From Temnopleurus reevesii (Eukaryota; Echinodermata; Echinoidea; Temnopleuroida; Temnopleuridae), in the NCBI GenBank assembly GCA_036244855.1, contig BQKZ01000159.1:81024-145023 (forward strand): a DNA stretch of 64,000 nucleotides, given 5' to 3'. The position numbers and the translations under genes were made by a program. The notes beneath the pieces were generated by a model. The model made no database searches and was not told the origin of the DNA. It worked only from the letters and a program-made list of their open reading frames with translations. Shown here one piece after another: positions 1 through 64,000 of this stretch; the first letter of the stretch is position 1; every line of letters starts with the position of its first letter.

Positions 1-130
1 CCTGGGTTGAGTGCAGCACACTATGGGTAAATTTCTTGCTGAAGGAAATTAACGCCCTGGAAGAGATTCGAACCACCGACCCTCTAGTTAAGAGGCGAGA
101 GTCCGAACCACTACACCACGACGCTCCCAT
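1..130 (-). mobile_element. tRNA-derived SINE fragment
   Basis: On the minus strand it begins GGGAGCGTCGTGG with a box A-like TGGTGTAGTGGTTCGGAC and a box B GGTTCGAATC, followed by the GGCGTTAATTTCC body shared with copies at 50942, 56160 and 61932. It is cut by the window edge. Confidence 0.85.
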
Positions 131-308
131 ATAATCCCCAATCACCCTTCGCACGTCGCTAGCTTAATACGGTACGTCATACGCACTCACTTCATGCTCG
201 TCGAAAGAACAGATTGTTGGTAAAGTCAGGACAATCCTCGAAGCTTTATTCGCAGTGAACATTTGCTCTGAAATTAGATCCAACAAATGAGATTTAAACC
301 AGGAGAAC

Positions 309-399
309 ATGGCCTTTGATATGGGGAAGTTTCGGCTAATCTTCGTCATCTTCTTTGGTCTTATCTACGTGGTAAATGCGAGCTACAAGATCAGAATAT
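309..399 (+). CDS. GRIA-like: AMPA receptor exon 1: start codon and signal peptide
   Basis: ATG at 309 opens a hydrophobic leader ([16 protein letters not shown]) with a likely cleavage after Ala24, followed by SYKIRI. The donor is GTAAGT at 400. The exon ends in phase 1 and joins exon 2 to give RIYGIFDQ, the usual IGGIFD-like start of the amino-terminal domain. The ORF would otherwise run into intron and stop. Only about 180 bases separate the ATG from a SINE, so the promoter is not identifiable here. Confidence 0.8.
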
Positions 400-3300
400 G
401 TAAGTTTTTATGGCTTGTTATTTCGTTATTATTATAATCAGGTGCATTGTTGTCAATATCACCACTAATATTGTATTAACAATGCAGATTTCATGAACAA
501 AATAAGTCTCTGAGACGATCTTATTTTCTTAATATGGATTACTGATTCATATACAGCGAAATTATATCGAAAACATTTTATAAACCGTTCTTTGACAAAT
601 CGGATGAAATTCGTTCCAAAACGTAAATTAGTGTAATTCCATAGTATAAAGATGGTTGTATACATCTTTATATCAAAACATTCAATCATTGTTTCTATTA
701 GCTATATGACTATTTAGGAATGCCTTCTGATTTTCTTTTTGCTATTTTGTTGAGTTATACTGAAAGCTGCACGTTTTTCACTAGTGTACTTCTGTCAATT
801 TATTGTTATCTTTATAAGATGTGAAGTTCATATTTTCATCCACTTTTAACAATCCATTTTTTTTTTAATTTTCCTCTTTAGTGCCTAGGATCGGGCAGTT
901 AATTTCTCTTTTAAAATTATGTATGCAACGGTATGGTCTTCCCTTTATCATCTTTTATCATAACCCGTTTATACTTATATACTTATAAAATTTCTAAATT
1001 GTAATGTTTCCCGTCCATGGCAATAGGAAATTTAAACATATTGGCCCGTATTCCGATAACGAGGTTTAAGTTAACCCTGGTCTAAATCTGTAGTTTAAGT
1101 ATGGGTAGCCAAAAGTGCCAACATTTTATTTACAATGAATAATTCGTATGTTAACTGCTCTCTTTTCCCATACTCTAATCATGTAGAAAACTATTGAAGT
1201 TTTTATTCCGAGATAGTTTTAGATAATATGAGTGCCAAATGTGCTGGTAAATTAAACATTGACTATTATATATTCAAGCCTCTTTTGGCTCTCCATACTT
1301 AAACCCCTTAAACCTCGCTATCGGAATACGGGCCATAGAATATAAGACCATTTATGGTTATCATTCATCGACAAGTAAACTTTGATATACACGTGCAGAG
1401 CAGGAGAGAGAGATTCAGAAAAGGAGAGGGGGAGAGAGTAATTGTGTTTGTTCGTTTATATGTGTGTGTCTGTGTGAAAGTGTGTGTGAATGTTGCGTGC
1501 TAGAGAGGGTGTGTGATTTGTGTGTATTATGTATTTATTTGTTTATGTGTTTGTATCTTATATATGTGTGAGGTAGCCTGAATTTGCACGTATCAGTTTA
1601 TGTATATATGTGTATGTGTGCGTAGTGCGTATGTGTGTAGGTATGTATTTTTTGTTTGCGTGTGTGTGTGTGTGTGTGAGGCGGATATGGGTGTTGGAGG
1701 GAGGGAATATGATCAGAAAAGAATTGTACATAATATGATACAAAAGAAGCGAGTAAAAAAGCAGGATAGATAGAAATAGACAAGGGCAAAAAATAGAAAT
1801 AGACGATATGGTATGATTTATGATACCTGACCCGGTTGAGCTCCACACCAAGTCTCAAGTTTGGTCACGTCCCAGCAGTCGGAATAACCTATGATTAGTT
1901 CATGAATACTTAATGACCCCAAGGGAAATCATAAATCTTTGCCAATGCTTCGAGAATATCAATTTACCCCGACTGTAATTACAAACAACAGTGATACACA
2001 CGCTGAAAAGATGAACCCCTCAGTTTTATTTAATATCATCGCATCTTTGCTCGTTTGGGTTGCAATATTATGCTAATCTTCCAGGGAATGGAATTTAATA
2101 ATGATATTAATCGTCAATATAATCGCCCTTTGTTTCTTCAAATTTGACTTGAGTTGTGCATAATGGTTGATGTTGTACATAAAAATATCTAAGCATTGTA
2201 AAACATGAATAACACAATATGATTAGCATGTTATACTGCAGTAAATCTTTACTTTATTCAATATTAGAAAGATTTGCTTTCAAATAAATCGTTCGTTATC
2301 TCCAACAGGTCATATTTTTTGTTTAATATAAAGAAACCAAATTGTTATCTTGTTCGATATCTAGTTACTAATTCTTTGGCAACATTTTTTTCTAATATTT
2401 TTCCCAATGTCAATCTGTTTCCTTTCAATTTAATATTTACAGATATTTTTCTTTCCAATTTCGATTATTTCTCTGCAAACCTAAACGAATCATTAAACTT
2501 TTAAACGAATTCTTGTTCTCGAACGTAATTTGATAATCGCTTTTAGCATGCGTCTTTATTCAAATCGGCATTGATGAACAAAACAATACAATTGTAATAT
2601 TCGTATATTCGGATTCATTATAGTTGTACAACGGGAAAAGCTATACAGTTACACACCAGGGCGGTGTTTCACCAAGTTACGAAAGACTTTAAGAACTAGA
2701 TCTACGCATCGCTTTATGAAACACAACCCAGGGCGGTGTTTCACCAAGTTACGAAAGACTTTAAGAACGACTTTAAGATCTACTGGAACCATTTCTTGTG
2801 CGGAATGGCAAATAATCTTGTGCGTATTACACTCGTTAAAGTACTCCAGTCTTCCTTAAAGTCGTGCGTAACTTTACGAACGATTTGGGGAAACTACGCC
2901 CAGAAAAAAATAACACAATTTTGAGTCAAATTAATATCTTTAACAGCCACTGGTGTTGTTCAGGGTCTTAAACAACACCAGTAGGTGTTTCTATATAATA
3001 GTTTGATTCCAAATGGGTCTTATTTCAACACTTTTCTGGTGTGGACCTATTTGGATTCCTGCCGGTGTTAAATTGAACACCAGCGTGTTTGTCGTATAGG
3101 TCATTGTTGGAAAAACACGATATAAACTATTTCCGTAAAATAAAGTGAGTCTTGGGCAATAGATCCGTGCGCCGGTTATTAAAATACGCGGACACAACAA
3201 TCACCAGCCAGTTCTGATTTCAATAGCATTACAAAGGAGCATTGAATTGGTGTTTCGGAAATGGTTTATATTGTGTTGAAAATATTTGTGATTCTTATCT

Positions 3301-5280
3301 CACATTCACAGATGGAATCTTTGACCAGGAGGTGTCGGAACATGACCCAAAGTGCATCGGATTCAGACGTGGCATCATCAAGTATAATGTCATGAGTAAT
3401 AGTACTGGGAATCTCTTCCAGCTGATTGGTTATGAAGCTAGGATTCAAATCAATGATAGCTTTCCGTTGACCACACTAGGTAGGTATTAGAACAATATCT
3501 CATCCTCACATTTTGATTACCATGCTCTAACTCATTCAATGGGAGAAGTAAAATCACTATCCTTCTTGATCATGCCCGATACACGCACGATATCCATCAC
3601 CATCCCTCTTTCCTCCTCCTCCTCCACCTCCCTCATCTTATCTTCCTTCCTCTTCTTTTCCTCCCCTCTCGCTCCTCCTTACTCTTCACCTCTTTACTCT
3701 TCTCCTCCTTCTCCATCCTCCTTTTGCATCTTTTTTTCATCTTCTTCCTCTTCTTCTTCTCTTTCTGTATCACTCTCTTGAAAGGCAGATCAGAGATCTG
3801 TTTTAAAAAGGGTTGTAAACGGGAGAGTGGAGGGGGGAAATCATTTCTGTAGGATTTTTTAAAGCATCCCGCAGAGGCAGATACTAGTACTGGGAATCTC
3901 TTCCAACTAATAGGTTATAAAGCTAGGATACAGATCAATGATAGCTTTCCGTTGACCATGCTAGGTAAGTATCTCATAGGGCAGTCACACCAACAAACAG
4001 ATCCCATCCTGCTGTCATACCGCATCAACAAAATTGTAATTATCACTGTATTCTGATTGTAATCAGAATATTTCAAGGCTATTTTTCTTAACATCAATCG
4101 TACAAACTCATTGATTATTCATCAATGCATAGTTCATTGTTCGTATTTAAGATGAATCTGTACTTGGAGGTCGAGATAAGACTTGTAGGTGTGACTGCCC
4201 CAGTTATTGGTAAATAGATACCCCTTATCCAAATTGGATAGTCCCGACTCATAAAAATTCTTCGTTTTAGCTATTTTTGTATATGAATCCTTGCAAACGT
4301 ACAAAATAGCAAATTTAACAACTTTTGAGCATTCGTAGTTGTCTTTCATAAAGCTGTTCGTATAGATCTAGAACTACTCTACGAACGATTGGTGACCATT
4401 TCTCAGGTGCGATGTTGGCCCTAGGAGTTATCATTGACTACAGGAAAGGGTCACCGGTTGTTCGAAGTGTTGTGCGTACATCTACGAACATGAAACACAA
4501 CCCAGGTTCATCAATGACGGAGGGTGGTGGTAATTTCCTCTACGTATAGGCGTTTCTTTCCCCCAATGTATGGATGCCAAATGTTCTGAAATATGCACGA
4601 GGTGTGTATGCATGTACATTCGATTCTTCAATCACAACTGAATCACTCTTGATTCCATTATTGTTTTCTATTTTTGTTTGGTCCAGATCCTGTGGTATTT
4701 ATATCACCTTGTGAATATTTCGGAATGGTTGGTATCCTCACAAATTGTCCGTGTTTTCACGAACTGACGTGAGCCAAAGGGTATTGTTGCATGAAGACAA
4801 ATAGAGCGCCAATTTAACAGGCATACTATCGAACAACGTGTAAATTCTATAGAAGGACACGTTTCAATGGATTTGTAATACATTTCGTGCTACAAAATGT
4901 AACATCTTCGTCAAACCACGTACAAAATGTTCCGACAAACAGGTCGATATGCATAACATACCTGTTTAAAACGTCTGGACTAAATGAAGGGAAATTTTTT
5001 TTTGTAGGCTAAATCATCACGTGAACTTATATAGAAATTCGGTAAATTTGTCCACATTCCTTGTACTTCGCGTTCACAGTGCTGGTATGCAGAAGAAAAA
5101 AAGATCATAGTACGGGTGATTATTGCCAGAGACACTCTGATACACCACGTGTCTCTAGCGACTAAGGACTGCTCGAAATATCACACCTTTGGTGCTGTGA
5201 CCCTATCAATAATTCACACTCCGCTCGGTGCATGTGCCATGCAAGTCTTGATGGCGAAGATGAGTGCTAGCAAAGGATGA

Positions 5281-5337
<57 letters not shown>

Positions 5338-8300
5338 AGAGCGAGGAAGAGAGAGAGAGAGTTAAGAATGCTTAGGAATTGCTGTAAAAGTCAAATTAAA
5401 ATTTTTACTGAACATTTTAGAGCCCAGACTCGATTTTGAGACGACATGAATGATTATATTGTATGATATAGGCTAAAGACTTCCTCCAATATTACACAGA
5501 CACCATAGCCGTAACCACATTGATTAGACATATAATTTCCATGCCGGTTTCCTTTTTCCTTTACGAATTTTGGTATCCGCAATAATCGTTAGACTCTTTC
5601 AAATGACAAATATTGTTAAGATTCGATATTCGCCCTTGCATATGTTTATTCTCTTCTTTCTTCAATCTAGGTATAAACAATATTTATTTCTGATGTTAAA
5701 ATATGATAAATAAACCATGCCTAAATAAAAAAAAAATCATAAAAATAGAAATTTCACAATGATATGTACTACAATTTACTTTATTCATAAAACTATGATT
5801 AGTGTGTAATTGTGCCGAAAGAAACTTTCCTGGTACAAAAATTGTCAAAACATCTTGATGCTTTGCTATTTCGTGTTTGTTATGTTTCCACTGCGTGCTT
5901 CGTTGTTATCTATATTAGATGTGAAGTTGATATTCTCATTTGTTTATTGCAATTCATGCTGCTAAATCATTTCTTTTTCATTTTCAAGTGGGGGGTCAGG
6001 ACATGTAATTCATTTTCTAACTTGACATATATTTATGCTAGTTTATTGTAGACTCATGTGTTATTCAATAACCATATGCATTGCTGCATTGTATATATAC
6101 ACACAATTCTATTCAATTCAATTCAATTCAATTCAATTCAAAATGAAAGTCCGAGGACTAATAACATTTTGTTTACAAGCAAGACATAAAATAATCAAAT
6201 CAAATGAAAAGTAATATGTACATTAAAAAGAGGACAGTCCTACAATTAGCAAGAAAAGAGATATAGATAAGAGTAATTGAGAGGAGAAGAAGAAGTGTCT
6301 AGATCTAGGATGAGGGGGAAAGAGAGGATGATGAGAAGTAGGGGAAAGGGAGAAAAGACAGAAAATACGAAGAAAGGAAAAGTAGAAGAAGGAGAAAAGA
6401 AAGAAGAATTTGAGGAAAAAGGAAATAACAAATGACATTAGAATTTGAACCAAGAAATACACATTTAAATGGAACTGGGGTTTGGTTACTGAAAATATAA
6501 TGGACCTGGGTTTATGATATGCTGATTGGGTTTTAGAGAATAGAAACTGCAGGAGCGTTGATATTCTTACAAGAATAAAAAAAAAATTGACATGAAACTA
6601 AAATTATTGCTATGAAAAAGTATGAGGAGTAATGGTGGACCGGAATTGCATTTCAATTGCACAAGAAAATTCAAATTTGAATATATTATAAAACAGCAGG
6701 ATACAGTAGATAAAATATGGAATAAAATTGAGTTGCATATACAAAAATCAGGGCTTAATTACTAACTAAAAATATATATATATACGCCCGAATTTGTGAT
6801 GAGAGGATTAAAATGTATAAATGAAAAAAATTTGTCATGAAATTTATTAATTAGTTTGAAATGGTATCCCGGGAATGGTAATGATATAAAAGACCAATGA
6901 TTATACAGATAACTGAAATTCTACTGCAGAGGGAAGACAGACTGTTAAAATCACCCCTGTCCAAAAAGTGCTGGGTAATAAAATTATTTTTGCATACTAC
7001 CAATCGACTTTTTTTCCTCATCATGATGCAAAATCATTGTATTTTGAATAGGCCTGTGTATTGAAAGCTTTCATGTGATGCTGGAATTAAAAAAAAATCG
7101 TTTTATATTTTGACACCAAACCGTCAAGATAGAGGTGGTTGAACATACATGAGTAAGAATGGAATTGCATTTTGTTGTTAATCGTTTATTTATTTTAAAT
7201 GTTTGTTCTTTGAATGTTTGTATTGGAATTTGGAATTTATTCATTTGAACGTCATTGACATGTACATGTACATGTATTGACGGAAAATAAAATTATTAAT
7301 TTGAAAAACGTCAATCAATCAAAGGGAAAAGTCATGGTCAATCACTCGTACATGCCCTTGTCTTTTTGCAACAAATTACAAATCTGATATTACAAAATCC
7401 TTCTAAATCTATATAGCACCGTGGTTATTGTTGCTATGTATCAAATAAGCTTCAGGCTACTACATGAGGTGACAACGATTTGTTTGGTTAACATTGCCGA
7501 AAAGACCAATAATTTTCATGGATTATACCCTTTTTCCCCATATTCATTTTCTCTCTAGTATGCCGAGCTCTGAGTGAGAACTACGTGCTGCTAGCCGGTG
7601 ACTCTGACGTGAACACCATCTATACCGCCGCCTTCACTAGCCGCGAGGTGAAGATCCCTTACTTCGTAACAAGCTTCGCGCCACGGGATGTCTATGCGGA
7701 CTTTTCATCCGAGTTCCTGCTGGCCATGCAACCCGAGGTCCTGCAGCCCCTGGTGGACTATATAAACTACTTTCACTGGACTACTCTGGTGTATATTTAC
7801 GAAGGGCAGGAAGGTAGACATAATTTACTCGATTTCTGTTTTTTTGTGATCTTTCATTATAACTTTCCAGTTCATATCACTCGAATTATGTTCTAAAATT
7901 ACATTATCCTACCTTTAAATAATATGCATATCGATTGTGATTGTTGCATAAAACACTGATTTGTATTATTCCGATATGTTTTGATAATTAATTTATTGCT
8001 TGATCGTGATTAGACCTATTACTAGACCAACATTAATCTTAGGAAAAAATGAGCGCCTTTTACCAGATTCTGCTCGATCCAATTGCCACTTAAACCTGAA
8101 CCAATTTCCATTACCAGATTGTAATGCTCGCACATTTCATGACACAGAGAGATTAGTTAATCACCATACAGATGGTTTTTCGAGGATCGTCCTTTTTGGG
8201 ATTGCAATATTTGCCCAAGGAAGGGTTTTATCACCTTGCATACAAATTTATTCCACAAGATATTTCCCAGGAGCTTCCCCCAAACTTAAAAAAAGATCCG

Positions 8301-11300
8301 TCAGTCAAATTAAGATTCAAGGTACAAGGTTAATTTTCAATTACTTTTCTTTTTTCATAGGTGCACATCATTTGTTAACATGAATATGAACAAAACGACA
8401 ATAACAAACACAACAGTCATTATTGTTATTGTTATTGTTTTATTATTTTCATCACCGGCAGGGTTTCTCCGCCTCCACAACCTGTTGGATCTGGTCCGTC
8501 CACTAGGCATCGACATCGATCATCGTCGGATCTACCTTGACACCGTGAACGAGACCCTGGTCGAACTCAAGGAGACCGGTAAACATAGGATCATATGCGA
8601 CGCTCGTCTGGATATCACTAAGGCTGTTTTGTCTACGGTGAGTATCTCTTGAAATCATTATCTATGTTGCCTAATCATTATAATTTAATGTTCAAATCGT
8701 AAAAAATGTTATTGAAATATAAAAATAAATCAAATAATATAGAATAAGGTAACGCCTCTTCGTAGTGAAATCAGTTCGTAAAGTAATAGATAATCCCGTA
8801 AAAGTAGTCAATAGCTTTGCCACGGTACTGTGAGCACACTCCAACATATGTCCACTCGCTTGACAATAACCAACATAGCTCAACGAAAACTTACACATCG
8901 CTCCGAGGTTTCAAATAAAGGAATATAGATATTATGAGATGAACTATGAAAAGAAGCTGCTCGTGTCATCTTAAATTGGTTCTTAAAACTTAATTCTTTC
9001 AGTCTTTATACTTCTTATATTTAAGATGTTATTTTTGCATTTCACCTCTTGCAATTCAGAAACCATTACATCATTACTTATATCTGCCCAAATGTACAGG
9101 CTATGGATCTGGAAATGGTGACTGCATCATATCACATTATCTACATGAATTTGGTAAGATTATTCATCTTCTACGTTGGATTTACATGTACTTGTACACA
9201 ATAAAGTCTAAAGATTGTCATGACCATCACCATTATTATAATGAAAGAATAAAATCTTTTGATCACCTAGCATAACTACTACCATTCTCATTGGAATAAT
9301 AATTTGTACTGAAAAATCAAAATTCTATTACCAAGTTTATCATTCAAACATTATTACAGCTAAGATAACAAACCAATCAACAGTTCCCTCTTAGGCCATC
9401 CGTAATAAACACGGATCGATTTAATTCTGGAATTTGTTTCAGCTAAAACCCCGATTCAACACGGCTCAGCACGATTCTTTGTCAATATTCATCGAGTCAA
9501 GTCCGGGACAAAGATTCGTGTTGTGTCGTGTTGAGTCGGGTCCTCTATGTGACTGGGGCTTTACTACGATAATGTTCTTTTCCTCTGTAGGATTTTGATA
9601 CCATCGATACAAGTAACATGTCATTTGGCGGTATGAACCTGACGGGCTTCTCACTGATTACAAACAAAAGCAGTGAAGCATACCAAGATCTCTTTAATTG
9701 GTGAATGAGCGGCCAAATTCAGACAATAATCATCGTCATTAACAAATATAATAAGAGTATAAAGTGTTAATTGTTTAATCACTTTCTATTACTACCACCA
9801 TTCTCATTGGAATAATAATAATCTGCACTCAATAATTAAAAATCATTACCGCTTTTGTCATTGGAACATTATTACTGATAAGATAAACAAACCAGTCAAC
9901 ATTTTCCTCCTAGCCCATCCGTAATATAACTAATTAATTCAGTTCTAACATTATTCCAGTCACACAGAGTCCCGATTAAATACGATTCTTTGTCATTATT
10001 CATCGAGTCAAGTCCTGGACAAGGATTCATGTTGTGTCGTGTTGAGTCGGGTCTTCTATGTGACTGGGGCTTTACTACGATAATGTTCTTCCCCTCTATA
10101 GGATTTTGATACCATCGATACAAGTAACATGTCATTTGGCGGTATGAACCTGACGGGGTTCTCATTGATCACGAACAAGAGCAGTGAAGCATACCAAGAT
10201 CTCTTCGGTGATTGGGCGGGAAGATCTAGAAAATAACCATCGTCATTAATCATCGTCATTGTACTGAAAAATCAAAATTGTATTGCCCAGTTTGTCATTC
10301 AAACATTTTTCCCTGATTATATAAACAAACAAATCAACAATTTCCTCTTAGCCCATCTGTAATAAAAACTGATTCATTAAAAGCTAGAATTTTTCTCCGT
10401 TAAAGTCCCGATTTAAGACGACTCAGCACGATTCGTTGTCATTGTTCATCCAGTCAAGTCTTGGACAAATATTCATGTTATGTCGTATTGAATCGAAGCT
10501 TTTATGTGACTGGGGCTTTACTACGATAATGTTCTTCCTCTCCATAGGATTTTGATACTATCGATACAAGTAACATGTCATTTGGCGGTATGAACCTGAC
10601 GGGCTTCTCATTGATCACAAACAAGAGCAGTGAAGCATACCAAGATCTATTTGGTGATTGAGGAGCCAAATTTAGGAAATCATTATAATAATAATAATAA
10701 TAATAATAATAGGGTACTTTTAATGCGCCAGATTCCACATGAATAATGTGCTCAAGGCGCAGGACAGGAAAATTTAAAGAGAGGTAGAAGCAATAGGTAC
10801 AACAACAAAAAGCACAAATAGATAAGAAATGAGATATATATGTGTAGATACTAATTGAAAGCACTTATGAACAGATGGGTTTTGAGCGTCATTAACATAT
10901 GAATAAAATCATTTGATCCCATTCTATTACTACCAACATTCTTACTGGAATGATAATTTGTATATCTTTTACCGAGTTTGGCATTGAAACATCATTACTA
11001 TGGGATAAACAAACCGATCTACATTTAACACGTACATTTGCGGTTGTTCATATAGGTAGTGTTAATAGTACGGAAGTGATTTTGCGCAATGTAAATAGGG
11101 CGCGCACCGATGTGTGCTAGGAAGAAAAGTATCCATAATGCTCCCTGAGATAAACAATCGTAAAGGCACGTACTCTCTACATAATGATAGAATTTATTTC
11201 AGCTAAATACAATTATGTTTTCTCCTCTGTAGGATTTTGATACGATAGACACAAGTAACATGTCATTTGGTGGTATGAACCTGACGGGGTTCTCACTGAT

Positions 11301-14037
11301 CACAAACAAGAGCAGCGACGCATACCAAGATCTGTTTGGTGATTGGGCTGGAAAGTTTAGAGAGTCTAATCCAACACTGGCCAACGCAGAGGTCGGGGTA
11401 AGTAGATGTTTCTTTCTTTTCTTCAGCATGGTTTTGTTCGTTTTATATAGTTATTTTACTACCGACTGTGCCCTTCATGGCAGCCCAGAGCTGTGTTTCA
11501 CCAAATCGTTTGACAGTTACGAACGACTTTAAGAAAGGCTGGAGTACGTTAACGAGTGTGTACGCAATACGATATACACTATTTCCGTAAAATAAAGTGG
11601 GGCATATATTATAGCCGTACGCCGCGTATGCGGACACAACGATAAAAACCGGGTCCGATTTGAATAGCACTAAAAACATGAAAAAGGCCCATTAGAGAGG
11701 CGTTTGGCTTGACTATATACGGAAAAAGGTTTATATCGTGTTACACGTGACATCCTCGATCATTCGGCACAAAAACTGATACCAGTCGTGCCTAAAATCG
11801 TTCTTGAAGTCGTTCGCAACTTGGTGAAACACCACCCAGATCCTATTTTTACCCATATCTCAGCGAACAACACTCGCAAAGAAATCGCTCATGAAACCTT
11901 TTTTTTCAGTACCTTTCTTCAGTACTATTACGATGCAATATACCCATTCACGATCTCTGCGGGGTGACAGTAGCTGCAGTCCATAGTGTTAACGAGTCGA
12001 GTGAAATATTATCCATCGGGATTTTTGCTTTTTCTTCCTTTCTTTTGCCATAGTACGAGGCCAAACTAGCACATGACCTACACAGAGTGGCACTACCTGC
12101 GGTCCATTGTGCCTATGAATCCGTCGGATATTCGTCTTTCGTAAACTCGGTCTTTTTGTTCTCTATCTCCTTTCCGAAGTACAAGGCTGAAGGATGAGTA
12201 TGACTACTGTCTACAACAGCTACGAGTCTGGCAGACATTTGCCGCTACCCGTTATTAATCTGAACCCTTTCCTCTTCTTCCATAGTACGAGGCCATACTT
12301 GCGCACGACCTATGCCGTGTCACAGTCGCCGCTGCCCGGAACATTTATGAGTCCGGCAAACAGTTACCACTACCCTCAATCACTTCATACCATTCATGCT
12401 ATGAGGAGATGAAGGTAGGGAACGGGACAGAGATCAGAACCAAGCCCTCTGTGGTAGGACCAATCCTACTAGATGCGATCAAGAGGGTAATTACAAACTT
12501 TGATTACTACGGACGAATAGCGCTGAAGAGCGCCAAAAGACTGCCGAATGGTGCCTAAGAGATGCCGAAGAGTGGCAAAGAGTGTCGAATAGATACTCGA
12601 CGGCAATCTTTGGCACCCTTCGGCACGCTTCTGCTTTTAGTATGACCGGAAGCATGCAATGTAGAAAAATCAATAAAGAACTGCTGTGTTTGGTCTCAGA
12701 TTGTTAGACACACCGTTAAAATTTGAGAAACGGGAGACAGTTTGTTCAACGATTGTTCTGGTATCACGATTTATTTCTGCTTTAACTATTCCTCTTTGGT
12801 ATTTTTTGTTACTTTTTAGACGGCATCAGATCAGTTGAGTGGCAGAGTTCAGTTCGATGAGAATGGTTCAAGAACCAACTATTCTCTCCAGATTCTTGGT
12901 CTTCACAATGGTGTAGTGCAGCAGGTGAGAATTATTTCGTGGTTCTGTGAAGTATGTGTGATCCCGTTTTCAGATATTTTGTGATCATGTCTCACTGTTG
13001 TCTGGTCTCGCGGTGGTTTAGTCGATATACGCAGACTTGCTACATTTCTGTGAGCAGCCTTTACTACTTCCACAGACTCGAATGCTATTTAAGACGTTAT
13101 ATCTACGGGGAGCCAAAGTGGAGAATAATGTGCTCTGGATACAATGAGGTGTTAGGGGCCTTACAAGTCATTTTGTTTAGAAAGTAACAACCTTTACCAA
13201 ATGCGTAAATGACCGCTAGCATTGCTTACCGACAATATCATGCCACCGAAATTTTTCCGACAGGAAATCGTTCCGGCATATATAGAATTTTTGAAAATCT
13301 ATTCTCGTCCAGTTATTCACATTACTTGGTTCACAATCAACAGAGACACTTCGGTATGGTTGAAATTGTTTCAGTTGAAATCAATCCCATCCCTTTTTAA
13401 GAATATCAAATTAACATCTTATTCTTCTATTTAAAGCATTCTCTCTTATTAGTACTCACTATATGCATGTTGAAACGTATTTTAAGGAATCTTTATAATA
13501 TTTGCATAAGAATTGTTCAAGTATGATTACTAAAATACCATTGGACATTATGTATTACAATTAGGAATAAAGGGTTATGTAAAATTTCTTTCTGTTCATC
13601 TATAACTTTCTCTCAATATCATTTTCGACCACATTGATGTCCCAGCGTTAATATGTTGTCTTACCTTTCCGTATACGCCCACAATCAAAAATTGATTATT
13701 ACGGTATTTTAAGTGTAGATCGCGACCAGACTAAGTTATACTCAATTAGTGTTCTATTGTAATTATTATACAAATATTCAATCAGATTAAATTCAAAATA
13801 ACATTTCTTTATATATATTGATAAATTGTTTTGCATTTTTTGTTTATTCATCTGTAGGTTGGTACTTGGAGTCAAAACAGTGATCCTCCGATCTACTTCT
13901 TTGACAGTGACACACATGGCCGAAAGGGAAGTCATGATTACGAGAATAGGACATTTGTCATCACATCGGTGTTGGTAAGAAATCAAAATGGCACGTTGAA
14001 AAAAAGAAACAAGAATAAGACAAACAGGAAGAAGAGA

Positions 14038-14093
<56 letters not shown>

Positions 14094-14099
14094 TAATAA

Positions 14100-14130
<31 letters not shown>

Positions 14131-17100
14131 AAGAAGAAGAAGAAGAAGAAGAAGAAGAAGAAGAAAGAGCTTCAGATGGGAATTGAATCATTACATTTCT
14201 GACTTGCTTTGTAATTTTGTTCGTCCGCCAATAGGGGAATGGAATATGTTCGTCTGGTGTCAAATCAAGGCATTGCTGCATAAAGACAAATAAATGCCGA
14301 CAAAGCAACAATATAAAGGACGCCTTTTTGCAATACCCGTCCGCTAATTTATGAAGTACACGTTGGCAACCATCAGTTTTTGACAACACAGACGATTTAT
14401 CATCTAGGGTTTGGCTCTCAGCTGTCAAGTCGTTCAAATATGGTTATGGTTATCATGTTGCAAGTACTTTGATGATTTCAAATGTGGTTCTGAAAATTTC
14501 TCCACTTCATACCTTGAAATTAATTACGCCGACGTTTTGTATACAGGACGATCCGTTTCTTATAAATGTCACCGGCCCCAACGGGGTACCCCGGTTTAAA
14601 AGATTTTCTGCGGAACTGATCTTCTCAAGAAGATTGTTGAGATCTATCAGTTCGAGTAACGGATAAGGATTTCAAATGTATTTCTGATAATTTCTCCACA
14701 TAATACCTTAGAATTAATTACACTCATGTTTCTTATAGGACGATCCGTTTCTCATTAACGTCACTGGGCCCGACGGGGTACCTCGGTTTGAGGGATTCTG
14801 TGTGGATCTTCTCAAGAAAATCGTCGAGATGTATCCGTTCAAGTACTGGATAAAGATTCTAAATGTGTTCCTGATGATTTTTCCACATAATACCTTTAAA
14901 TTAATTACACTCATGTTTCTTGCAGGACCAGCCGTTTCTCATGAACGTCACTGGGCCAGACGGAGTGCCCCGCTTTGAGGGATTCTGTGTCGATCTTCTC
15001 AAGAAGATTGTCGAGATCTACCCGTTCAAGTACAGGATACAACTGGTTAAAGATGGCCAGTATGGCAAGATGCAGAAGAACGGGAAGTGGGATGGTATGA
15101 TCGGAGAGCTTATGTATGGGGTAAGTAACATTTACGTTTATGATTGTATTTTCCTTTATATGAACAGAAAATTGATTTTTGATGTCAATGAAGTTTAATA
15201 AATCAATTTACAATTTACATTCCCAACCTATAGAAAATGAACCAAGCCTGAAATGTCTTTGGAAAACCATTTGGAAAGGAAGAAACGGTCTGATCGTATT
15301 TATCAGACGCCATTTATATTTTCCCTTCATCAGAATATCTGTCATTCGAGCTTTGTAGCCCATTGACTACTGAATTTATGTATTCCATAGACTTTGTACA
15401 AGGACTATCGGGTTCCAGTAGCCAGTGGGTTAGTAAGTGACTGTTTCTGGCCAAGGTTTATGAATAAAATATACTTTAGAGTATCAATACTTTCAGATAG
15501 AAGGCCACATAGATAAAGGCCTTTGGATTTCATCATTGTTAGAGTGAGACAACTTGGGCTCTTTAAGAATTTGTTAAATAATAAGTGGAACCGTTCAAGT
15601 ACCGGATACAACTGGTTAAAGATGGACAGTATGGCAAGGTGCAGAAGAACGGGAAATGGGATGGTATGATCGGAGAGCTCATGTATGGGGTAAGCTTGCT
15701 TCTACCTAAACCATGCGTTAACAGGTTAATGTGTAAATAGACTCTAAGAAATGCATGCGAGTATTTTTCACTGTGGTGAGCGTCAGGCAAATTAGGATCT
15801 CTAACCTGTTTTTCATGACCAAAGAAGTACAAATCGCTCCTGTGCAAACAAAACGTTTATTCCTTATTCAACAGTTAGATTGTCGTCATTATAGTGAGTC
15901 CTCAAAAAGAAAATGTGATACAGAGAGAGACAAAAAAAATATACGGAAGAACGATATAACTGAATGTGAAAAAAGTTATGTGGATACACTGTCCAATTAT
16001 CTCCATGTATTTGATGGATCTTGAAAAACATGAACAGAATTCCACCATATGGGTAGGTTATACCCAAAGATGTTTTAACAGAATGTTACCTTTTTCCAAC
16101 GCCCTAAGAACGAATTAAAATGATAGTATTTGTCTTTGCTCACAGATTGCCGACATTTCACTCGCTCCTCTGACAATCAACACAGACCGTGAACGCGAGG
16201 TGGCGTTCACCAAACCATACATGAGCTTAGGAATCAGTATCATGGTCAAGAAACCCAAGAATATTCGACCATCAGGATTCTCTTTCTTCCAACCATTCAC
16301 CAATGAGATATGGATCTGTCTTGCCCTAGCTACGTGTGGAGTCAGTATGATAATGTTTCAGGTGGGCTGATTTCAGAAGTTTCAACTCCAACCTAGTCAA
16401 AGAAGATACCCACAATCATGATATTGAAGAATAAAACACTTACGGATTTTTATCAGCAGGACTTTTAACCCTTTAGCTGCTCTGTATACTGCACTCCCTG
16501 TGCAAAGTTTATTTTGTGCGGCTCCTTGGAGTGGTTTTTAAAACTCTTTGATCCTTTTCACCTCTATAAACTGTTTTCTGCTTATCGTATGAAAAAATAG
16601 CCTGCTAATTCCTAAGCAGGATGTGAGAACAATACAATAGCTCCAGATTTAATCTGTACGATATACACAATAGTAGTACACAGAAGGTGTTATTGCGATC
16701 GCGTGTATACACACACTTAGCACTCCTGGATAGACCAGTACACATGCATGTGGCACGTTAAGTGTCAAAACAATAAAGGGCCTCAACAAAACTTTGTGAT
16801 TTGTGCACTAGGCCACAACTCCTGCTATTTTCCGAAATGTTTGAAAATAAAATATTCGTAAGAACAAATGGTGCAGGAAGTCCCAAATTTCTTGCTTTAG
16901 ATATGTAACATTTGTATCAAAAGATGTTATTACCATGTGTGTTCCATCGCAGTCAGAATACATTGCAGTCGAATGATGTTCCAAATGAGAAAATGAGAGC
17001 AAGGTCTCGGTAGCAGGCTAGGGTGTGAAATGGAACAATGACTTATACGTACTATAGGGGCTTTGTGAAAAGTTTTGTTTAAACATTGGAAAGCAAAATA

Positions 17101-20100
17101 AACTTTAATCTATATTTTATCTGTCCTAGATATGTCGATTTAGTACCTCAGAGTGGCGAATCGAAACTGACAACTCTGCGGATGATGTTTCAAATGAGAA
17201 CAGGGTCTCGGCCGCAGGGAAAGGTGTGAAATGGACCAATGATTTCTATGTACTAAATAGCTTCTGGTTTGCACTCGGCGCCCTGATGCAACAAGGGAGT
17301 GACATTTTACCCCGGTAAGTAACCCCAAAACAACATTATATCTTAGAATTTTCTGACGTTAGATCTCGATGGCGAGAGGTATGGTAGTTATTCATCGTCG
17401 TCATAAATAGTCTATACCTTATTTTGTCTACTGATATCATCATTTTATTATCTTTTGTTCATTCAGATCTATATCTGGTCGTGGGAGGAGTATGGTGGTT
17501 CTTTACCCTCGTCACCATCTCGTCCTACACGGTTAACCTGATGGCAGCGTTCCTTAACACACAAAGCATGCAGTCCCCGATCAAGTATATTAATCATGTG
17601 CCTTCATTGTTTGATATATTTTATTATCATCAACATTTTGTGCATGTAGGTCTATTTCCGGTCGTATTATGGGAGGTGTATGGTGGTTCTTTACCCTCAT
17701 CATCATCTCCTCCTACACGGTTAACCTGATGGCAGCGTTCCTCACCACACAAACCATGCAGCCTTCCATCAAATCTATTAAATTAATATTTGAAATTGTG
17801 TATTTATTGTTTGATCTCTTCTTTTATCATTCATATTTGTCTCATTCAGATCGGTATCTGGTCGAACCATGGAAGGTGTCTCGTGGTTCATTTCTTGATT
17901 CATTTTCTCGATTGAAGAGATATCTATCAAGTTGCTATTACCTTTAATAGGTGATTTACATATTCTTTTATGCTATGTTTATTTCAGGTCCATGTCTGGT
18001 CGAATCATGGGAGGAGTATGGTGGTTCTTTACCCTCATCATCATCTCCTCGTACACTGCTAATCTAGCAGCGTTTCTCACCACACAAAGCATGCAGTCCC
18101 CGATCAAGTCGGCTGAGGATCTGGCGGCACAGACTAAGATTCAGTATGGGGTGCACAAGGGAGGGTCGACAGTCGAGTTCTTCAGGGTAAACACTGAAGT
18201 CTGTAAAAAAAAATCTATTCGAATTTTCATCAATGAAAATTTGGCTATATATGCTGATATTGAGGAAGCAAAGTTCAGTATTCTAAGCAAAGTAAGTGCT
18301 AGTGCGCTGTTATTCATTTTTGACACCACTTTCCACATTAAACACGTGGAACCAGTAAACATATTAGGTACACATATGATCCTGCTTTTTGACTTTCACA
18401 GTACATGCGCCAGCCAGTTTGGGATATGTGGACAGATTAAAAAATGCATGTACCTCTGTTTTGGGTTCACACGGTCTCGTCCTATTCTATCTCCTGTCTT
18501 TTAACAATCCATGCCCTTGTCATCAGCTGGTCATACAAAGGCCCAATCTTACATTTTCGTTTACAGCCAAAGTATGTTCAGCGATCATGACATATAAAAG
18601 ACGCTCGAAGAATGCAAAAATGCGTAATGAAATCTTTACTCAAGTTGAAGTGTGTGTATGTCTCGCACTAGAGGGATACTTTCAACGTCGGCCAAGTGCC
18701 TTCCATCCGTATTTTTGCGTTCATGGAGCATCCTTCCAAAATAAGTGAATAATGGGCAGACACAAGGTGAGCATATTGAAATTGAAGACACAGAAGTTTC
18801 GGCTGCAATTGTTAAAAGTCGTTACAAAACAATACTACATTTCGAATCTGTATAAGCTTTGCTTTCCTTTCAAACTCTACACAGAAATCCAAGCACCCTC
18901 TCTACCGCAAGATGTGGTCCTTCATGGCGAACACCGAGCCCTCCCCGCTGGCAGAGAGCACGGAGGACGGAGTGAGACGGGTACGGGAGAGTGATGGCAA
19001 GTACGCCTATCTCCTGGAGTCCAAGATGAACGAGTATAGAGAAACACAGAAACCTTGTGACACTTTGGCAGTGGGTGATCCACTAGGGACCAGCAGCTAT
19101 GGTATAGCCGTGTCGAAACACCTAATCAGCCTACAGTAAGTGTGACTTGGATAGTGCATGCATTGGGTGTGTAATTGGTTAAATCAGGTTGGTTGGGTCG
19201 GTTGCATCGTTGGATCGGTTAGTCAAGTTCTTTTTTTATATCCGTCATCAAATCAAATCACATCAAATCAAATCAAATCATTTTATTTTTCAGCTCTTTT
19301 GATAATTCAAATGTATACAGTCATAAATAATAATGTTAATATGACAAAAGAAATGAAAAGATTCTGAGCCAGTGATTGGTCTAAATCCCTTTTAGTGGCT
19401 ATTGATAAGTCCTACCGGCATCGAAATTCCCTTAAATGTGACATCATACGTAAGTAGTTCGGGAAACTATCTACGTCTTCCCTGATAAACTATTACCGGA
19501 GTGAGACGGGTACGGGAGAGTGATGGCAAGTATGCCTATCTGCTGGCGTCCAAGATGAACGAGTATAGGGAAACACAGAAACCTTGTGACACTCTGTCTG
19601 GCTGTAGGTGATCCACTAGGGTATAGCCGTGTCGAAGCACCTGATCAGTCTACAGCAAGTGTGGCTTTGACATTGGCTGTGTGAATGGCTGGAGTCAGAG
19701 TGCACCATATTTCTCTTTTAAACACGAAGTCGTCAGTTTAACCCCGTATGAATCTAAACAATGCAGGCTTTTGTAAATCCAGGAATACATTTAAAAGTGA
19801 GATCTTCTAATTTGTTATCTTTCTTTCTTCGATTTAAGAAAAAGATAAATTACTGCTAGTCTGCATAGGCCCTAGAATGAATACATATAGTGCCAAGACC
19901 TCGGCCTTAAGAAATGAAAAAAGCTGACATGCTAGTTGATAACAGATGAACACAATATTACTTTCTATGTCCCTAATCGTACCCCCCCCCCTCTCTCTCT
20001 TCAAATTGATTACCTCTGGTTCTCCAAAATATGATGAAGTCCAAGATAGCTTATATATTACCAGAAATTGGTTTTAGCTGTATTGGATGGAACAGGATTA

Positions 20101-23100
20101 TCAAAAAGGTAAAATATACGAATAGTTCCTTCCGTTACTCCATTGTTTGGTTTGACCAAGATATAAAGAATATCTCTGTACTGGCTAGGTAGCAGCTTCT
20201 TTTATTCTCTACATTGATAAAAACACTCTGAACACGATATATAAACTATTTCCGAAAAATTAAGTCAAACGCAGACAGTAGATCCGTACGTCATGTATTC
20301 AGCTGTGCGGACACAACAATGACAAGCCGGTTCCGATTTCAATAGCATTACAAAGGAGCATTGAATTTGCATTTGACTTCTTTTTTTTCGGAAATAGTTT
20401 ATATCGTGTTTCTGATTCATTCCATGGTGTCCGCTTCACCTTTGCAGAAAGGAACTGACGGTGGCCATCTTGGAATTAAGAGAAAGAGACATCTTGCGTC
20501 GACTGGAGGAGAAATACTGGGTGAACAGATCACAGTGCGTCACTGACATGACGGACTTGGTAAGTATTTTTATTGATGCGTCACTCGATCTCACAAGACA
20601 GCGTGATTCTCAACGAGTTAGTCTGCCCTCAAACTTGCATTGAGTAGAAGTAGAAAATCAGCCGAATAGATAAAATAAAAATATTGAAATAAACCGGACA
20701 ATAAGAAAGTTAAGATTTTTTTAAAATGTCACTAAACAATGATTTTTCATGCCTGTGCTTGTCCACTCCGTGTGCCATTGAAAAGTATACTCTCAAAGCT
20801 TTTGTACCCTCAGCAGACAGACAAGTACTACTACCTATTGTAAACACGTGGCCATCAAATTGGCGAATTTATTAAAAGATGCAAATTACACTCAAATTAC
20901 TAACTCTACACACATTTTTTGTTTTTTACAACTCGAAAGCTAGCCAGACGATTTCCAAAAACATTGACAAATAATGTATACAAGCTTAATTTAGAGGTCA
21001 ACGTTTGATATTCAAAAACACCAACTAAGTCCGTTAGCAAGAAGAGTACACCGATTTGAATCTTTTAATCATGGAATAAATCCATGTATTTATAAACCGG
21101 CCTGCTGGTAATCATATATGCACAAAATTACCGTCGTAATCAATGCCGAATCCAATAGCTCTAGTTCAAGTTTAAATTCAAGTTCAAGTTCAATAGCTCT
21201 TGACATTATTTATCCTATTCCAAGACGGACACAAAGGCGTTATACCTGAACAAACTGGCCAGTGTCTTCTACATCGTGCTAGAAGGGACAGCTGTTTGTC
21301 TGTATATCCTGGTTGGTGGAAAGATTTATAATCTTCTTTATTTTTATGAACCGTCCAACTGATTTATAATTTTACTACGTCACCAAAATAAATAATTATC
21401 ATTATCATTTTTTTTAAGACGGACACATGGGCCTTAGACTTGAACAAACTGGTCGGTGTCTTCTACATCCTGCTGGGAGGGACAGAGCTGATCTACCGAT
21501 CCAATCGGGCCGGTCCAAGCGGGCAACTTATAAGGCCCCAGTCACATATGGCCCCGGAAGCAGCTCGATTCAACACGACTCTTTGTTAATTCACAGTTAA
21601 CTGCCTAAGCACAAAGAGTCGTGTTGAATTGTATTGCTTCCGGGGCCTTTTGTGACCGGCGCTTAATCTTTTTCTTAAATCTTTTTGATTTTGAATAACT
21701 ACTAAACTGATTCATAATTCAACTACTTCCCCGAAATAGATGATTATCATTATTTTTCCTATTCCAAGACGGACACAAGGGCTTTGGACCTGGACAAACT
21801 GGCCGGTGTTTTCTACATCCTACTAGGAGGTACAGCTGTAGCCCTTCTGGTATCCATCATAGAGCTCATCTATCGGTCCAAGAGACTGGTTTGCCAGGAA
21901 CTCAGGTCGTGTGGTCTTAGAAGGATCTGGCTCAACCTACGCGCTAGGATTGCACATGTAAGTAATATCTTTTTAGAAACAAAAATATTTCAAGTCTCAT
22001 ATTTTCTATTATTTTGACAACATTGAAATAATAGATTCATATGTTTACATTGCAAGTGACGCATCTTTTAAATAGAAAATATTTTAAGTTTCATATTTTC
22101 TACCTAGTAAGAACAATGAAGTAATCAATTTATTAATTTACATTGGGAGCGTTTGATCGCTTGATAGTTCCATAATAATTTATATAGCAATTATTTTTTA
22201 CGGTTCTGTTCTAATCAGCTTGGTTGTGAAGAAATTAGTTTTGGTTCGTGAGAGTGGTCCTCTTAATCTTGCAAACGAAGCAAAATAATGGTCATTATTT
22301 GATTATATTTTCAAATTTAAATTTGAGTTTCGTTTTTCAAGAAAACGAATGATTTGTTTTTATTTTTTCTTGGGTATATTTTTTACGTATCTTAAAGGGA
22401 ACAATGCATGATGATACAAGGTGGAAATTTTGAATTGTATGCATCCAACATGTATGCATCTTTTGCTCACTGACACTATGTTTTGACACGGCGATTTGGT
22501 GTGTTGACGAAAAAAATCATAATTCACTTTTACTTTTATTAGATTCATGATCAAAGTCCAATAATAGTATTCTACTAAAGGTATTATTTCCATTTTTATT
22601 TCGAAAATTCCTGCATCTACCAACACCGTCGTTCTCGACATTTTATTTTTGACACCATCATCACAAATCAGGAGAGATTGGTAGCGTCTCTTCGTCGTCG
22701 TAGCATGCCTGCACCTACAAAGTCGCCCTCTGACGGTACATCTGAGACAGGTACTGATGAGATATCAACACCGGCTACAACGCAGAAGTCAATTGTGCCC
22801 TCGGTGAGTTGAGATGATAAATAAAAATTTAATTTTCTACGTAGTTCAACAAAATTTAATCTTATTATTTTTAATTTTACTTTATGGTTAAGATTAGCTA
22901 ATCATAATGATACTTGAATCTACATAACGCCTTTTTCAAAAGATACAAACTCAAATCCTTAAGCTCCTTTTTTCACATCACTTCAGTTCGACAAACGTCA
23001 GCAACATGTTATGTTATTTTGTTTTAATAAATATTGCTTTAAAGGTTAGCCATTACATTATAATTTGATGCATTACAACGCCTTTTTTTATTCAAGTCGT

Positions 23101-23462
23101 CACGATAGCTTCATGAATGCATTAGAAAAAACATTTCATTGTTGGAAACGGAACAGGTGCAACAGTTATGTATGTATAAAGAGAGAAAGCCATTTATTAT
23201 GTGTGCATCTAGCTACAGTGAAGGTTCAAACATGTTAAATGCAAGACGTTTACGTTGTAGCTTTATACAGTGACTGTGATTATTAAACGTAATCTGTTCT
23301 CCTCCATACAATATTTAATGAATTGTGATTTTGATACCCCGACGTCTTTCCTCTCTCTTTTTTTTTATGCAGATTGCCTCCGATGATGCAAATGGTAATA
23401 GCGCCCTCTGTAAGAAGAAATCGGGCAGTCAAGGGAGTGCAGTCACTCACACTGACGTCTAA
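309..23462 (+). CDS. GRIA-like: AMPA-type ionotropic glutamate receptor subunit, complete gene (18 coding exons)
   Basis: Joined exons with matching GT-AG borders and phases give a 966-residue glutamate-gated cation channel subunit of the postsynaptic membrane. Order: signal peptide 1-24, LIVBP-like amino-terminal domain to about 430, S1 about 440-550, M1 about 555-580, pore loop about 625-640, M3 about 653-675, S2 about 680-830, M4 843-865, cytoplasmic tail ending THTDV. Glutamate contacts kept from GluA2 are Pro517, Thr519, Arg524, Ser703, Thr704 and Glu754, plus the Tyr of DGQYG. AMPA rather than kainate identity rests on the [14 protein letters not shown] and KPCDT stretch and the [10 protein letters not shown] start of M4. 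Length is slightly above vertebrate GluA (about 900) because of the tail. Exon joins were made by eye from splice-site logic; no transcript was available. The introns hold many degenerate exon copies, listed separately. Confidence 0.92.
1042..1335. mobile_element. Foldback element B, copy 1
   Basis: Inverted ends TGGCCCGTATTC and GAATACGGGCCA, with further inverted blocks (aagtatgggtagcc and ggctctccatactt). About 294 bases and no ORF. Confidence 0.88.
2731..2901. mobile_element. Foldback element C, copy with an extra left end
   Basis: Ends gggcggtgtttcaccaag and gggaaactacgccc, with matching inverted blocks of about 60 bases. A second copy of the left 40 bases lies just upstream at 2659-2696. 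Confidence 0.8.
3114..3277. mobile_element. Foldback element A, copy 1
   Basis: Inverted ends AACACGATATAAACTATTTCC and its complement. The inner marks gcggacacaacaatcac and caatagcattacaaaggagc are shared with the other A copies. No coding capacity; a MITE-like element. Confidence 0.85.
3312..3479 (+). CDS. GRIA-like: AMPA receptor exon 2: start of amino-terminal domain
   Basis: Acceptor TTCACAG, phase 1 in and phase 1 out, donor GTAGGT. Encodes residues 31-86, from [13 protein letters not shown] to [10 protein letters not shown]. This aligns by eye with the IGGLF-to-NSFAVT segment of GluA. The 3' half of this exon is repeated downstream at 3881-3964. Confidence 0.88.
3881..3964 (+). pseudogene. 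Downstream partial copy of exon 2 (3' half, donor kept)
   Basis: The copy repeats the end of exon 2 ([25 protein letters not shown]) with scattered substitutions and no stop. It ends in a full GTAAGT donor. An AG precedes it (gaggcag), and entering there keeps phase 1 in and phase 1 out, so it could in principle be spliced. Used in place of exon 2 it would remove the first strand and helix of the amino-terminal domain. It is more likely a decaying partial duplicate. Confidence 0.75.
3965..7558 (+). other. Intron 2, repeat-rich
   Basis: No exon is seen after the exon 2 copy. Contents: a related inverted-repeat fragment around 4350-4508 (acgaacgattgg / aacacaaccca), a (GA)n run with a G-tract at 5287-5360, and an (ATTCA)n tract at 6110-6140 that looks like the tail of a minus-oriented non-LTR element. 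The rest is AT-rich unique-looking sequence. Confidence 0.6.
5287..5362 (+). repeat. (GA)n microsatellite with G-tract
   Basis: About 40 bases of pure GA, then nine G and further GA, in intron 2. Confidence 0.97.
7559..7813 (+). CDS. GRIA-like: AMPA receptor exon 3: amino-terminal domain
   Basis: Acceptor CTCTCTAG, phase 1 in and out, donor GTAGAC. Encodes residues 87-171, including [20 protein letters not shown] and [15 protein letters not shown], which match the first lobe of the LIVBP fold in GluA (CSQFSRGVYAIFGF and YYQWDKFAYLYD). The exon is clearly more GC-rich than its introns, as are all functional exons here. Confidence 0.9.
8462..8637 (+). CDS. GRIA-like: AMPA receptor exon 4: amino-terminal domain
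   Basis: Acceptor CCGGCAG, phase 1 in, phase 0 out, donor GTGAGT. Encodes residues 172-230, [20 protein letters not shown] through [17 protein letters not shown]. This matches the GLSTLQAVLDSA to RVILDCERDK stretch of GluA. The intron before it (7814-8461) and after it (8638-9099) show nothing else recognisable. Confidence 0.9.
9100..9153 (+). CDS. GRIA-like: AMPA receptor exon 5: short amino-terminal-domain exon
   Basis: A 54-base phase-0 exon between acceptor TGTACAG and donor GTAAGA. It encodes [18 protein letters not shown], equivalent to the VKGYHYIIANL strand of GluA. A 54-base exon at this position is also typical of GluA genes. Confidence 0.87.
9444..9563. mobile_element. Foldback element F within exon 6 repeat unit 1
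   Basis: Same type as 21531-21665 (ccccgattcaacacg...gattctttgt and cgtgttgagtcggg, gtgactggggct). Equivalent elements lie before copy b (about 9959-10076) and copy c (about 10398-10519), so the element was duplicated with the exon. Confidence 0.82.
9591..9721 (+). pseudogene. Exon 6 copy a (5' part, donor lost)
   Basis: Follows a CTCTGTAG acceptor and reads [20 protein letters not shown], nearly identical to functional exon 6. It then hits a TGA at 9702-9704 (LFNW*) and drifts into intron-like sequence with no donor. It is part of a repeat unit of about 450-500 bases that includes the preceding intron and a foldback element (9444-9563). Confidence 0.88.
10102..10237 (+). pseudogene. Exon 6 copy b (5' part, donor lost)
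   Basis: Acceptor CTATAG, then the same [14 protein letters not shown] start. It extends slightly further than copies a and c ([11 protein letters not shown]) before a TAA at 10234-10236. There is no donor. Its upstream intron and foldback block match those of copies a and c. Confidence 0.88.
10548..10680 (+). pseudogene. Exon 6 copy c (5' part, donor lost)
   Basis: Acceptor CCATAG, same reading as copies a and b, with TGA at 10659-10661 (LFGD*). The alignment to functional exon 6 stays visible for about 20 bases past the stop. It is followed directly by an (AAT)n-flanked SINE-like 3' end (10681-10800). Confidence 0.88.
10681..10800 (-). mobile_element. SINE 3'-end fragment with (ATT)n tail
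   Basis: On the plus strand a run of AAT triplets is followed by sequence including gtgctcaaggcgc, as in the tail of the SINE at 56160-56466. It sits between exon 6 copy c and functional exon 6. Confidence 0.6.
11233..11397 (+). CDS. GRIA-like: AMPA receptor exon 6 (functional copy)
   Basis: The last of four copies and the only one that is complete: acceptor CTCTGTAG, 165 bases, phase 0, donor GTAAGT. Encodes residues 249-303, [20 protein letters not shown] through [10 protein letters not shown], matching GFTDIDLLKIQFGGANVSGF of GluA. Unlike copies a-c it has no foldback element immediately upstream. Confidence 0.92.
11484..11838. mobile_element. Foldback element C interrupted by element A
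   Basis: Outer ends gtgtttcaccaaatcg...cttggtgaaacacc belong to family C (compare 2731-2901 and 51065-51208). An A element sits inside at 11568-11743. This is a nested insertion between exons 6 and 7. Confidence 0.85.
11568..11743. mobile_element. Foldback element A, copy 2 (nested)
   Basis: Ends tacgatatacactatttccg and ggtttatatcgtgtta, with gcggacacaacgat inside. Inserted into a C element. Confidence 0.85.
11929..12003 (+). pseudogene. Exon 7 copy alpha (5' part, frame broken)
   Basis: About 75 bases align with the start of exon 7 (tacgatgcaata for tacgaggccata) with a small indel and an in-frame TGA in the original frame. There is pyrimidine-rich intron before it (ttcag at 11918-11922) and no donor. 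It is the most diverged of the three extra copies. Confidence 0.75.
12054..12137 (+). pseudogene. Exon 7 copy beta (5' part, open frame)
   Basis: Acceptor CCATAG, then [23 protein letters not shown] in an open frame, against [23 protein letters not shown] in the functional exon. It runs into pyrimidine-rich intron sequence and lacks a clear donor. The unit length to the next copy is about 126 bases. Confidence 0.78.
12180..12255 (+). pseudogene. Exon 7 copy gamma (5' part, stops)
   Basis: Starts after ccgaag with tacaaggctgaa and soon reaches TGA codons; an internal deletion relative to the functional exon is visible. The 3' side (agctacgagtctggcagac) again matches the YESGK region of exon 7. 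No donor is present. Confidence 0.75.
12286..12486 (+). CDS. GRIA-like: AMPA receptor exon 7 (functional copy)
   Basis: Acceptor CCATAG, 201 bases, phase 0, donor GTAATT. Encodes residues 304-370, [20 protein letters not shown] through [14 protein letters not shown]. This covers the TYDAVQVMTEAFRNL-like helix and following strands of the amino-terminal domain. It is the fourth and only complete copy in a tandem array of units of 106-126 bases. Confidence 0.9.
12820..12924 (+). CDS. GRIA-like: AMPA receptor exon 8: end of amino-terminal domain
   Basis: Acceptor TTTTTAG, 105 bases, phase 0, donor GTGAGA. Encodes residues 371-405, [20 protein letters not shown] and [14 protein letters not shown]. 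It matches [20 protein letters not shown] of GluA, the conserved closing strand pair of the LIVBP domain. No partial copy is seen nearby. Confidence 0.92.
12925..13857 (+). other. Intron 8
   Basis: AT-rich sequence. No exon copy or recognisable element was found on either strand. Confidence 0.5.
13858..13974 (+). CDS. GRIA-like: AMPA receptor exon 9: linker into ligand-binding domain
   Basis: Acceptor TCTGTAG, 117 bases, phase 0, donor GTAAGA. Encodes residues 406-444, [14 protein letters not shown] through [10 protein letters not shown]. It matches IGYWSEVDKMV and NKTVVVTTIL of GluA, which begin S1. A long (AAT)n/(AAG)n tract starts 66 bases after the donor. Confidence 0.9.
14039..14165 (+). 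repeat. Compound triplet microsatellite (AAT)n then (AAG)n
   Basis: About 50 bases of AAT repeats followed by about 65 bases of AAG repeats, in intron 9, 66 bases after the exon 9 donor. On either strand it gives homopolymeric open frames, which are not genes. Confidence 0.97.
14547..14667 (+). pseudogene. Exon 10 copy 1 (5' part, frameshifted)
   Basis: Acceptor ATACAG, then [17 protein letters not shown], after which an insertion shifts the frame (cttctcaagaagattgttgag is still readable in another frame). It ends at the same place as copy 2 and joins directly to intron-like sequence. The preceding 75 bases of intron are repeated with it, giving a unit of about 192 bases. Confidence 0.9.
14739..14855 (+). 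pseudogene. Exon 10 copy 2 (5' part, open frame, no donor)
   Basis: Acceptor CTTATAG, then an undamaged reading of [36 protein letters not shown], 39 residues almost identical to functional exon 10. It ends mid-exon and fuses to a copy of the intron sequence that also precedes exon 10. No GT donor is suitably placed, so it should not be spliced as an internal exon. Confidence 0.9.
14926..15120 (+). CDS. GRIA-like: AMPA receptor exon 10 (functional): S1 of ligand-binding domain
   Basis: Acceptor TTGCAG, 195 bases, phase 0, donor GTAAGT. Encodes residues 445-509, [20 protein letters not shown] through [12 protein letters not shown]. It carries the Tyr of DGQYG, which contacts ligand, and the EGFCVDL helix start. 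The first residue is Asp where GluA has the conserved Glu of ILESPY. It is flanked by two 5' partial copies and followed by one 3' partial copy. Confidence 0.93.
15591..15689 (+). pseudogene. Exon 10 copy 4 (3' part, donor kept)
   Basis: Ninety-nine bases, [33 protein letters not shown], in open frame with a GTAAGC donor. It has no acceptor and begins at the Pro-Phe-Lys-Tyr codons, close to the point where upstream copies 1 and 2 end. Only a few substitutions separate it from the functional exon. Confidence 0.9.
16146..16361 (+). CDS. GRIA-like: AMPA receptor exon 11: S1 end and M1
   Basis: Acceptor CTCACAG, 216 bases, phase 0, donor GTGGGC. Encodes residues 510-581. [13 protein letters not shown] keeps Pro517, Thr519 and Arg524, which bind glutamate's amino group and alpha-carboxylate. 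[15 protein letters not shown] and [20 protein letters not shown] match the pre-M1 and M1 of GluA. No partial copy was found. Confidence 0.94.
16901..17062 (+). pseudogene. Exon 12 copy (5' part, degenerate)
   Basis: Starts after ctttag with atatgt, as functional exon 12 does. It is then interrupted by about 25 extra bases and resumes with clear similarity (gatgttccaaatgag, aaggtctcgg, gtgtgaaatgg). Stops and indels break the frame, and the similarity ends at ggggctttg, before the pore loop. It is upstream of the real exon and lacks a donor. Confidence 0.75.
17130..17314 (+). CDS. GRIA-like: AMPA receptor exon 12: M1-M2 linker and pore loop with Q/R site
   Basis: Acceptor TCCTAG, 185 bases, phase 0 in and 2 out, donor GTAAGT. 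Encodes residues 582-642. [20 protein letters not shown] is the re-entrant pore loop. The Q/R site (Gln635) is CAA at 17289-17291, so the genome encodes a Ca-permeable, polyamine-sensitive type pore unless RNA is edited. Confidence 0.94.
17467..17591 (+). pseudogene. Exon 13 (M3) copy A, frameshifted
   Basis: After TTCAG it repeats the start of exon 13 but lacks 5 bases in the GRIMGG codons, shifting the frame. It then continues through the WWFFTL and SSYT coding region, with an extra ATG triplet before GCAGCG, to the SPIK codons. It fuses to intron sequence without a donor. Confidence 0.88.
17650..17781 (+). pseudogene. Exon 13 (M3) copy B, open frame, altered gate motif
   Basis: After ATGTAG it reads [36 protein letters not shown] in open frame, phase compatible with exon 12. 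The near-invariant SYTANLAAF is changed to [10 protein letters not shown], with one extra residue. It stops aligning after KSI and has no donor, so it is probably not spliced as an internal exon. Confidence 0.88.
17850..17912 (+). pseudogene. Exon 13 (M3) copy C, short and degenerate
   Basis: After TTCAG about 60 bases match the exon 13 start (tctggtcgaaccatggaagg), with increasing divergence into what were the WWFFTLI codons. No donor. It is the shortest of the three extra copies. Confidence 0.75.
17988..18186 (+). CDS. GRIA-like: AMPA receptor exon 13 (functional): M3 and start of S2
   Basis: Acceptor TTTCAG, 199 bases, phase 2 in and 0 out, donor GTAAAC. Encodes Arg643 (split) to Arg709. 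SYTANLAAF (664-672) is the channel gate motif shared by iGluRs, and GGSTVEFF supplies Ser703 and Thr704, which bind the ligand's gamma-carboxylate. It is the last of four copies. Confidence 0.94.
18885..19135 (+). CDS. GRIA-like: AMPA receptor exon 14: S2
   Basis: Acceptor CTACACAG, 251 bases, phase 0 in and 2 out, donor GTAAGT. Encodes residues 710-792. [12 protein letters not shown] and [17 protein letters not shown] with KPCDT are typical of AMPA receptors; Glu754 is the residue that binds the glutamate amino group. The 3' part of this exon is repeated downstream. Confidence 0.94.
19497..19665 (+). pseudogene. Exon 14 downstream copy (3' part, frameshifted)
   Basis: Starts at the [16 protein letters not shown] codons without an acceptor. 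It continues through [12 protein letters not shown], then an insertion brings a TGA, and a block covering the TSSYG codons is missing. The end matches exon 14 but the donor reads GCAAGT. It sits downstream of the real exon and keeps the donor side. Confidence 0.9.
20231..20410. mobile_element. Foldback element A, copy 3, next to exon 15
   Basis: Ends aacacgatatataaactat and gaaatagtttatatcgtgtt. It ends 37 bases before the exon 15 start, so it borders the branch-point and pyrimidine-tract region. Confidence 0.88.
20448..20559 (+). CDS. GRIA-like: AMPA receptor exon 15: flip/flop-equivalent exon
   Basis: Acceptor TTTGCAG, 112 bases, phase 2 in and 0 out, donor GTAAGT. Encodes residues 793-830 ([28 protein letters not shown]), equivalent to [20 protein letters not shown] of GluA, which vertebrates encode in alternative flip and flop exons of 115 bases. 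Only one version is seen here. A foldback element ends 37 bases upstream. Confidence 0.93.
21225..21310 (+). pseudogene. Exon 16 (M4) copy 1 (5' part)
   Basis: After CCAAG it reads [32 protein letters not shown], an open-frame but altered version of M4. It diverges before the IIELIY end and has no donor. The common acceptor context (cctattccaag) is shared with the functional copy. Confidence 0.88.
21419..21515 (+). pseudogene. Exon 16 (M4) copy 2 (internal deletion)
   Basis: Reads [22 protein letters not shown] and then jumps to ELIYRSNR, so 27-30 bases coding for the middle of M4 are deleted. It runs into a foldback element (21531-21665) instead of a donor. The frame is open, but the product would lack a full membrane span. 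Confidence 0.88.
21531..21665. mobile_element. Foldback element F between exon 16 copies
   Basis: Long hairpin: taaggccccagtcacat...gattcaacacgactctttgt, then the inverse acaaagagtcgtgttgaat...ccggggcc...gtgacc. It begins 16 bases after exon 16 copy 2 stops aligning. TTA-like sequence flanks both ends. Confidence 0.85.
21769..21957 (+). CDS. GRIA-like: AMPA receptor exon 16 (functional): M4
   Basis: Acceptor TTCCAAG, 189 bases, phase 0, donor GTAAGT. Encodes residues 831-893. [20 protein letters not shown] is M4, followed by the basic [14 protein letters not shown] tail, as in GluA ([20 protein letters not shown]). The AAG acceptor is unusual but is shared by all three copies. Confidence 0.92.
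22672..22803 (+). CDS. GRIA-like: AMPA receptor exon 17: cytoplasmic tail
   Basis: Acceptor AAATCAG, 132 bases, phase 0, donor GTGAGT. Encodes residues 894-937, [20 protein letters not shown] and a Ser/Thr-rich stretch. The sequence is low-complexity tail and cannot be matched to a family by itself. It is placed by phase, coding texture and its position before the final exon. Confidence 0.75.
23373..23462 (+). CDS. GRIA-like: AMPA receptor exon 18: C-terminus with PDZ-type end
   Basis: Acceptor TTATGCAG, phase 0, 29 codons and TAA at 23460-23462. Ends SAVTHTDV, which fits the class I PDZ ligand pattern S/T-X-hydrophobic, used by glutamate receptors to bind synaptic scaffolds. The acceptor follows a strong pyrimidine tract. 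Confidence 0.78.
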   Translation: MASDDANGNSALCKKKSGSQGSAVTHTDV

Positions 23463-23489
23463 GAAATAAAATATAAATAAGAAAAAAAT

Positions 23490-24097
23490 AGATGGTGAAT
23501 AAAGCCCGTCCCACCCTGGGCGCCAAAATTTATGACGTAGACCATGCACAGCTGTAAAGTACTAACTTATTAGCTTTGTTAATATATAATATAAAGCTGA
23601 AAATAAATATCAATGTATGTATACCCAACATGTCAATAAGTAGATGGAGTATAAAGCCCGTCTCACCCTGGGTGCCAAAAGTATGGTGTAGACCATGTAC
23701 AATTGTATAGTGCTCACATATTGCTTCTGTTCATATGTAATATAAAGCTGAAAATAAATACCAACGTCTGTATACCACACATAATGTAAATGAATTATAA
23801 AGACCGTATCAACCTGAGCGACTATTAAAGCAAGATGTAGACCAAGTATAACTGTATAGTATTCACTTATCGCCTCTGTTTATATGGAATACAAGGCTGA
23901 AAATTAATACCAATGTCTGCATACCACACAGAAGGTTAATTAGTAGATGGAGAATTAAGCTTGTCTCACCCTGGGCGCCAAAAGTATTTTGATGTAAATT
24001 ATGTACAGCTCCCGTATATCACATCTGTTTATATGTAATATAAACCTGAAAACATTATATCGATGTATGTATTCCACCACAAAGGACAATTTCTAGA
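23490..24097 (+). repeat. Four tandem units of about 150 bp in the AMPA receptor 3' UTR
   Basis: Units begin near 23490, 23642, 23796 and 23944. Each shares taaagcccgtc, a gtagacca block, ctgtttatatgtaatataaa and (in three units) ctgaaaataaat-like ends, with clear divergence between copies. Several units carry AATAAA or near versions, so the array multiplies possible polyadenylation signals. Confidence 0.9.
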
Positions 24098-24295
24098 GGG
24101 TAATTGCATTTCAAATCCTGTAAATATTTTTTCTGTGTATCAGAGGCTTTTAGGCATTGTGATAGATATAGAGGTTTGTGTCAAAGTTGACTTTATTCTA
24201 ATTTCCGTAGAGATGTCAGGTATGATAGATTAACTGACACCCATGTATATTGTGAACAGACGGGATAATATTGTTTTCATACTTGGATATGAAGG

Positions 24296-24301
24296 AATAA
24301 A
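24296..24301 (+). terminator. Candidate distal polyadenylation signal (AATAAA)
   Basis: AATAAA in gaaggaataaaag, past the tandem units and before unrelated repeats. An earlier AATAAA lies at 23465-23470, only a few bases after the stop. Which is used cannot be told from sequence alone. Confidence 0.4.
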
Positions 24302-24447
24302 AGTTATTTGCTTGCATATAGCTATTGTGAATGCTTGAATGGATGTTGCTTACTTTGTACGATGTTTTCACTTGTGCTGAAGCTGTTAAATTGTTAAACT
24401 TTCATCATCATCATCTACAACAACACACATGCGCACATCTTTCTTTC

Positions 24448-24622
24448 AACATGATATAAACTATTTTTGAAAAGTTAAGTCGAACGCAATTTCAATGGCT
24501 CTTTATAATGCTATTGAAATCGGAACCGACTTGTCATTGTTGTGTCCGCACAGTTGAATACACGGTGTACGGGTCTATCATCTCCGTTCGACTTAACTTT
24601 TCAAAAATGTTTTATATCGTAT
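24448..24622. mobile_element. Foldback element A, copy 4
   Basis: Long imperfect hairpin: aacatgatataaactattt at one end and aaatgttttatatcgta at the other, with the inner caatgcta/attgaaatcgg and tgttgtgtccgcaca marks in reverse orientation to copy 1. Confidence 0.85.
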
Positions 24623-25544
24623 TTTTCTCTTTTTCTTTCTATTTCTACCTCTTCCTCTTTTCTTCCATCGACTTGTATAGAATTAATAAAAGATGTTGTT
24701 AAATCCCGACTTAGAATGAATAAAAAAAGAAAAAAATATAGCGATAAAAATAGTATCACAGCAAATTTCATCGTTAGACAATCTGACAAGTTGCGTTCCC
24801 GTTATGAAAGAACTTGAATATGCCATTAAAATAATGTAGATTACAAAGGTACAATAAACTCTATAATGGCACAATTGTCATTTTAATAAGAAAACAATTT
24901 ATTTTTATAGATAAAATCACAAGCATCGATTGTCAATTTTATACATGTTTATAGAATATTGACACGTATGGTATAGAGCTATATTCGCTTTATATGAGTT
25001 AAGGCTTGAAATCCCCTTTTCATTCCAAAAACGTGAAAAGGGAAAACAAAAATGGGTTTCAAATGCACAAAATCCAACAGACATAATCAATACGATCATT
25101 TTATAAAAATTCACGGCCAATTTGATATATTCTTCATTTTTGTTTAATGGTCTAATCATTTTGATTTCGCAAGAATATCGGACCTGTTGATGCCTTCCGT
25201 TTGCAAAATCTCCTGCACAAAACATGAAATATTTTGGAAATGAACCTAGAGAATAAATGAATTGCCAGCAAATAAATAAATATACTTGTTTTGCGTTGAG
25301 CGGTAAAAAACTGTGTTAAATGTAGAAACTTGCTGTCCAATTTATTTAGTAAATTTTGATTGGGAGAAAAACATTAAAGTCTTCATGTTTATCAGTTTAT
25401 TTACTTTTAATTCAAATTAGCAGGTAAGAATAAGTTGGAAGTATGAAATGGTAATTGTGAAAGAATATATGGGCATATCATTCATACAGTATTTCCTTAT
25501 ACATATACAATAATCAATGATAATGAAATCTTTATTTCTTCTTA

Positions 25545-25721
25545 GGGGGTGTTGCTCAAAAAGTTGCAATTGATCGCAGGTTGCAGTTGATCGGAACGCG
25601 CCAATCAAAATCATTGTTTAATGCGCGTCTTGTTAAATGCGCATATCGCGCGCGAATGAAAATGCGCGTTGCAATTTGTAAAGTTGCAGTTGATCTGCAG
25701 TTGATTTTCAGCAACACCTCC
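25545..25721. mobile_element. PIF/Harbinger-like MITE with TTA target duplication
   Basis: Terminal repeats GGGGGTGTTGCT and AGCAACACCTCC are flanked by TTA on both sides (25542-25544 and 25722-25724). Inner arms (ttgcagttgatc) are also inverted. The 3-base TTA duplication is typical of the PIF/Harbinger group. Confidence 0.85.
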
Positions 25722-26019
25722 TTAGCGACACAGCCTTTTTGAGAGTTTAATATGTGTCGTGATTATATATTAGGATTGTGAATTTTATCACCATGTCATC
25801 ATGATTATAACTGTGATGGTGAAAAGTTATTAAATTCTGATCTTGAAATAAACTGTTTTATTGATTAATTTTTTCCTATTATATATTAAACAATTTGATC
25901 AGCACCAAGCACACAAACCTGAACACACACGCAAATTTTCATCCACACATGCACACGTCAGCACCACCAATTCTTTAACACACCTTCCAAAGTCGATCAT
26001 CCAATTATCCGTTTCTTTT

Positions 26020-26063
<44 letters not shown>

Positions 26064-26076
26064 AACACACACACGT
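26020..26076 (+). repeat. (CA)n microsatellite
   Basis: Uninterrupted CA repeats within a longer CA-rich stretch in the intergenic region. Confidence 0.95.
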
Positions 26077-29000
26077 ACACTCTCGTATATAAGCACGAAT
26101 TAGGCGTAAATATTCAGAATTGAATGAGAAACGCCTTTAAATCTAAATTCATCATCATCATCACGCACACTATTACACAAAATGCACACCAACAAACATA
26201 CAAACACGCGTTCACCCATATGGCCCCACACGCATATTTTAATCCACACATACACTGCGCACGCACATCACCCTTTTTTTTTATCTTCCCTTCTTGTTCT
26301 ATCATTCTATCCGATTGTATGCACACATACAAATCAAACACAAATGCACACACACACGCAATATATATCCTGTCTCTTCCTTCCTTTCTCTCTTACTATC
26401 GCTCCTACTGTTATCGTTTCCCTCTACTTTTCCCCATTTATGCAGGGCCCACTGGAACAGCAGCTAACTTACAGCTGAATGTGGCTACCCTGGGTAAATA
26501 AGACACTAGTATCATATTATTATTATTACTCTATGACAGATACAAAACACACAGATCCAAACGCACATACGCCAGACACACTCATGTCAGTAAATATTCA
26601 AGCTATTATTTATTTGTCTTTCTCATTCTTTTGTATTACTTATTCTTGATTCAATTTTTTTTCGCTCTCTCTTTCTCTCTCTCTCACCAAAATACCCATA
26701 CACACTCCAAACACACATACACACACAAACAAGCACTTTCATGTATTTAACACACAATGCATGGTTACAGTGGCCTTTTTATCCACACATCTATTCTTCT
26801 TTCATCCATTTCTCTTTCGCACATCCAAAAAGACAAACAATACACACACACACACACACACAAACTTACACCTACATGTATGAGCGCACACGGACACACA
26901 AATTCACAGTCTGTTTTTATACTTACATTGTTTTCGCTACTCTGCTTTATTCCATTTCCTCTCTCTTTCCCTCTTCAATCTAATATCTATTCATCCATCT
27001 ATTTGACAATTTTCTTTTCTACATTCCATAACTCATTTATATATTTTTTCACTTTAATCAAAAAAATTAATTTGCTAAACTTCTTTGTAGTAAAAGATGT
27101 TGTATTATTATATTTACAAAACATTTTTTCCCCTTCACCATGTGTTCTTTGCTGCATTTTTGTTCCTTTACAAGCGTATGTATTTTACTCACTCTATCTA
27201 AATATCTTTCTTTAATTCCTTCTTTCCTTCTTTCCGTCTCTCTTTCTATTCTCTCTCTCTCTCTCTTCTCAGCACTCGATCTTTCCATGTATATCTTAAC
27301 TGAGCGCGTACGGAATTGTGGAATTGTGTGTGCATGTGTGCATGTGTGCGAGTGTGTAATATATGTCAAAGAATTTCTATAAATTAACACGGTGATTTTT
27401 TGGGGTATAATTATGTTTGAATATAAGCATGCTCGTGTGCGATGTGAGTGTGTGCTATTCTATGCCAGTGAAAATGTGTCGATTTATATTAAAGCTCAAA
27501 TATAGTTTTGGTAACGAGTAAAAAATGTAAATTTAACAGGATGTTTAACATGACACATGTAGCTTACACGCATTTCGAGACCAAAGCACAATTTTTTTAC
27601 GAACTGATACTGTTTGAAAATTTTGAATTGGACTGTTAAACCATATTTAGCGCCCTCTCTTGGTAATAGCAATATTTTGCTTGTTATTGAGCATAATCAA
27701 GATTATTTATGAGATTTGGCAAAAAAATTATAAAAAGGTATGCACGAAAATTAAATTCTAAAATTTTCATCCGATTCTATGCACGAGAAGGTGTCCTTTA
27801 TCGCGAAAGAAAATATTGTAAAAAGTGACGGGTTACACGACGCTGAGATATTTTTGAACATTTTAGGTTATAACTTACTACCAAAACTCATTAATTTTTC
27901 ACACAATATTTTGTGCAATATATTCATGATACTATATTTCATTTCATTTAGACAAAACTGGAGACAAAAATATTCGCTTTTACCAAAACTTTAGTTGGGC
28001 TTTAATGAACTTTAAACAACCCTATGATAATATACTATGAGGAGAGACCTTTTTCGACCCCATGAAAAATACTTCATATGTTATTCATACTTTTAATCCA
28101 ATATAGAAAAACCAATATCCATTTAGAAATAAACCAAATACCAACAACATAATATTTATCCCACTACAAAATTAATTTACATAATTTACTGATGCCCTTT
28201 TGAACTTAACATAGAATCCGAAAAATTATGAAGTGCGAAAAAGCACTTACGTCCATCGGTTGCGTCCAATAAATTGGAAAACGGATAAAGCTTGTAATAC
28301 GATGGCACTTCATAATTGGCTTTGGAGGGTGTAATTCAATTTCCGTGTTGGATTTTTATTTTGAAGATACCGACAAACCAGGTATCTTCCGAAATCCGAT
28401 GGGATGTAAAATCTCGTTAGGAATTAGGGGATGTTTTCTTATTTTCCTTTCTTGTAGCACAACTAGAGTGTAAGTTGTTAGATGTATATCCAAAAGGTCA
28501 TCGCGCACGTGAGATAAAATCCACAGACCAAACTTAAGGTGTCCAAGGTGACTTAGAAATAAAAACACAAAATGAATCTAGCCATGAATTAATTATGCGC
28601 CCGGATAACCTGAGATGTTTACCCAGGTAAATATTTTAGGTTAAATAAAAACGATGAGAAGAAAGTGGATCAAATAAACCCTGAAGGGCTGCACTCATGT
28701 TTGATATGAACTGATTATTCAATTAAGTGCTTTAATCTAGGAGCTCTATAAATCCAAATATAAGATTGTGTGTAACACCTAGGGAATCACCTGACGACAA
28801 CTCCATTTATATATATCTCGAATATTCAATCAACAACACAGAAGTGTTACAGAATCTGAATAGGTAAAAGGAAACTGATCTTTTCTTTGCCTTTGTCAAA
28901 TTTCTTCTTCATACCAATTTAAAAAAAAGACATAACTTTCTTCAGTCACGAAAACACGCGCACACACATACACATGGACACACACACACGCTCGCTCACC

Positions 29001-29339
29001 CATACTCACGCACACGTGTACCCACACAAACATGAAGGCACTTCCACACTCGTTCACACACTCTTACAAACATGCACCCCTATATAGACACACACACTTG
29101 TGCACACACAAACCCACACACATACAAACCCACGCATACCCACTTGCATAACACACACCCACTCGTCTTACGCACTTAGTAATTCTGCTTAATTTGTATT
29201 GTCATCTCTCTTCAAATTTTCTTTCTCTCATTCGGATATCTTTTCGATGTATATTTTTCTCTCGGTTTCATTTTCTCTTTCACCAAACCTTTCTATCCCC
29301 TGCCTCCCTCTCTCTCTCTCCCTCTCTCTCTCTCTTTAA

Positions 29340-29468
29340 AGATGGACCCCATGGAAGAACAGAGCCAATGGCTCTGAAATGGGCAATCCACCCGATATTC
29401 ATTTTGTTCCTCTTGCTTTCATGTTGTATATATTTGTTTTGTATTTTTTTATTGAGTATCGGAAATAA

Positions 29469-29540
<72 letters not shown>
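29340..29540 (+). mobile_element. LINE-type 3' end with (AATC)n tail
   Basis: A short stretch ending in cggaaataaa followed by about 17 AATC units. The layout (3' UTR, AATAAA-like word, simple-repeat tail) is that of a 5'-truncated non-LTR retrotransposon. Confidence 0.55.
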
Positions 29541-30082
29541 TTTCTCTCTCTCCCTCTTTCTCTCTTTCTACCAGATCACAATTGGCCCCTTCTATGACAC
29601 TAATCCCCACCACATCACTCTGGTTCTTTTACGCTCTCCTCATCTTCCGTCATCTTTTCTGTCGCCACTCCTTTTCCCCTTTTTTCTTTCATTTAACTCG
29701 CCCCTTGACAAACTGCATATTTCACTTTTTATTTCTAAATATTTCTTTCATTCTTTCTCGATCTCTATCCCATTCTCTCTCCTTCGTTATCTATAAAGAA
29801 CCGAGATATGATGTAATCACGGTTCATCGTTATTATGAATGGTTCTGCACAATATCACGCAGGCATGTTCCCAATGATCTCATCGGTAGCTAACAGTACT
29901 AGTCCCGGCACCGACTTGCACTACTTTGGGGCTTGCACATGCAAGCATTCTTATTTTAGAGCCCTCTCTGCCTCACTCCAAGCAAATCACCTCTCCACAT
30001 GTTCATCATCTTTTCCTCTTTTTTGTCATCTATATAATTCTCCTCTCTCTCACATTCCCTTCTCTCACTCCTCTTTACACCA

Positions 30083-30828
30083 TTCAAGATTCAAGATTCA
30101 AGATTCATTTATTTCATTTTTTTCAAAACAAACAAGCAAACAAAATATAAAAAAAAAAAAAATACAGAAATTTCAGATGCGATAAATTAATAACATAATT
30201 GTAGATAATGTTAAGTAAATCAAATCCAAAGATTATAAGTAAATTAAGAAGAAAAAAAAAATGAAATTGGAACCAGCTTGAAGCAGTGCTTGTGAAACGC
30301 TGGTCCCTAGAAAGAAATATTTAACTGAACAAATTCGTAAATAATAAATATACCTTGATAGAAGGAAAAAAAAGAGGGAGGGAGAAGGGACACATTGGGG
30401 GTGGGAGGTGGGAGGTGGGGGACTGGAAGGGGTGGCCGTATGATCTGTGTATTATATAAGTATGAAACGTTTTTCTTTTATCAATATCTAATATTAAATT
30501 AATATTTAATATTAAATATTTTGGTGACATGTGACTTTCATTTGTAAAACAGAAAGGGTTTACAATATTAATGGTGATAAAATGATAGGAGCATTTTCTT
30601 TACTTTTAGTTTTAGAGTGGATAGACTCCTTGCATCTTTTATGTCATTTGGGAGAGAGTTCCAAAGTTTAGGTCCGGTAAATATAAAAGTATTTTGTGTA
30701 AGCGCAGTGCGTGTTCTTGGTAAGTGAAAATTGTTTCTTTGTCTTGTGGGGTATCGATGTATTTCATTATTCATTATAAACATATTGTTGAGAAACGGGG
30801 GCAAAATGTTGTTATATTTTTGAAACAT
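30083..30828 (-). mobile_element. Non-LTR retrotransposon remnant (end of reverse transcriptase ORF)
   Basis: On the minus strand an 86-codon frame (30568-30828) contains YPTRQRNNFHLPRTRTALT, FTGPKLWNSLPNDIKDARSL, the typical C-terminus of CR1/jockey-like ORF2. A 3' UTR follows, and a repeated attcaag tail near 30083-30105 on the plus strand. Strongly 5'-truncated. Confidence 0.82.
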
Positions 30829-31133
30829 AAGTACGGCAATTCACCGTATACATGCTTCAATTCACATCTTACAATTTCTTATTCATACCAACAACATTTC
30901 TCAAGCCGAACAATACACAATAGTCAATCTTTTGCTCCATTTTTACAGGAATAAGTTTTTCTTTACTCTGCCCCCAACTCATTCAATCCTCCCCTCTCTA
31001 TCTCTCCTTTTTTCGACCCCCTCTCTATCGTGATTGTTACCACCAATTTCATTCTCCGTTTGGTGATTAATCTGTAACACACACAACCAGACACATTCTA
31101 TCGCACACACACACAATAAACACACATACAGGT

Positions 31134-31170
<37 letters not shown>

Positions 31171-32350
31171 TTTCATGCCAGCATGGTACGCTGAACCGTT
31201 TTATAAAGGTTCAAACCTTTCCGTTATCTCAACGAAGCCTCATCATACTGCTCGCGAAATAGTATACTGATTTTTTTCAAGATGGTTGTTAAGTAAGTCA
31301 CGATGGGTTTTGTATATTGCCTATTGATCCAACATAAAATACAATTGATGCAGATTCATGCGTGAATTTGAATAAAAACGAAGAAATACTTTCCAAATCA
31401 TTGAAAAGTTGATGAGGGAATTCGGAAAGTTGGAACGTTGTCATGTTGAAATTGGAAAGGAAAATACATCATTTTCCTCTTAATTGACTTATGAATGTGC
31501 ATATAATGATATTGACTGTCCATTCGATAATAATATATTTCAAATATACCGCAAATATTAAATGTTTATAGTTTACAACTCTGGACATGGCAATAAATTC
31601 ATGTCTTTATACCACGGCGACATGCATGCCATCGGATATTCATAGTATAAAATATTCAGTTTGCAATGCAATACTTTACAGCTATGTAAATCAAGTGTAG
31701 AAAAAGAAAACGGAATAATTGTTTCGTTGCTCCGACTACAATTATAAAATGGCTAAATTCTTAAATATATTATATCTAGTTCATAACGACGGGGCTACTA
31801 ACCGTTGTAAATTTGACGCTCTGCTTTTGAAACATAATGTTTTTATTTCGGACAAAATTGAGATGTTTTGATGATGCAGGAGACCAATTTATGATTTTTT
31901 TCTCATCCCGTTTAAATTTGCTCATTTTAGCAATCGACACTTAATCTTATCAATTTCTGCCCAAAATACTGCCTTCGAATTTTGTATCACAAGCATCAAA
32001 ATTTAATGCTTGTTCAATGTATTCAGGTCAGGTGTTTTGGTATGTTAAACATTTTAAAGATCTCTATCAATCCGACATTAAAACACTATTTTCAATCATT
32101 TAAAATGTTTCACGCCAACAATTAAGTTTCCTTAGGCATCGGAATGACAAGCTTCACTAAACGATTCAAATGTATGCAAAAAAAAAAGAAGAAATGGAAG
32201 AAGAAAGAAAAAAAGGGAAACAATATCCCTTTTAGCCTACTTGGGAAGACAAAATTAAAGACAAAGGTTAATATTAATAAGTCCTGGCAGAACTTTTCGA
32301 TTTCACTTGAGAGGCGTAGTAGGCAAATGCACATTTTAGATTTTTTCTTG

Positions 32351-32356
32351 TTTATT
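32351..32356 (-). terminator. Candidate polyadenylation signal of the GABA receptor gene
   Basis: AATAAA on the minus strand, about 130 bases after the stop codon at 32484-32486. It is the first good match downstream of the stop. Not confirmed. Confidence 0.45.
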
Positions 32357-32483
32357 CTGTATTTATGTGTACACGTGTGTAATGTCTCAATAAGCCCAAT
32401 AACAATCTTAAAAAACGAACAATTTGAAACGGTTAGCAGCCCCGAGTAACTCATTTAAATACTTGTATATACATCTGTAATAA

Positions 32484-32891
32484 CTATTCATGCTTTGATT
32501 TGTTAGGCAATACATAAAGATACCCGACCCAATACAAGACATTAAATACTAAAAACGTTAAAGGGAAGAGGATTCTGGACACTCGATCCACTGTATTTAC
32601 ATTTCGGATCTTCGGCAAAACTCGTATCTTCTTCGGTTTCTTTTTCCGCCGTCTCGTGAGGCTCGGGTTGACGTTCGTGTACCGCGGTCCGTATGTGTTA
32701 TTGCGCACGTTGTTCTGTGCGTTGCTCCGGTGCTGCGGTCGATACGTCAGCGACGTTCGACGGTGACATCGGTCGTTGCCGTTGAGGGCGTCTAATCCTA
32801 TGCTGTTCTTCATATCGACGTCGTCTGCGTTGTCATCCTCGGAATCGAGTTGGGAGAGTCGGAGAGCCACCTGAGGGTTGAATTGCTGTAA
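32484..32891 (-). CDS. Rdl-like: GABA receptor final exon: cytoplasmic loop end and M4
   Basis: Acceptor CTCATAG (an alternative TTACAG 6 bases on is also in frame). Encodes [16 protein letters not shown], an Asn/Arg-rich loop, a strongly basic [18 protein letters not shown] segment, and M4 ([27 protein letters not shown]), ending at TAG. The [10 protein letters not shown] start matches IDKWSRIFFP of GABA receptors. Confidence 0.9.
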   Translation of the reverse strand, partial: LQQFNPQVALRLSQLDSEDDNADDVDMKNSIGLDALNGNDRCHRRTSLTYRPQHRSNAQNNVRNNTYGPRYTNVNPSLTRRRKKKPKKIRVLPKIRNVNTVDRVSRILFPLTFLVFNVLYWVGYLYVLPNKSKHE

Positions 32892-35800
32892 CTATGAGAA
32901 GGGAAATGGATTCGTAGAGAAAATACAGCCAAAAACGAATAAGTCTTCCCATATATTTTCTGTTTGTCTCACCTTGTTTTATTTCCAGACTTTCAAAATA
33001 CTGATATATTAATGATAAGCCAAAAAAAAAACATTACATTTTTAGAAGTGATGCATGAAGACTAATATATCCTGACATAGCACCAATTCAAGGATCATCC
33101 TATTGAAATACATGTAAGTTCAATAGAAGAATACGTTTCCATTAAAGTGCATCCCTAGTGATGGATTCGCCTTACATTACCCACCCCCATTAACGTCAAT
33201 TCGTGATAACACAAACAGATGAACCCTCCCATGCCATATTGCAACATAGACTCATTCTTAATTTCTTCAGGACACGCGTATAAATCAATATCATGCACTG
33301 GCCATATGAAGTAAATGTTATAAAATATTTCAGGATTAGATTCTGTACTCAAGAACGATAACTTTTTGGAATTATGTTGCTCATTCTCAAAACCTAATGG
33401 CCATTACACGATGTCCCATAAAATTATAACAAACACATGCCTGAAGGAACTGAGAGTGACGTCTTCAACTAAAGTTGGCTATTTTATTTTGCATATATGG
33501 AGTGTAGATTTTGATACTTTTTGTTAGCAGAATTATTCAACAAATCATGGAATATGTTCAATTTAAAAAAGGGAAAAGCTGTTGACTAATCTGCAAGTAG
33601 AGACATTGCTATTGTCTTCCTTTGTCGCCTTTGGTCTTTGGTACCTAGGGCATAACTGAATTAAGAATGGTTTTACCATACAAAATTAATAAACCGTGTA
33701 TGAATCTTTAATTTCAACCATAGATATTTGTGCTTTTTTCACATTTAAGGGAAAATAAGAAAACTACGACAGGTGAATCAATGGAAAACGAACGTAATTT
33801 TGCTATGTTGCAATACTTGTGGCATGGGAGGGTATATATCAAGACCCACATACCTATCAATTCTGCTCTGTGCACAAACTTCTCCAACAATGTAAAATCA
33901 TGATTCTGTTGTTTTTCAATTCACTAATTTAATTCTTTAATCTGTCGTTATGTCATATTATAATTAAATCGAATGTTTTCGCTAAACTTTTAACAATGAA
34001 AACCACGAATGGCTATCTTAATCCACGCAGAAAGACCATTACGGAATACCACTAATATTAGAATTCGAATTCTAACAAATAAACCTCTAAGCTAAAACGG
34101 TTTCCTTTCCAAAGGCATGTCAGCAGAAACAGTTTACTGAGCCATTCATTCCAAAAGAAAAGGCAAATAAAAAATTTGTCACAAACGCACCCTTCTAAAA
34201 ATATAATCATGGCGGCCCTAATCATCTCATCAATATGTTTAGGCTCCTACATATACCAACCTGATCATATCTGACTTCGGGCTGCTTTTTACTATTGCTG
34301 TTCGATGTTGGTTGATTCTTGATCCCGTGAGCCTCCCGGACTTTCTTCTTCTGCTCCGACCAGTAGTTGAAGTTGACGATAGCGTATTCGACCAGGGCTG
34401 CGAACACGAAGGAATAGCAGGTGATGACGTAGATGTCGATGGATTTGACGTAAGAGATCCTCGGGAGCGACTGCCGGACCGCTGTGCTGATCGTGGTCAT
34501 CGTCAGTACCGTCGTTATACCTGGGTTGGGAGAGGAGCGAGATAAAGAACAAGAAATATGAGATTGTGTGTGTGTAAATGGTGAAACACAATAAAGGGGT
34601 GAATATGGACACATGGCACAATTGGGACTAATCCCGGACCGCTGTAATGATCGTGGTTGTCGTGAATACCGTGGTTATTCCTCGGTTTCGACGGGAGTAA
34701 GATAGAAAGGAGTGAACATAGAGTCTGTTTGTGGCAGTATGTTAATGTTGAAGCGTCGTAAAGGGGTGAATATGGACACATGGGGCAACTGGGACATACC
34801 CGGGACCGCTGTAATGATCATGGTCATCGCCAGTACCGTTGTTATACCGGAGTTGGGACGGGAATAAATTAAAAACAAAACAGTAAAAATGAGACTCTGG
34901 TTGTGGTAGGCTGTTAATGATGGAGCTCGGTAGAGGGGTAAATATAGACACATGTGACAATTTGGACAAGCTCAGGAACGCCATACTGATTGTGGTCATA
35001 GTCAATACCGTCGTTAAATCTGGTTTGGGAGGGAAATGAAATAAAGAGCAGTGAACATGAGACTCTGATTGTGGTACTATGGTAAAGGTGAATATGGACA
35101 CATGGGGCAATTGGGACGAATTCCAGACCGCCGCACTAATCGTGGTTAGCGTGAATACGGTGGTTATACCTAGGTTTAGAGGGAAGTAAGATAAAGAACA
35201 CCGAAGATGAGACATGGGATTATGGCAGTCTATAAATGTAGAGGGGTGAATAGGGACACATGGGGCAATTCGGACAAGCTCAGGACCGCCATACTGATTG
35301 TGGTCATCGTGAGTACCGTGGTTATACCTGGGTTGGGAAGGAAGTGAGCTAAAGAGTAGTGAACATGAGAGTCTGATGGTAATGTTTAAGCTCTGTAAAG
35401 GGGTGAATATGGACATATGGGGCAATTGAGACAAAGGCCGGACCGCTGTACTGATCATGGTCATCGTCGGTATCGTTAGTAGTAGTAGTAATGGTTTATT
35501 TATTGAATTGAATGACAATTAAAAACATTTCTTGCAGCCAAAGGCTGAATTGCAAATGTATTTACAAAAAATCATTTAAAATACAAAGAATACACATATA
35601 TAAGTAAAAATACTAAAAATACACATATAAGTAAAAATTTGAAAAAATACACACATCGTTGTTATACCTGGGTTGGGAGGGGAGTAGGATAAAGGACAAG
35701 TAACGTGCGATTCTGTTTGTAGGAGTGCGTTAATGGTGAAGCATCGTAAAGGGGTGAATATGGACGCATGGGTCAATACGGAGAAACTCCGCATCGCCGT

Positions 35801-38800
35801 ATGATTCGTGGTCATCGTCAATACCGTGATTATACATGGGATGGGAATATGACAAAATATATGTAAAAATGAGACTCCGATTGTGGTAGTCTGTAAATGG
35901 TGAAGCATCCTAAAGGGGTGAATATGAACACATGTGTCAATAGGGACAAATTCCGGACGGCTGCACTAATTGTGGCCAACGTCAGTACCGTGGTTATACC
36001 TGGGTTGGGACGGGAATAAGAAAACGAAGAATAAACATGAGACCTCTGATTGTAGTACTCTGTGTGAGACATCTTAAAGGGATGATAGACACCTGGTTTA
36101 CGGGGGTCAAACACTTTCAGTGCTTCAGTAACAAAAAGACATGTTATCGAATTATGGAAATTATGACCAAACAATATTACGAGCGTCTTTGAAATCAATA
36201 GGTGATCGCGTCAAAATTGAAAACCAAACAGGGTCCAGTAACATGAAAGATGCAATTAAACTTACGATAAATATAAGTTGTAAATCTATAGGAAAACATG
36301 TATCATGAAGATACGATTAACTTTGAATTAATCGTATTTCTTTTATGTTACAGGCCCAATAATCCAAACTATAGAATTGTACGGTCATTGCCCTCATTCT
36401 TAGAGAAAAGAGATTTAGAAAGGGTTTCTGAAATGCAATCGTCACTTGTCATAAATAAACGATGAGAAATGCATCGCGCTGACGTTTATCGCCTTTTCCT
36501 TCATCTGATGAGTTATAAATATGAAAGCGACGAACTGGAAAATGTGCCGAACGTGACTGAGAAAGAGAAAATAAAATCTTTGTTCTTTAGTTTTACATGA
36601 TTAAAAAAGTATGTTCAGTAATTTTTGTTAAAAAAAAAAAAGATAGAAGGAACGGTTGAGTGTGTGTTTATGAGGTTGAAAGATAGCGATCGAGAGGGAG
36701 AGAGAGAGAGGTGCAAACAAGCACAAAGGAAAGCGCATTTTCAGTACCCTTTTTTTTTCTTTTAAGTTTGTTCAGCAAATATTAATATTAACTGACTTTC
36801 TAGTAGATTGCACTCAATGATGCAGCTACCATTATACGCATCGTCAAATCAGATGATATTTTGGCGAGATTTGGACGAACGTTAAACCAACCAGGCGCGA
36901 TTATCATGGCCCACCATATTAATAGAGGTTATCAAATCTCGCACCCCAAGACGTGACAATATCTTTATCCCATCGTATCTGCTTTCAGACATGACTGCTC
37001 CAAAGCCCTCAGGTATTCCTGATTTCCTCACCTATCCTCTTTTAATTTCCCGTTCGGCGGCAAACAGGTGCCATGATTATACCTCTCTAGTTGTATCGGT
37101 ATTTCTGTCCCTCCCTATATCGCTCGTCTCCCCAGGTATATACATAATTCCGATCATCGGTCTAGGTTTAATGAAGAAATCAACGCGAGTGTTTTCTTTT
37201 GATTCCGATGCTGCAGAGTATATTAACGCCATCGACGCACATCAAGGTTCGGTCATTCACACGAAGTACAACCATTGTGTTCGTTTGACGTATTGGAAGT
37301 TTCTTTGGGACCGAACGTAGCAGAGGCGGTCTCAAAAGTTATTCTGGATCTGGGCTTGTCAAAATAAAAGCGTGTAGGTTTTCATTTCAATTTAGAATAA
37401 TAAACAATGATATCAGCTTGACCAATATTCAAAGAATAATAAGAAAGTAAACGACCGCTCAGTAGTTCTTTTACGACGCCCTCTGTCGGCATAATGTTTG
37501 TGTTGGGCGAATTTTTGTTTACGATAGCTTTTCGTTCGCACCGGAGTAGGCCTACAATTTTTTATTTTATTTTACTTTCATATCTTTTCCAATCGTCTCA
37601 GTGTTATGTTCCTTTCATGAATAAAATATATACGTTTTGCAAAATGAGGTTTGAGGATGACTTGATCGGTGACGTCATACTCAAACTTCATTAAAACTAG
37701 ACAATCGAAATATACAGGATTTTTTTGCCAACGTCACTTTTACCGAAACAATATTAGCTTATTTTCTTGTAGATCATAAATGATAATCTTCATTGTATAA
37801 CTACCAATATGATGTTATATAGATGGTTCGCATCCCAATCTCGAAAGAGTACAACTTAAAAAAAAAGTTATGGAAAATTGCGATTTACTGAGTTCATGGA
37901 ATAGTTAAAATAATATAAAAAAAAGAGATGCCACAACATACCATATTTATATAGATATTACTTGACATTGAGGCATATTTGAATTCAGTCAGCGAATTTA
38001 TTGTTTCATGCGGTTTGCACTTTTGGGTCTTATGATTTGGAGACGTATTCAGCACACGTGTCATATTGATGCGGAACACTTAGCCTTCACTTCATTCAAA
38101 CATTGAACACAAAACTAAAACATAAAAGATTCATACCGGATATGCTCATACACATCTTCATATCTTTGACGGGAGCGCCGATATTGATATGACCTTGACA
38201 AATCATTTGACCTTGAGGCGTACTTCACCCACAATCTGAGTATTTTAAAAAAATGGCTGAACACGCCTCGCATAAAGATCACTCCTCCATTTTCACTCAA
38301 AAAGAATTGGTTGCTTCAATCCGATTCAAGATCTACCAAATGCACTGTAACATAAGGAAGTATGATACTCTGGAGCGGGCTAGAGCGACCCCATGGGTCC
38401 TGATGACATCACGCATACAGTAAGGCCAAGGAGAAACCAAAGCAATTCATATTTCTTGGATTGAAGAACACTTTGTCACGTATCCATCACGTGGACATCA
38501 AACGACCTTGTTTGCCCATCGGATTAACACCAAGATACAGACGTGAGGGGAATATTTGCATACATCATCTCGTTTTCCCGCCTTTTCTTCTTCTTTTTCC
38601 CGCCAAAATGATGTGACCCCATGGACGATCGATAAGATCAAGGTGATCGGTGATCGTTGTTCAAATTAGCAAGGATCAAATGACTCCAAAGTGGCCATAC
38701 TGAGGAGAACCTTGGTCTAACCTTAGAGATCTTTGGTTATGCATTAATGAGAAAGATTGTGGCGTGGCGTTCAATTTCAAGAGGGATCTAAGATGAAGAG

Positions 38801-40712
38801 GCTTCAATACTCTCAATATGACTCTCAATACGGTATTGGTAGAAACAAAATACGTGAACTTGATAACATTGTGAACATTAATAACAAATCTATCGAAAAT
38901 ATCGAACATCAGAAGGAAATCCCTTTTCAAAGTACAGGCAAAGGACAATGGTCTTCGAGTAGGTCATCTTCTTCTATACAGCGAGCTAAAATACAATTTA
39001 ATGGATGCTTTTGGGTATTTTTTTCTTTGCTTTCGAGAATAATTTCGTAAATATTTTGTTTAATATACATGTACATGAAGTTCATCAAAATTAAAGAGCG
39101 CGCAATACAATAAATACGATTCAAAGTCGTGTTATATTCTCGTCGCCAAATTCATACCCAAATCAAGTCAAGTTTTATAAGACGAGCACCCGCTGCGGCT
39201 AAAGACTATCTTCATTCAAGGCATTTGATGAAACAAATCCCTTTCATAACAACTTTCTTACCTAATGACACCCTAGCCGATGTGGCCTCGTGGTTGATCC
39301 AGAAAGACACCCATGATAGCATGACGAGTAGGATGGATGGAAGGTAGGTCTGTAGGAAGAAGAAACCAACATTCCTTTTGATCCGAAACGTCAAAGCTAG
39401 CCGTGGATATGAACCTGGAATGTAAGAAGGACAGAGTAAAATTCTGTTACATCAAGACATGGGCATCTTTTGTATGGGAGATGCGCTGACATATTTGGAA
39501 GAGAAGATACTTTCGGCTATCATGTAAGCAACATTATACGTACCCGATTAATGAGCGAAATCGGACGATCCCTTCAAAAGTTATGAATTTTTGAAGTTGA
39601 CAATTCTACAGACACAAATGGGTTGCCATAATGGGCTTGCCATTCTCTTTGTACACATAGTTTCACATTGTTTTGCTAAATTGTAGACAAATAGACAAAA
39701 GTGTACTTTTTTTGTTCAAGTATAATACAGACATAGACAAGTATGATATAGATGATATATTTCTGGAGAAGAATGAAGTATGATATATTTCTGGAGAAGA
39801 AAAAATGGCGATGATTCATCAATTGAAAGATGATATTGATCTGGTTTGAGGAAATGAATGTGCAAAATGAATGAGGACCGAGTACTCTATGTACGACATC
39901 ACAGATTATGGAAAAGTTGCCAATACAAGAATTATGATGAAATGCAAACGTTGATAATTTTGGTGGGAGGGAGATTTAATTTGCAATGTGTTTTGGATGT
40001 TAACGGGGTATTCCAGCTGAAAAAAAGTTCAAATGATGATCATTAATAAAAATAATGATTTACATTATAAATGACATTAAACATGAAAAACTGCGAGTAA
40101 TATCTTTGTAAATGCTTTTGTATTGTCTTTCTTGTTATATTTTAACTTTCTTGGAAGCGAAAATAAAATGGGTGAATAAAATAGGCTCTCCAAATTGTGG
40201 TCAGCTGTTGTGAAATTAAAAATTAGAAACCTTAAAACTTGCATCTTATATCCTATATCTCTTTTGGGGGAACCATTTCTGTCATATTTTTTATCATTCA
40301 TCTCTTTCCCAGATCACCGAAATTTGAAACTTTCAAGTGGAGACGTGGGAGAGATGCAGAGAGAACGTTTGCACACAATGAAAGGTGCGACAGGAATACG
40401 GGGACGATAGAAAGAAAGATGCCGCCCTGCTTCCTCGCCCAGCATCCCCCTCTCCACCTCACGATTATTGATTAAGAAGTTTTTTCTTGTTATCTGCATG
40501 TGTGCGAGAATGTTGAGGGAATAGAGAAATTGTCACGGAGCAACAGTCCCCCGAGAAGCATGGGGGAGTATTTGTCTTTCTCGAGGAGTGCCCGAGATGC
40601 TGGCAGCCCGCATCCCGTCTTGTCAGCGGGGTACCAAGTACACCTCTCCTGGTGGTGCCATGACCGCGAACACCACCACCGCGTGACCGACAATGGCGCC
40701 CACCGGGAGTTG

Positions 40713-40747
<35 letters not shown>

Positions 40748-43700
40748 TGTGGGTGGGGGTGGGGATTCAGGCAAGATATGGGTTAAGTTTAGGGACCATT
40801 GGTAATGGGAATATTATTAGGGGTAAATAAAAGGAGGGTGAGATACCAGGCGGTGATTAAAAATTGATCAGGTGGAAAAAATAATGTTCAATTATCATTA
40901 TACTCTGGACATGATGCACTGAAAACACGATGTACCCTTTTTCTGTAATATCAAGCGGGTCATGGTACAATAGATGTATACGCGGCTATTGAACTCTGCC
41001 GACATAACAATCACAAATCAATTGTAATTTCAATAGAATTACAAAGGAGCGTTGGATTGGCACTCGACTTAGTTTTACGGAAATATATCTAAATCGTGTT
41101 ATAACAAAACTTGGGCTAAATTTGTACGGATTCTGTCACGATTGCAGCTGTCGCGAGTTTCAACACTGATATTTGCATAAAATACTCATTCTGAAGAAGA
41201 AGATGAAGAACACTGATATTCCAATTCAAAGTATTCATAAGCCATAAAATAATGAGTACACTGAATTATTGCTGGTAAAAATGAAATTCCCACCACTTCT
41301 TCTTGAAACTCCTTCCACCCAAGACTTCACCGATTAGGTTAATAATTCTACATATTTTACGATGTATATCATAATGATTTACTATCATCTTTCTATAGCC
41401 GTGAATTGATTTACAGAACTAACAGTTATCTCTTATGACATGATAGTTCATTCTACTGCGGAGTTACTTGAAGTCAAGCCAAAGTGAAGCCCCTCATAGC
41501 TCTTCAAGTCTGTCGCATTGGTAGCACAGCGTCCATATTTACCCTAATCATCTGCTGCCAGCTCCAATTTACAAACATCCTCTTGCATGAGCAATGATGA
41601 GGATGTTAACACCTTAAAGGATGAGAGAACATGATTGGGGAATGTTTTCACAATGACATTCAGCATTCCATAATAACTATGTTCGACTCCATGTGATTGG
41701 ACGTAATGAGAGAATGTTATTGCTTTGAATTACGAGCCCGTCTCAAACGAAGTGTTAATATAAAGGCCGACTCACAAATATACAATAAAAAAAAAGAAAA
41801 AACAAAGTGTTTTTAAAAATAAAATAAACCCAAAAAAAAAAAAAAAAAAAAAAAAAAAGAAAAAAAGAAATAAGAATAAAGAAAAAGAAAAAAAAACAAA
41901 AAAAAAACCAACAAGAAAACCAAAAAAAAAAAAAAACAAAGAAAATTTTTAATTAAAAAAAAAAATAAGAAAAATTTTTAAATTTTAAATCAACTTGCCC
42001 ACAATTATGTGCGCTAACTTGGCGTTGGTTCTAGTGGACGTGGTGAGGTTGCATTTTTGTAATGCCATGTGACATGTAGCAGCTTTGTGTAAACGTGAAA
42101 TACTGTGCCTTTATGAAAAGGTGCAATTTTGCACCCTAAACATTAGGCCACATTGCTGCATTACTTTTATCCCTGAAAGGTGCGAAGCTGTAGATCTATC
42201 AAAGAGAGAACAATGAATTACATAAAATATGATTATAAACAAAATAAACACCCATTAATTGTATTCAGGTAATATATAAACATAAATAAACATGTAGCAT
42301 GTATGATTTCATAAAGTCGTATTGATAGTAAAGTTTAATGTTGTTGTTCTGAAATAAATTTTCAGTATTTCGCTACTAAAATGACACTCCGTGTGTGCTT
42401 GTCTCACAAACGAGTTTTCACGTTTTGACGAGTAGAAAAATCCTCGTGACACAGAGTTTACACAACTGTTCCTCCATGCAGCTTTTCTTAACTTGCTGAC
42501 ACCTCATGTATGCCAACGCATGCCAGAATTTGTTTAACTTTCGTCACTCATTACCGTCATTTTAAGCCGTGGCAGTGTGACGTACTAGACCCTCGATGAA
42601 AGGTAGCTGGAGTTACGCTTCACTTGTCCTGATTTTTTTTTAAACTCTATATACATGTAGGCATTTTGTTTAAGATAATTTATTCACAACTTAATAACTA
42701 TTTTCTGTATAATGAAATATATTCCGTATTTTTAAGAACATTTCTATCTTTCGATTATTCATTTTGAATAGAACTTCTTTTTTTTTTTATTTATTTTTTT
42801 TTTTTTTAAATTTATTTTCTCTTCATGTGTTTTTTTTATTTGTCAAGCCGTTACGGAGAAGTAGAGATTTTTTTCTGGGCGCACTTTTGACAGACTTTAT
42901 TTATTTATTTAAAATCAATGGATATTGTTGTTGAGCACTGAAATAAAATTCAGCTGATTCAGAAGGGCGTGCAATATTCATTATTCTAAGTCTTTTGCTA
43001 AAACTGAAATCACCAGTATTTGATGAACTTTTTGTTGATTCTGTCTGTTTCAAGATACAATCAATTTAATATTGATCGTTTTAAACGCGCAGCCGGACGC
43101 TTATCCATCGACAGCGACGCACGATGTGAAATTCACCTTTTTGTGGGAGTCTTCGGCGAGTGGAGCGTGATCGTTAAGCTGGCACAAATTCAGGGGGGGG
43201 GGGGCTTTCTGAGCGCTGATCCATTTTCTAACTCTCTTTTTTAGATAGTAGCTTATTTCATTTTGTTGTATTTTCATACAGTTTAATTTGCAGAGGTAAT
43301 CAAAAGGGTCATATACGTTTGAAACTGTTTTGCGACAATTTAGCATGTACGAGAGTGCAGTTAGAAACGATAATTCTAATTCAAATGCTACAGGGCTGAA
43401 ATAGTTTCTTTAAGCCCATAACCTCAGTCCTCATACTTTAAGTCCTCAGGAAATGTCATATGTACAAAATGTTTCTAAAGTACAGTCATTTGAATAATGA
43501 ATAATTGAGATGTCTTATATGACACAAGGCAAATATATAATGCAATTATTTGGGCCAGAAAGGTTTTTATTCCTTCTTGAGTCTTGTATTATCCATTTAG
43601 GAAATGAGCGATTCTTGGCTGGAGGGATTCGATATGGATTTAGGAAAGAGTCGATCCATATTTCGTAAAGTGGAATTATTGATTTGATCTACATAACTTT

Positions 43701-46700
43701 CTCTCTTCTTTCTGGTCAATGTTGTACATTTCGATGGTGCGTATTCGTAATTTGATTAGAAAGAACACTGAACTACTGTAAGACACGTAACATATTTAAT
43801 GTAAAATAATTATAAATGTACTTGAATGAACAAATGGGATGTAGAAAATAAATTAGTAATACAAATCAGTTAACAATTTTCACTTGAGAGCATAAAACCG
43901 TATACAAATTCCGCCAGAGGGCCCACATTGCACATACGTAGTCCAACATGTTTGGTGTGAAACATGTTTGGTGTGAAAAATTAAGCAGAATTTCTAGTCC
44001 AAATCCGATAATGATTTGAACAGCTTTAAGTCATGGGAAATAAGACTAAGCAGATTAATCGAAATAACAAGTTACTACAAATAGAGGATGCATCAGCGAG
44101 GTAAAAATATGAACTATTTTCTAACTCTTTTCAACCTTTTCACCTTACTTGCAATTGACGCTTATACAGTGAACAGTTGGAAACACACCAGTCAATTTTT
44201 CTGGCCTTATCAGGACAATAAAAGTGATGGGAAAGCAATACGAGTTCCATATCCGACTTGTATCACTGGTATATTTTCTGGGTAGATCCTGGCTAAAAAG
44301 AACTTTGGGAATTTAACAGAATCGCTCAAATGAAGAAAATAATCATCGCTATATTCGTAAAAATACAAATTGCAAAATGTCATAATATCTTTAAACATTC
44401 GATGGAAGTTAGGAACAATATTTTATGGATGTAGAGATGATATCAGAAGCCTTTAATGACAGGATGTTAATGGGGAATTAACCTCAGACATTAATGAACG
44501 GAAAAAGAAACAATGTGAAACTTTGAGCAAAATCTGACGACCAATTCAAAAGTTATGAATTGTGGAATTCTTGATTTATGTCTGCCAACGTCTTTACAAT
44601 TTTTCTTCATTCACTGAAAGCACATTAATGTCTGGGTTGAGTGATTTTTTAAACTATTTAGTTCAAAACAGTATTTCTAAGGAATATAGAGGATAATGTT
44701 TAAAGGATTTTCTTTTTGCCAAAAACAAGCTTTGTTCATTTGCCTGTCAAGAAGCCTGGAATATGTGTAACGATTAAAAATCGTTGATCAATACCGGTAT
44801 TAAAGCACGATGAACTGACGACCTGTCCTTAAAGGGGAACTACACTCAGACATTAAATTGCTATCATTAAATGAAGAAAAATAAGATGAACAAACTGTGA
44901 AAATTTGAGCAAAATCTGATAATCCATTCAAAAGTTATGAATTTTCAAAGTTTTGATTTACACCCCTCATGGGCTCCTTAAATTGGCAAACGTACAGGCA
45001 CAAAATGGCTGCCAACATGGAGAACTCTCCATTCACTTTGTACACAAAATTTCACATTTTCCTCTTTTTCCTGAAAAGTAGACAAAATTTTGCTTCTTCG
45101 GTTTAATATATTATAGCCACATTAATTCTGCCAGCATTCCAGAAAGAACGGGGTTGGTTCCTCATATGAAATATGATGTTGATCCATTTTCAATAGATTT
45201 ATATGCAAAGTGAATGAGGGGTTCTCCATGTATGACATCACAGATTATGGTAATTAGCTATACCCATGCCAATTCAAGAATGCCCAGCACAGTTGGAAAT
45301 GATAACTTTGAAAATTCATAACTTCTGAACGGATTATCCAATTTTGCTCAAATTTTCACAGTTTGTTCATCTGATGTTTCTTCATTTACTGACAGTTCAT
45401 TATCATCTGGGTGTTGTTCCCCGTTAAAGTGTTGACACATATTTTCATGCATGAAATCCTTCGAAGCGATTAGTGAATATGATCTCAGGTAGACTGAATC
45501 AGCATTGCATGGATTGTATTTTTTTTTTCAGATATAGATCACAACTATCTTACTATCTTTTGATCTTATTAAAAACTTAATCATAATAATATTCAAATTT
45601 GTATCATTAAACTCACTTCTTCTCGAAAATGTGTTTCCATCAGCCCCAATGTGCCTTCCTGATTCGGTCACGTGAGGGGACTCCTCTACCCCTTGCCCTT
45701 TAACATAAAATGTGAATTGAAAAGATTAAAATTCCGCATGTTTTCGCATATCAATTCCATATGAACAATAGTAATTTCAAGTTTGAAAGGTTTGAGTTGA
45801 GTTAAGGGATAAGCTTAACGTAATAGCAATTTACTAAAGAATTAAAAACCTAAAAACAGTAATGAAAAGATGAAAGCTGACTCAGACTTCATGAAGATCA
45901 TACTCACTAATCACAATCAAACATAAAAAGAAAAAAATACTGCTGCACTTCAAAACTCGAAATATATTTGCATCCCAGTATTTATTCAAGGACTAATAAT
46001 TCAATTTACCATCATTTTTTCTAGATGTCACAGGAAATTACACAAAATGACAAAACATGAGCACACTATCTAATATTTATTGTCAAAAAAATTATCTGCC
46101 GTCACTTAAGGGGCAGTTCCCTTGACGGCCTCCGAAAATACCCCTGGACCGAAAACCACCGTACAGATTATTATCGTTATCTTTCCTAGACGGAAAATAC
46201 AATAAATAAGCTAAGGACTATAGAGATTGACTAGAAGACGGCCGGTTTGCCTTGTCCAATTGAAAACGGCGGTTATTTACTAGCTAAACACCGACAAACA
46301 ACAAATACGTGTTAATGAGGTGTACATTTAAACTTGACACATTTTCCTTATTTTCTATCATACCTAATGCTAAATGATGCAACATTTAAGTCTTACCTGT
46401 TGAAAAATTTTGCATTTTGACAATAAGTTTATAATCGCTGAGAGTAAACTGTGCCATTTCAATGTTGTTAACACCTTCCAAAGAATCGTCCCCATACTGC
46501 CATACAAAGTTTACATCAGCTGTAGTGTATCCATCTAGAATATAAACAAAAAATCAGTTAAACAGTAACAAAAAATGCAGAACACTTTGTTTATTCTATA
46601 AACAAAATATTGAGAAAAATTATATGTCCTGATGCCATTTTTTTCTTCATAGTTCAGAATCTGCTAGAGAGAAAACGACATAAAGTACATGTAGTTGTAA

Positions 46701-46922
46701 AAATGTTGTGTTGATATTCTAACTGTTAAATTTTTTTAGTGAAATAGTTTTTGCTTTATGCTAACATGGGCGAGCACTGATTGACAGTGCGTTTCATAGA
46801 TACTGTGCAAAAAATCACAGGCATATTAGGGTAGTAATCGAACCAACAATCTCTTGATGTCTTAACCACTAGACCACCCAGAGCTGATGGCTGAGGCGGG
46901 CTCTTTCTCAGCATCTCGGAAA

Positions 46923-46958
<36 letters not shown>

Positions 46959-49900
46959 TTATACAAAATCATATCCGTTCAAATGCAGGTAGAAAAAGCA
47001 AATTTACATTTGCAATGGGGGATTTCGAAATGAAATAAAAGCGTCAAAGAATATCATGAGCCCTCGATATATAATTCCTATCCACTTTTTTGTTTACCAA
47101 GCTAACTCCATTTCATCAACAGAATCCTGGCCGTCCTTGGGTTAATGCAGAGTGGATTATTTATGTGGTCAACACATGAAGGGGCACTGGTTATATTTTG
47201 AGTGGCTGGGCAAGGCGAAGACATGTAATCATTTGGTAATTTGCTCATTACTTTACTGCAAATTAATTGATATACACGTTACAGAGAATGGTAAAAGTAT
47301 AGCATATTGAAATAAAGTTGCTACGAAATTCTGATTTGAATATGCCAGTGACTCGGCAACCATCACACATTTTGTTGAAATTGCATACATATTTTGTTTA
47401 TTAAGTACTTTTCAATTAAGATGATTATTCATCTTATGACAAATAAATGTTATGTAATCTTTTTGATCTCTTTTGTCCAAAATTCAGCTGGAAACATGCA
47501 TACTGTGAATTTGGTATATTTTGCATATCAGGGCTATTGCATTGTATGTAATCGATTTGAGAACATTTCTAATTAAGCTATTTCTTTAATTCACTCGTCT
47601 TTTTATCTATAATGTAAATTGAATTCTCTAATCAACGCTCAATGTCATTGTTTTGACAGATGAGTGAACGAAAGGAACATGGAACTTAGAAAGAAAATAT
47701 GGTAGCGGTCCTACGGTAGTTACATTTAAGGCACTGGTTTTATTTGTATTCAATTACGAGTAAGTAGGCGAACAGACGTCTCATGTCCATAACACCGGTA
47801 CTGAATTAATTCCATGTTCACGTTCTAAAAACACCAATATCAATCAGGCTTTGACAGGGCTTTACTGTTACCACTGCATCTGTCTTCCACACCCTGGCAA
47901 CACTGCAATGTTTTCTTTCCGCACTCGCATAAGGCTAATTATATTGTGGTTGCCGAGTTTAAACCCCGTTCAAACCTTCCACTCATCTAGTTTCGAAAGC
48001 TGGTTTGGAAGGCCAGTTTTGACCCCATTCCGATCATAGACCCGCGAAATTAATGGATTTCAAATTCACTTCGAGTCTGCTTTACGCAAAGTGGCCCTGT
48101 TGTTGCAGACGATGGACAAACAGTTATAGATTCAAATACTTCCCGCGCAAAATTTTTCGACGTGCGTATGGATGTGCACATTTGTTTGTTGCCGCATTGT
48201 CTCTCCATACCGCGGGCACAGCGCAGCGGAAACAGCCGAATGCTTGACATATTCAGAGGGAAATTTACAACTCAAAGCCGCTTTACGAGCCTCGAAGGTT
48301 CAAACTTCCAGCTGAACTGGTTCTTGCTCATGAAAATCTCCCCCGCGAAGTGGATTTCCAAACCAGTTTGGAAGTTAAATTTCATGACCGCTAGGCTATA
48401 GTCCCATTCAAACCTCTCGTTAAATTAGTTTCTGTTAAACTGGATTCCTTTTTAAGTAGTTTAACGCCGTGTGTCTAAACGGAGTTTTAGTTGATAGTTC
48501 AGGGCATGTTGCTGGAACTGAAATCGACAATCTTCGAGCCCCACGATCTTTTTCAAGAAGAATAAAAATCTTAAACAAGCGGCTAAGTTTTGATCCGGCC
48601 CGACTTAGCTATTAGACCCCGCGAATCTAGGCCCTGAAGTCAAATTCTATGGTTCCTTTAGTAATGGGGATTACCGCTTTGATTGCATGTATCATCCAAT
48701 CATATTACTTAGTATTCTCGCAGATAAAAGATAATCGAAGGATAATCATAATGTGAAAACATTTTCTCTTATGAAGTCTAATAAAAGTGATATAAATCTT
48801 TATAGGGTGTTGTGCTCCCCCCCCCCCCCCCAAACAAAAAAGTGTCCATATTGACCTCAAGTTACTCCTAATTGTCACTTTCCATTTGATGCCATTGTTG
48901 TCCGCTCATCTCCATGAAGGTTTAATCAAACATTCGCGTTTTAATAGCAAACCTCTAGCTCTGCCAGCATTCATAGAATTTTGAAGTCGCTTATTATACA
49001 GAGAAATACAAATGGGATACACTTGACTTACTTTGAATGCATGGGAGCAGCACTCGAAATACGCACGCTATATAGCGTCAGCTATTGATAGTTTTTTTTC
49101 AGGAAAGTCGTTTAATTTCATGAATGATGGGCAGACGTTTGCTATGAATGTGTGATTGAGCTCGATAATAGATTATGAAACCAATTGTTTAATCATTTAA
49201 TCAATTATACATTATAGATGATTATACAATATACAATAGATGGGATAAGAATGGTTATAAAACATGTTCATATCTACCGTAGATTATCAAACCTCTTTCT
49301 TCTATAACCCTCTTTCTTGAGAACTTTTCTATACGTCTATTCCTATGTCTTAAAACAATGTTTTTGGATGGCAAGCTTTTACTCAAACAATAGATTATGA
49401 CTGCACCTCGTGACTTTGTTGACGAAAACGAGCTTATGTCCCTGGAGGACGTATCTGGGTAGTCACACCACCAGAATTATATTTAAAAATGGTATAGAAT
49501 GCTTTTTCTGCAGATGGTTTAATGTAATTAGAAATTAATTCATTGTAACAATCAAATAATCATTTGCTTGTCTATATGTCTGCCATGATAATAAAATAAA
49601 AAATAAAAAATATAATGAACATAACATGAAAACAAAAAAATTATTATATGCACATCATAATACAACATCACAGTATGTCATAAACATACACATAATAAAG
49701 AATAGGAAGGAGAAGGGATATACAGACAGACAGACAGAGAGAGAGAAAGACAGAGAGAGAGGGAGAGAGAAAGAGAGAGGGGGGGGGGGGTAGGGGGGCT
49801 GCTGGAAAGCCCAATATTAGCTGCACTGTAAATAATTGCAGCTGGTCTTCCTTGGAAATCAGACATTTCGCAAGCAAGATAGGAGCACTGAGTATACACG

Positions 49901-52900
49901 AGATTTTAAAAGGAATGAAATAATGGACATTTATTTATTCGAATGTCATCGACACATACAGTCAACATAGACAGTCAACATTTTCTGTTCTTATGAAAAC
50001 AGTGATAATTCATTCTTTGCACATTGTATAGCCTTTCGAAAGAAAATAATTTTGATCAGCGATGTGACTGCCCTAAGACTTTACGTATCTATTCTATAAA
50101 TTGTCACTTGTTATGGCATCAGCGGTCTTGTTGACAACTCGGAAGATCTATGCGAGTTGGAATGCATGATAGTCTGCATACCATGCGTGGTGTATTTGCA
50201 GACTTTAAACATGTACAGTCGATCATCATGATCATACGCTTTTATCAGATTGGGCTAGCTGCAGCTATTCACTATATAAAAAAAAATAAAAAGTAAATGT
50301 AAAACTAATGAATATAAAAGAGAATAAAATAGCATTACAACTTCGCCACTATTGCAATATTACCTATATTCCAAAGTCGATATAACAAGAAGAAAACAAT
50401 AACGACAAAACATAAAACGTTACCAATTTCAACTTAATTAGGAACATATATTTTATAGGAGTATTTATTGTTTTCCATCGTAGAATGAAATCAAAAGTGA
50501 AACAAGAGTATATTAGAAAAAGTATGAAATGAAAGAAACAATTTAAAGATTGAAAGATGTGAAATCAGGTAAAATATCAACATAATAAAAGAAGTTAATA
50601 TTCGTTTAAATTCGTTATGTTTTATATGAATGGATAAAAACATCGCCCCGAAATATACCCCAAATTTGTCTTGCTTATAACTAGTTTTCCAAATTCTACG
50701 AGATAAAACGAAAATTTTGTCTGTAACACTTACAACTTTCTATTTCCAGTGAACAGTTCTGTTCGTCCATGGGGTAGTGTACTAAATCCATGTTGCACGA
50801 AGCAACACTTGTGATCCTGAAATAAAATTGAAAGAAAACATTATCATCAATCATAATGCAATCCAAAGATATAAGATTTTCAGCGAAAAAACACACAAAC
50901 ATTAAAAATGGAAAAGAACGAAAGAATAAATGAACATTATGGAAGCGCCGTGCCGTAGTAGACATGGCTTTCGGTTTTCATTCAGAGACTCGCGGTTCAA
51001 GTCCCACCCAAGGGGTTAATTTCTTTTAACAAGAAACCCATTAACATTTCCCCGCACTCCATCAAGGGCAATGTTTCACCAAATCGATCTTAAAGTTACG
51101 AACGGCTTTAGGAATGACTAGAGTACGTTAACTAGTCAAATTCGCATAAGATTTTCAATAACTCAGCACTTAAAGTCGTTCTTTTATAACTTGGTGAAAT
51201 ACGGCCCTGGTTCGGTGAGTGGGTACAAAAAGGCAGGCAAAAGTTAATGCCAATGCGTCTTGTTCACTTTGCCGAGTGGAGACGTGCGCTACCGGTATAT
51301 AATTGTTTACTCTTATTTACAATCTTATGAAAATAATACTCTAAAAGCAAAATTTATCCCATATTATCTTAGATTAACATAAAATCTCTAACATCTTAGG
51401 GATTTCAGTAGGCCGATTAATCATGTTAAACGAATGCACCTGTTGAGTATGAGTTCACGAGAATCGAGGGCGCAGCAGTTTTATATCAATTATGTTTTCC
51501 CTTTGTAATAACTTTACTATTTTTGTAATTGATTGATTGTGTTTTGAAGCATTAGAGCTGGATGATGCAATGAGATTTTTGTTATTCTTTTTCAAGCGAA
51601 TCGAGCTAAAGACAGCGTTTAGAAATACTTAATTTGTGGCTATCATGAGTAGTATGCCGAAAAGAGTGAAAAGATGGTGTTGAAAATGATGATGATGATG
51701 GTGCTTGGAATGGTGGAAGTGTTTTTGGTAGCGGTGGTGATGTGCGTGGTGGTAAAAGTGGTGGTGATGGTGGTGATGGTGATGGTAATGATAATTTTGA
51801 TAGTGATTTACGTAATGGGGTTGATAAGTATGATACAAGTTAAGGAACATGTAACATAAAAGAGATACAATTAATCTTGCAATTAATTGCATCTCTTCGG
51901 TACACGTTTGCCATAGACTTACGATGAATATTCATTGCAAGTTTAATTACATTTTTTTTTGTGTTACAGGCCCAAGATGGTATCAATGTACAGTCAGCTT
52001 TATTCATAAAACACTGTCTCAGGACCATTATATATTTCGATTACCCCAAAAATTGTTAGTGTAACATAAAATGAAAGGTAAATGCATCTATATCATTGTT
52101 AATTACCTGACAAGCTATGGAAAGATCAAGGCCAAAAGGTAAATTTAATATANTATATAATGAAGACTATAAAATATGCAGCACGAAATTTTTTTTTTTA
52201 CAAATCATTGAAGATAATTATTAGAAGTACTTTTTAGGCTCAACATAGCGATGATGTAGAAGCTGTTTATGTCTAAACTGTTTTTTTTCTGAACTATAGG
52301 CCTAATATGTAATTAGTTTGAGAAATAAATATACAAGAAGAAGTGAGGTATTCAAATTATAACTTTTTAGATAAGAATGATTAAAGGTCCAGCTCTTTCG
52401 GCAGGTGGACCGACTATCTGTCTTGGTAAAGAGAGCAGCCAGTTTATTTTGTCGAATGATCTATCCAACCTGTCAGAGAATGAAACATTATGTTTGGTTC
52501 CTCCAATCACATTTTGTCATTGTAAATAAAAATTTTGAACATGTAGATACTACATAACACGTAGGGCGTGCATCCCTACTACTACAAAATGAAACTGCAC
52601 ATAACAGTTACCATCAGGTCATTTCTCAAAATGAAAAAAAAGTCTAAATAAGAACCGATATATTGAAACATGTTGCATGGGCGTTCGATTCAATTAAAGC
52701 AACAATGAGCGTTTATTTGTATTTGTATGTCTTCTCTTCGGCTATGTCACCTTTTTGGCCATTTCAACCCCATACGGACTCCTCGCAATCACTCCCAAAA
52801 TATCACAAGGTGAGTGAAATCGAGAGCACTGAACACATAAAACCAAATGAAATGTCGAATAGTCGCGTTTACTCAGCGTTCTAGAAAACCCACCGTTCGA

Positions 52901-55770
52901 TTTGTTTTACGCTTCGTGCAACACGATTCAAACGCAGACGGCTGCCACAAACCGAATTGAATAAAATGCATTGGCGCATTTTTATGTTTTCGCACTCTCC
53001 CCCACTTCTAGCCCTCGCGTTTGTTCACAAGGCCCCACGTGTTCCTAAGGGAACGTCGGCACAATATTTGAAGAATCACTGGAAAGGGGGCGTTTATAGA
53101 GACTTAAATTTCGAGGACTGGGAAAGTACAGACACCTGTAAGTCGAGATCTGCCCGTGAATAGCATTCGTAATTTAGATAGAGGAACGGTCTTTATTTTC
53201 AATCTATCTCGAAACTCATCCATTTCTATTTCTTCATATCCGTCCATTGCTGACAAATGGTATTGTATCATCCTGGATAAAGCATATATCTGGTATCAAT
53301 GAGTAAAAAGAAACGTGGTTAGAGCTAAAGTTGAGAAGATCGCTTCCCAGAGTCCGCTAAAGATCCCCACAAATCAGAGTACTTTACTAAATCAGATGAG
53401 TCAAGTGACGTCACAGCTCGTGAGATGATCGAGGGTTTGACTCGGCTCGTTGTGGTGCAGGTGAATGAAATGAAATAACGGTAAACTATATTCGTTGGAT
53501 GTTTAAAGAATTTAACCACAGTAGTCTAAATAAAATCTGGAACATTTTTTAATGAAATAAACTTTCCCATATGAAGAAGTTTAAAATTGAATGAGCATCA
53601 TTACCAGCAAAAATGAATTTATGTAAATTAGTAGCTAGCTAGCCATTTCCACATAAAAATGTTTGACCAATATTATCAGAGATAATGCACTCAAATGACA
53701 ATTTCCCTGCGTTTAAAGTTTAATAATCTAGCTCCCAAACCATCTGAAACACACTTTACATTAATTAGTAAAATAACTTTGAAGATGTGCTTCTCAATCG
53801 TTTCACCCCAGGAGATGAACTATTTACTTTAAATGACAGATTTTAATGAGTTTGCAGTAACATAAATTCACAAATCACCGATTGTATATAGATAACGATA
53901 TTAAGTGGGATTTGTAAGTAATGTGCGCTTACATACACATTGGCCCGTATTCTAAATGTTTTATCAACTAACGTTTAAATCTGTGGTTTAAGTATGGGAA
54001 GCAAACAGAGGCTTGAATCTATAGCAGTCGGTGTTTGATTTACCAGCACATTCGGCACTCATAGTATTTAAAACTGTCTTGGAATAAAAACTTAAATAGT
54101 TTTTTACATATTAGAGTATGGAAAGAGAGAGCAGTTGACATAAGAATTATACAATTTGAAATAAAGTCTGGCACTTTGGGCTACCCACACTTAAACCAAA
54201 GATTTAAACTCGAGTTTAAGTTAAACCTGATATCAAAATACGGGCCATTATATTTACTATTGCGTATTGCTAATATGACTATCACATGACTTCCATTAAT
54301 ATAGTGCTGTTTTCATGTTAAAATCATTGTCCTACCCTTGAACTCTTAATAATTTCGTAATTGAATTATGCTGAAGGACTCCCCCTGATCAGTATACATC
54401 AATCTACACTATTCATGGTCAGGTATCAGATAGCGGGGTTATCCAGGGACGAGATACAATCAGCTACCCCCTTGATAGGGATAGCTGGAGGTATCACATA
54501 AAAAAATAATGTAAGATATGATGGTAATCGTTATTCACATCTTTATGAAAAGCGTCCTTTTAAAACGAATACATGGAAATTGATTTTTTTTTCTTCTTCA
54601 AATGATAGCATATCTTATATCATCATATCCATCCTATAAATCATTAAAAATGCATTCCAGGAGATAGAGAAAGTTTGATTTGGGGGTTTTACGATGCGTA
54701 TCAGTCAAATTTTAAATGTGGTTTCTTTTTCATAGCAATAAATTCTACCATATCCTGCTTCCCTCCATCCAGGATATGTGCATCAGGGACGGGATACTAT
54801 TAGTTAGACTCCTAATTTCATATACTCTCAAATGCTCATATCGTTTGTTTAATGGAAAGAACATGTTGGTCAGGATAACGAAAACAAATACCGCTTGAGG
54901 GTATTTGTATTTTTTTAATGTGATATTTCTGGCGAATCTGCACATTACAAATTATTACTACTGTTGCATAGTCTTCTATTAATATTGGATAATGAATAAC
55001 AGCTGTAAATTTAATTCAAAATGTTTGTGTTACAAACCTAAAGCTTATAACGTATGGCACTATAACAATTTAATGAGTCATTGAAGAAAAAATGTATTTG
55101 GTTTGTATTTCAAACTACTTGTGAAAACAATTTTGGAGCATCGGGACTGAGGATTAAAATGTGCATGTCATCAATAAGTCATGAATGTATTTTATAGCAA
55201 TAAATTCTGCGATATCCTGCTGTTCTATATTCAAGAGATGTAGATTGGTTTCGGACACAACACTATCGATTGAAATGGTGAAACGATTTACAGCTCAAAA
55301 TTAATTTTGAAGGGGAAGCCCCATCCAGTCACTTAGAAGCCGCGATCGAACTCCATACAAAACGACTACTTCAGGTTCAGTAATTGTTATCTGAACAAAG
55401 AGCCACGTTGAATCGTGTTTAATCGGGGCTTCTCTGTGCCTGTGCCTAATGGAATGTGGTAAAAATGTGTCAGGCGTATCAATATTGTAATTTCAAATAT
55501 CATTATCAATTCCTTCATTACGAATATTATAATTGTTTATTGAACATACCTCATGCCGTATGTAATCGTGCCATCATAATGGAAACGGAGAAGTCTGTTA
55601 GTCACAGTGACGTCATGAACGAAGGAACGCTTGTCATTTGGGAAGTACGTATCAGGCACCCAAATCTTCTCCGCGAGTCCACCGTTGAGGGAGACATTTC
55701 CAAGGCAGGGATCGTAAGACAACCTTTCATCTCGCCAATGTTGTCTAAAGTACATTGTTAATGTGTAGTC
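32484..55770 (-). CDS. Rdl-like: Cys-loop GABA-gated anion channel subunit (RDL / GABA-A beta-like), 5' exons missing
   Basis: Six exons join in phase to give the last 420 residues of a pentameric ligand-gated channel subunit. Order: beta strands with WVPDTYF (loop A), the Cys loop ([15 protein letters not shown]), loop B with IESYGYTT, loop C with TGSYPRL, M1, M2, M3, a basic cytoplasmic loop and M4. By eye [31 protein letters not shown] is closest to insect RDL, with vertebrate beta subunits next. Exon sizes of 221 and 83 bases match the classic GABA receptor exons. The first exon seen begins at DYTLTMYF, so the signal peptide and first strands are unplaced. The protein is expected to be a Cl-permeable synaptic receptor. 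Confidence 0.9.
32892..34260 (-). other. Last intron of the GABA receptor gene
   Basis: AT-rich intron of about 1.4 kb. No exon copy, element or other structure was recognised. Confidence 0.5.
34261..34520 (-). CDS. Rdl-like: GABA receptor exon: M2, M3 and start of cytoplasmic loop (functional copy)
   Basis: Acceptor CAACCCAG, 260 bases, phase 1 in and 0 out, donor GTTGGT. Encodes [33 protein letters not shown]3 ([18 protein letters not shown]) and [12 protein letters not shown]2 keeps Thr6', Leu9' and Thr13'. It is the last of nine acceptor-plus-M2 copies in transcription order and the only one with a donor. Confidence 0.95.
34628..34680 (-). pseudogene. M2 exon copy 1
   Basis: AG acceptor kept; reads [17 protein letters not shown] and then TAG at 34628-34630. 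Nearest copy to the functional exon. Confidence 0.9.
34796..34847 (-). pseudogene. M2 exon copy 2 (acceptor AG lost)
   Basis: Reads [17 protein letters not shown]. The acceptor dinucleotide reads CG rather than AG, so this copy cannot be a normal splice target. Confidence 0.88.
34968..35019 (-). pseudogene. M2 exon copy 3
   Basis: AG acceptor kept; reads [19 protein letters not shown], with the first two residues altered. No donor. Confidence 0.88.
35117..35169 (-). pseudogene. M2 exon copy 4
   Basis: AG acceptor kept; reads [18 protein letters not shown]. No donor. Confidence 0.88.
35276..35327 (-). pseudogene. M2 exon copy 5
   Basis: Acceptor context CAACCCAG identical to the functional exon; reads [19 protein letters not shown]. 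It is one of the copies most like the real exon and shares the SMA...LSLS end with copy 3. Confidence 0.9.
35436..35667 (-). pseudogene. M2 exon copy 6, split by a retroelement-like insertion
   Basis: The M2 codons are interrupted between 35477 and 35655 by 177 foreign bases. Without them the copy would read like its neighbours ([11 protein letters not shown]) behind an intact CAACCCAG acceptor. Confidence 0.88.
35478..35654 (-). mobile_element. Short non-LTR retroelement 3' end inserted in M2 copy 6
   Basis: Flanked by a 6-base direct repeat ATCGTT (35472-35477 and 35655-35660). On the minus strand it ends in an (ACT)n tail, as expected for a 5'-truncated LINE or LINE-mobilised element. No coding part remains. 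Confidence 0.75.
35784..35835 (-). pseudogene. M2 exon copy 7 (acceptor AG lost)
   Basis: Reads [18 protein letters not shown]. The base pair before the exon reads AT instead of AG, so the acceptor is dead. Confidence 0.87.
35948..35999 (-). pseudogene. M2 exon copy 8 (farthest upstream)
   Basis: Acceptor CAACCCAG kept; reads [19 protein letters not shown]. It marks the far edge of the array. Confidence 0.9.
36101..39261 (-). other. Intron between M1 and M2 exons, distal part
   Basis: No exon is seen. It includes a foldback element (36231-36357). A 109-codon open frame on the plus strand at 36991-37320 has no recognisable domain and is not called. Confidence 0.55.
36231..36357. mobile_element. 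Foldback element E, copy 1
   Basis: Ends gggtccagtaacatgaaaga and ttttatgttacaggccc, with inner attaaacttacgata. Matches 51846-51973. Confidence 0.75.
39262..39414 (-). CDS. Rdl-like: GABA receptor exon: loop C end, M1 and start of M2 (carries the 2' residue)
   Basis: Acceptor CATTCCAG, 153 bases, phase 1 in and out, donor GTAAGA. Encodes [21 protein letters not shown]1 ([20 protein letters not shown]) and [11 protein letters not shown]. Arg0' is followed by Val1' and Ser2' (TCA at 39266-39268). YPR of loop C is conserved with beta subunits. No partial copy of this exon was found. Confidence 0.95.
40712..40746 (+). repeat. (TG)n microsatellite
   Basis: TG dinucleotide run in an intron of the GABA receptor gene, within a locally GC-rich segment (40490-40770). 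Confidence 0.95.
40924..41100. mobile_element. Foldback element A, copy 5
   Basis: Ends aacacgatgtacc and ctaaatcgtgtt. Inner ccgacataacaatcaca and caatagaattacaaaggagc match the family with more divergence. Confidence 0.8.
41788..41990 (+). repeat. A-rich low-complexity block
   Basis: Many A-runs up to about 28 bases separated by single C, G or T. It could be a decayed poly-A tail or expanded A-tract. No gene. Confidence 0.9.
44833..45427. mobile_element. Long foldback element D
   Basis: About 595 bases with inverted ends (ggggaactacactcagac and gggtgttgttcccc) and long inverted arms, e.g. gtgaaaatttgagcaaaat and attttgctcaaattttcac. Related fragments lie at 44475-44642 and 39555-40020. 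No transposase ORF. Confidence 0.82.
46397..46534 (-). CDS. Rdl-like: GABA receptor exon: loop B to loop C
   Basis: Acceptor ATTCTAG, 138 bases, phase 1 in and out, donor GTAAGA. Together with the split Tyr it encodes [46 protein letters not shown]. This matches YGYTTDDIEFYW and GVERIELPQFSIVEYRLV of GABA-A beta. The length equals that of the usual 138-base exon of this family. Confidence 0.94.
46535..50733 (-). other. Intron with SINE and foldback sequence
   Basis: No exon is seen. It contains a tRNA-like SINE fragment (46825-46900), (GT)n at 46925-46958, a roughly palindromic element near 47950-48420 (ccgttcaaacctt and ccaaaccagtttggaag ends), a C-tract at 48818-48832 and purine repeats at 49725-49795. 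Confidence 0.55.
46825..46900 (-). mobile_element. tRNA-like SINE head
   Basis: On the minus strand there is TGGTCTAGTGGTTAAGACAT (box A-like) and GGTTCGATTAC (box B). Different from the other SINEs here. A degenerate tRNA pseudogene is an alternative. Confidence 0.55.
50734..50816 (-). CDS. Rdl-like: GABA receptor exon: Cys loop
   Basis: Acceptor TATTTCAG, 83 bases, phase 2 in and 1 out, donor GTAAGT. Encodes [27 protein letters not shown]. The two Cys are 13 residues apart, as required for the signature disulphide. The 83-base size is the canonical length of this exon in GABA receptor genes. Confidence 0.96.
50942..51060 (+). mobile_element. tRNA-derived SINE fragment
   Basis: GCGCCGTGCCGTAGTAG start, GGTTCAAGTCCC box B and ggggttaatttctttt body. 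Diverged copy of the common SINE. A foldback element follows directly. Confidence 0.75.
51065..51208. mobile_element. Foldback element C, copy 3
   Basis: Ends gggcaatgtttcaccaaatc and acttggtgaaatacggccc, with gagtacgttaact as in the other C copies. Confidence 0.82.
51846..51973. mobile_element. Foldback element E, copy 2
   Basis: Ends catgtaacataaaagag and tgtgttacaggcccaag. Inner blocks ttaatcttgcaattaatt and gcaagtttaattaca match copy 1. Confidence 0.75.
53941..54247. mobile_element. Foldback element B, copy 2
   Basis: Same ends (TGGCCCGTATTC and AAAATACGGGCCA) and inner blocks as copy 1 (cattcggcactcata, gagagcagttgacat), in opposite orientation. Confidence 0.88.
55317..55437. mobile_element. 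Foldback element F, diverged copy
   Basis: gaagccccatccagtcac start and aatcgtgtttaatcggggct end; matches the F family at its termini and in the gttgaatcgtgtt block. Confidence 0.7.
55550..55770 (-). CDS. Rdl-like: GABA receptor exon: strands with loops D and A
   Basis: Acceptor CTACACAG, 221 bases, phase 0 in and 2 out, donor GTATGT. Encodes [20 protein letters not shown] and [29 protein letters not shown], with TYGMR at the end. This matches [10 protein letters not shown] and [20 protein letters not shown] of GABA-A beta. The 221-base size is canonical for the family. Confidence 0.96.
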
Positions 55771-56159
55771 CTGTGTAGGAATAAGTGAGAGTCAAAAATA
55801 AAAGAGATTGACGTTAGTGATTTGAAAACAGCCTTCCCCTAAATAGCGATGGAGTTTAAATAGAACCCCAAGTAAGAAAACACTCTGAAATAAATGAGAA
55901 TGACGATAGTGGTCTTAAAAAGGACCACCCCAAAAGTGAACGCAATACAAAAAAGGATCATTGAATGCGATAATGTCTAATGTTTAAGTTTTTGTAACGA
56001 TCCTGTGAGTTAACGTTGTGCAACAAACAAACACACACACATACACACACAAATGGATATTAAAGAGGAAAATTGTTGCTATAGTAGGTTAAAGCTACGC
56101 TTGGTTATGATAGTTCACATGGCATAAATGGATAGTGAACAAAATAAGAGCAAGATACA

Positions 56160-56466
56160 GTATAATAATAATAATAATAATGATAATAATAATGATAACA
56201 GATGCAATTTATATATCCACTCTGCGGAGTGCTCAAGGCGCTTTGCATAATTATTAACCCAACTTTAGCTCGGAGTACACGAGCGCACATAGCATTTCAA
56301 GGAATAAATATTACTACCAGGTACCCATTCACATGACCTGGGTTGAGTGCAGCACAATGCGGATGAATTTCTTGCTGAAGGAAATAACGCCATGGGTTGG
56401 ACTCAAACCGCGGCCCATTGGTTGAAAGGCGAGAGTCATGACCACTACACTACGGCGCTTTCACAC
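56160..56466 (-). mobile_element. Near full-length tRNA-derived SINE
   Basis: On the minus strand: tRNA head with box A and box B (56395-56466), conserved body (ggtacctggtagtaat), gcgctttg...gagtgctc region, and an (ATT)n tail at 56163-56200. It mirrors the copy at 61932-62270. Confidence 0.88.
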
Positions 56467-58834
56467 AGAGTAGGAGTATCCTACTATTGGAAACAAAGGG
56501 GTATTTCCAAGCGTTTGGAAGGATTTGATCGACGCTTCATCGAGCTCAACGCCACCCCCACTGAAATATAATTTTCTGCTATACACTACTCAAGCAGTTA
56601 AAGTTTATAACGTGATCGCCAAATGGTGACGAGTCTGCCTCATAAACACGATAAAGGATAGACAGATGAATATCAGGATACATTTAAAACAAAAATGCCC
56701 CCTCAACTTTTCTGCTCAAATCTCCTGCTCTACTTTCATCACTCAGACTAAACATCCGCGTATTTTCCCTCGACGAAAGATTGGTGTCCATGCCTTTCTC
56801 CGAAATAAAGACATAACGGGGTCACATTCATATTCACATATTATTTAGAATGCACAACCACGAAAGATTTGGCACCTGTCTACGAGGTACGGATGAGACC
56901 TAGATATGGTAAACAACAAGGACAGTTCAAAATAAATGTCTGGCAGACGTTCAGTCATTGATCATTTCCCGATCGTAGGGAAGAGATCGTAACGCTAGTG
57001 ATCTTTCTATCATTCCGACTTTATATCGACAAATCCTACTCCACAAAAATATCTAAAAAATAACAATTATTCCATGTATTCTTGAAAATGTCGCAATTTA
57101 GGAAATTAGACAAGAATAAATTTCAGTAATTCTCATACTTTTCTTTATTTTCTATTCTATTACTTCTATTACAAAAGTAATCACTAAGAATATAAGTGAT
57201 CATTGAGGTTGCTTATTAAAAGTATAAACGTTGAGGAAAAAATATAAAATAAGTCTCAAACTTTATATTCTCTTTTTTTTTTAATCAACTGTTTCCTAAA
57301 TTAATGTTTTCATTCGTAATTTCTGGGAGAAGTTTTTAATGATTTCTTTAAATCATTTTTTTATCAATGGACGACAGAGCCTGATTCTTGCAAAGGACAT
57401 AGTTGTATGTAAAAATCTCGTCATTGCGGGTTGCAGTTTTCAAAAGGTCGATCATTTCTCATTTTTATCTTCAATTTATTGATCATTTTCTATTATCAAT
57501 GGTGCAGAGACCGCTTCGATATTGAATTTTGACTTCACATGTGTCAGCCGTGGAATAAGAACCCTTTTCATAACTTCTACTATAGCCTCCTCTACATTTA
57601 AGAACCATATAAGTTTTAAGCGAAGTTTGATCAATTTCATAAAGATGGATGTAACTAGAGCCGAGGCTTGACCCCAGTTTATTAGCGTAATCCATGAAGA
57701 TGCTTCAACCCTTTGAGGGCATTCAAAACCGCTCGGAAGTTGTTGGCCCTGCTAAGTAATCCCAGCTATTACCCTACATTAACTTCATGAATATAATGTG
57801 ACCCATAGTCAGGTTATATAGGGGGAAAGTGTATTTTGTTAATTATTGAAGCGCCATGTTTGACCATTATAAAGTGCGCTGCAACGACATTGCACTTTTT
57901 TTGCGGATTTATAAGAACACTTTGAAGACTTTGTTGTGTCGAGTTATGTGAAGAATAAAAAGTAGATATACCTAAATGAAGGTTTTATAATATCCTGGTC
58001 CTACAAAATTGGCAAAATCTCCAACCTTGATATTCAGGACTGAACGATAAAACGCAACAGTACTCTCTCCATCGATCCTTAAATAACTATAAATAACTAT
58101 ATAATAATTTTTAAAGAATATGCAAATCAAAGTTGGCCCTTGTGACCTGCAAGCATTAAGCTCCAAAATACACGTAAAAATATCACTCTAATATATAGAA
58201 AATCACTGTATGAACGTAATCATCCATTCAACGCTGTGATTTTACTGTTGTGCAGTTAACATTACTTGTTATTTTTCGAAATTATGAAATATGAGATTTT
58301 ATCTGCATTCATTGCAAATGATTTACAAATAAACGAAAGAAAGCATTTTGTACGTGTACATTTGAAAAGCCTCAAATAACCACACCTAGCTCCGTGGCAA
58401 AACAAAAACATCTGATAACCGGTTTAAAACCTGCCTGCCTGATAATGATCGGATTTCTGTAGGCTCTGTAGCAATGATTGGAAAGTAATCATCCGGACAA
58501 TCTGAAGGTTAAGAAATAACATTCAAGCCATCTAGCGTTGATAGGAACAAGCCCTGCAGAAATAGATGAACCATAACGAGTTTTCCTTACGCACAGGTAA
58601 TTCTTCCTCTCATAAGCCCGGTCCACACTTAACGTCAATTGACCAGGGTTTATTTCAGATACAGTGTATCTGCCATACAAACAGACAGAAAAATAGACAT
58701 ATACGGACAAACAAACTTGCGTGGTCTTCCGCCCATGGCAAAGGTCATAACATATCATGATGAGCGTATGACCTACAATTATGTAGCGTGGACGCATATC
58801 AGATAATAAAAACAATTCTGGAAATGTTTCGGCT

Positions 58835-58987
58835 TAAGCCCATGTCATACAAAAGAGCAGACTGAACACGATTGAACACGACTCTTTTTCTATGAGCAGC
58901 ACGACTTTTCAGGGGTAGTATAATTGGTAACTGAACAAAACGTCGTGTTAAATCGTCTTCAATCGAGGCTGCTATGTGATTAGGGCC
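58835..58987. mobile_element. Foldback element F, diverged copy
   Basis: gattgaacacgactctttt and aaatcgtcttcaatcgaggc arms, ending tgtgattagggcct. Followed directly by another hairpin (59004-59156). Confidence 0.7.
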
Positions 58988-59003
58988 TTGAATTTGTACT
59001 ATT

Positions 59004-59156
59004 AGGGACTTTTAGCAAAGGAGACGGGAGGGCCGATCACAACGTTAGCTCGAAGGTCCGTTCCAGAAGGGTGCACAAACACTACGCTACTTCTGGAATG
59101 GACCTTACAGCTAACGTTGTGATCGGCCCTCCCGTCTTCTTTGCTAAAAGTCCCTA
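59004..59156. mobile_element. Nearly perfect long hairpin
   Basis: Two arms of about 65 bases: tagggacttttagcaaagga...ggccgatcacaacgttagct and its near-perfect complement ending cttctttgctaaaagtccct. The loop is about 20-25 bases. High arm identity suggests a recent insertion or active correction of the arms. Confidence 0.9.
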
Positions 59157-59289
59157 TTAAATGTAGAGAGTAGCAAATAAAAAATGTAGAATGTAAAACA
59201 ACGTGTTATTTTATTCCCAAAACCTTGCCTTAACCCGACGAACAACCGCCCCAATGTACATTTTTATATTTGTATGAAGCACATGATGA

Positions 59290-59390
59290 TAAATATATTT
59301 CTGAAGGAAATAAATAACATTGGATGATTTCGAGCCGCGACCCTCTGATCGAAAGGCGACAGTCAGAACCAGTGCATCACTGCGCTTTAT
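59290..59390 (-). mobile_element. tRNA-derived SINE head fragment
   Basis: Minus strand shows gcgcagtgatgcactggtt, tgtcgcctttcgatcagagg and a degenerate box B. Truncated and diverged. Confidence 0.7.
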
Positions 59391-59938
59391 AAACTATATG
59401 ATATGATTAAGGTTGATTCTGAATGAAATCAGATTTCTGATTCACTTCTAAATGGAAATGGATCATTATCTCAAAGCTGACGAAACTCAGAGGTATTCGA
59501 GTCAGGGTTTGCTCTGGGAAATGAAAATGTCGGCCCACCTACGCACCGGGCTTGAGTATAATTACGCTCGAGACTGGTTTACCAATAAATTAACACCTTA
59601 CACAAGACGGGAAAACGATTTGAATGACATTTATTAAATGAATGTCTACACACTCTTAACCTTTCGCCTAGCCCCATTAATGAGCGAACCAAGGATTTGG
59701 AGATCCGCGGCCAGACCAATTTAAAAGTTTGCCCGCCCCTCAAGGTGTAAACAAATCATTAGCTAAAATTTTGCGCCTTCCAATCGCCAACCTTGGCGCC
59801 CTTTTTATTTAAAGATAAGTGTCCCTACCTCTGACTAGGGGAGAGGGTGGCCCTATATGTTTACGATGATGCGTATATGCCTTCATTACTGAGTCATTTG
59901 AATTCATATAAATTCGAAAAGTATTAAAAAGAGATCCA

Positions 59939-60248
59939 TGCCAGGGTGCTACACGATTTTTTCACCACTTGCCCAGTCGGGCAACCGAGTTTTCAAATCA
60001 CTTGCCCGAACAAAACTTTGTCTTGCCCAGAATTGCTCAGTCGGGCAACCGAGTTTTTAAATCACTTGCCCGAACAAAACTTTGTCTTGCCCAGAATTGA
60101 TGGTTAATGCCAATCTGCACATGACGAGGAAAACTAGTATAAAACTGCTACTTGCCCTTTTGGGCAAGTGACGATTTCATTTACTTTCCCGACAGCTTAA
60201 TTTTGTTTCCTCGGGCATGCGGGCAAGTAGGTTTGTAGCGCCCTGCAT
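59939..60248. mobile_element. Foldback element with internal 64 bp tandem duplication
   Basis: Outer ends gccagggtgctacac and gtagcgccctgcat. Inside, a block starting cagtcgggcaaccgag is repeated 64 bases apart (59974 and 60038), and gcccga/tcgggc words recur in both orientations. Confidence 0.75.
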
Positions 60249-61931
60249 GCTTTCAGTCATCAGAGTTTACAAGTGCGCAATATTGTCTATAATAAAACTT
60301 AATATCGAATCCGTTTTCATTCAAACAGAGTTCATTCACATGTTAGCCAAAATCGTTATTAAAATGTTTCAGTATTTGCCGAGGAGGCTACCATTTCGGA
60401 AGAATATTTTGAAAAATTATCCTTTTACTCCTAATCAGATTTGACTCTATGTTTGTAGGTATCATGACTAAAATAGCTTTAAGCTTTCTAGAATTGAATA
60501 GCTCTGTCATAACTTTTTTTGGAAAATTATAAGCCTGACAAAAAAAGAGGAATATGATGACGCAATTTCACACCTACGCATTTCCAAATGTTTTTCTCTC
60601 TACTGTTGATTGTGTTATACACTGTGGGTGATCGGCTGTCGATTTTCTATTGGCTCAAGAGGTATGAGCATGCTAAGGGTTTACATCAACGGTAATACCC
60701 AATCTCCCTGAACCAGCCCATACACGTTGACTTTATGAAAGCAAACAATCAGCGATGATCGAAAATTTATTTTGAATTGACGGTCTGTCTATTGACTGAA
60801 CGATGGGGGTAACTAGCCCCCTGCTCTATGGGTTGGTCGTCAGTCAACAGTCCTGGAATTGAGCTAAGGTAGTCGAAGCCATGATAATATTATTGCCCAG
60901 ATGCCAATTGCGCAGGAAGTGGAGGGGATTATGGATAGGAAAACATTTGACGTCCTCTTGACATTTGTATAGTTATTGATACGCCGCACCGTTCCAACTC
61001 CGCAAACTTTTGTGTTCTCTGTCCCCGCGGAAAGAGCCGAACATTTTTTTTAAATCATAAATACTACGTCCATGCGATTGTGTCAATTTTACGTTACGTC
61101 AGAGGTGTGCTAAATATAATGAAGATGTCAAAACCTTGGGCAAAAAATGATTCAACACTGGACAACCTTCCAATTTATGGTTGAATTTGGTATGTCCACA
61201 TGTTTTCAATTATAGAAACTGATAGTTTTGTAAAATATGTTCAAATTGTAATAGAATTTTGTCATGTGTGAAAATTGTTGTCCAGTATTAGGCCAAATTT
61301 GCCAATTTGTTTGTTGTTTTTTTTTGCAAAAAGGGAAACAAGACATTTACGTCATTTTGTATTTCCTATATTAGTTCTCATGTCTTGGTTCCTTTTAAAC
61401 CAATCCATGGATGTTTCGGTTTAAGAAACTTGACACCCCATCTTCATCTCATACATAGAGAAGCGTACTTTCGATTGTCAGTTATGGCGTTCATAGGACA
61501 TTGTCCCAATGCAATTGCGACAACACTTCAAACGTTAATTGAAATCGACAATCGTCCTTGTCCTTATGTTACCGGGAATGTCAAAATGGCGACCTTATAC
61601 CTAACGACACATAACCTTCACTTAATGGACAACGAGTATGATCCGATCATATTCAAATCACTTGTGTTATGCATAAAATGGCTTTTGTCCGAATAGAGTG
61701 GTTGTTCTGGTCCGCCTCATGAAGAATTTAGTCTGCTGGCACAGACCATTCTGCTCGTTTTTCCAAATGTGTCTATCGCATTTTGCAAAGTCTGCAGTCA
61801 GAGACTACATACTGTTGACAGGCTGAATCTCCCACAGCCAAGATGGACAACGTCAGTAAGCAGTTTGATAAGAAAGGCCTTTAACAAAACAAATTAAGTT
61901 GCTGGTGAAGTATCTAATAAAGGTGGAGGCG

Positions 61932-62270
61932 CCGTGGTGGAGGCGCCGTGGTATAGTGGTCTGACTCTCGCCTTTCAACCAGAGGGTCGTAGGTTTCGAA
62001 TCCCACCCATGGCGTTAATTTCCTTCGGCAAGAAATTAATCCATATTGTGCTACACTCAACCCAAATGAGGTGAATTGGTACCTGGTAGGAATTTATTCC
62101 TTGAAAAAGCTTATAGTAGCGCCTAGTAGCGCCTAGTAGCTGCACCTAGTAGCTGCACTGCTAACGTGGCTAAAGCTATGGTAATAATGCTGCAATTGTA
62201 GAGCACTTAGGCAATTCTCTTGTAGAGTTGATAAACGCCCTATAAAAGCCGTTCATTATTATTTATAAAA
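61932..62270 (+). mobile_element. Near full-length tRNA-derived SINE
   Basis: GGCGCCGTGGTATAGTGG (box A side), GGTTTCGAATCCC (box B), then the body (ggtacctggtaggaattta) and a cattattattta tail. The first 17 bases are duplicated (ggtggaggcgccgtggt occurs twice at 61924-61953). Confidence 0.88.
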
Positions 62271-62766
62271 GGTCTGTATTCGCACACTACGCTTGAGTTA
62301 TCAATTTGTTTCGATGAAGTCCCAACTATTGAAAGCCATGTTTGTTTCTTCATTGGACTAAAAAGAAAAACAATCGCAATACTTCCACATCTACTATAGA
62401 TCAAAGGCCAATGCAAAATAAATGTAATTTTACTATTTGAGTTTTACGGATACCGTTAACCTCCGATATGATTAAATTCATAAACAATGTATACGCCAAC
62501 GCCAAATCCAATCGTCCAAATTATAAACAGTGGTTTATTCAAAAGCATTTGTTGGAGTGCTATTGACAAGCATTGACGTTTGGGTCATCTTCAATCAAAT
62601 CTTATCAATATAAACAATATGATCAGCTTGTTACGATTGTTTTTCTGTCTTGCATTTATCGTTTGAATGTATCGGTATTCCAATGTACTTAAGTGTATTG
62701 GTTACATTTCCTTTGACACTTTAATCACCAATTCATGGTGGTTATTGAATTCATTCAACAACAACC

Positions 62767-62982
62767 CATGTGCGTCGCGAGTTTTGTGACCAGGTTATAA
62801 AATTTACACTTTAGGATGTAAAATTTATCAGTTGAGAAGCAAAGTTTGCTACCGATAAAGGTTGCGAATTTTGTGACAAGGTGGCATGATATTTGCGTTA
62901 ATTTGAGTCTCGTGTCACAAACGCCACGTCACAAATCGCAAAATGACAAATTCCGATTAAAAAGAAAATCACGACGCACATG
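62767..62982. mobile_element. Foldback element with CATGTGCGTCG ends
   Basis: Inverted ends catgtgcgtcgcga and tcacgacgcacatg enclose about 190 bases with gttgcgaattttgtgacaa-type words on both strands. Confidence 0.7.
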
Positions 62983-63423
62983 ATTTCATGTTGAACCTAC
63001 TTCGGAGTGGCCATATCTCGGTAAATCAGTTCAGTATACTTTATCTATGCCACGACCTCTCCCCAATATTCTTTTCCATGCGCACCTGACTCTCCACTTC
63101 ATCTTCTTAACCCTCTTTCCAATCTCCATGTCCATCCCACCCCTCTCCCTCACATTCTCTCTCCCCTATAATCTTCCAACCTAAAGATCTCTCTTTTTAT
63201 AAATTACAATATGGAGCGCATAAAATCGGGGAACAAAAATCTTACAAATTTGAATTTCAACGAATGCTGGTTTTCAGCAGATCCCTCTGTTTTCTTGTTT
63301 TGAGTGACGTCGATTACTTTAATTAAACTGTCATGTAATAGATGTTTGAAGTTTTTATAAAAAAAAAACCGAATAAAAAGTGAAAGCAAAACTAACATAA
63401 ACAAATCTAGATGGACTGTAATT

Positions 63424-63600
63424 ATGCACCCTTTGGGAAGGAGATATGCACCCTTATGGGGTTAATATATGTACCCGTAAGGTGGAGATCATCCCACCCT
63501 AAGGGTACATATCTCCACTCTAAAGGGTGCACATCTTCACCCTAAAAGATACTGCTATTGTACCAGCAGATACACCCTAAGGGTGCAAAATTGCACCTTA
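63424..63600. repeat. Clustered inverted copies of CACCCTTAGGG
   Basis: At least seven copies of a motif near gcacccttaggg, in both orientations, within 180 bases. The block as a whole is an imperfect palindrome; a foldback element is likely. Confidence 0.7.
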
Positions 63601-64000
63601 ATTTCTCAGTACGTATTTGACCAAGTTCATCCCATCTTCTGATACAGCCAGTTGTAATGATATGCCTTGCACAAAAAATAATAACACGTGCGTCGCAGAC
63701 ACAGGTAAGACTGTGACCAAATTACTAAGTGGTTCTTGGCCGTATTTCGTTGTGCTGATGGAAATACCACGCCTCAATTACTGAGCATGGATCTAATTTA
63801 GTCTCAAATATCATGTCTTTGGATGTGATTTTGTCAGAGTATTTCAATTAAAAAAAAAACAAACGTTATATTTCTGCAAAGTTACAATTGAAATGCAAAT
63901 CAGTTGCAAATTGAAACGCGAACATTTATATTAGGCCACAATGTGAGCGATTGACAAGACGCATTTGAATTGACGATTCACATAATTTCATGAACACAAT

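Follow-up and report, generated by a model that had tools for sequence, protein, structure and literature searches.

Exons of an AMPA-type receptor gene of the sea urchin Temnopleurus reevesii are accompanied by intronic fragments of themselves

Results

The Temnopleurus reevesii gene studied here is an ordinary AMPA-type receptor gene in which broken pieces of the exons also lie in the introns, and the process that forms such fragments is active in other genes of the genome too. We give about an even chance to the reading that unequal exchange between diverged haplotypes formed the fragments.

The receptor gene and its exon copies

We analyzed a 64,000-nt stretch of contig BQKZ01000159.1 (the window), in which all exons and copies named below lie on the plus strand. 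A phase-consistent gene model maps 15 exons, numbered 2 to 16, and the span of the original prediction (3312-21957) coincides with them. Performing tblastn with P0002, we find two coding exons beyond exon 16, at 22669-22809 (87%) and 23373-23459 (79%), the latter being the last coding exon found. Residues 45-839 of the 863-residue product match GluA1 chains (E 1e-169), with GluA chains ranking first, and residues 400-863 match the proteins called glutamate receptor 2 in S. purpuratus and L. variegatus at 89-90%. Ligand-binding and channel homology place the product among the AMPA-type ionotropic glutamate receptors, and the gene is apparently intact.

Each exon was aligned with its adjacent intron by the Smith-Waterman method (+2/-3/-6/-2), and all non-adjacent introns on both strands served as the null (420 comparisons). 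The acceptance score was 55 for strong copies in the AMPA receptor gene and 36 for copies in other genes. We find 13 strong partial copies with scores of 74-215, whereas no null comparison exceeds 28, which rules out chance similarity as their source; like pseudogenic exons, these 13 are exon copies in or near the parent gene. They adjoin exons 2, 12 and 14 (one each), 13 and 16 (two each), and 6 and 10 (three each). A third, weak copy of exon 13 (13c, 17857-17909; score 42) is clear of the null. Near exon 7 (12286-12486), two pieces score 34 and 32, at or barely over the null; gentler scoring gives three pieces of 36-52 nt and 68-78% identity (11949-11998, 12054-12105 and 12215-12250). The predicted exon-intron similarity is thus present at the exons named, and of the 17 copies claimed there, 13 are strong and the further one of exon 13 also stands, while the three of exon 7 lie at or just above the null. 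Exons 3 (7559-7813), 4 (8462-8637), 5 (9100-9153), 8 (12820-12924), 9 (13858-13974), 11 (16146-16361) and 15 (20448-20559) gave no score of at least 26 against their adjacent introns.

The copies are truncated within the exon

The strong copies cover 35-78% of the parent exon. With no full-length copy among the 13, every one is missing at least one parental splice site, which rules out ordinary mutually exclusive exons, as had been expected.

Ten upstream copies, including 13c, all keep the 5′ part of the exon and its acceptor AG (10/10). Ahead of intact exon 6 (11233-11397) lie 6a (9591-9723; score 161), with a 4-nt insertion and a stop, 6b (10102-10230; 188), and 6c (10548-10676; 181), with a stop. 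Intact exon 10 (14926-15120) is preceded by the frameshifted 10a (14547-14665; 91) and by 10b (14739-14852; 158). Upstream of intact exon 13 (17988-18186), which carries SYTANLAAF, are 13a (17468-17586; 144), with a 5-nt deletion, and 13b (17650-17775; 147), with a 3-nt insertion. Intact exon 16 (21769-21957) has 16a (21225-21295; 87) and 16b (21419-21485; 84). Three downstream copies keep the 3′ part and a donor: 2a (3882-3964; score 121, 89%; GTAAGT) after intact exon 2 (3312-3479), 10c (15591-15689; 173, 95%; GTAAGC), and 14a (19497-19654; 215, 94%; the GC donor GCAAGT), with two frameshifting indels, after intact exon 14 (18885-19135). The remaining piece, 12a (16970-17054; 74), copies an internal part of exon 12 (intact at 17130-17314) and has an 8-nt insertion and a stop. 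In all, 6/13 strong copies contain stops or frameshifts (6a, 6c, 10a, 12a, 13a and 14a), whereas the aligned parts of 2a, 6b, 10b, 10c, 13b, 16a and 16b are free of them, though truncated; the original statement that most copies have stops, frameshifts or a missing splice site is borne out.

This geometry is what tandem duplications broken within the exon would leave behind. The steps of ~140-690 bp agree with the predicted local tandem duplication in exon-sized steps. The exon 10 unit repeats every 187 bp, with 10b in register with the exon, intron flank included, and inspection by eye suggests the motif CAAGTAC, or a two-base variant of it, close to both exon 10 breaks. Since the arrays of exons 6, 10, 13 and 16 include intron flank, a purely exon-directed or RNA-mediated origin is ruled out for them.

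We also noticed that 74 local repeat pairs, from 278 kb of partly chosen loci, show spacing peaks at 160-220 bp (24 pairs) and 320-380 bp (12 pairs), which is suggestive of nucleosome-sized steps.

Copies occur in other genes

A second glutamate-receptor gene (contig C666) has copies at 5/6 exons examined. Two myosin exons, chosen for having copies, have arrays of 7 and 8; among myosin exons not so chosen, 2/6 have copies, one of them just a 30-nt piece. In two other gene sets, 12/43 exons examined have local copies, a count that leaves out C6258, which is the haplotype contig paired with C2713, as well as four myosin exons selected for copies, and in which 3 of the 9 myosin exons kept are neighbors from loci picked for such copies. 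The high copy density predicted for the AMPA receptor gene holds (7/15 exons with strong copies; 6/15 by the procedure used for other genes). The supposed peculiarity of the locus is not supported (p = 0.21 for 7/15 against 12/43), and the locus is not clearly special in copy density. An exon-by-Pfam tally, a rough check that misses most fragments, gave 4/64 myosin groups and 1/13 channel groups.

Differences between copies and exons are mostly synonymous

Across 17 copies, mismatches at the three codon positions number 40/33/153. The dN/dS in the AMPA receptor gene is 0.10 for copy-exon and 0.16 for copy-copy comparisons, and 0.13 and 0.23, respectively, in three other receptor loci. These values speak against the original view of the copies as nothing more than failed duplicates of the adjoining exon. 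If fragments were copied in place from that exon and have drifted neutrally since, as the stops, frameshifts and truncation would allow, dN/dS should not lie as far under 0.5 as 0.10-0.23, and at most ~46% of variable columns, assuming constraint on the exon but none on the copy, should be third positions. We find 84/127 in the AMPA receptor gene (p = 4e-6) and 79/128 in other receptor arrays (p = 2.5e-4), and even with 50.5% expected, p is 3e-4 and 0.007, respectively. In favor of neutral drift, faster third-position mutation (an expectation of up to 60%) would make the excess non-significant (p = 0.09 and 0.38). Changes private to one copy are also nearer neutral: in six arrays of at least three copies each, 30/66 private changes fall at third positions (22 expected, p = 0.03), compared with 50/69 shared variants (p = 0.002). 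A survey of mammalian pseudogenic exons likewise gives copy-parent Ka/Ks of mostly 0.25-0.75 (Morais and Harrison 2009, PMC2718932). On balance, we find plain neutral decay unlikely.

Could the frame be kept by selection on the fragments themselves, with the acceptor-bearing ones serving as alternative last or truncating exons? The acceptor AG is kept in all ten such copies, and overlapping copy pairs differ at 24/405 first and second positions, compared with 38/202 third positions and 91/500 positions of intron flank. A separate set of flank comparisons used local alignments and so understates flank divergence. Moreover, the first 35 codons of 6a-c differ from the window's exon 6 by one residue, E29. 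However, 6/13 strong copies carry stops or frameshifts, the exon 16 copies show no constraint, and a 262-residue truncated product found no relative of similar length at E ≤ 1e-10, itself a weak test. In the two larger myosin arrays, private changes show no clear bias (5/10 and 4/10 at third positions). These less biased private changes, together with the exon 6 swap described below, lead us to consider functional alternative exons rather improbable.

The working and broken kinds of exon 6 are swapped on a second contig

A palindromic element (21530-21667) lies 3′ of copy 16b; its 57-nt arms are 82% complementary, and it has relatives at six of the loci examined. Akin elements lie at 9445-9563, within the 6a unit, and at about 9956-10074 and 10402-10520 in the exon 6 array (scores 61-79). 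On a second contig, C7399, it is the intact exon 6 that follows the element; before this exon and before 6a, 6b and 6c the element scores 61-82 (shuffled maximum 28), whereas it is absent before the window's intact exon 6 and before the broken copy on C7399 (17-20). The element-free kind is therefore intact in the window and broken on C7399. Consistent with this, the flank of the intact C7399 exon aligns over 270-278 nt with those of 6a/6b/6c, and over 63 nt with that of the window's exon. Such a swap is seen for exon 6 only. It further opposes simple failed duplication, as the neighboring exon 6 in its present form cannot be the parent of 6a-c.

The two intact exons 6 differ at 16/55 third positions and 1/110 other positions. 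Residue 29 (site 87) tracks the element, being E in 6a-c and the intact C7399 exon, and D in the window's exon 6 and the broken C7399 copy. S. purpuratus and L. variegatus have E29 and Diadema has D, so that E29 is not necessarily ancestral. Site 87 is the only one of 13 shared exon 6 sites to follow the element split; the remaining sites conflict with that split or mutually. In 113 common columns, the broken C7399 copy is nearest to 6b (6 differences, against 10 to the window's exon), and 6a-c differ at 7-8 columns from the intact C7399 exon and at 9-11 from the window's. Thus, there is no clean correspondence between exon bodies and the element.

We infer that C7399 is the other haplotype of the locus. 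It has one exon 6 copy where the window has three, and no counterpart of copy 2a was found on it (0 against 1). C7399 could be a paralogue, since its mismatch to the window is a mosaic from 0% to about 25% or more, compared with about 1-3.5% in stretches of >350 nt in three other contig pairs (one 90-nt piece, 14%). Because those pairs differ so little, ordinary allelic divergence becomes a weaker explanation for the synonymous bias, although the window and C7399 differ more. The long 0%-mismatch stretch may be assembly collapse; the remainder of C7399 reads N.

The assembly keeps separate haplotype contigs with exact-identity stretches, the sequenced sample may have been pooled from several animals, and the fragment-exon differences resemble diverged alleles. 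Fragments of a second haplotype might then have been misplaced beside the exon. Against such an artefact, 2a matches neither contig's exon (9 and 7 differences in 83 nt), nor do 6a-c (8.5-13% different); the arrays repeat in register, intron flank included, and C7399 has its own truncated exon 6 copy. We judge an artefact improbable.

Discussion

If one of the breaks in a short tandem duplication or an unequal exchange fell within the exon, the outcome would be a complete exon plus an edge fragment lacking one splice site. Such a fragment, we infer, is skipped by splicing for want of that site and so tolerated. If one haplotype broke mid-exon and the other in the upstream intron, exchange would bring parts of the functional exon of one haplotype next to that of the other, and it could switch which version works. 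Copies 6a-c carry a mobile-element marker that also precedes the working C7399 exon and that their working neighbor lacks. This makes haplotype exchange their most likely source, and exchange would account for the mostly synonymous fragment-exon differences. The failure of exon bodies to sort with the element lowers our confidence in it to the even chance given above, and for genes read on a single contig it is assumed.

A broader and rather doubtful extension holds that, in much of the genome, working exons and intronic fragments belong to a single pool whose members exchange sequence. Fragments would be cut from the working exon, and synonymous variants returned to it, by unequal exchange and gene conversion between haplotypes, so that exons with fragments would evolve faster at synonymous sites than those without. 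Untranslated fragments would be under second-hand purifying selection, as a bad fragment can convert a good exon; private changes would then be near neutral and shared ones synonymous, as in the six arrays. Between the window and C7399, third positions differ at 25/111 in exons 2 and 6, which have strong copies, and at 5/261 in exons 3, 4, 5, 7 and 8 (ends trimmed; p = 3e-10); end to end, the latter exons (791 nt) differ at 6 third positions and 2 other sites. Between C2713 and C6258, two exons with copies differ at 3/252 and 13/570 sites, and one without copies at 0/231. Exons 3 and 4 lie mostly within the exact-identity stretch, possibly a collapse.

Mammalian pseudogenic exons (PMC2718932) are also exon copies in or near their own gene, with copy-parent Ka/Ks mostly <1; they are disabled by stops or frameshifts, which 6/13 of the strong copies here carry. 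There, about 55% of copies are 0.9-1.1 times as long as the parent, and 0.4-1.0% of genes are affected by a stricter measure (protein-level detection with stops or frameshifts required). The sea-urchin gene, in contrast, has copies at 7/15 exons (12/43 elsewhere), no full-length copy among the 13 strong ones, and an intact exon version that differs between two contigs. The breaks inside exons recall intron gain and internal duplication by tandem genomic duplication (e.g., PMC4974935), except that here we see neither a new intron nor a longer protein and the extra piece remains intronic. Among the papers listed by our literature searches, we saw no report of such exon-fragment arrays in echinoderms.

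If this gene is representative of the genome, a considerable fraction of exons would be flanked by their own truncated pieces, apparently well over the 0.4-1.0% of mammalian genes under the stricter measure of PMC2718932. It would also give a direct view of the exon duplications (one break within the exon) tolerated by selection, and a warning about exon fragments for gene annotation and dN/dS studies. Different working exon kinds on two versions of a locus would then represent an intermediate stage between the duplication of an exon and its loss. To our knowledge, that stage is rarely caught.

The AMPA receptor flip/flop exons and Dscam are known cases of tandem exon duplication with mutually exclusive splicing. 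The sea-urchin copies share with them the tandem, exon-sized duplications within a gene, but are missing a splice site along with part of the exon. At what we take to be the position of the vertebrate flip/flop exon, exon 15 of the AMPA receptor gene has no copy, whereas on C2713 two partial copies accompany an exon that spans this position.

Truncated copies of receptor exons reside in the adjoining introns

The receptor gene lies in the first 24 kb of the window (C159:81024-145023; T. reevesii genome, 558 Mb). It has 15 exons with AG/GT borders and consistent phases, and two further C-terminal exons lie 3′ of these. Residues 45-839 of the 863-residue product match GluA1 chains (E ~1e-169), while residues 400-863 are 90% and 89% identical to Lytechinus variegatus and Strongylocentrotus purpuratus, respectively. 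Three to four tandem units of ~150 bp each were seen 3′ of the last coding exon found (window 23527-24052).

Aligning each exon with its adjacent introns, we found 13 copies scoring 74-215; the highest null score was 28 (420 comparisons of exons with non-adjacent introns, both strands). The original prediction of partial copies in the introns adjoining the exons thus holds. Its positions and copy counts were correct for all exons but exon 7, whose pieces (34 and 32) barely exceed the null. The third exon-13 copy also had a lower score (42).

The 13 strong copies all fall short of full length, covering 35-78% of the exon. The upstream edge copies hold the 5′ part of the exon and keep the acceptor AG in 10/10 cases (counting the weak copy 13c), and in the three copies that lie downstream, the 3′ part is retained with a donor (GTAAGT, GTAAGC, GCAAGT). 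Copy 12a is an internal piece upstream of exon 12. Several arrays include intron flank; the exon-10 array repeats a 187-bp unit in register, and the exon-6 units span ~450-690 bp. If a tandem duplication had one of its breaks within the exon, it would leave such edge copies together with one complete exon. At exon 10, the heptamer CAAGTAC occurs close to both breaks, the upstream and the in-exon one (14461, 14840, 15027), with a two-base variant at 14653; this placement, a single case judged by eye, may reflect microhomology. Two dispersed repeats were also noticed. One of ~200 bp (window 10678-10893) lies directly 3′ of copy 6c and has at least 38 genome copies elsewhere (91-98%); the other, of ~300 bp (16465-16774), lies in the intron 5′ of exon 12 and has at least about 40 (89-94%).

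Copies and exons differ mostly at third codon positions

Mismatches between copies and exons numbered 40, 33, and 153 at codon positions 1, 2, and 3 (17 copies, including weak ones). Counting each variable column once, the values were 23/20/84 in the receptor gene and 24/25/79 in other receptor arrays. By our own estimate, at most ~46% of changes would fall at position 3 if the copy evolved freely and the adjoining exon was constrained. The excess over this share was significant in both sets (p = 4e-6 and 2.5e-4, respectively), but not with 60% expected (p = 0.09 and 0.38). The copy-exon dN/dS was 0.10 (0.06-0.16) in the receptor gene and 0.13 elsewhere, and the copy-copy dN/dS was 0.16 (0.10-0.42) and 0.23. 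In comparisons between copies, the pairs of which overlap, third positions diverged about as much as intron flank (38/202 and 91/500), while positions 1 and 2 together diverged three times less (24/405).

In six arrays of at least three copies, the changes found in a single copy were nearer neutral (30/66 at position 3; p = 0.03 for an expectation of one third), while 50/69 of the variants common to several sequences fell at position 3 (p = 0.002 against single-copy changes). Because of this difference, the older variation appears to date mostly from a working-exon state, and the recent changes appear closer to free.

The element-bearing exon 6 is broken on one contig and intact on another

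Exons 2-8 of the receptor gene are also present on contig C7399, which is N outside that part. Searching with the S. purpuratus protein, we found receptor exons 2-4 and 6-8 solely on C159 and C7399 among the matches listed. We infer that C7399 is an allele of the window locus. It has one exon-6 copy against three in the window, and a counterpart of copy 2a was sought on it but not found. The intact exons 6 of the two contigs differ at 16/55 third positions and 1/110 others, and exon 2 differs at 9/56 third positions and one other. In comparison, exons 3, 4, 5, 7, and 8 together show six third-position and two other differences in 791 nt (trimmed alignment, 5/261 third positions; p = 3e-10 compared with exons 2 and 6). 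Exons 3 and 4 fall largely within an exactly identical stretch that may be an assembly collapse.

A palindromic element at window 21530-21667 (57-nt arms, 82% complementary) has relatives in six other loci. Relatives also lie 5′ of 6a, 6b, 6c, and the intact C7399 exon 6 (scores 61-82), but are absent 5′ of the intact window exon 6 and of the broken C7399 copy (17-20; shuffled maximum, 28). Therefore, the element-bearing exon 6 is broken in the window and intact on C7399, and the element-free one is the reverse. Residue 29 tracks the element: 6a-c and the C7399 exon have E, the window exon and the broken C7399 copy have D. E29 also occurs in S. purpuratus and L. variegatus and D29 in Diadema, so either residue may be ancestral.

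This site is the sole one of 13 shared exon-6 sites to track the element; the others clash with it or mutually, and sites 39 and 57 show all four combinations (judged by eye). Across 113 common columns, 6a-c differ from the C7399 exon at 7-8 sites and from the window exon at 9-11, but the broken C7399 copy is closest to 6b (6 differences). The flanks and bodies of exon 6 thus have partly different histories, as would be expected of repeated exchange and not of a single event.

In such an unequal exchange, the break would lie within exon 6 on the element-bearing chromosome and in the upstream intron on the other, element-free chromosome, leaving an element-bearing fragment 5′ of an intact exon that lacks the element. 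Fragments formed this way would differ from the adjoining exon as haplotypes do, mostly synonymously, without ever having been exons. The arrays in other genes were presumably made likewise, and the fragments are probably silent in splicing.

The closest known kind, as far as the accessible part of the literature goes, is the pseudogenic exon, which affects 0.4-1.0% of genes in four mammals (PMC2718932). The receptor-gene copies are denser than that report indicates, although the mammalian measure is stricter (protein level, stops or frameshifts only). About 55% of mammalian pseudogenic exons are 0.9-1.1 times as long as their parent (PMC2718932), unlike the strong copies here, and exon 6 of differing kind is intact on two contigs here. 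Among the literature matches listed, as far as their text was available, we found no description of such arrays in echinoderms.

Exon copies also occur in other genes

Local copies adjoin 3/16 examined exons of the paralogue upstream on C159, 2/7 of the receptor gene on contig C2713, and 5/6 of that on C666; the examined exons of the receptor genes on C4417 (0/4) and C1876 (0/1) have none. Myosin exons picked regardless of copies had them in 2/6 cases, one merely a 30-nt piece, and neighbouring myosin exons in 0/3. The original prediction inferred a high rate of local tandem duplication at this locus. The locus is not clearly exceptional, as 12/43 pooled other exons have copies against 7/15 here (p = 0.21; a small sample of two gene families, and 6/15 here by the procedure applied to the other receptor genes).

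Two myosin exons selected for having copies have seven and eight. One (L021, C3849:36001-40000) has seven 5′-part copies upstream, in steps mostly near 200 bp; the other (L020, C31:116501-125500) has a near-full-length copy at 1.1 kb and seven 3′-part copies, in steps mostly near 180 bp. In a second AMPA-type gene, upstream of the receptor gene (L002-L004, C159:10-40 kb), two exons are duplicated whole (98%, ~2.3-2.4 kb off), and exon 10 has four partial copies of its 3′ end.

The fraction of 120-bp tiles duplicated locally was 0.37 in the receptor-gene exons, 0.22 in its introns, where the copies lie, and 0.05 in the rest of the window; per locus, it ranged from 0 to 0.46. Window 32000-36000 reached 35% of tiles, a density equal to that of the receptor gene. 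Local-repeat spacing peaked at 160-220 bp (24/74 pairs) and 320-380 bp (12/74), close to the lengths of one and two nucleosomes.
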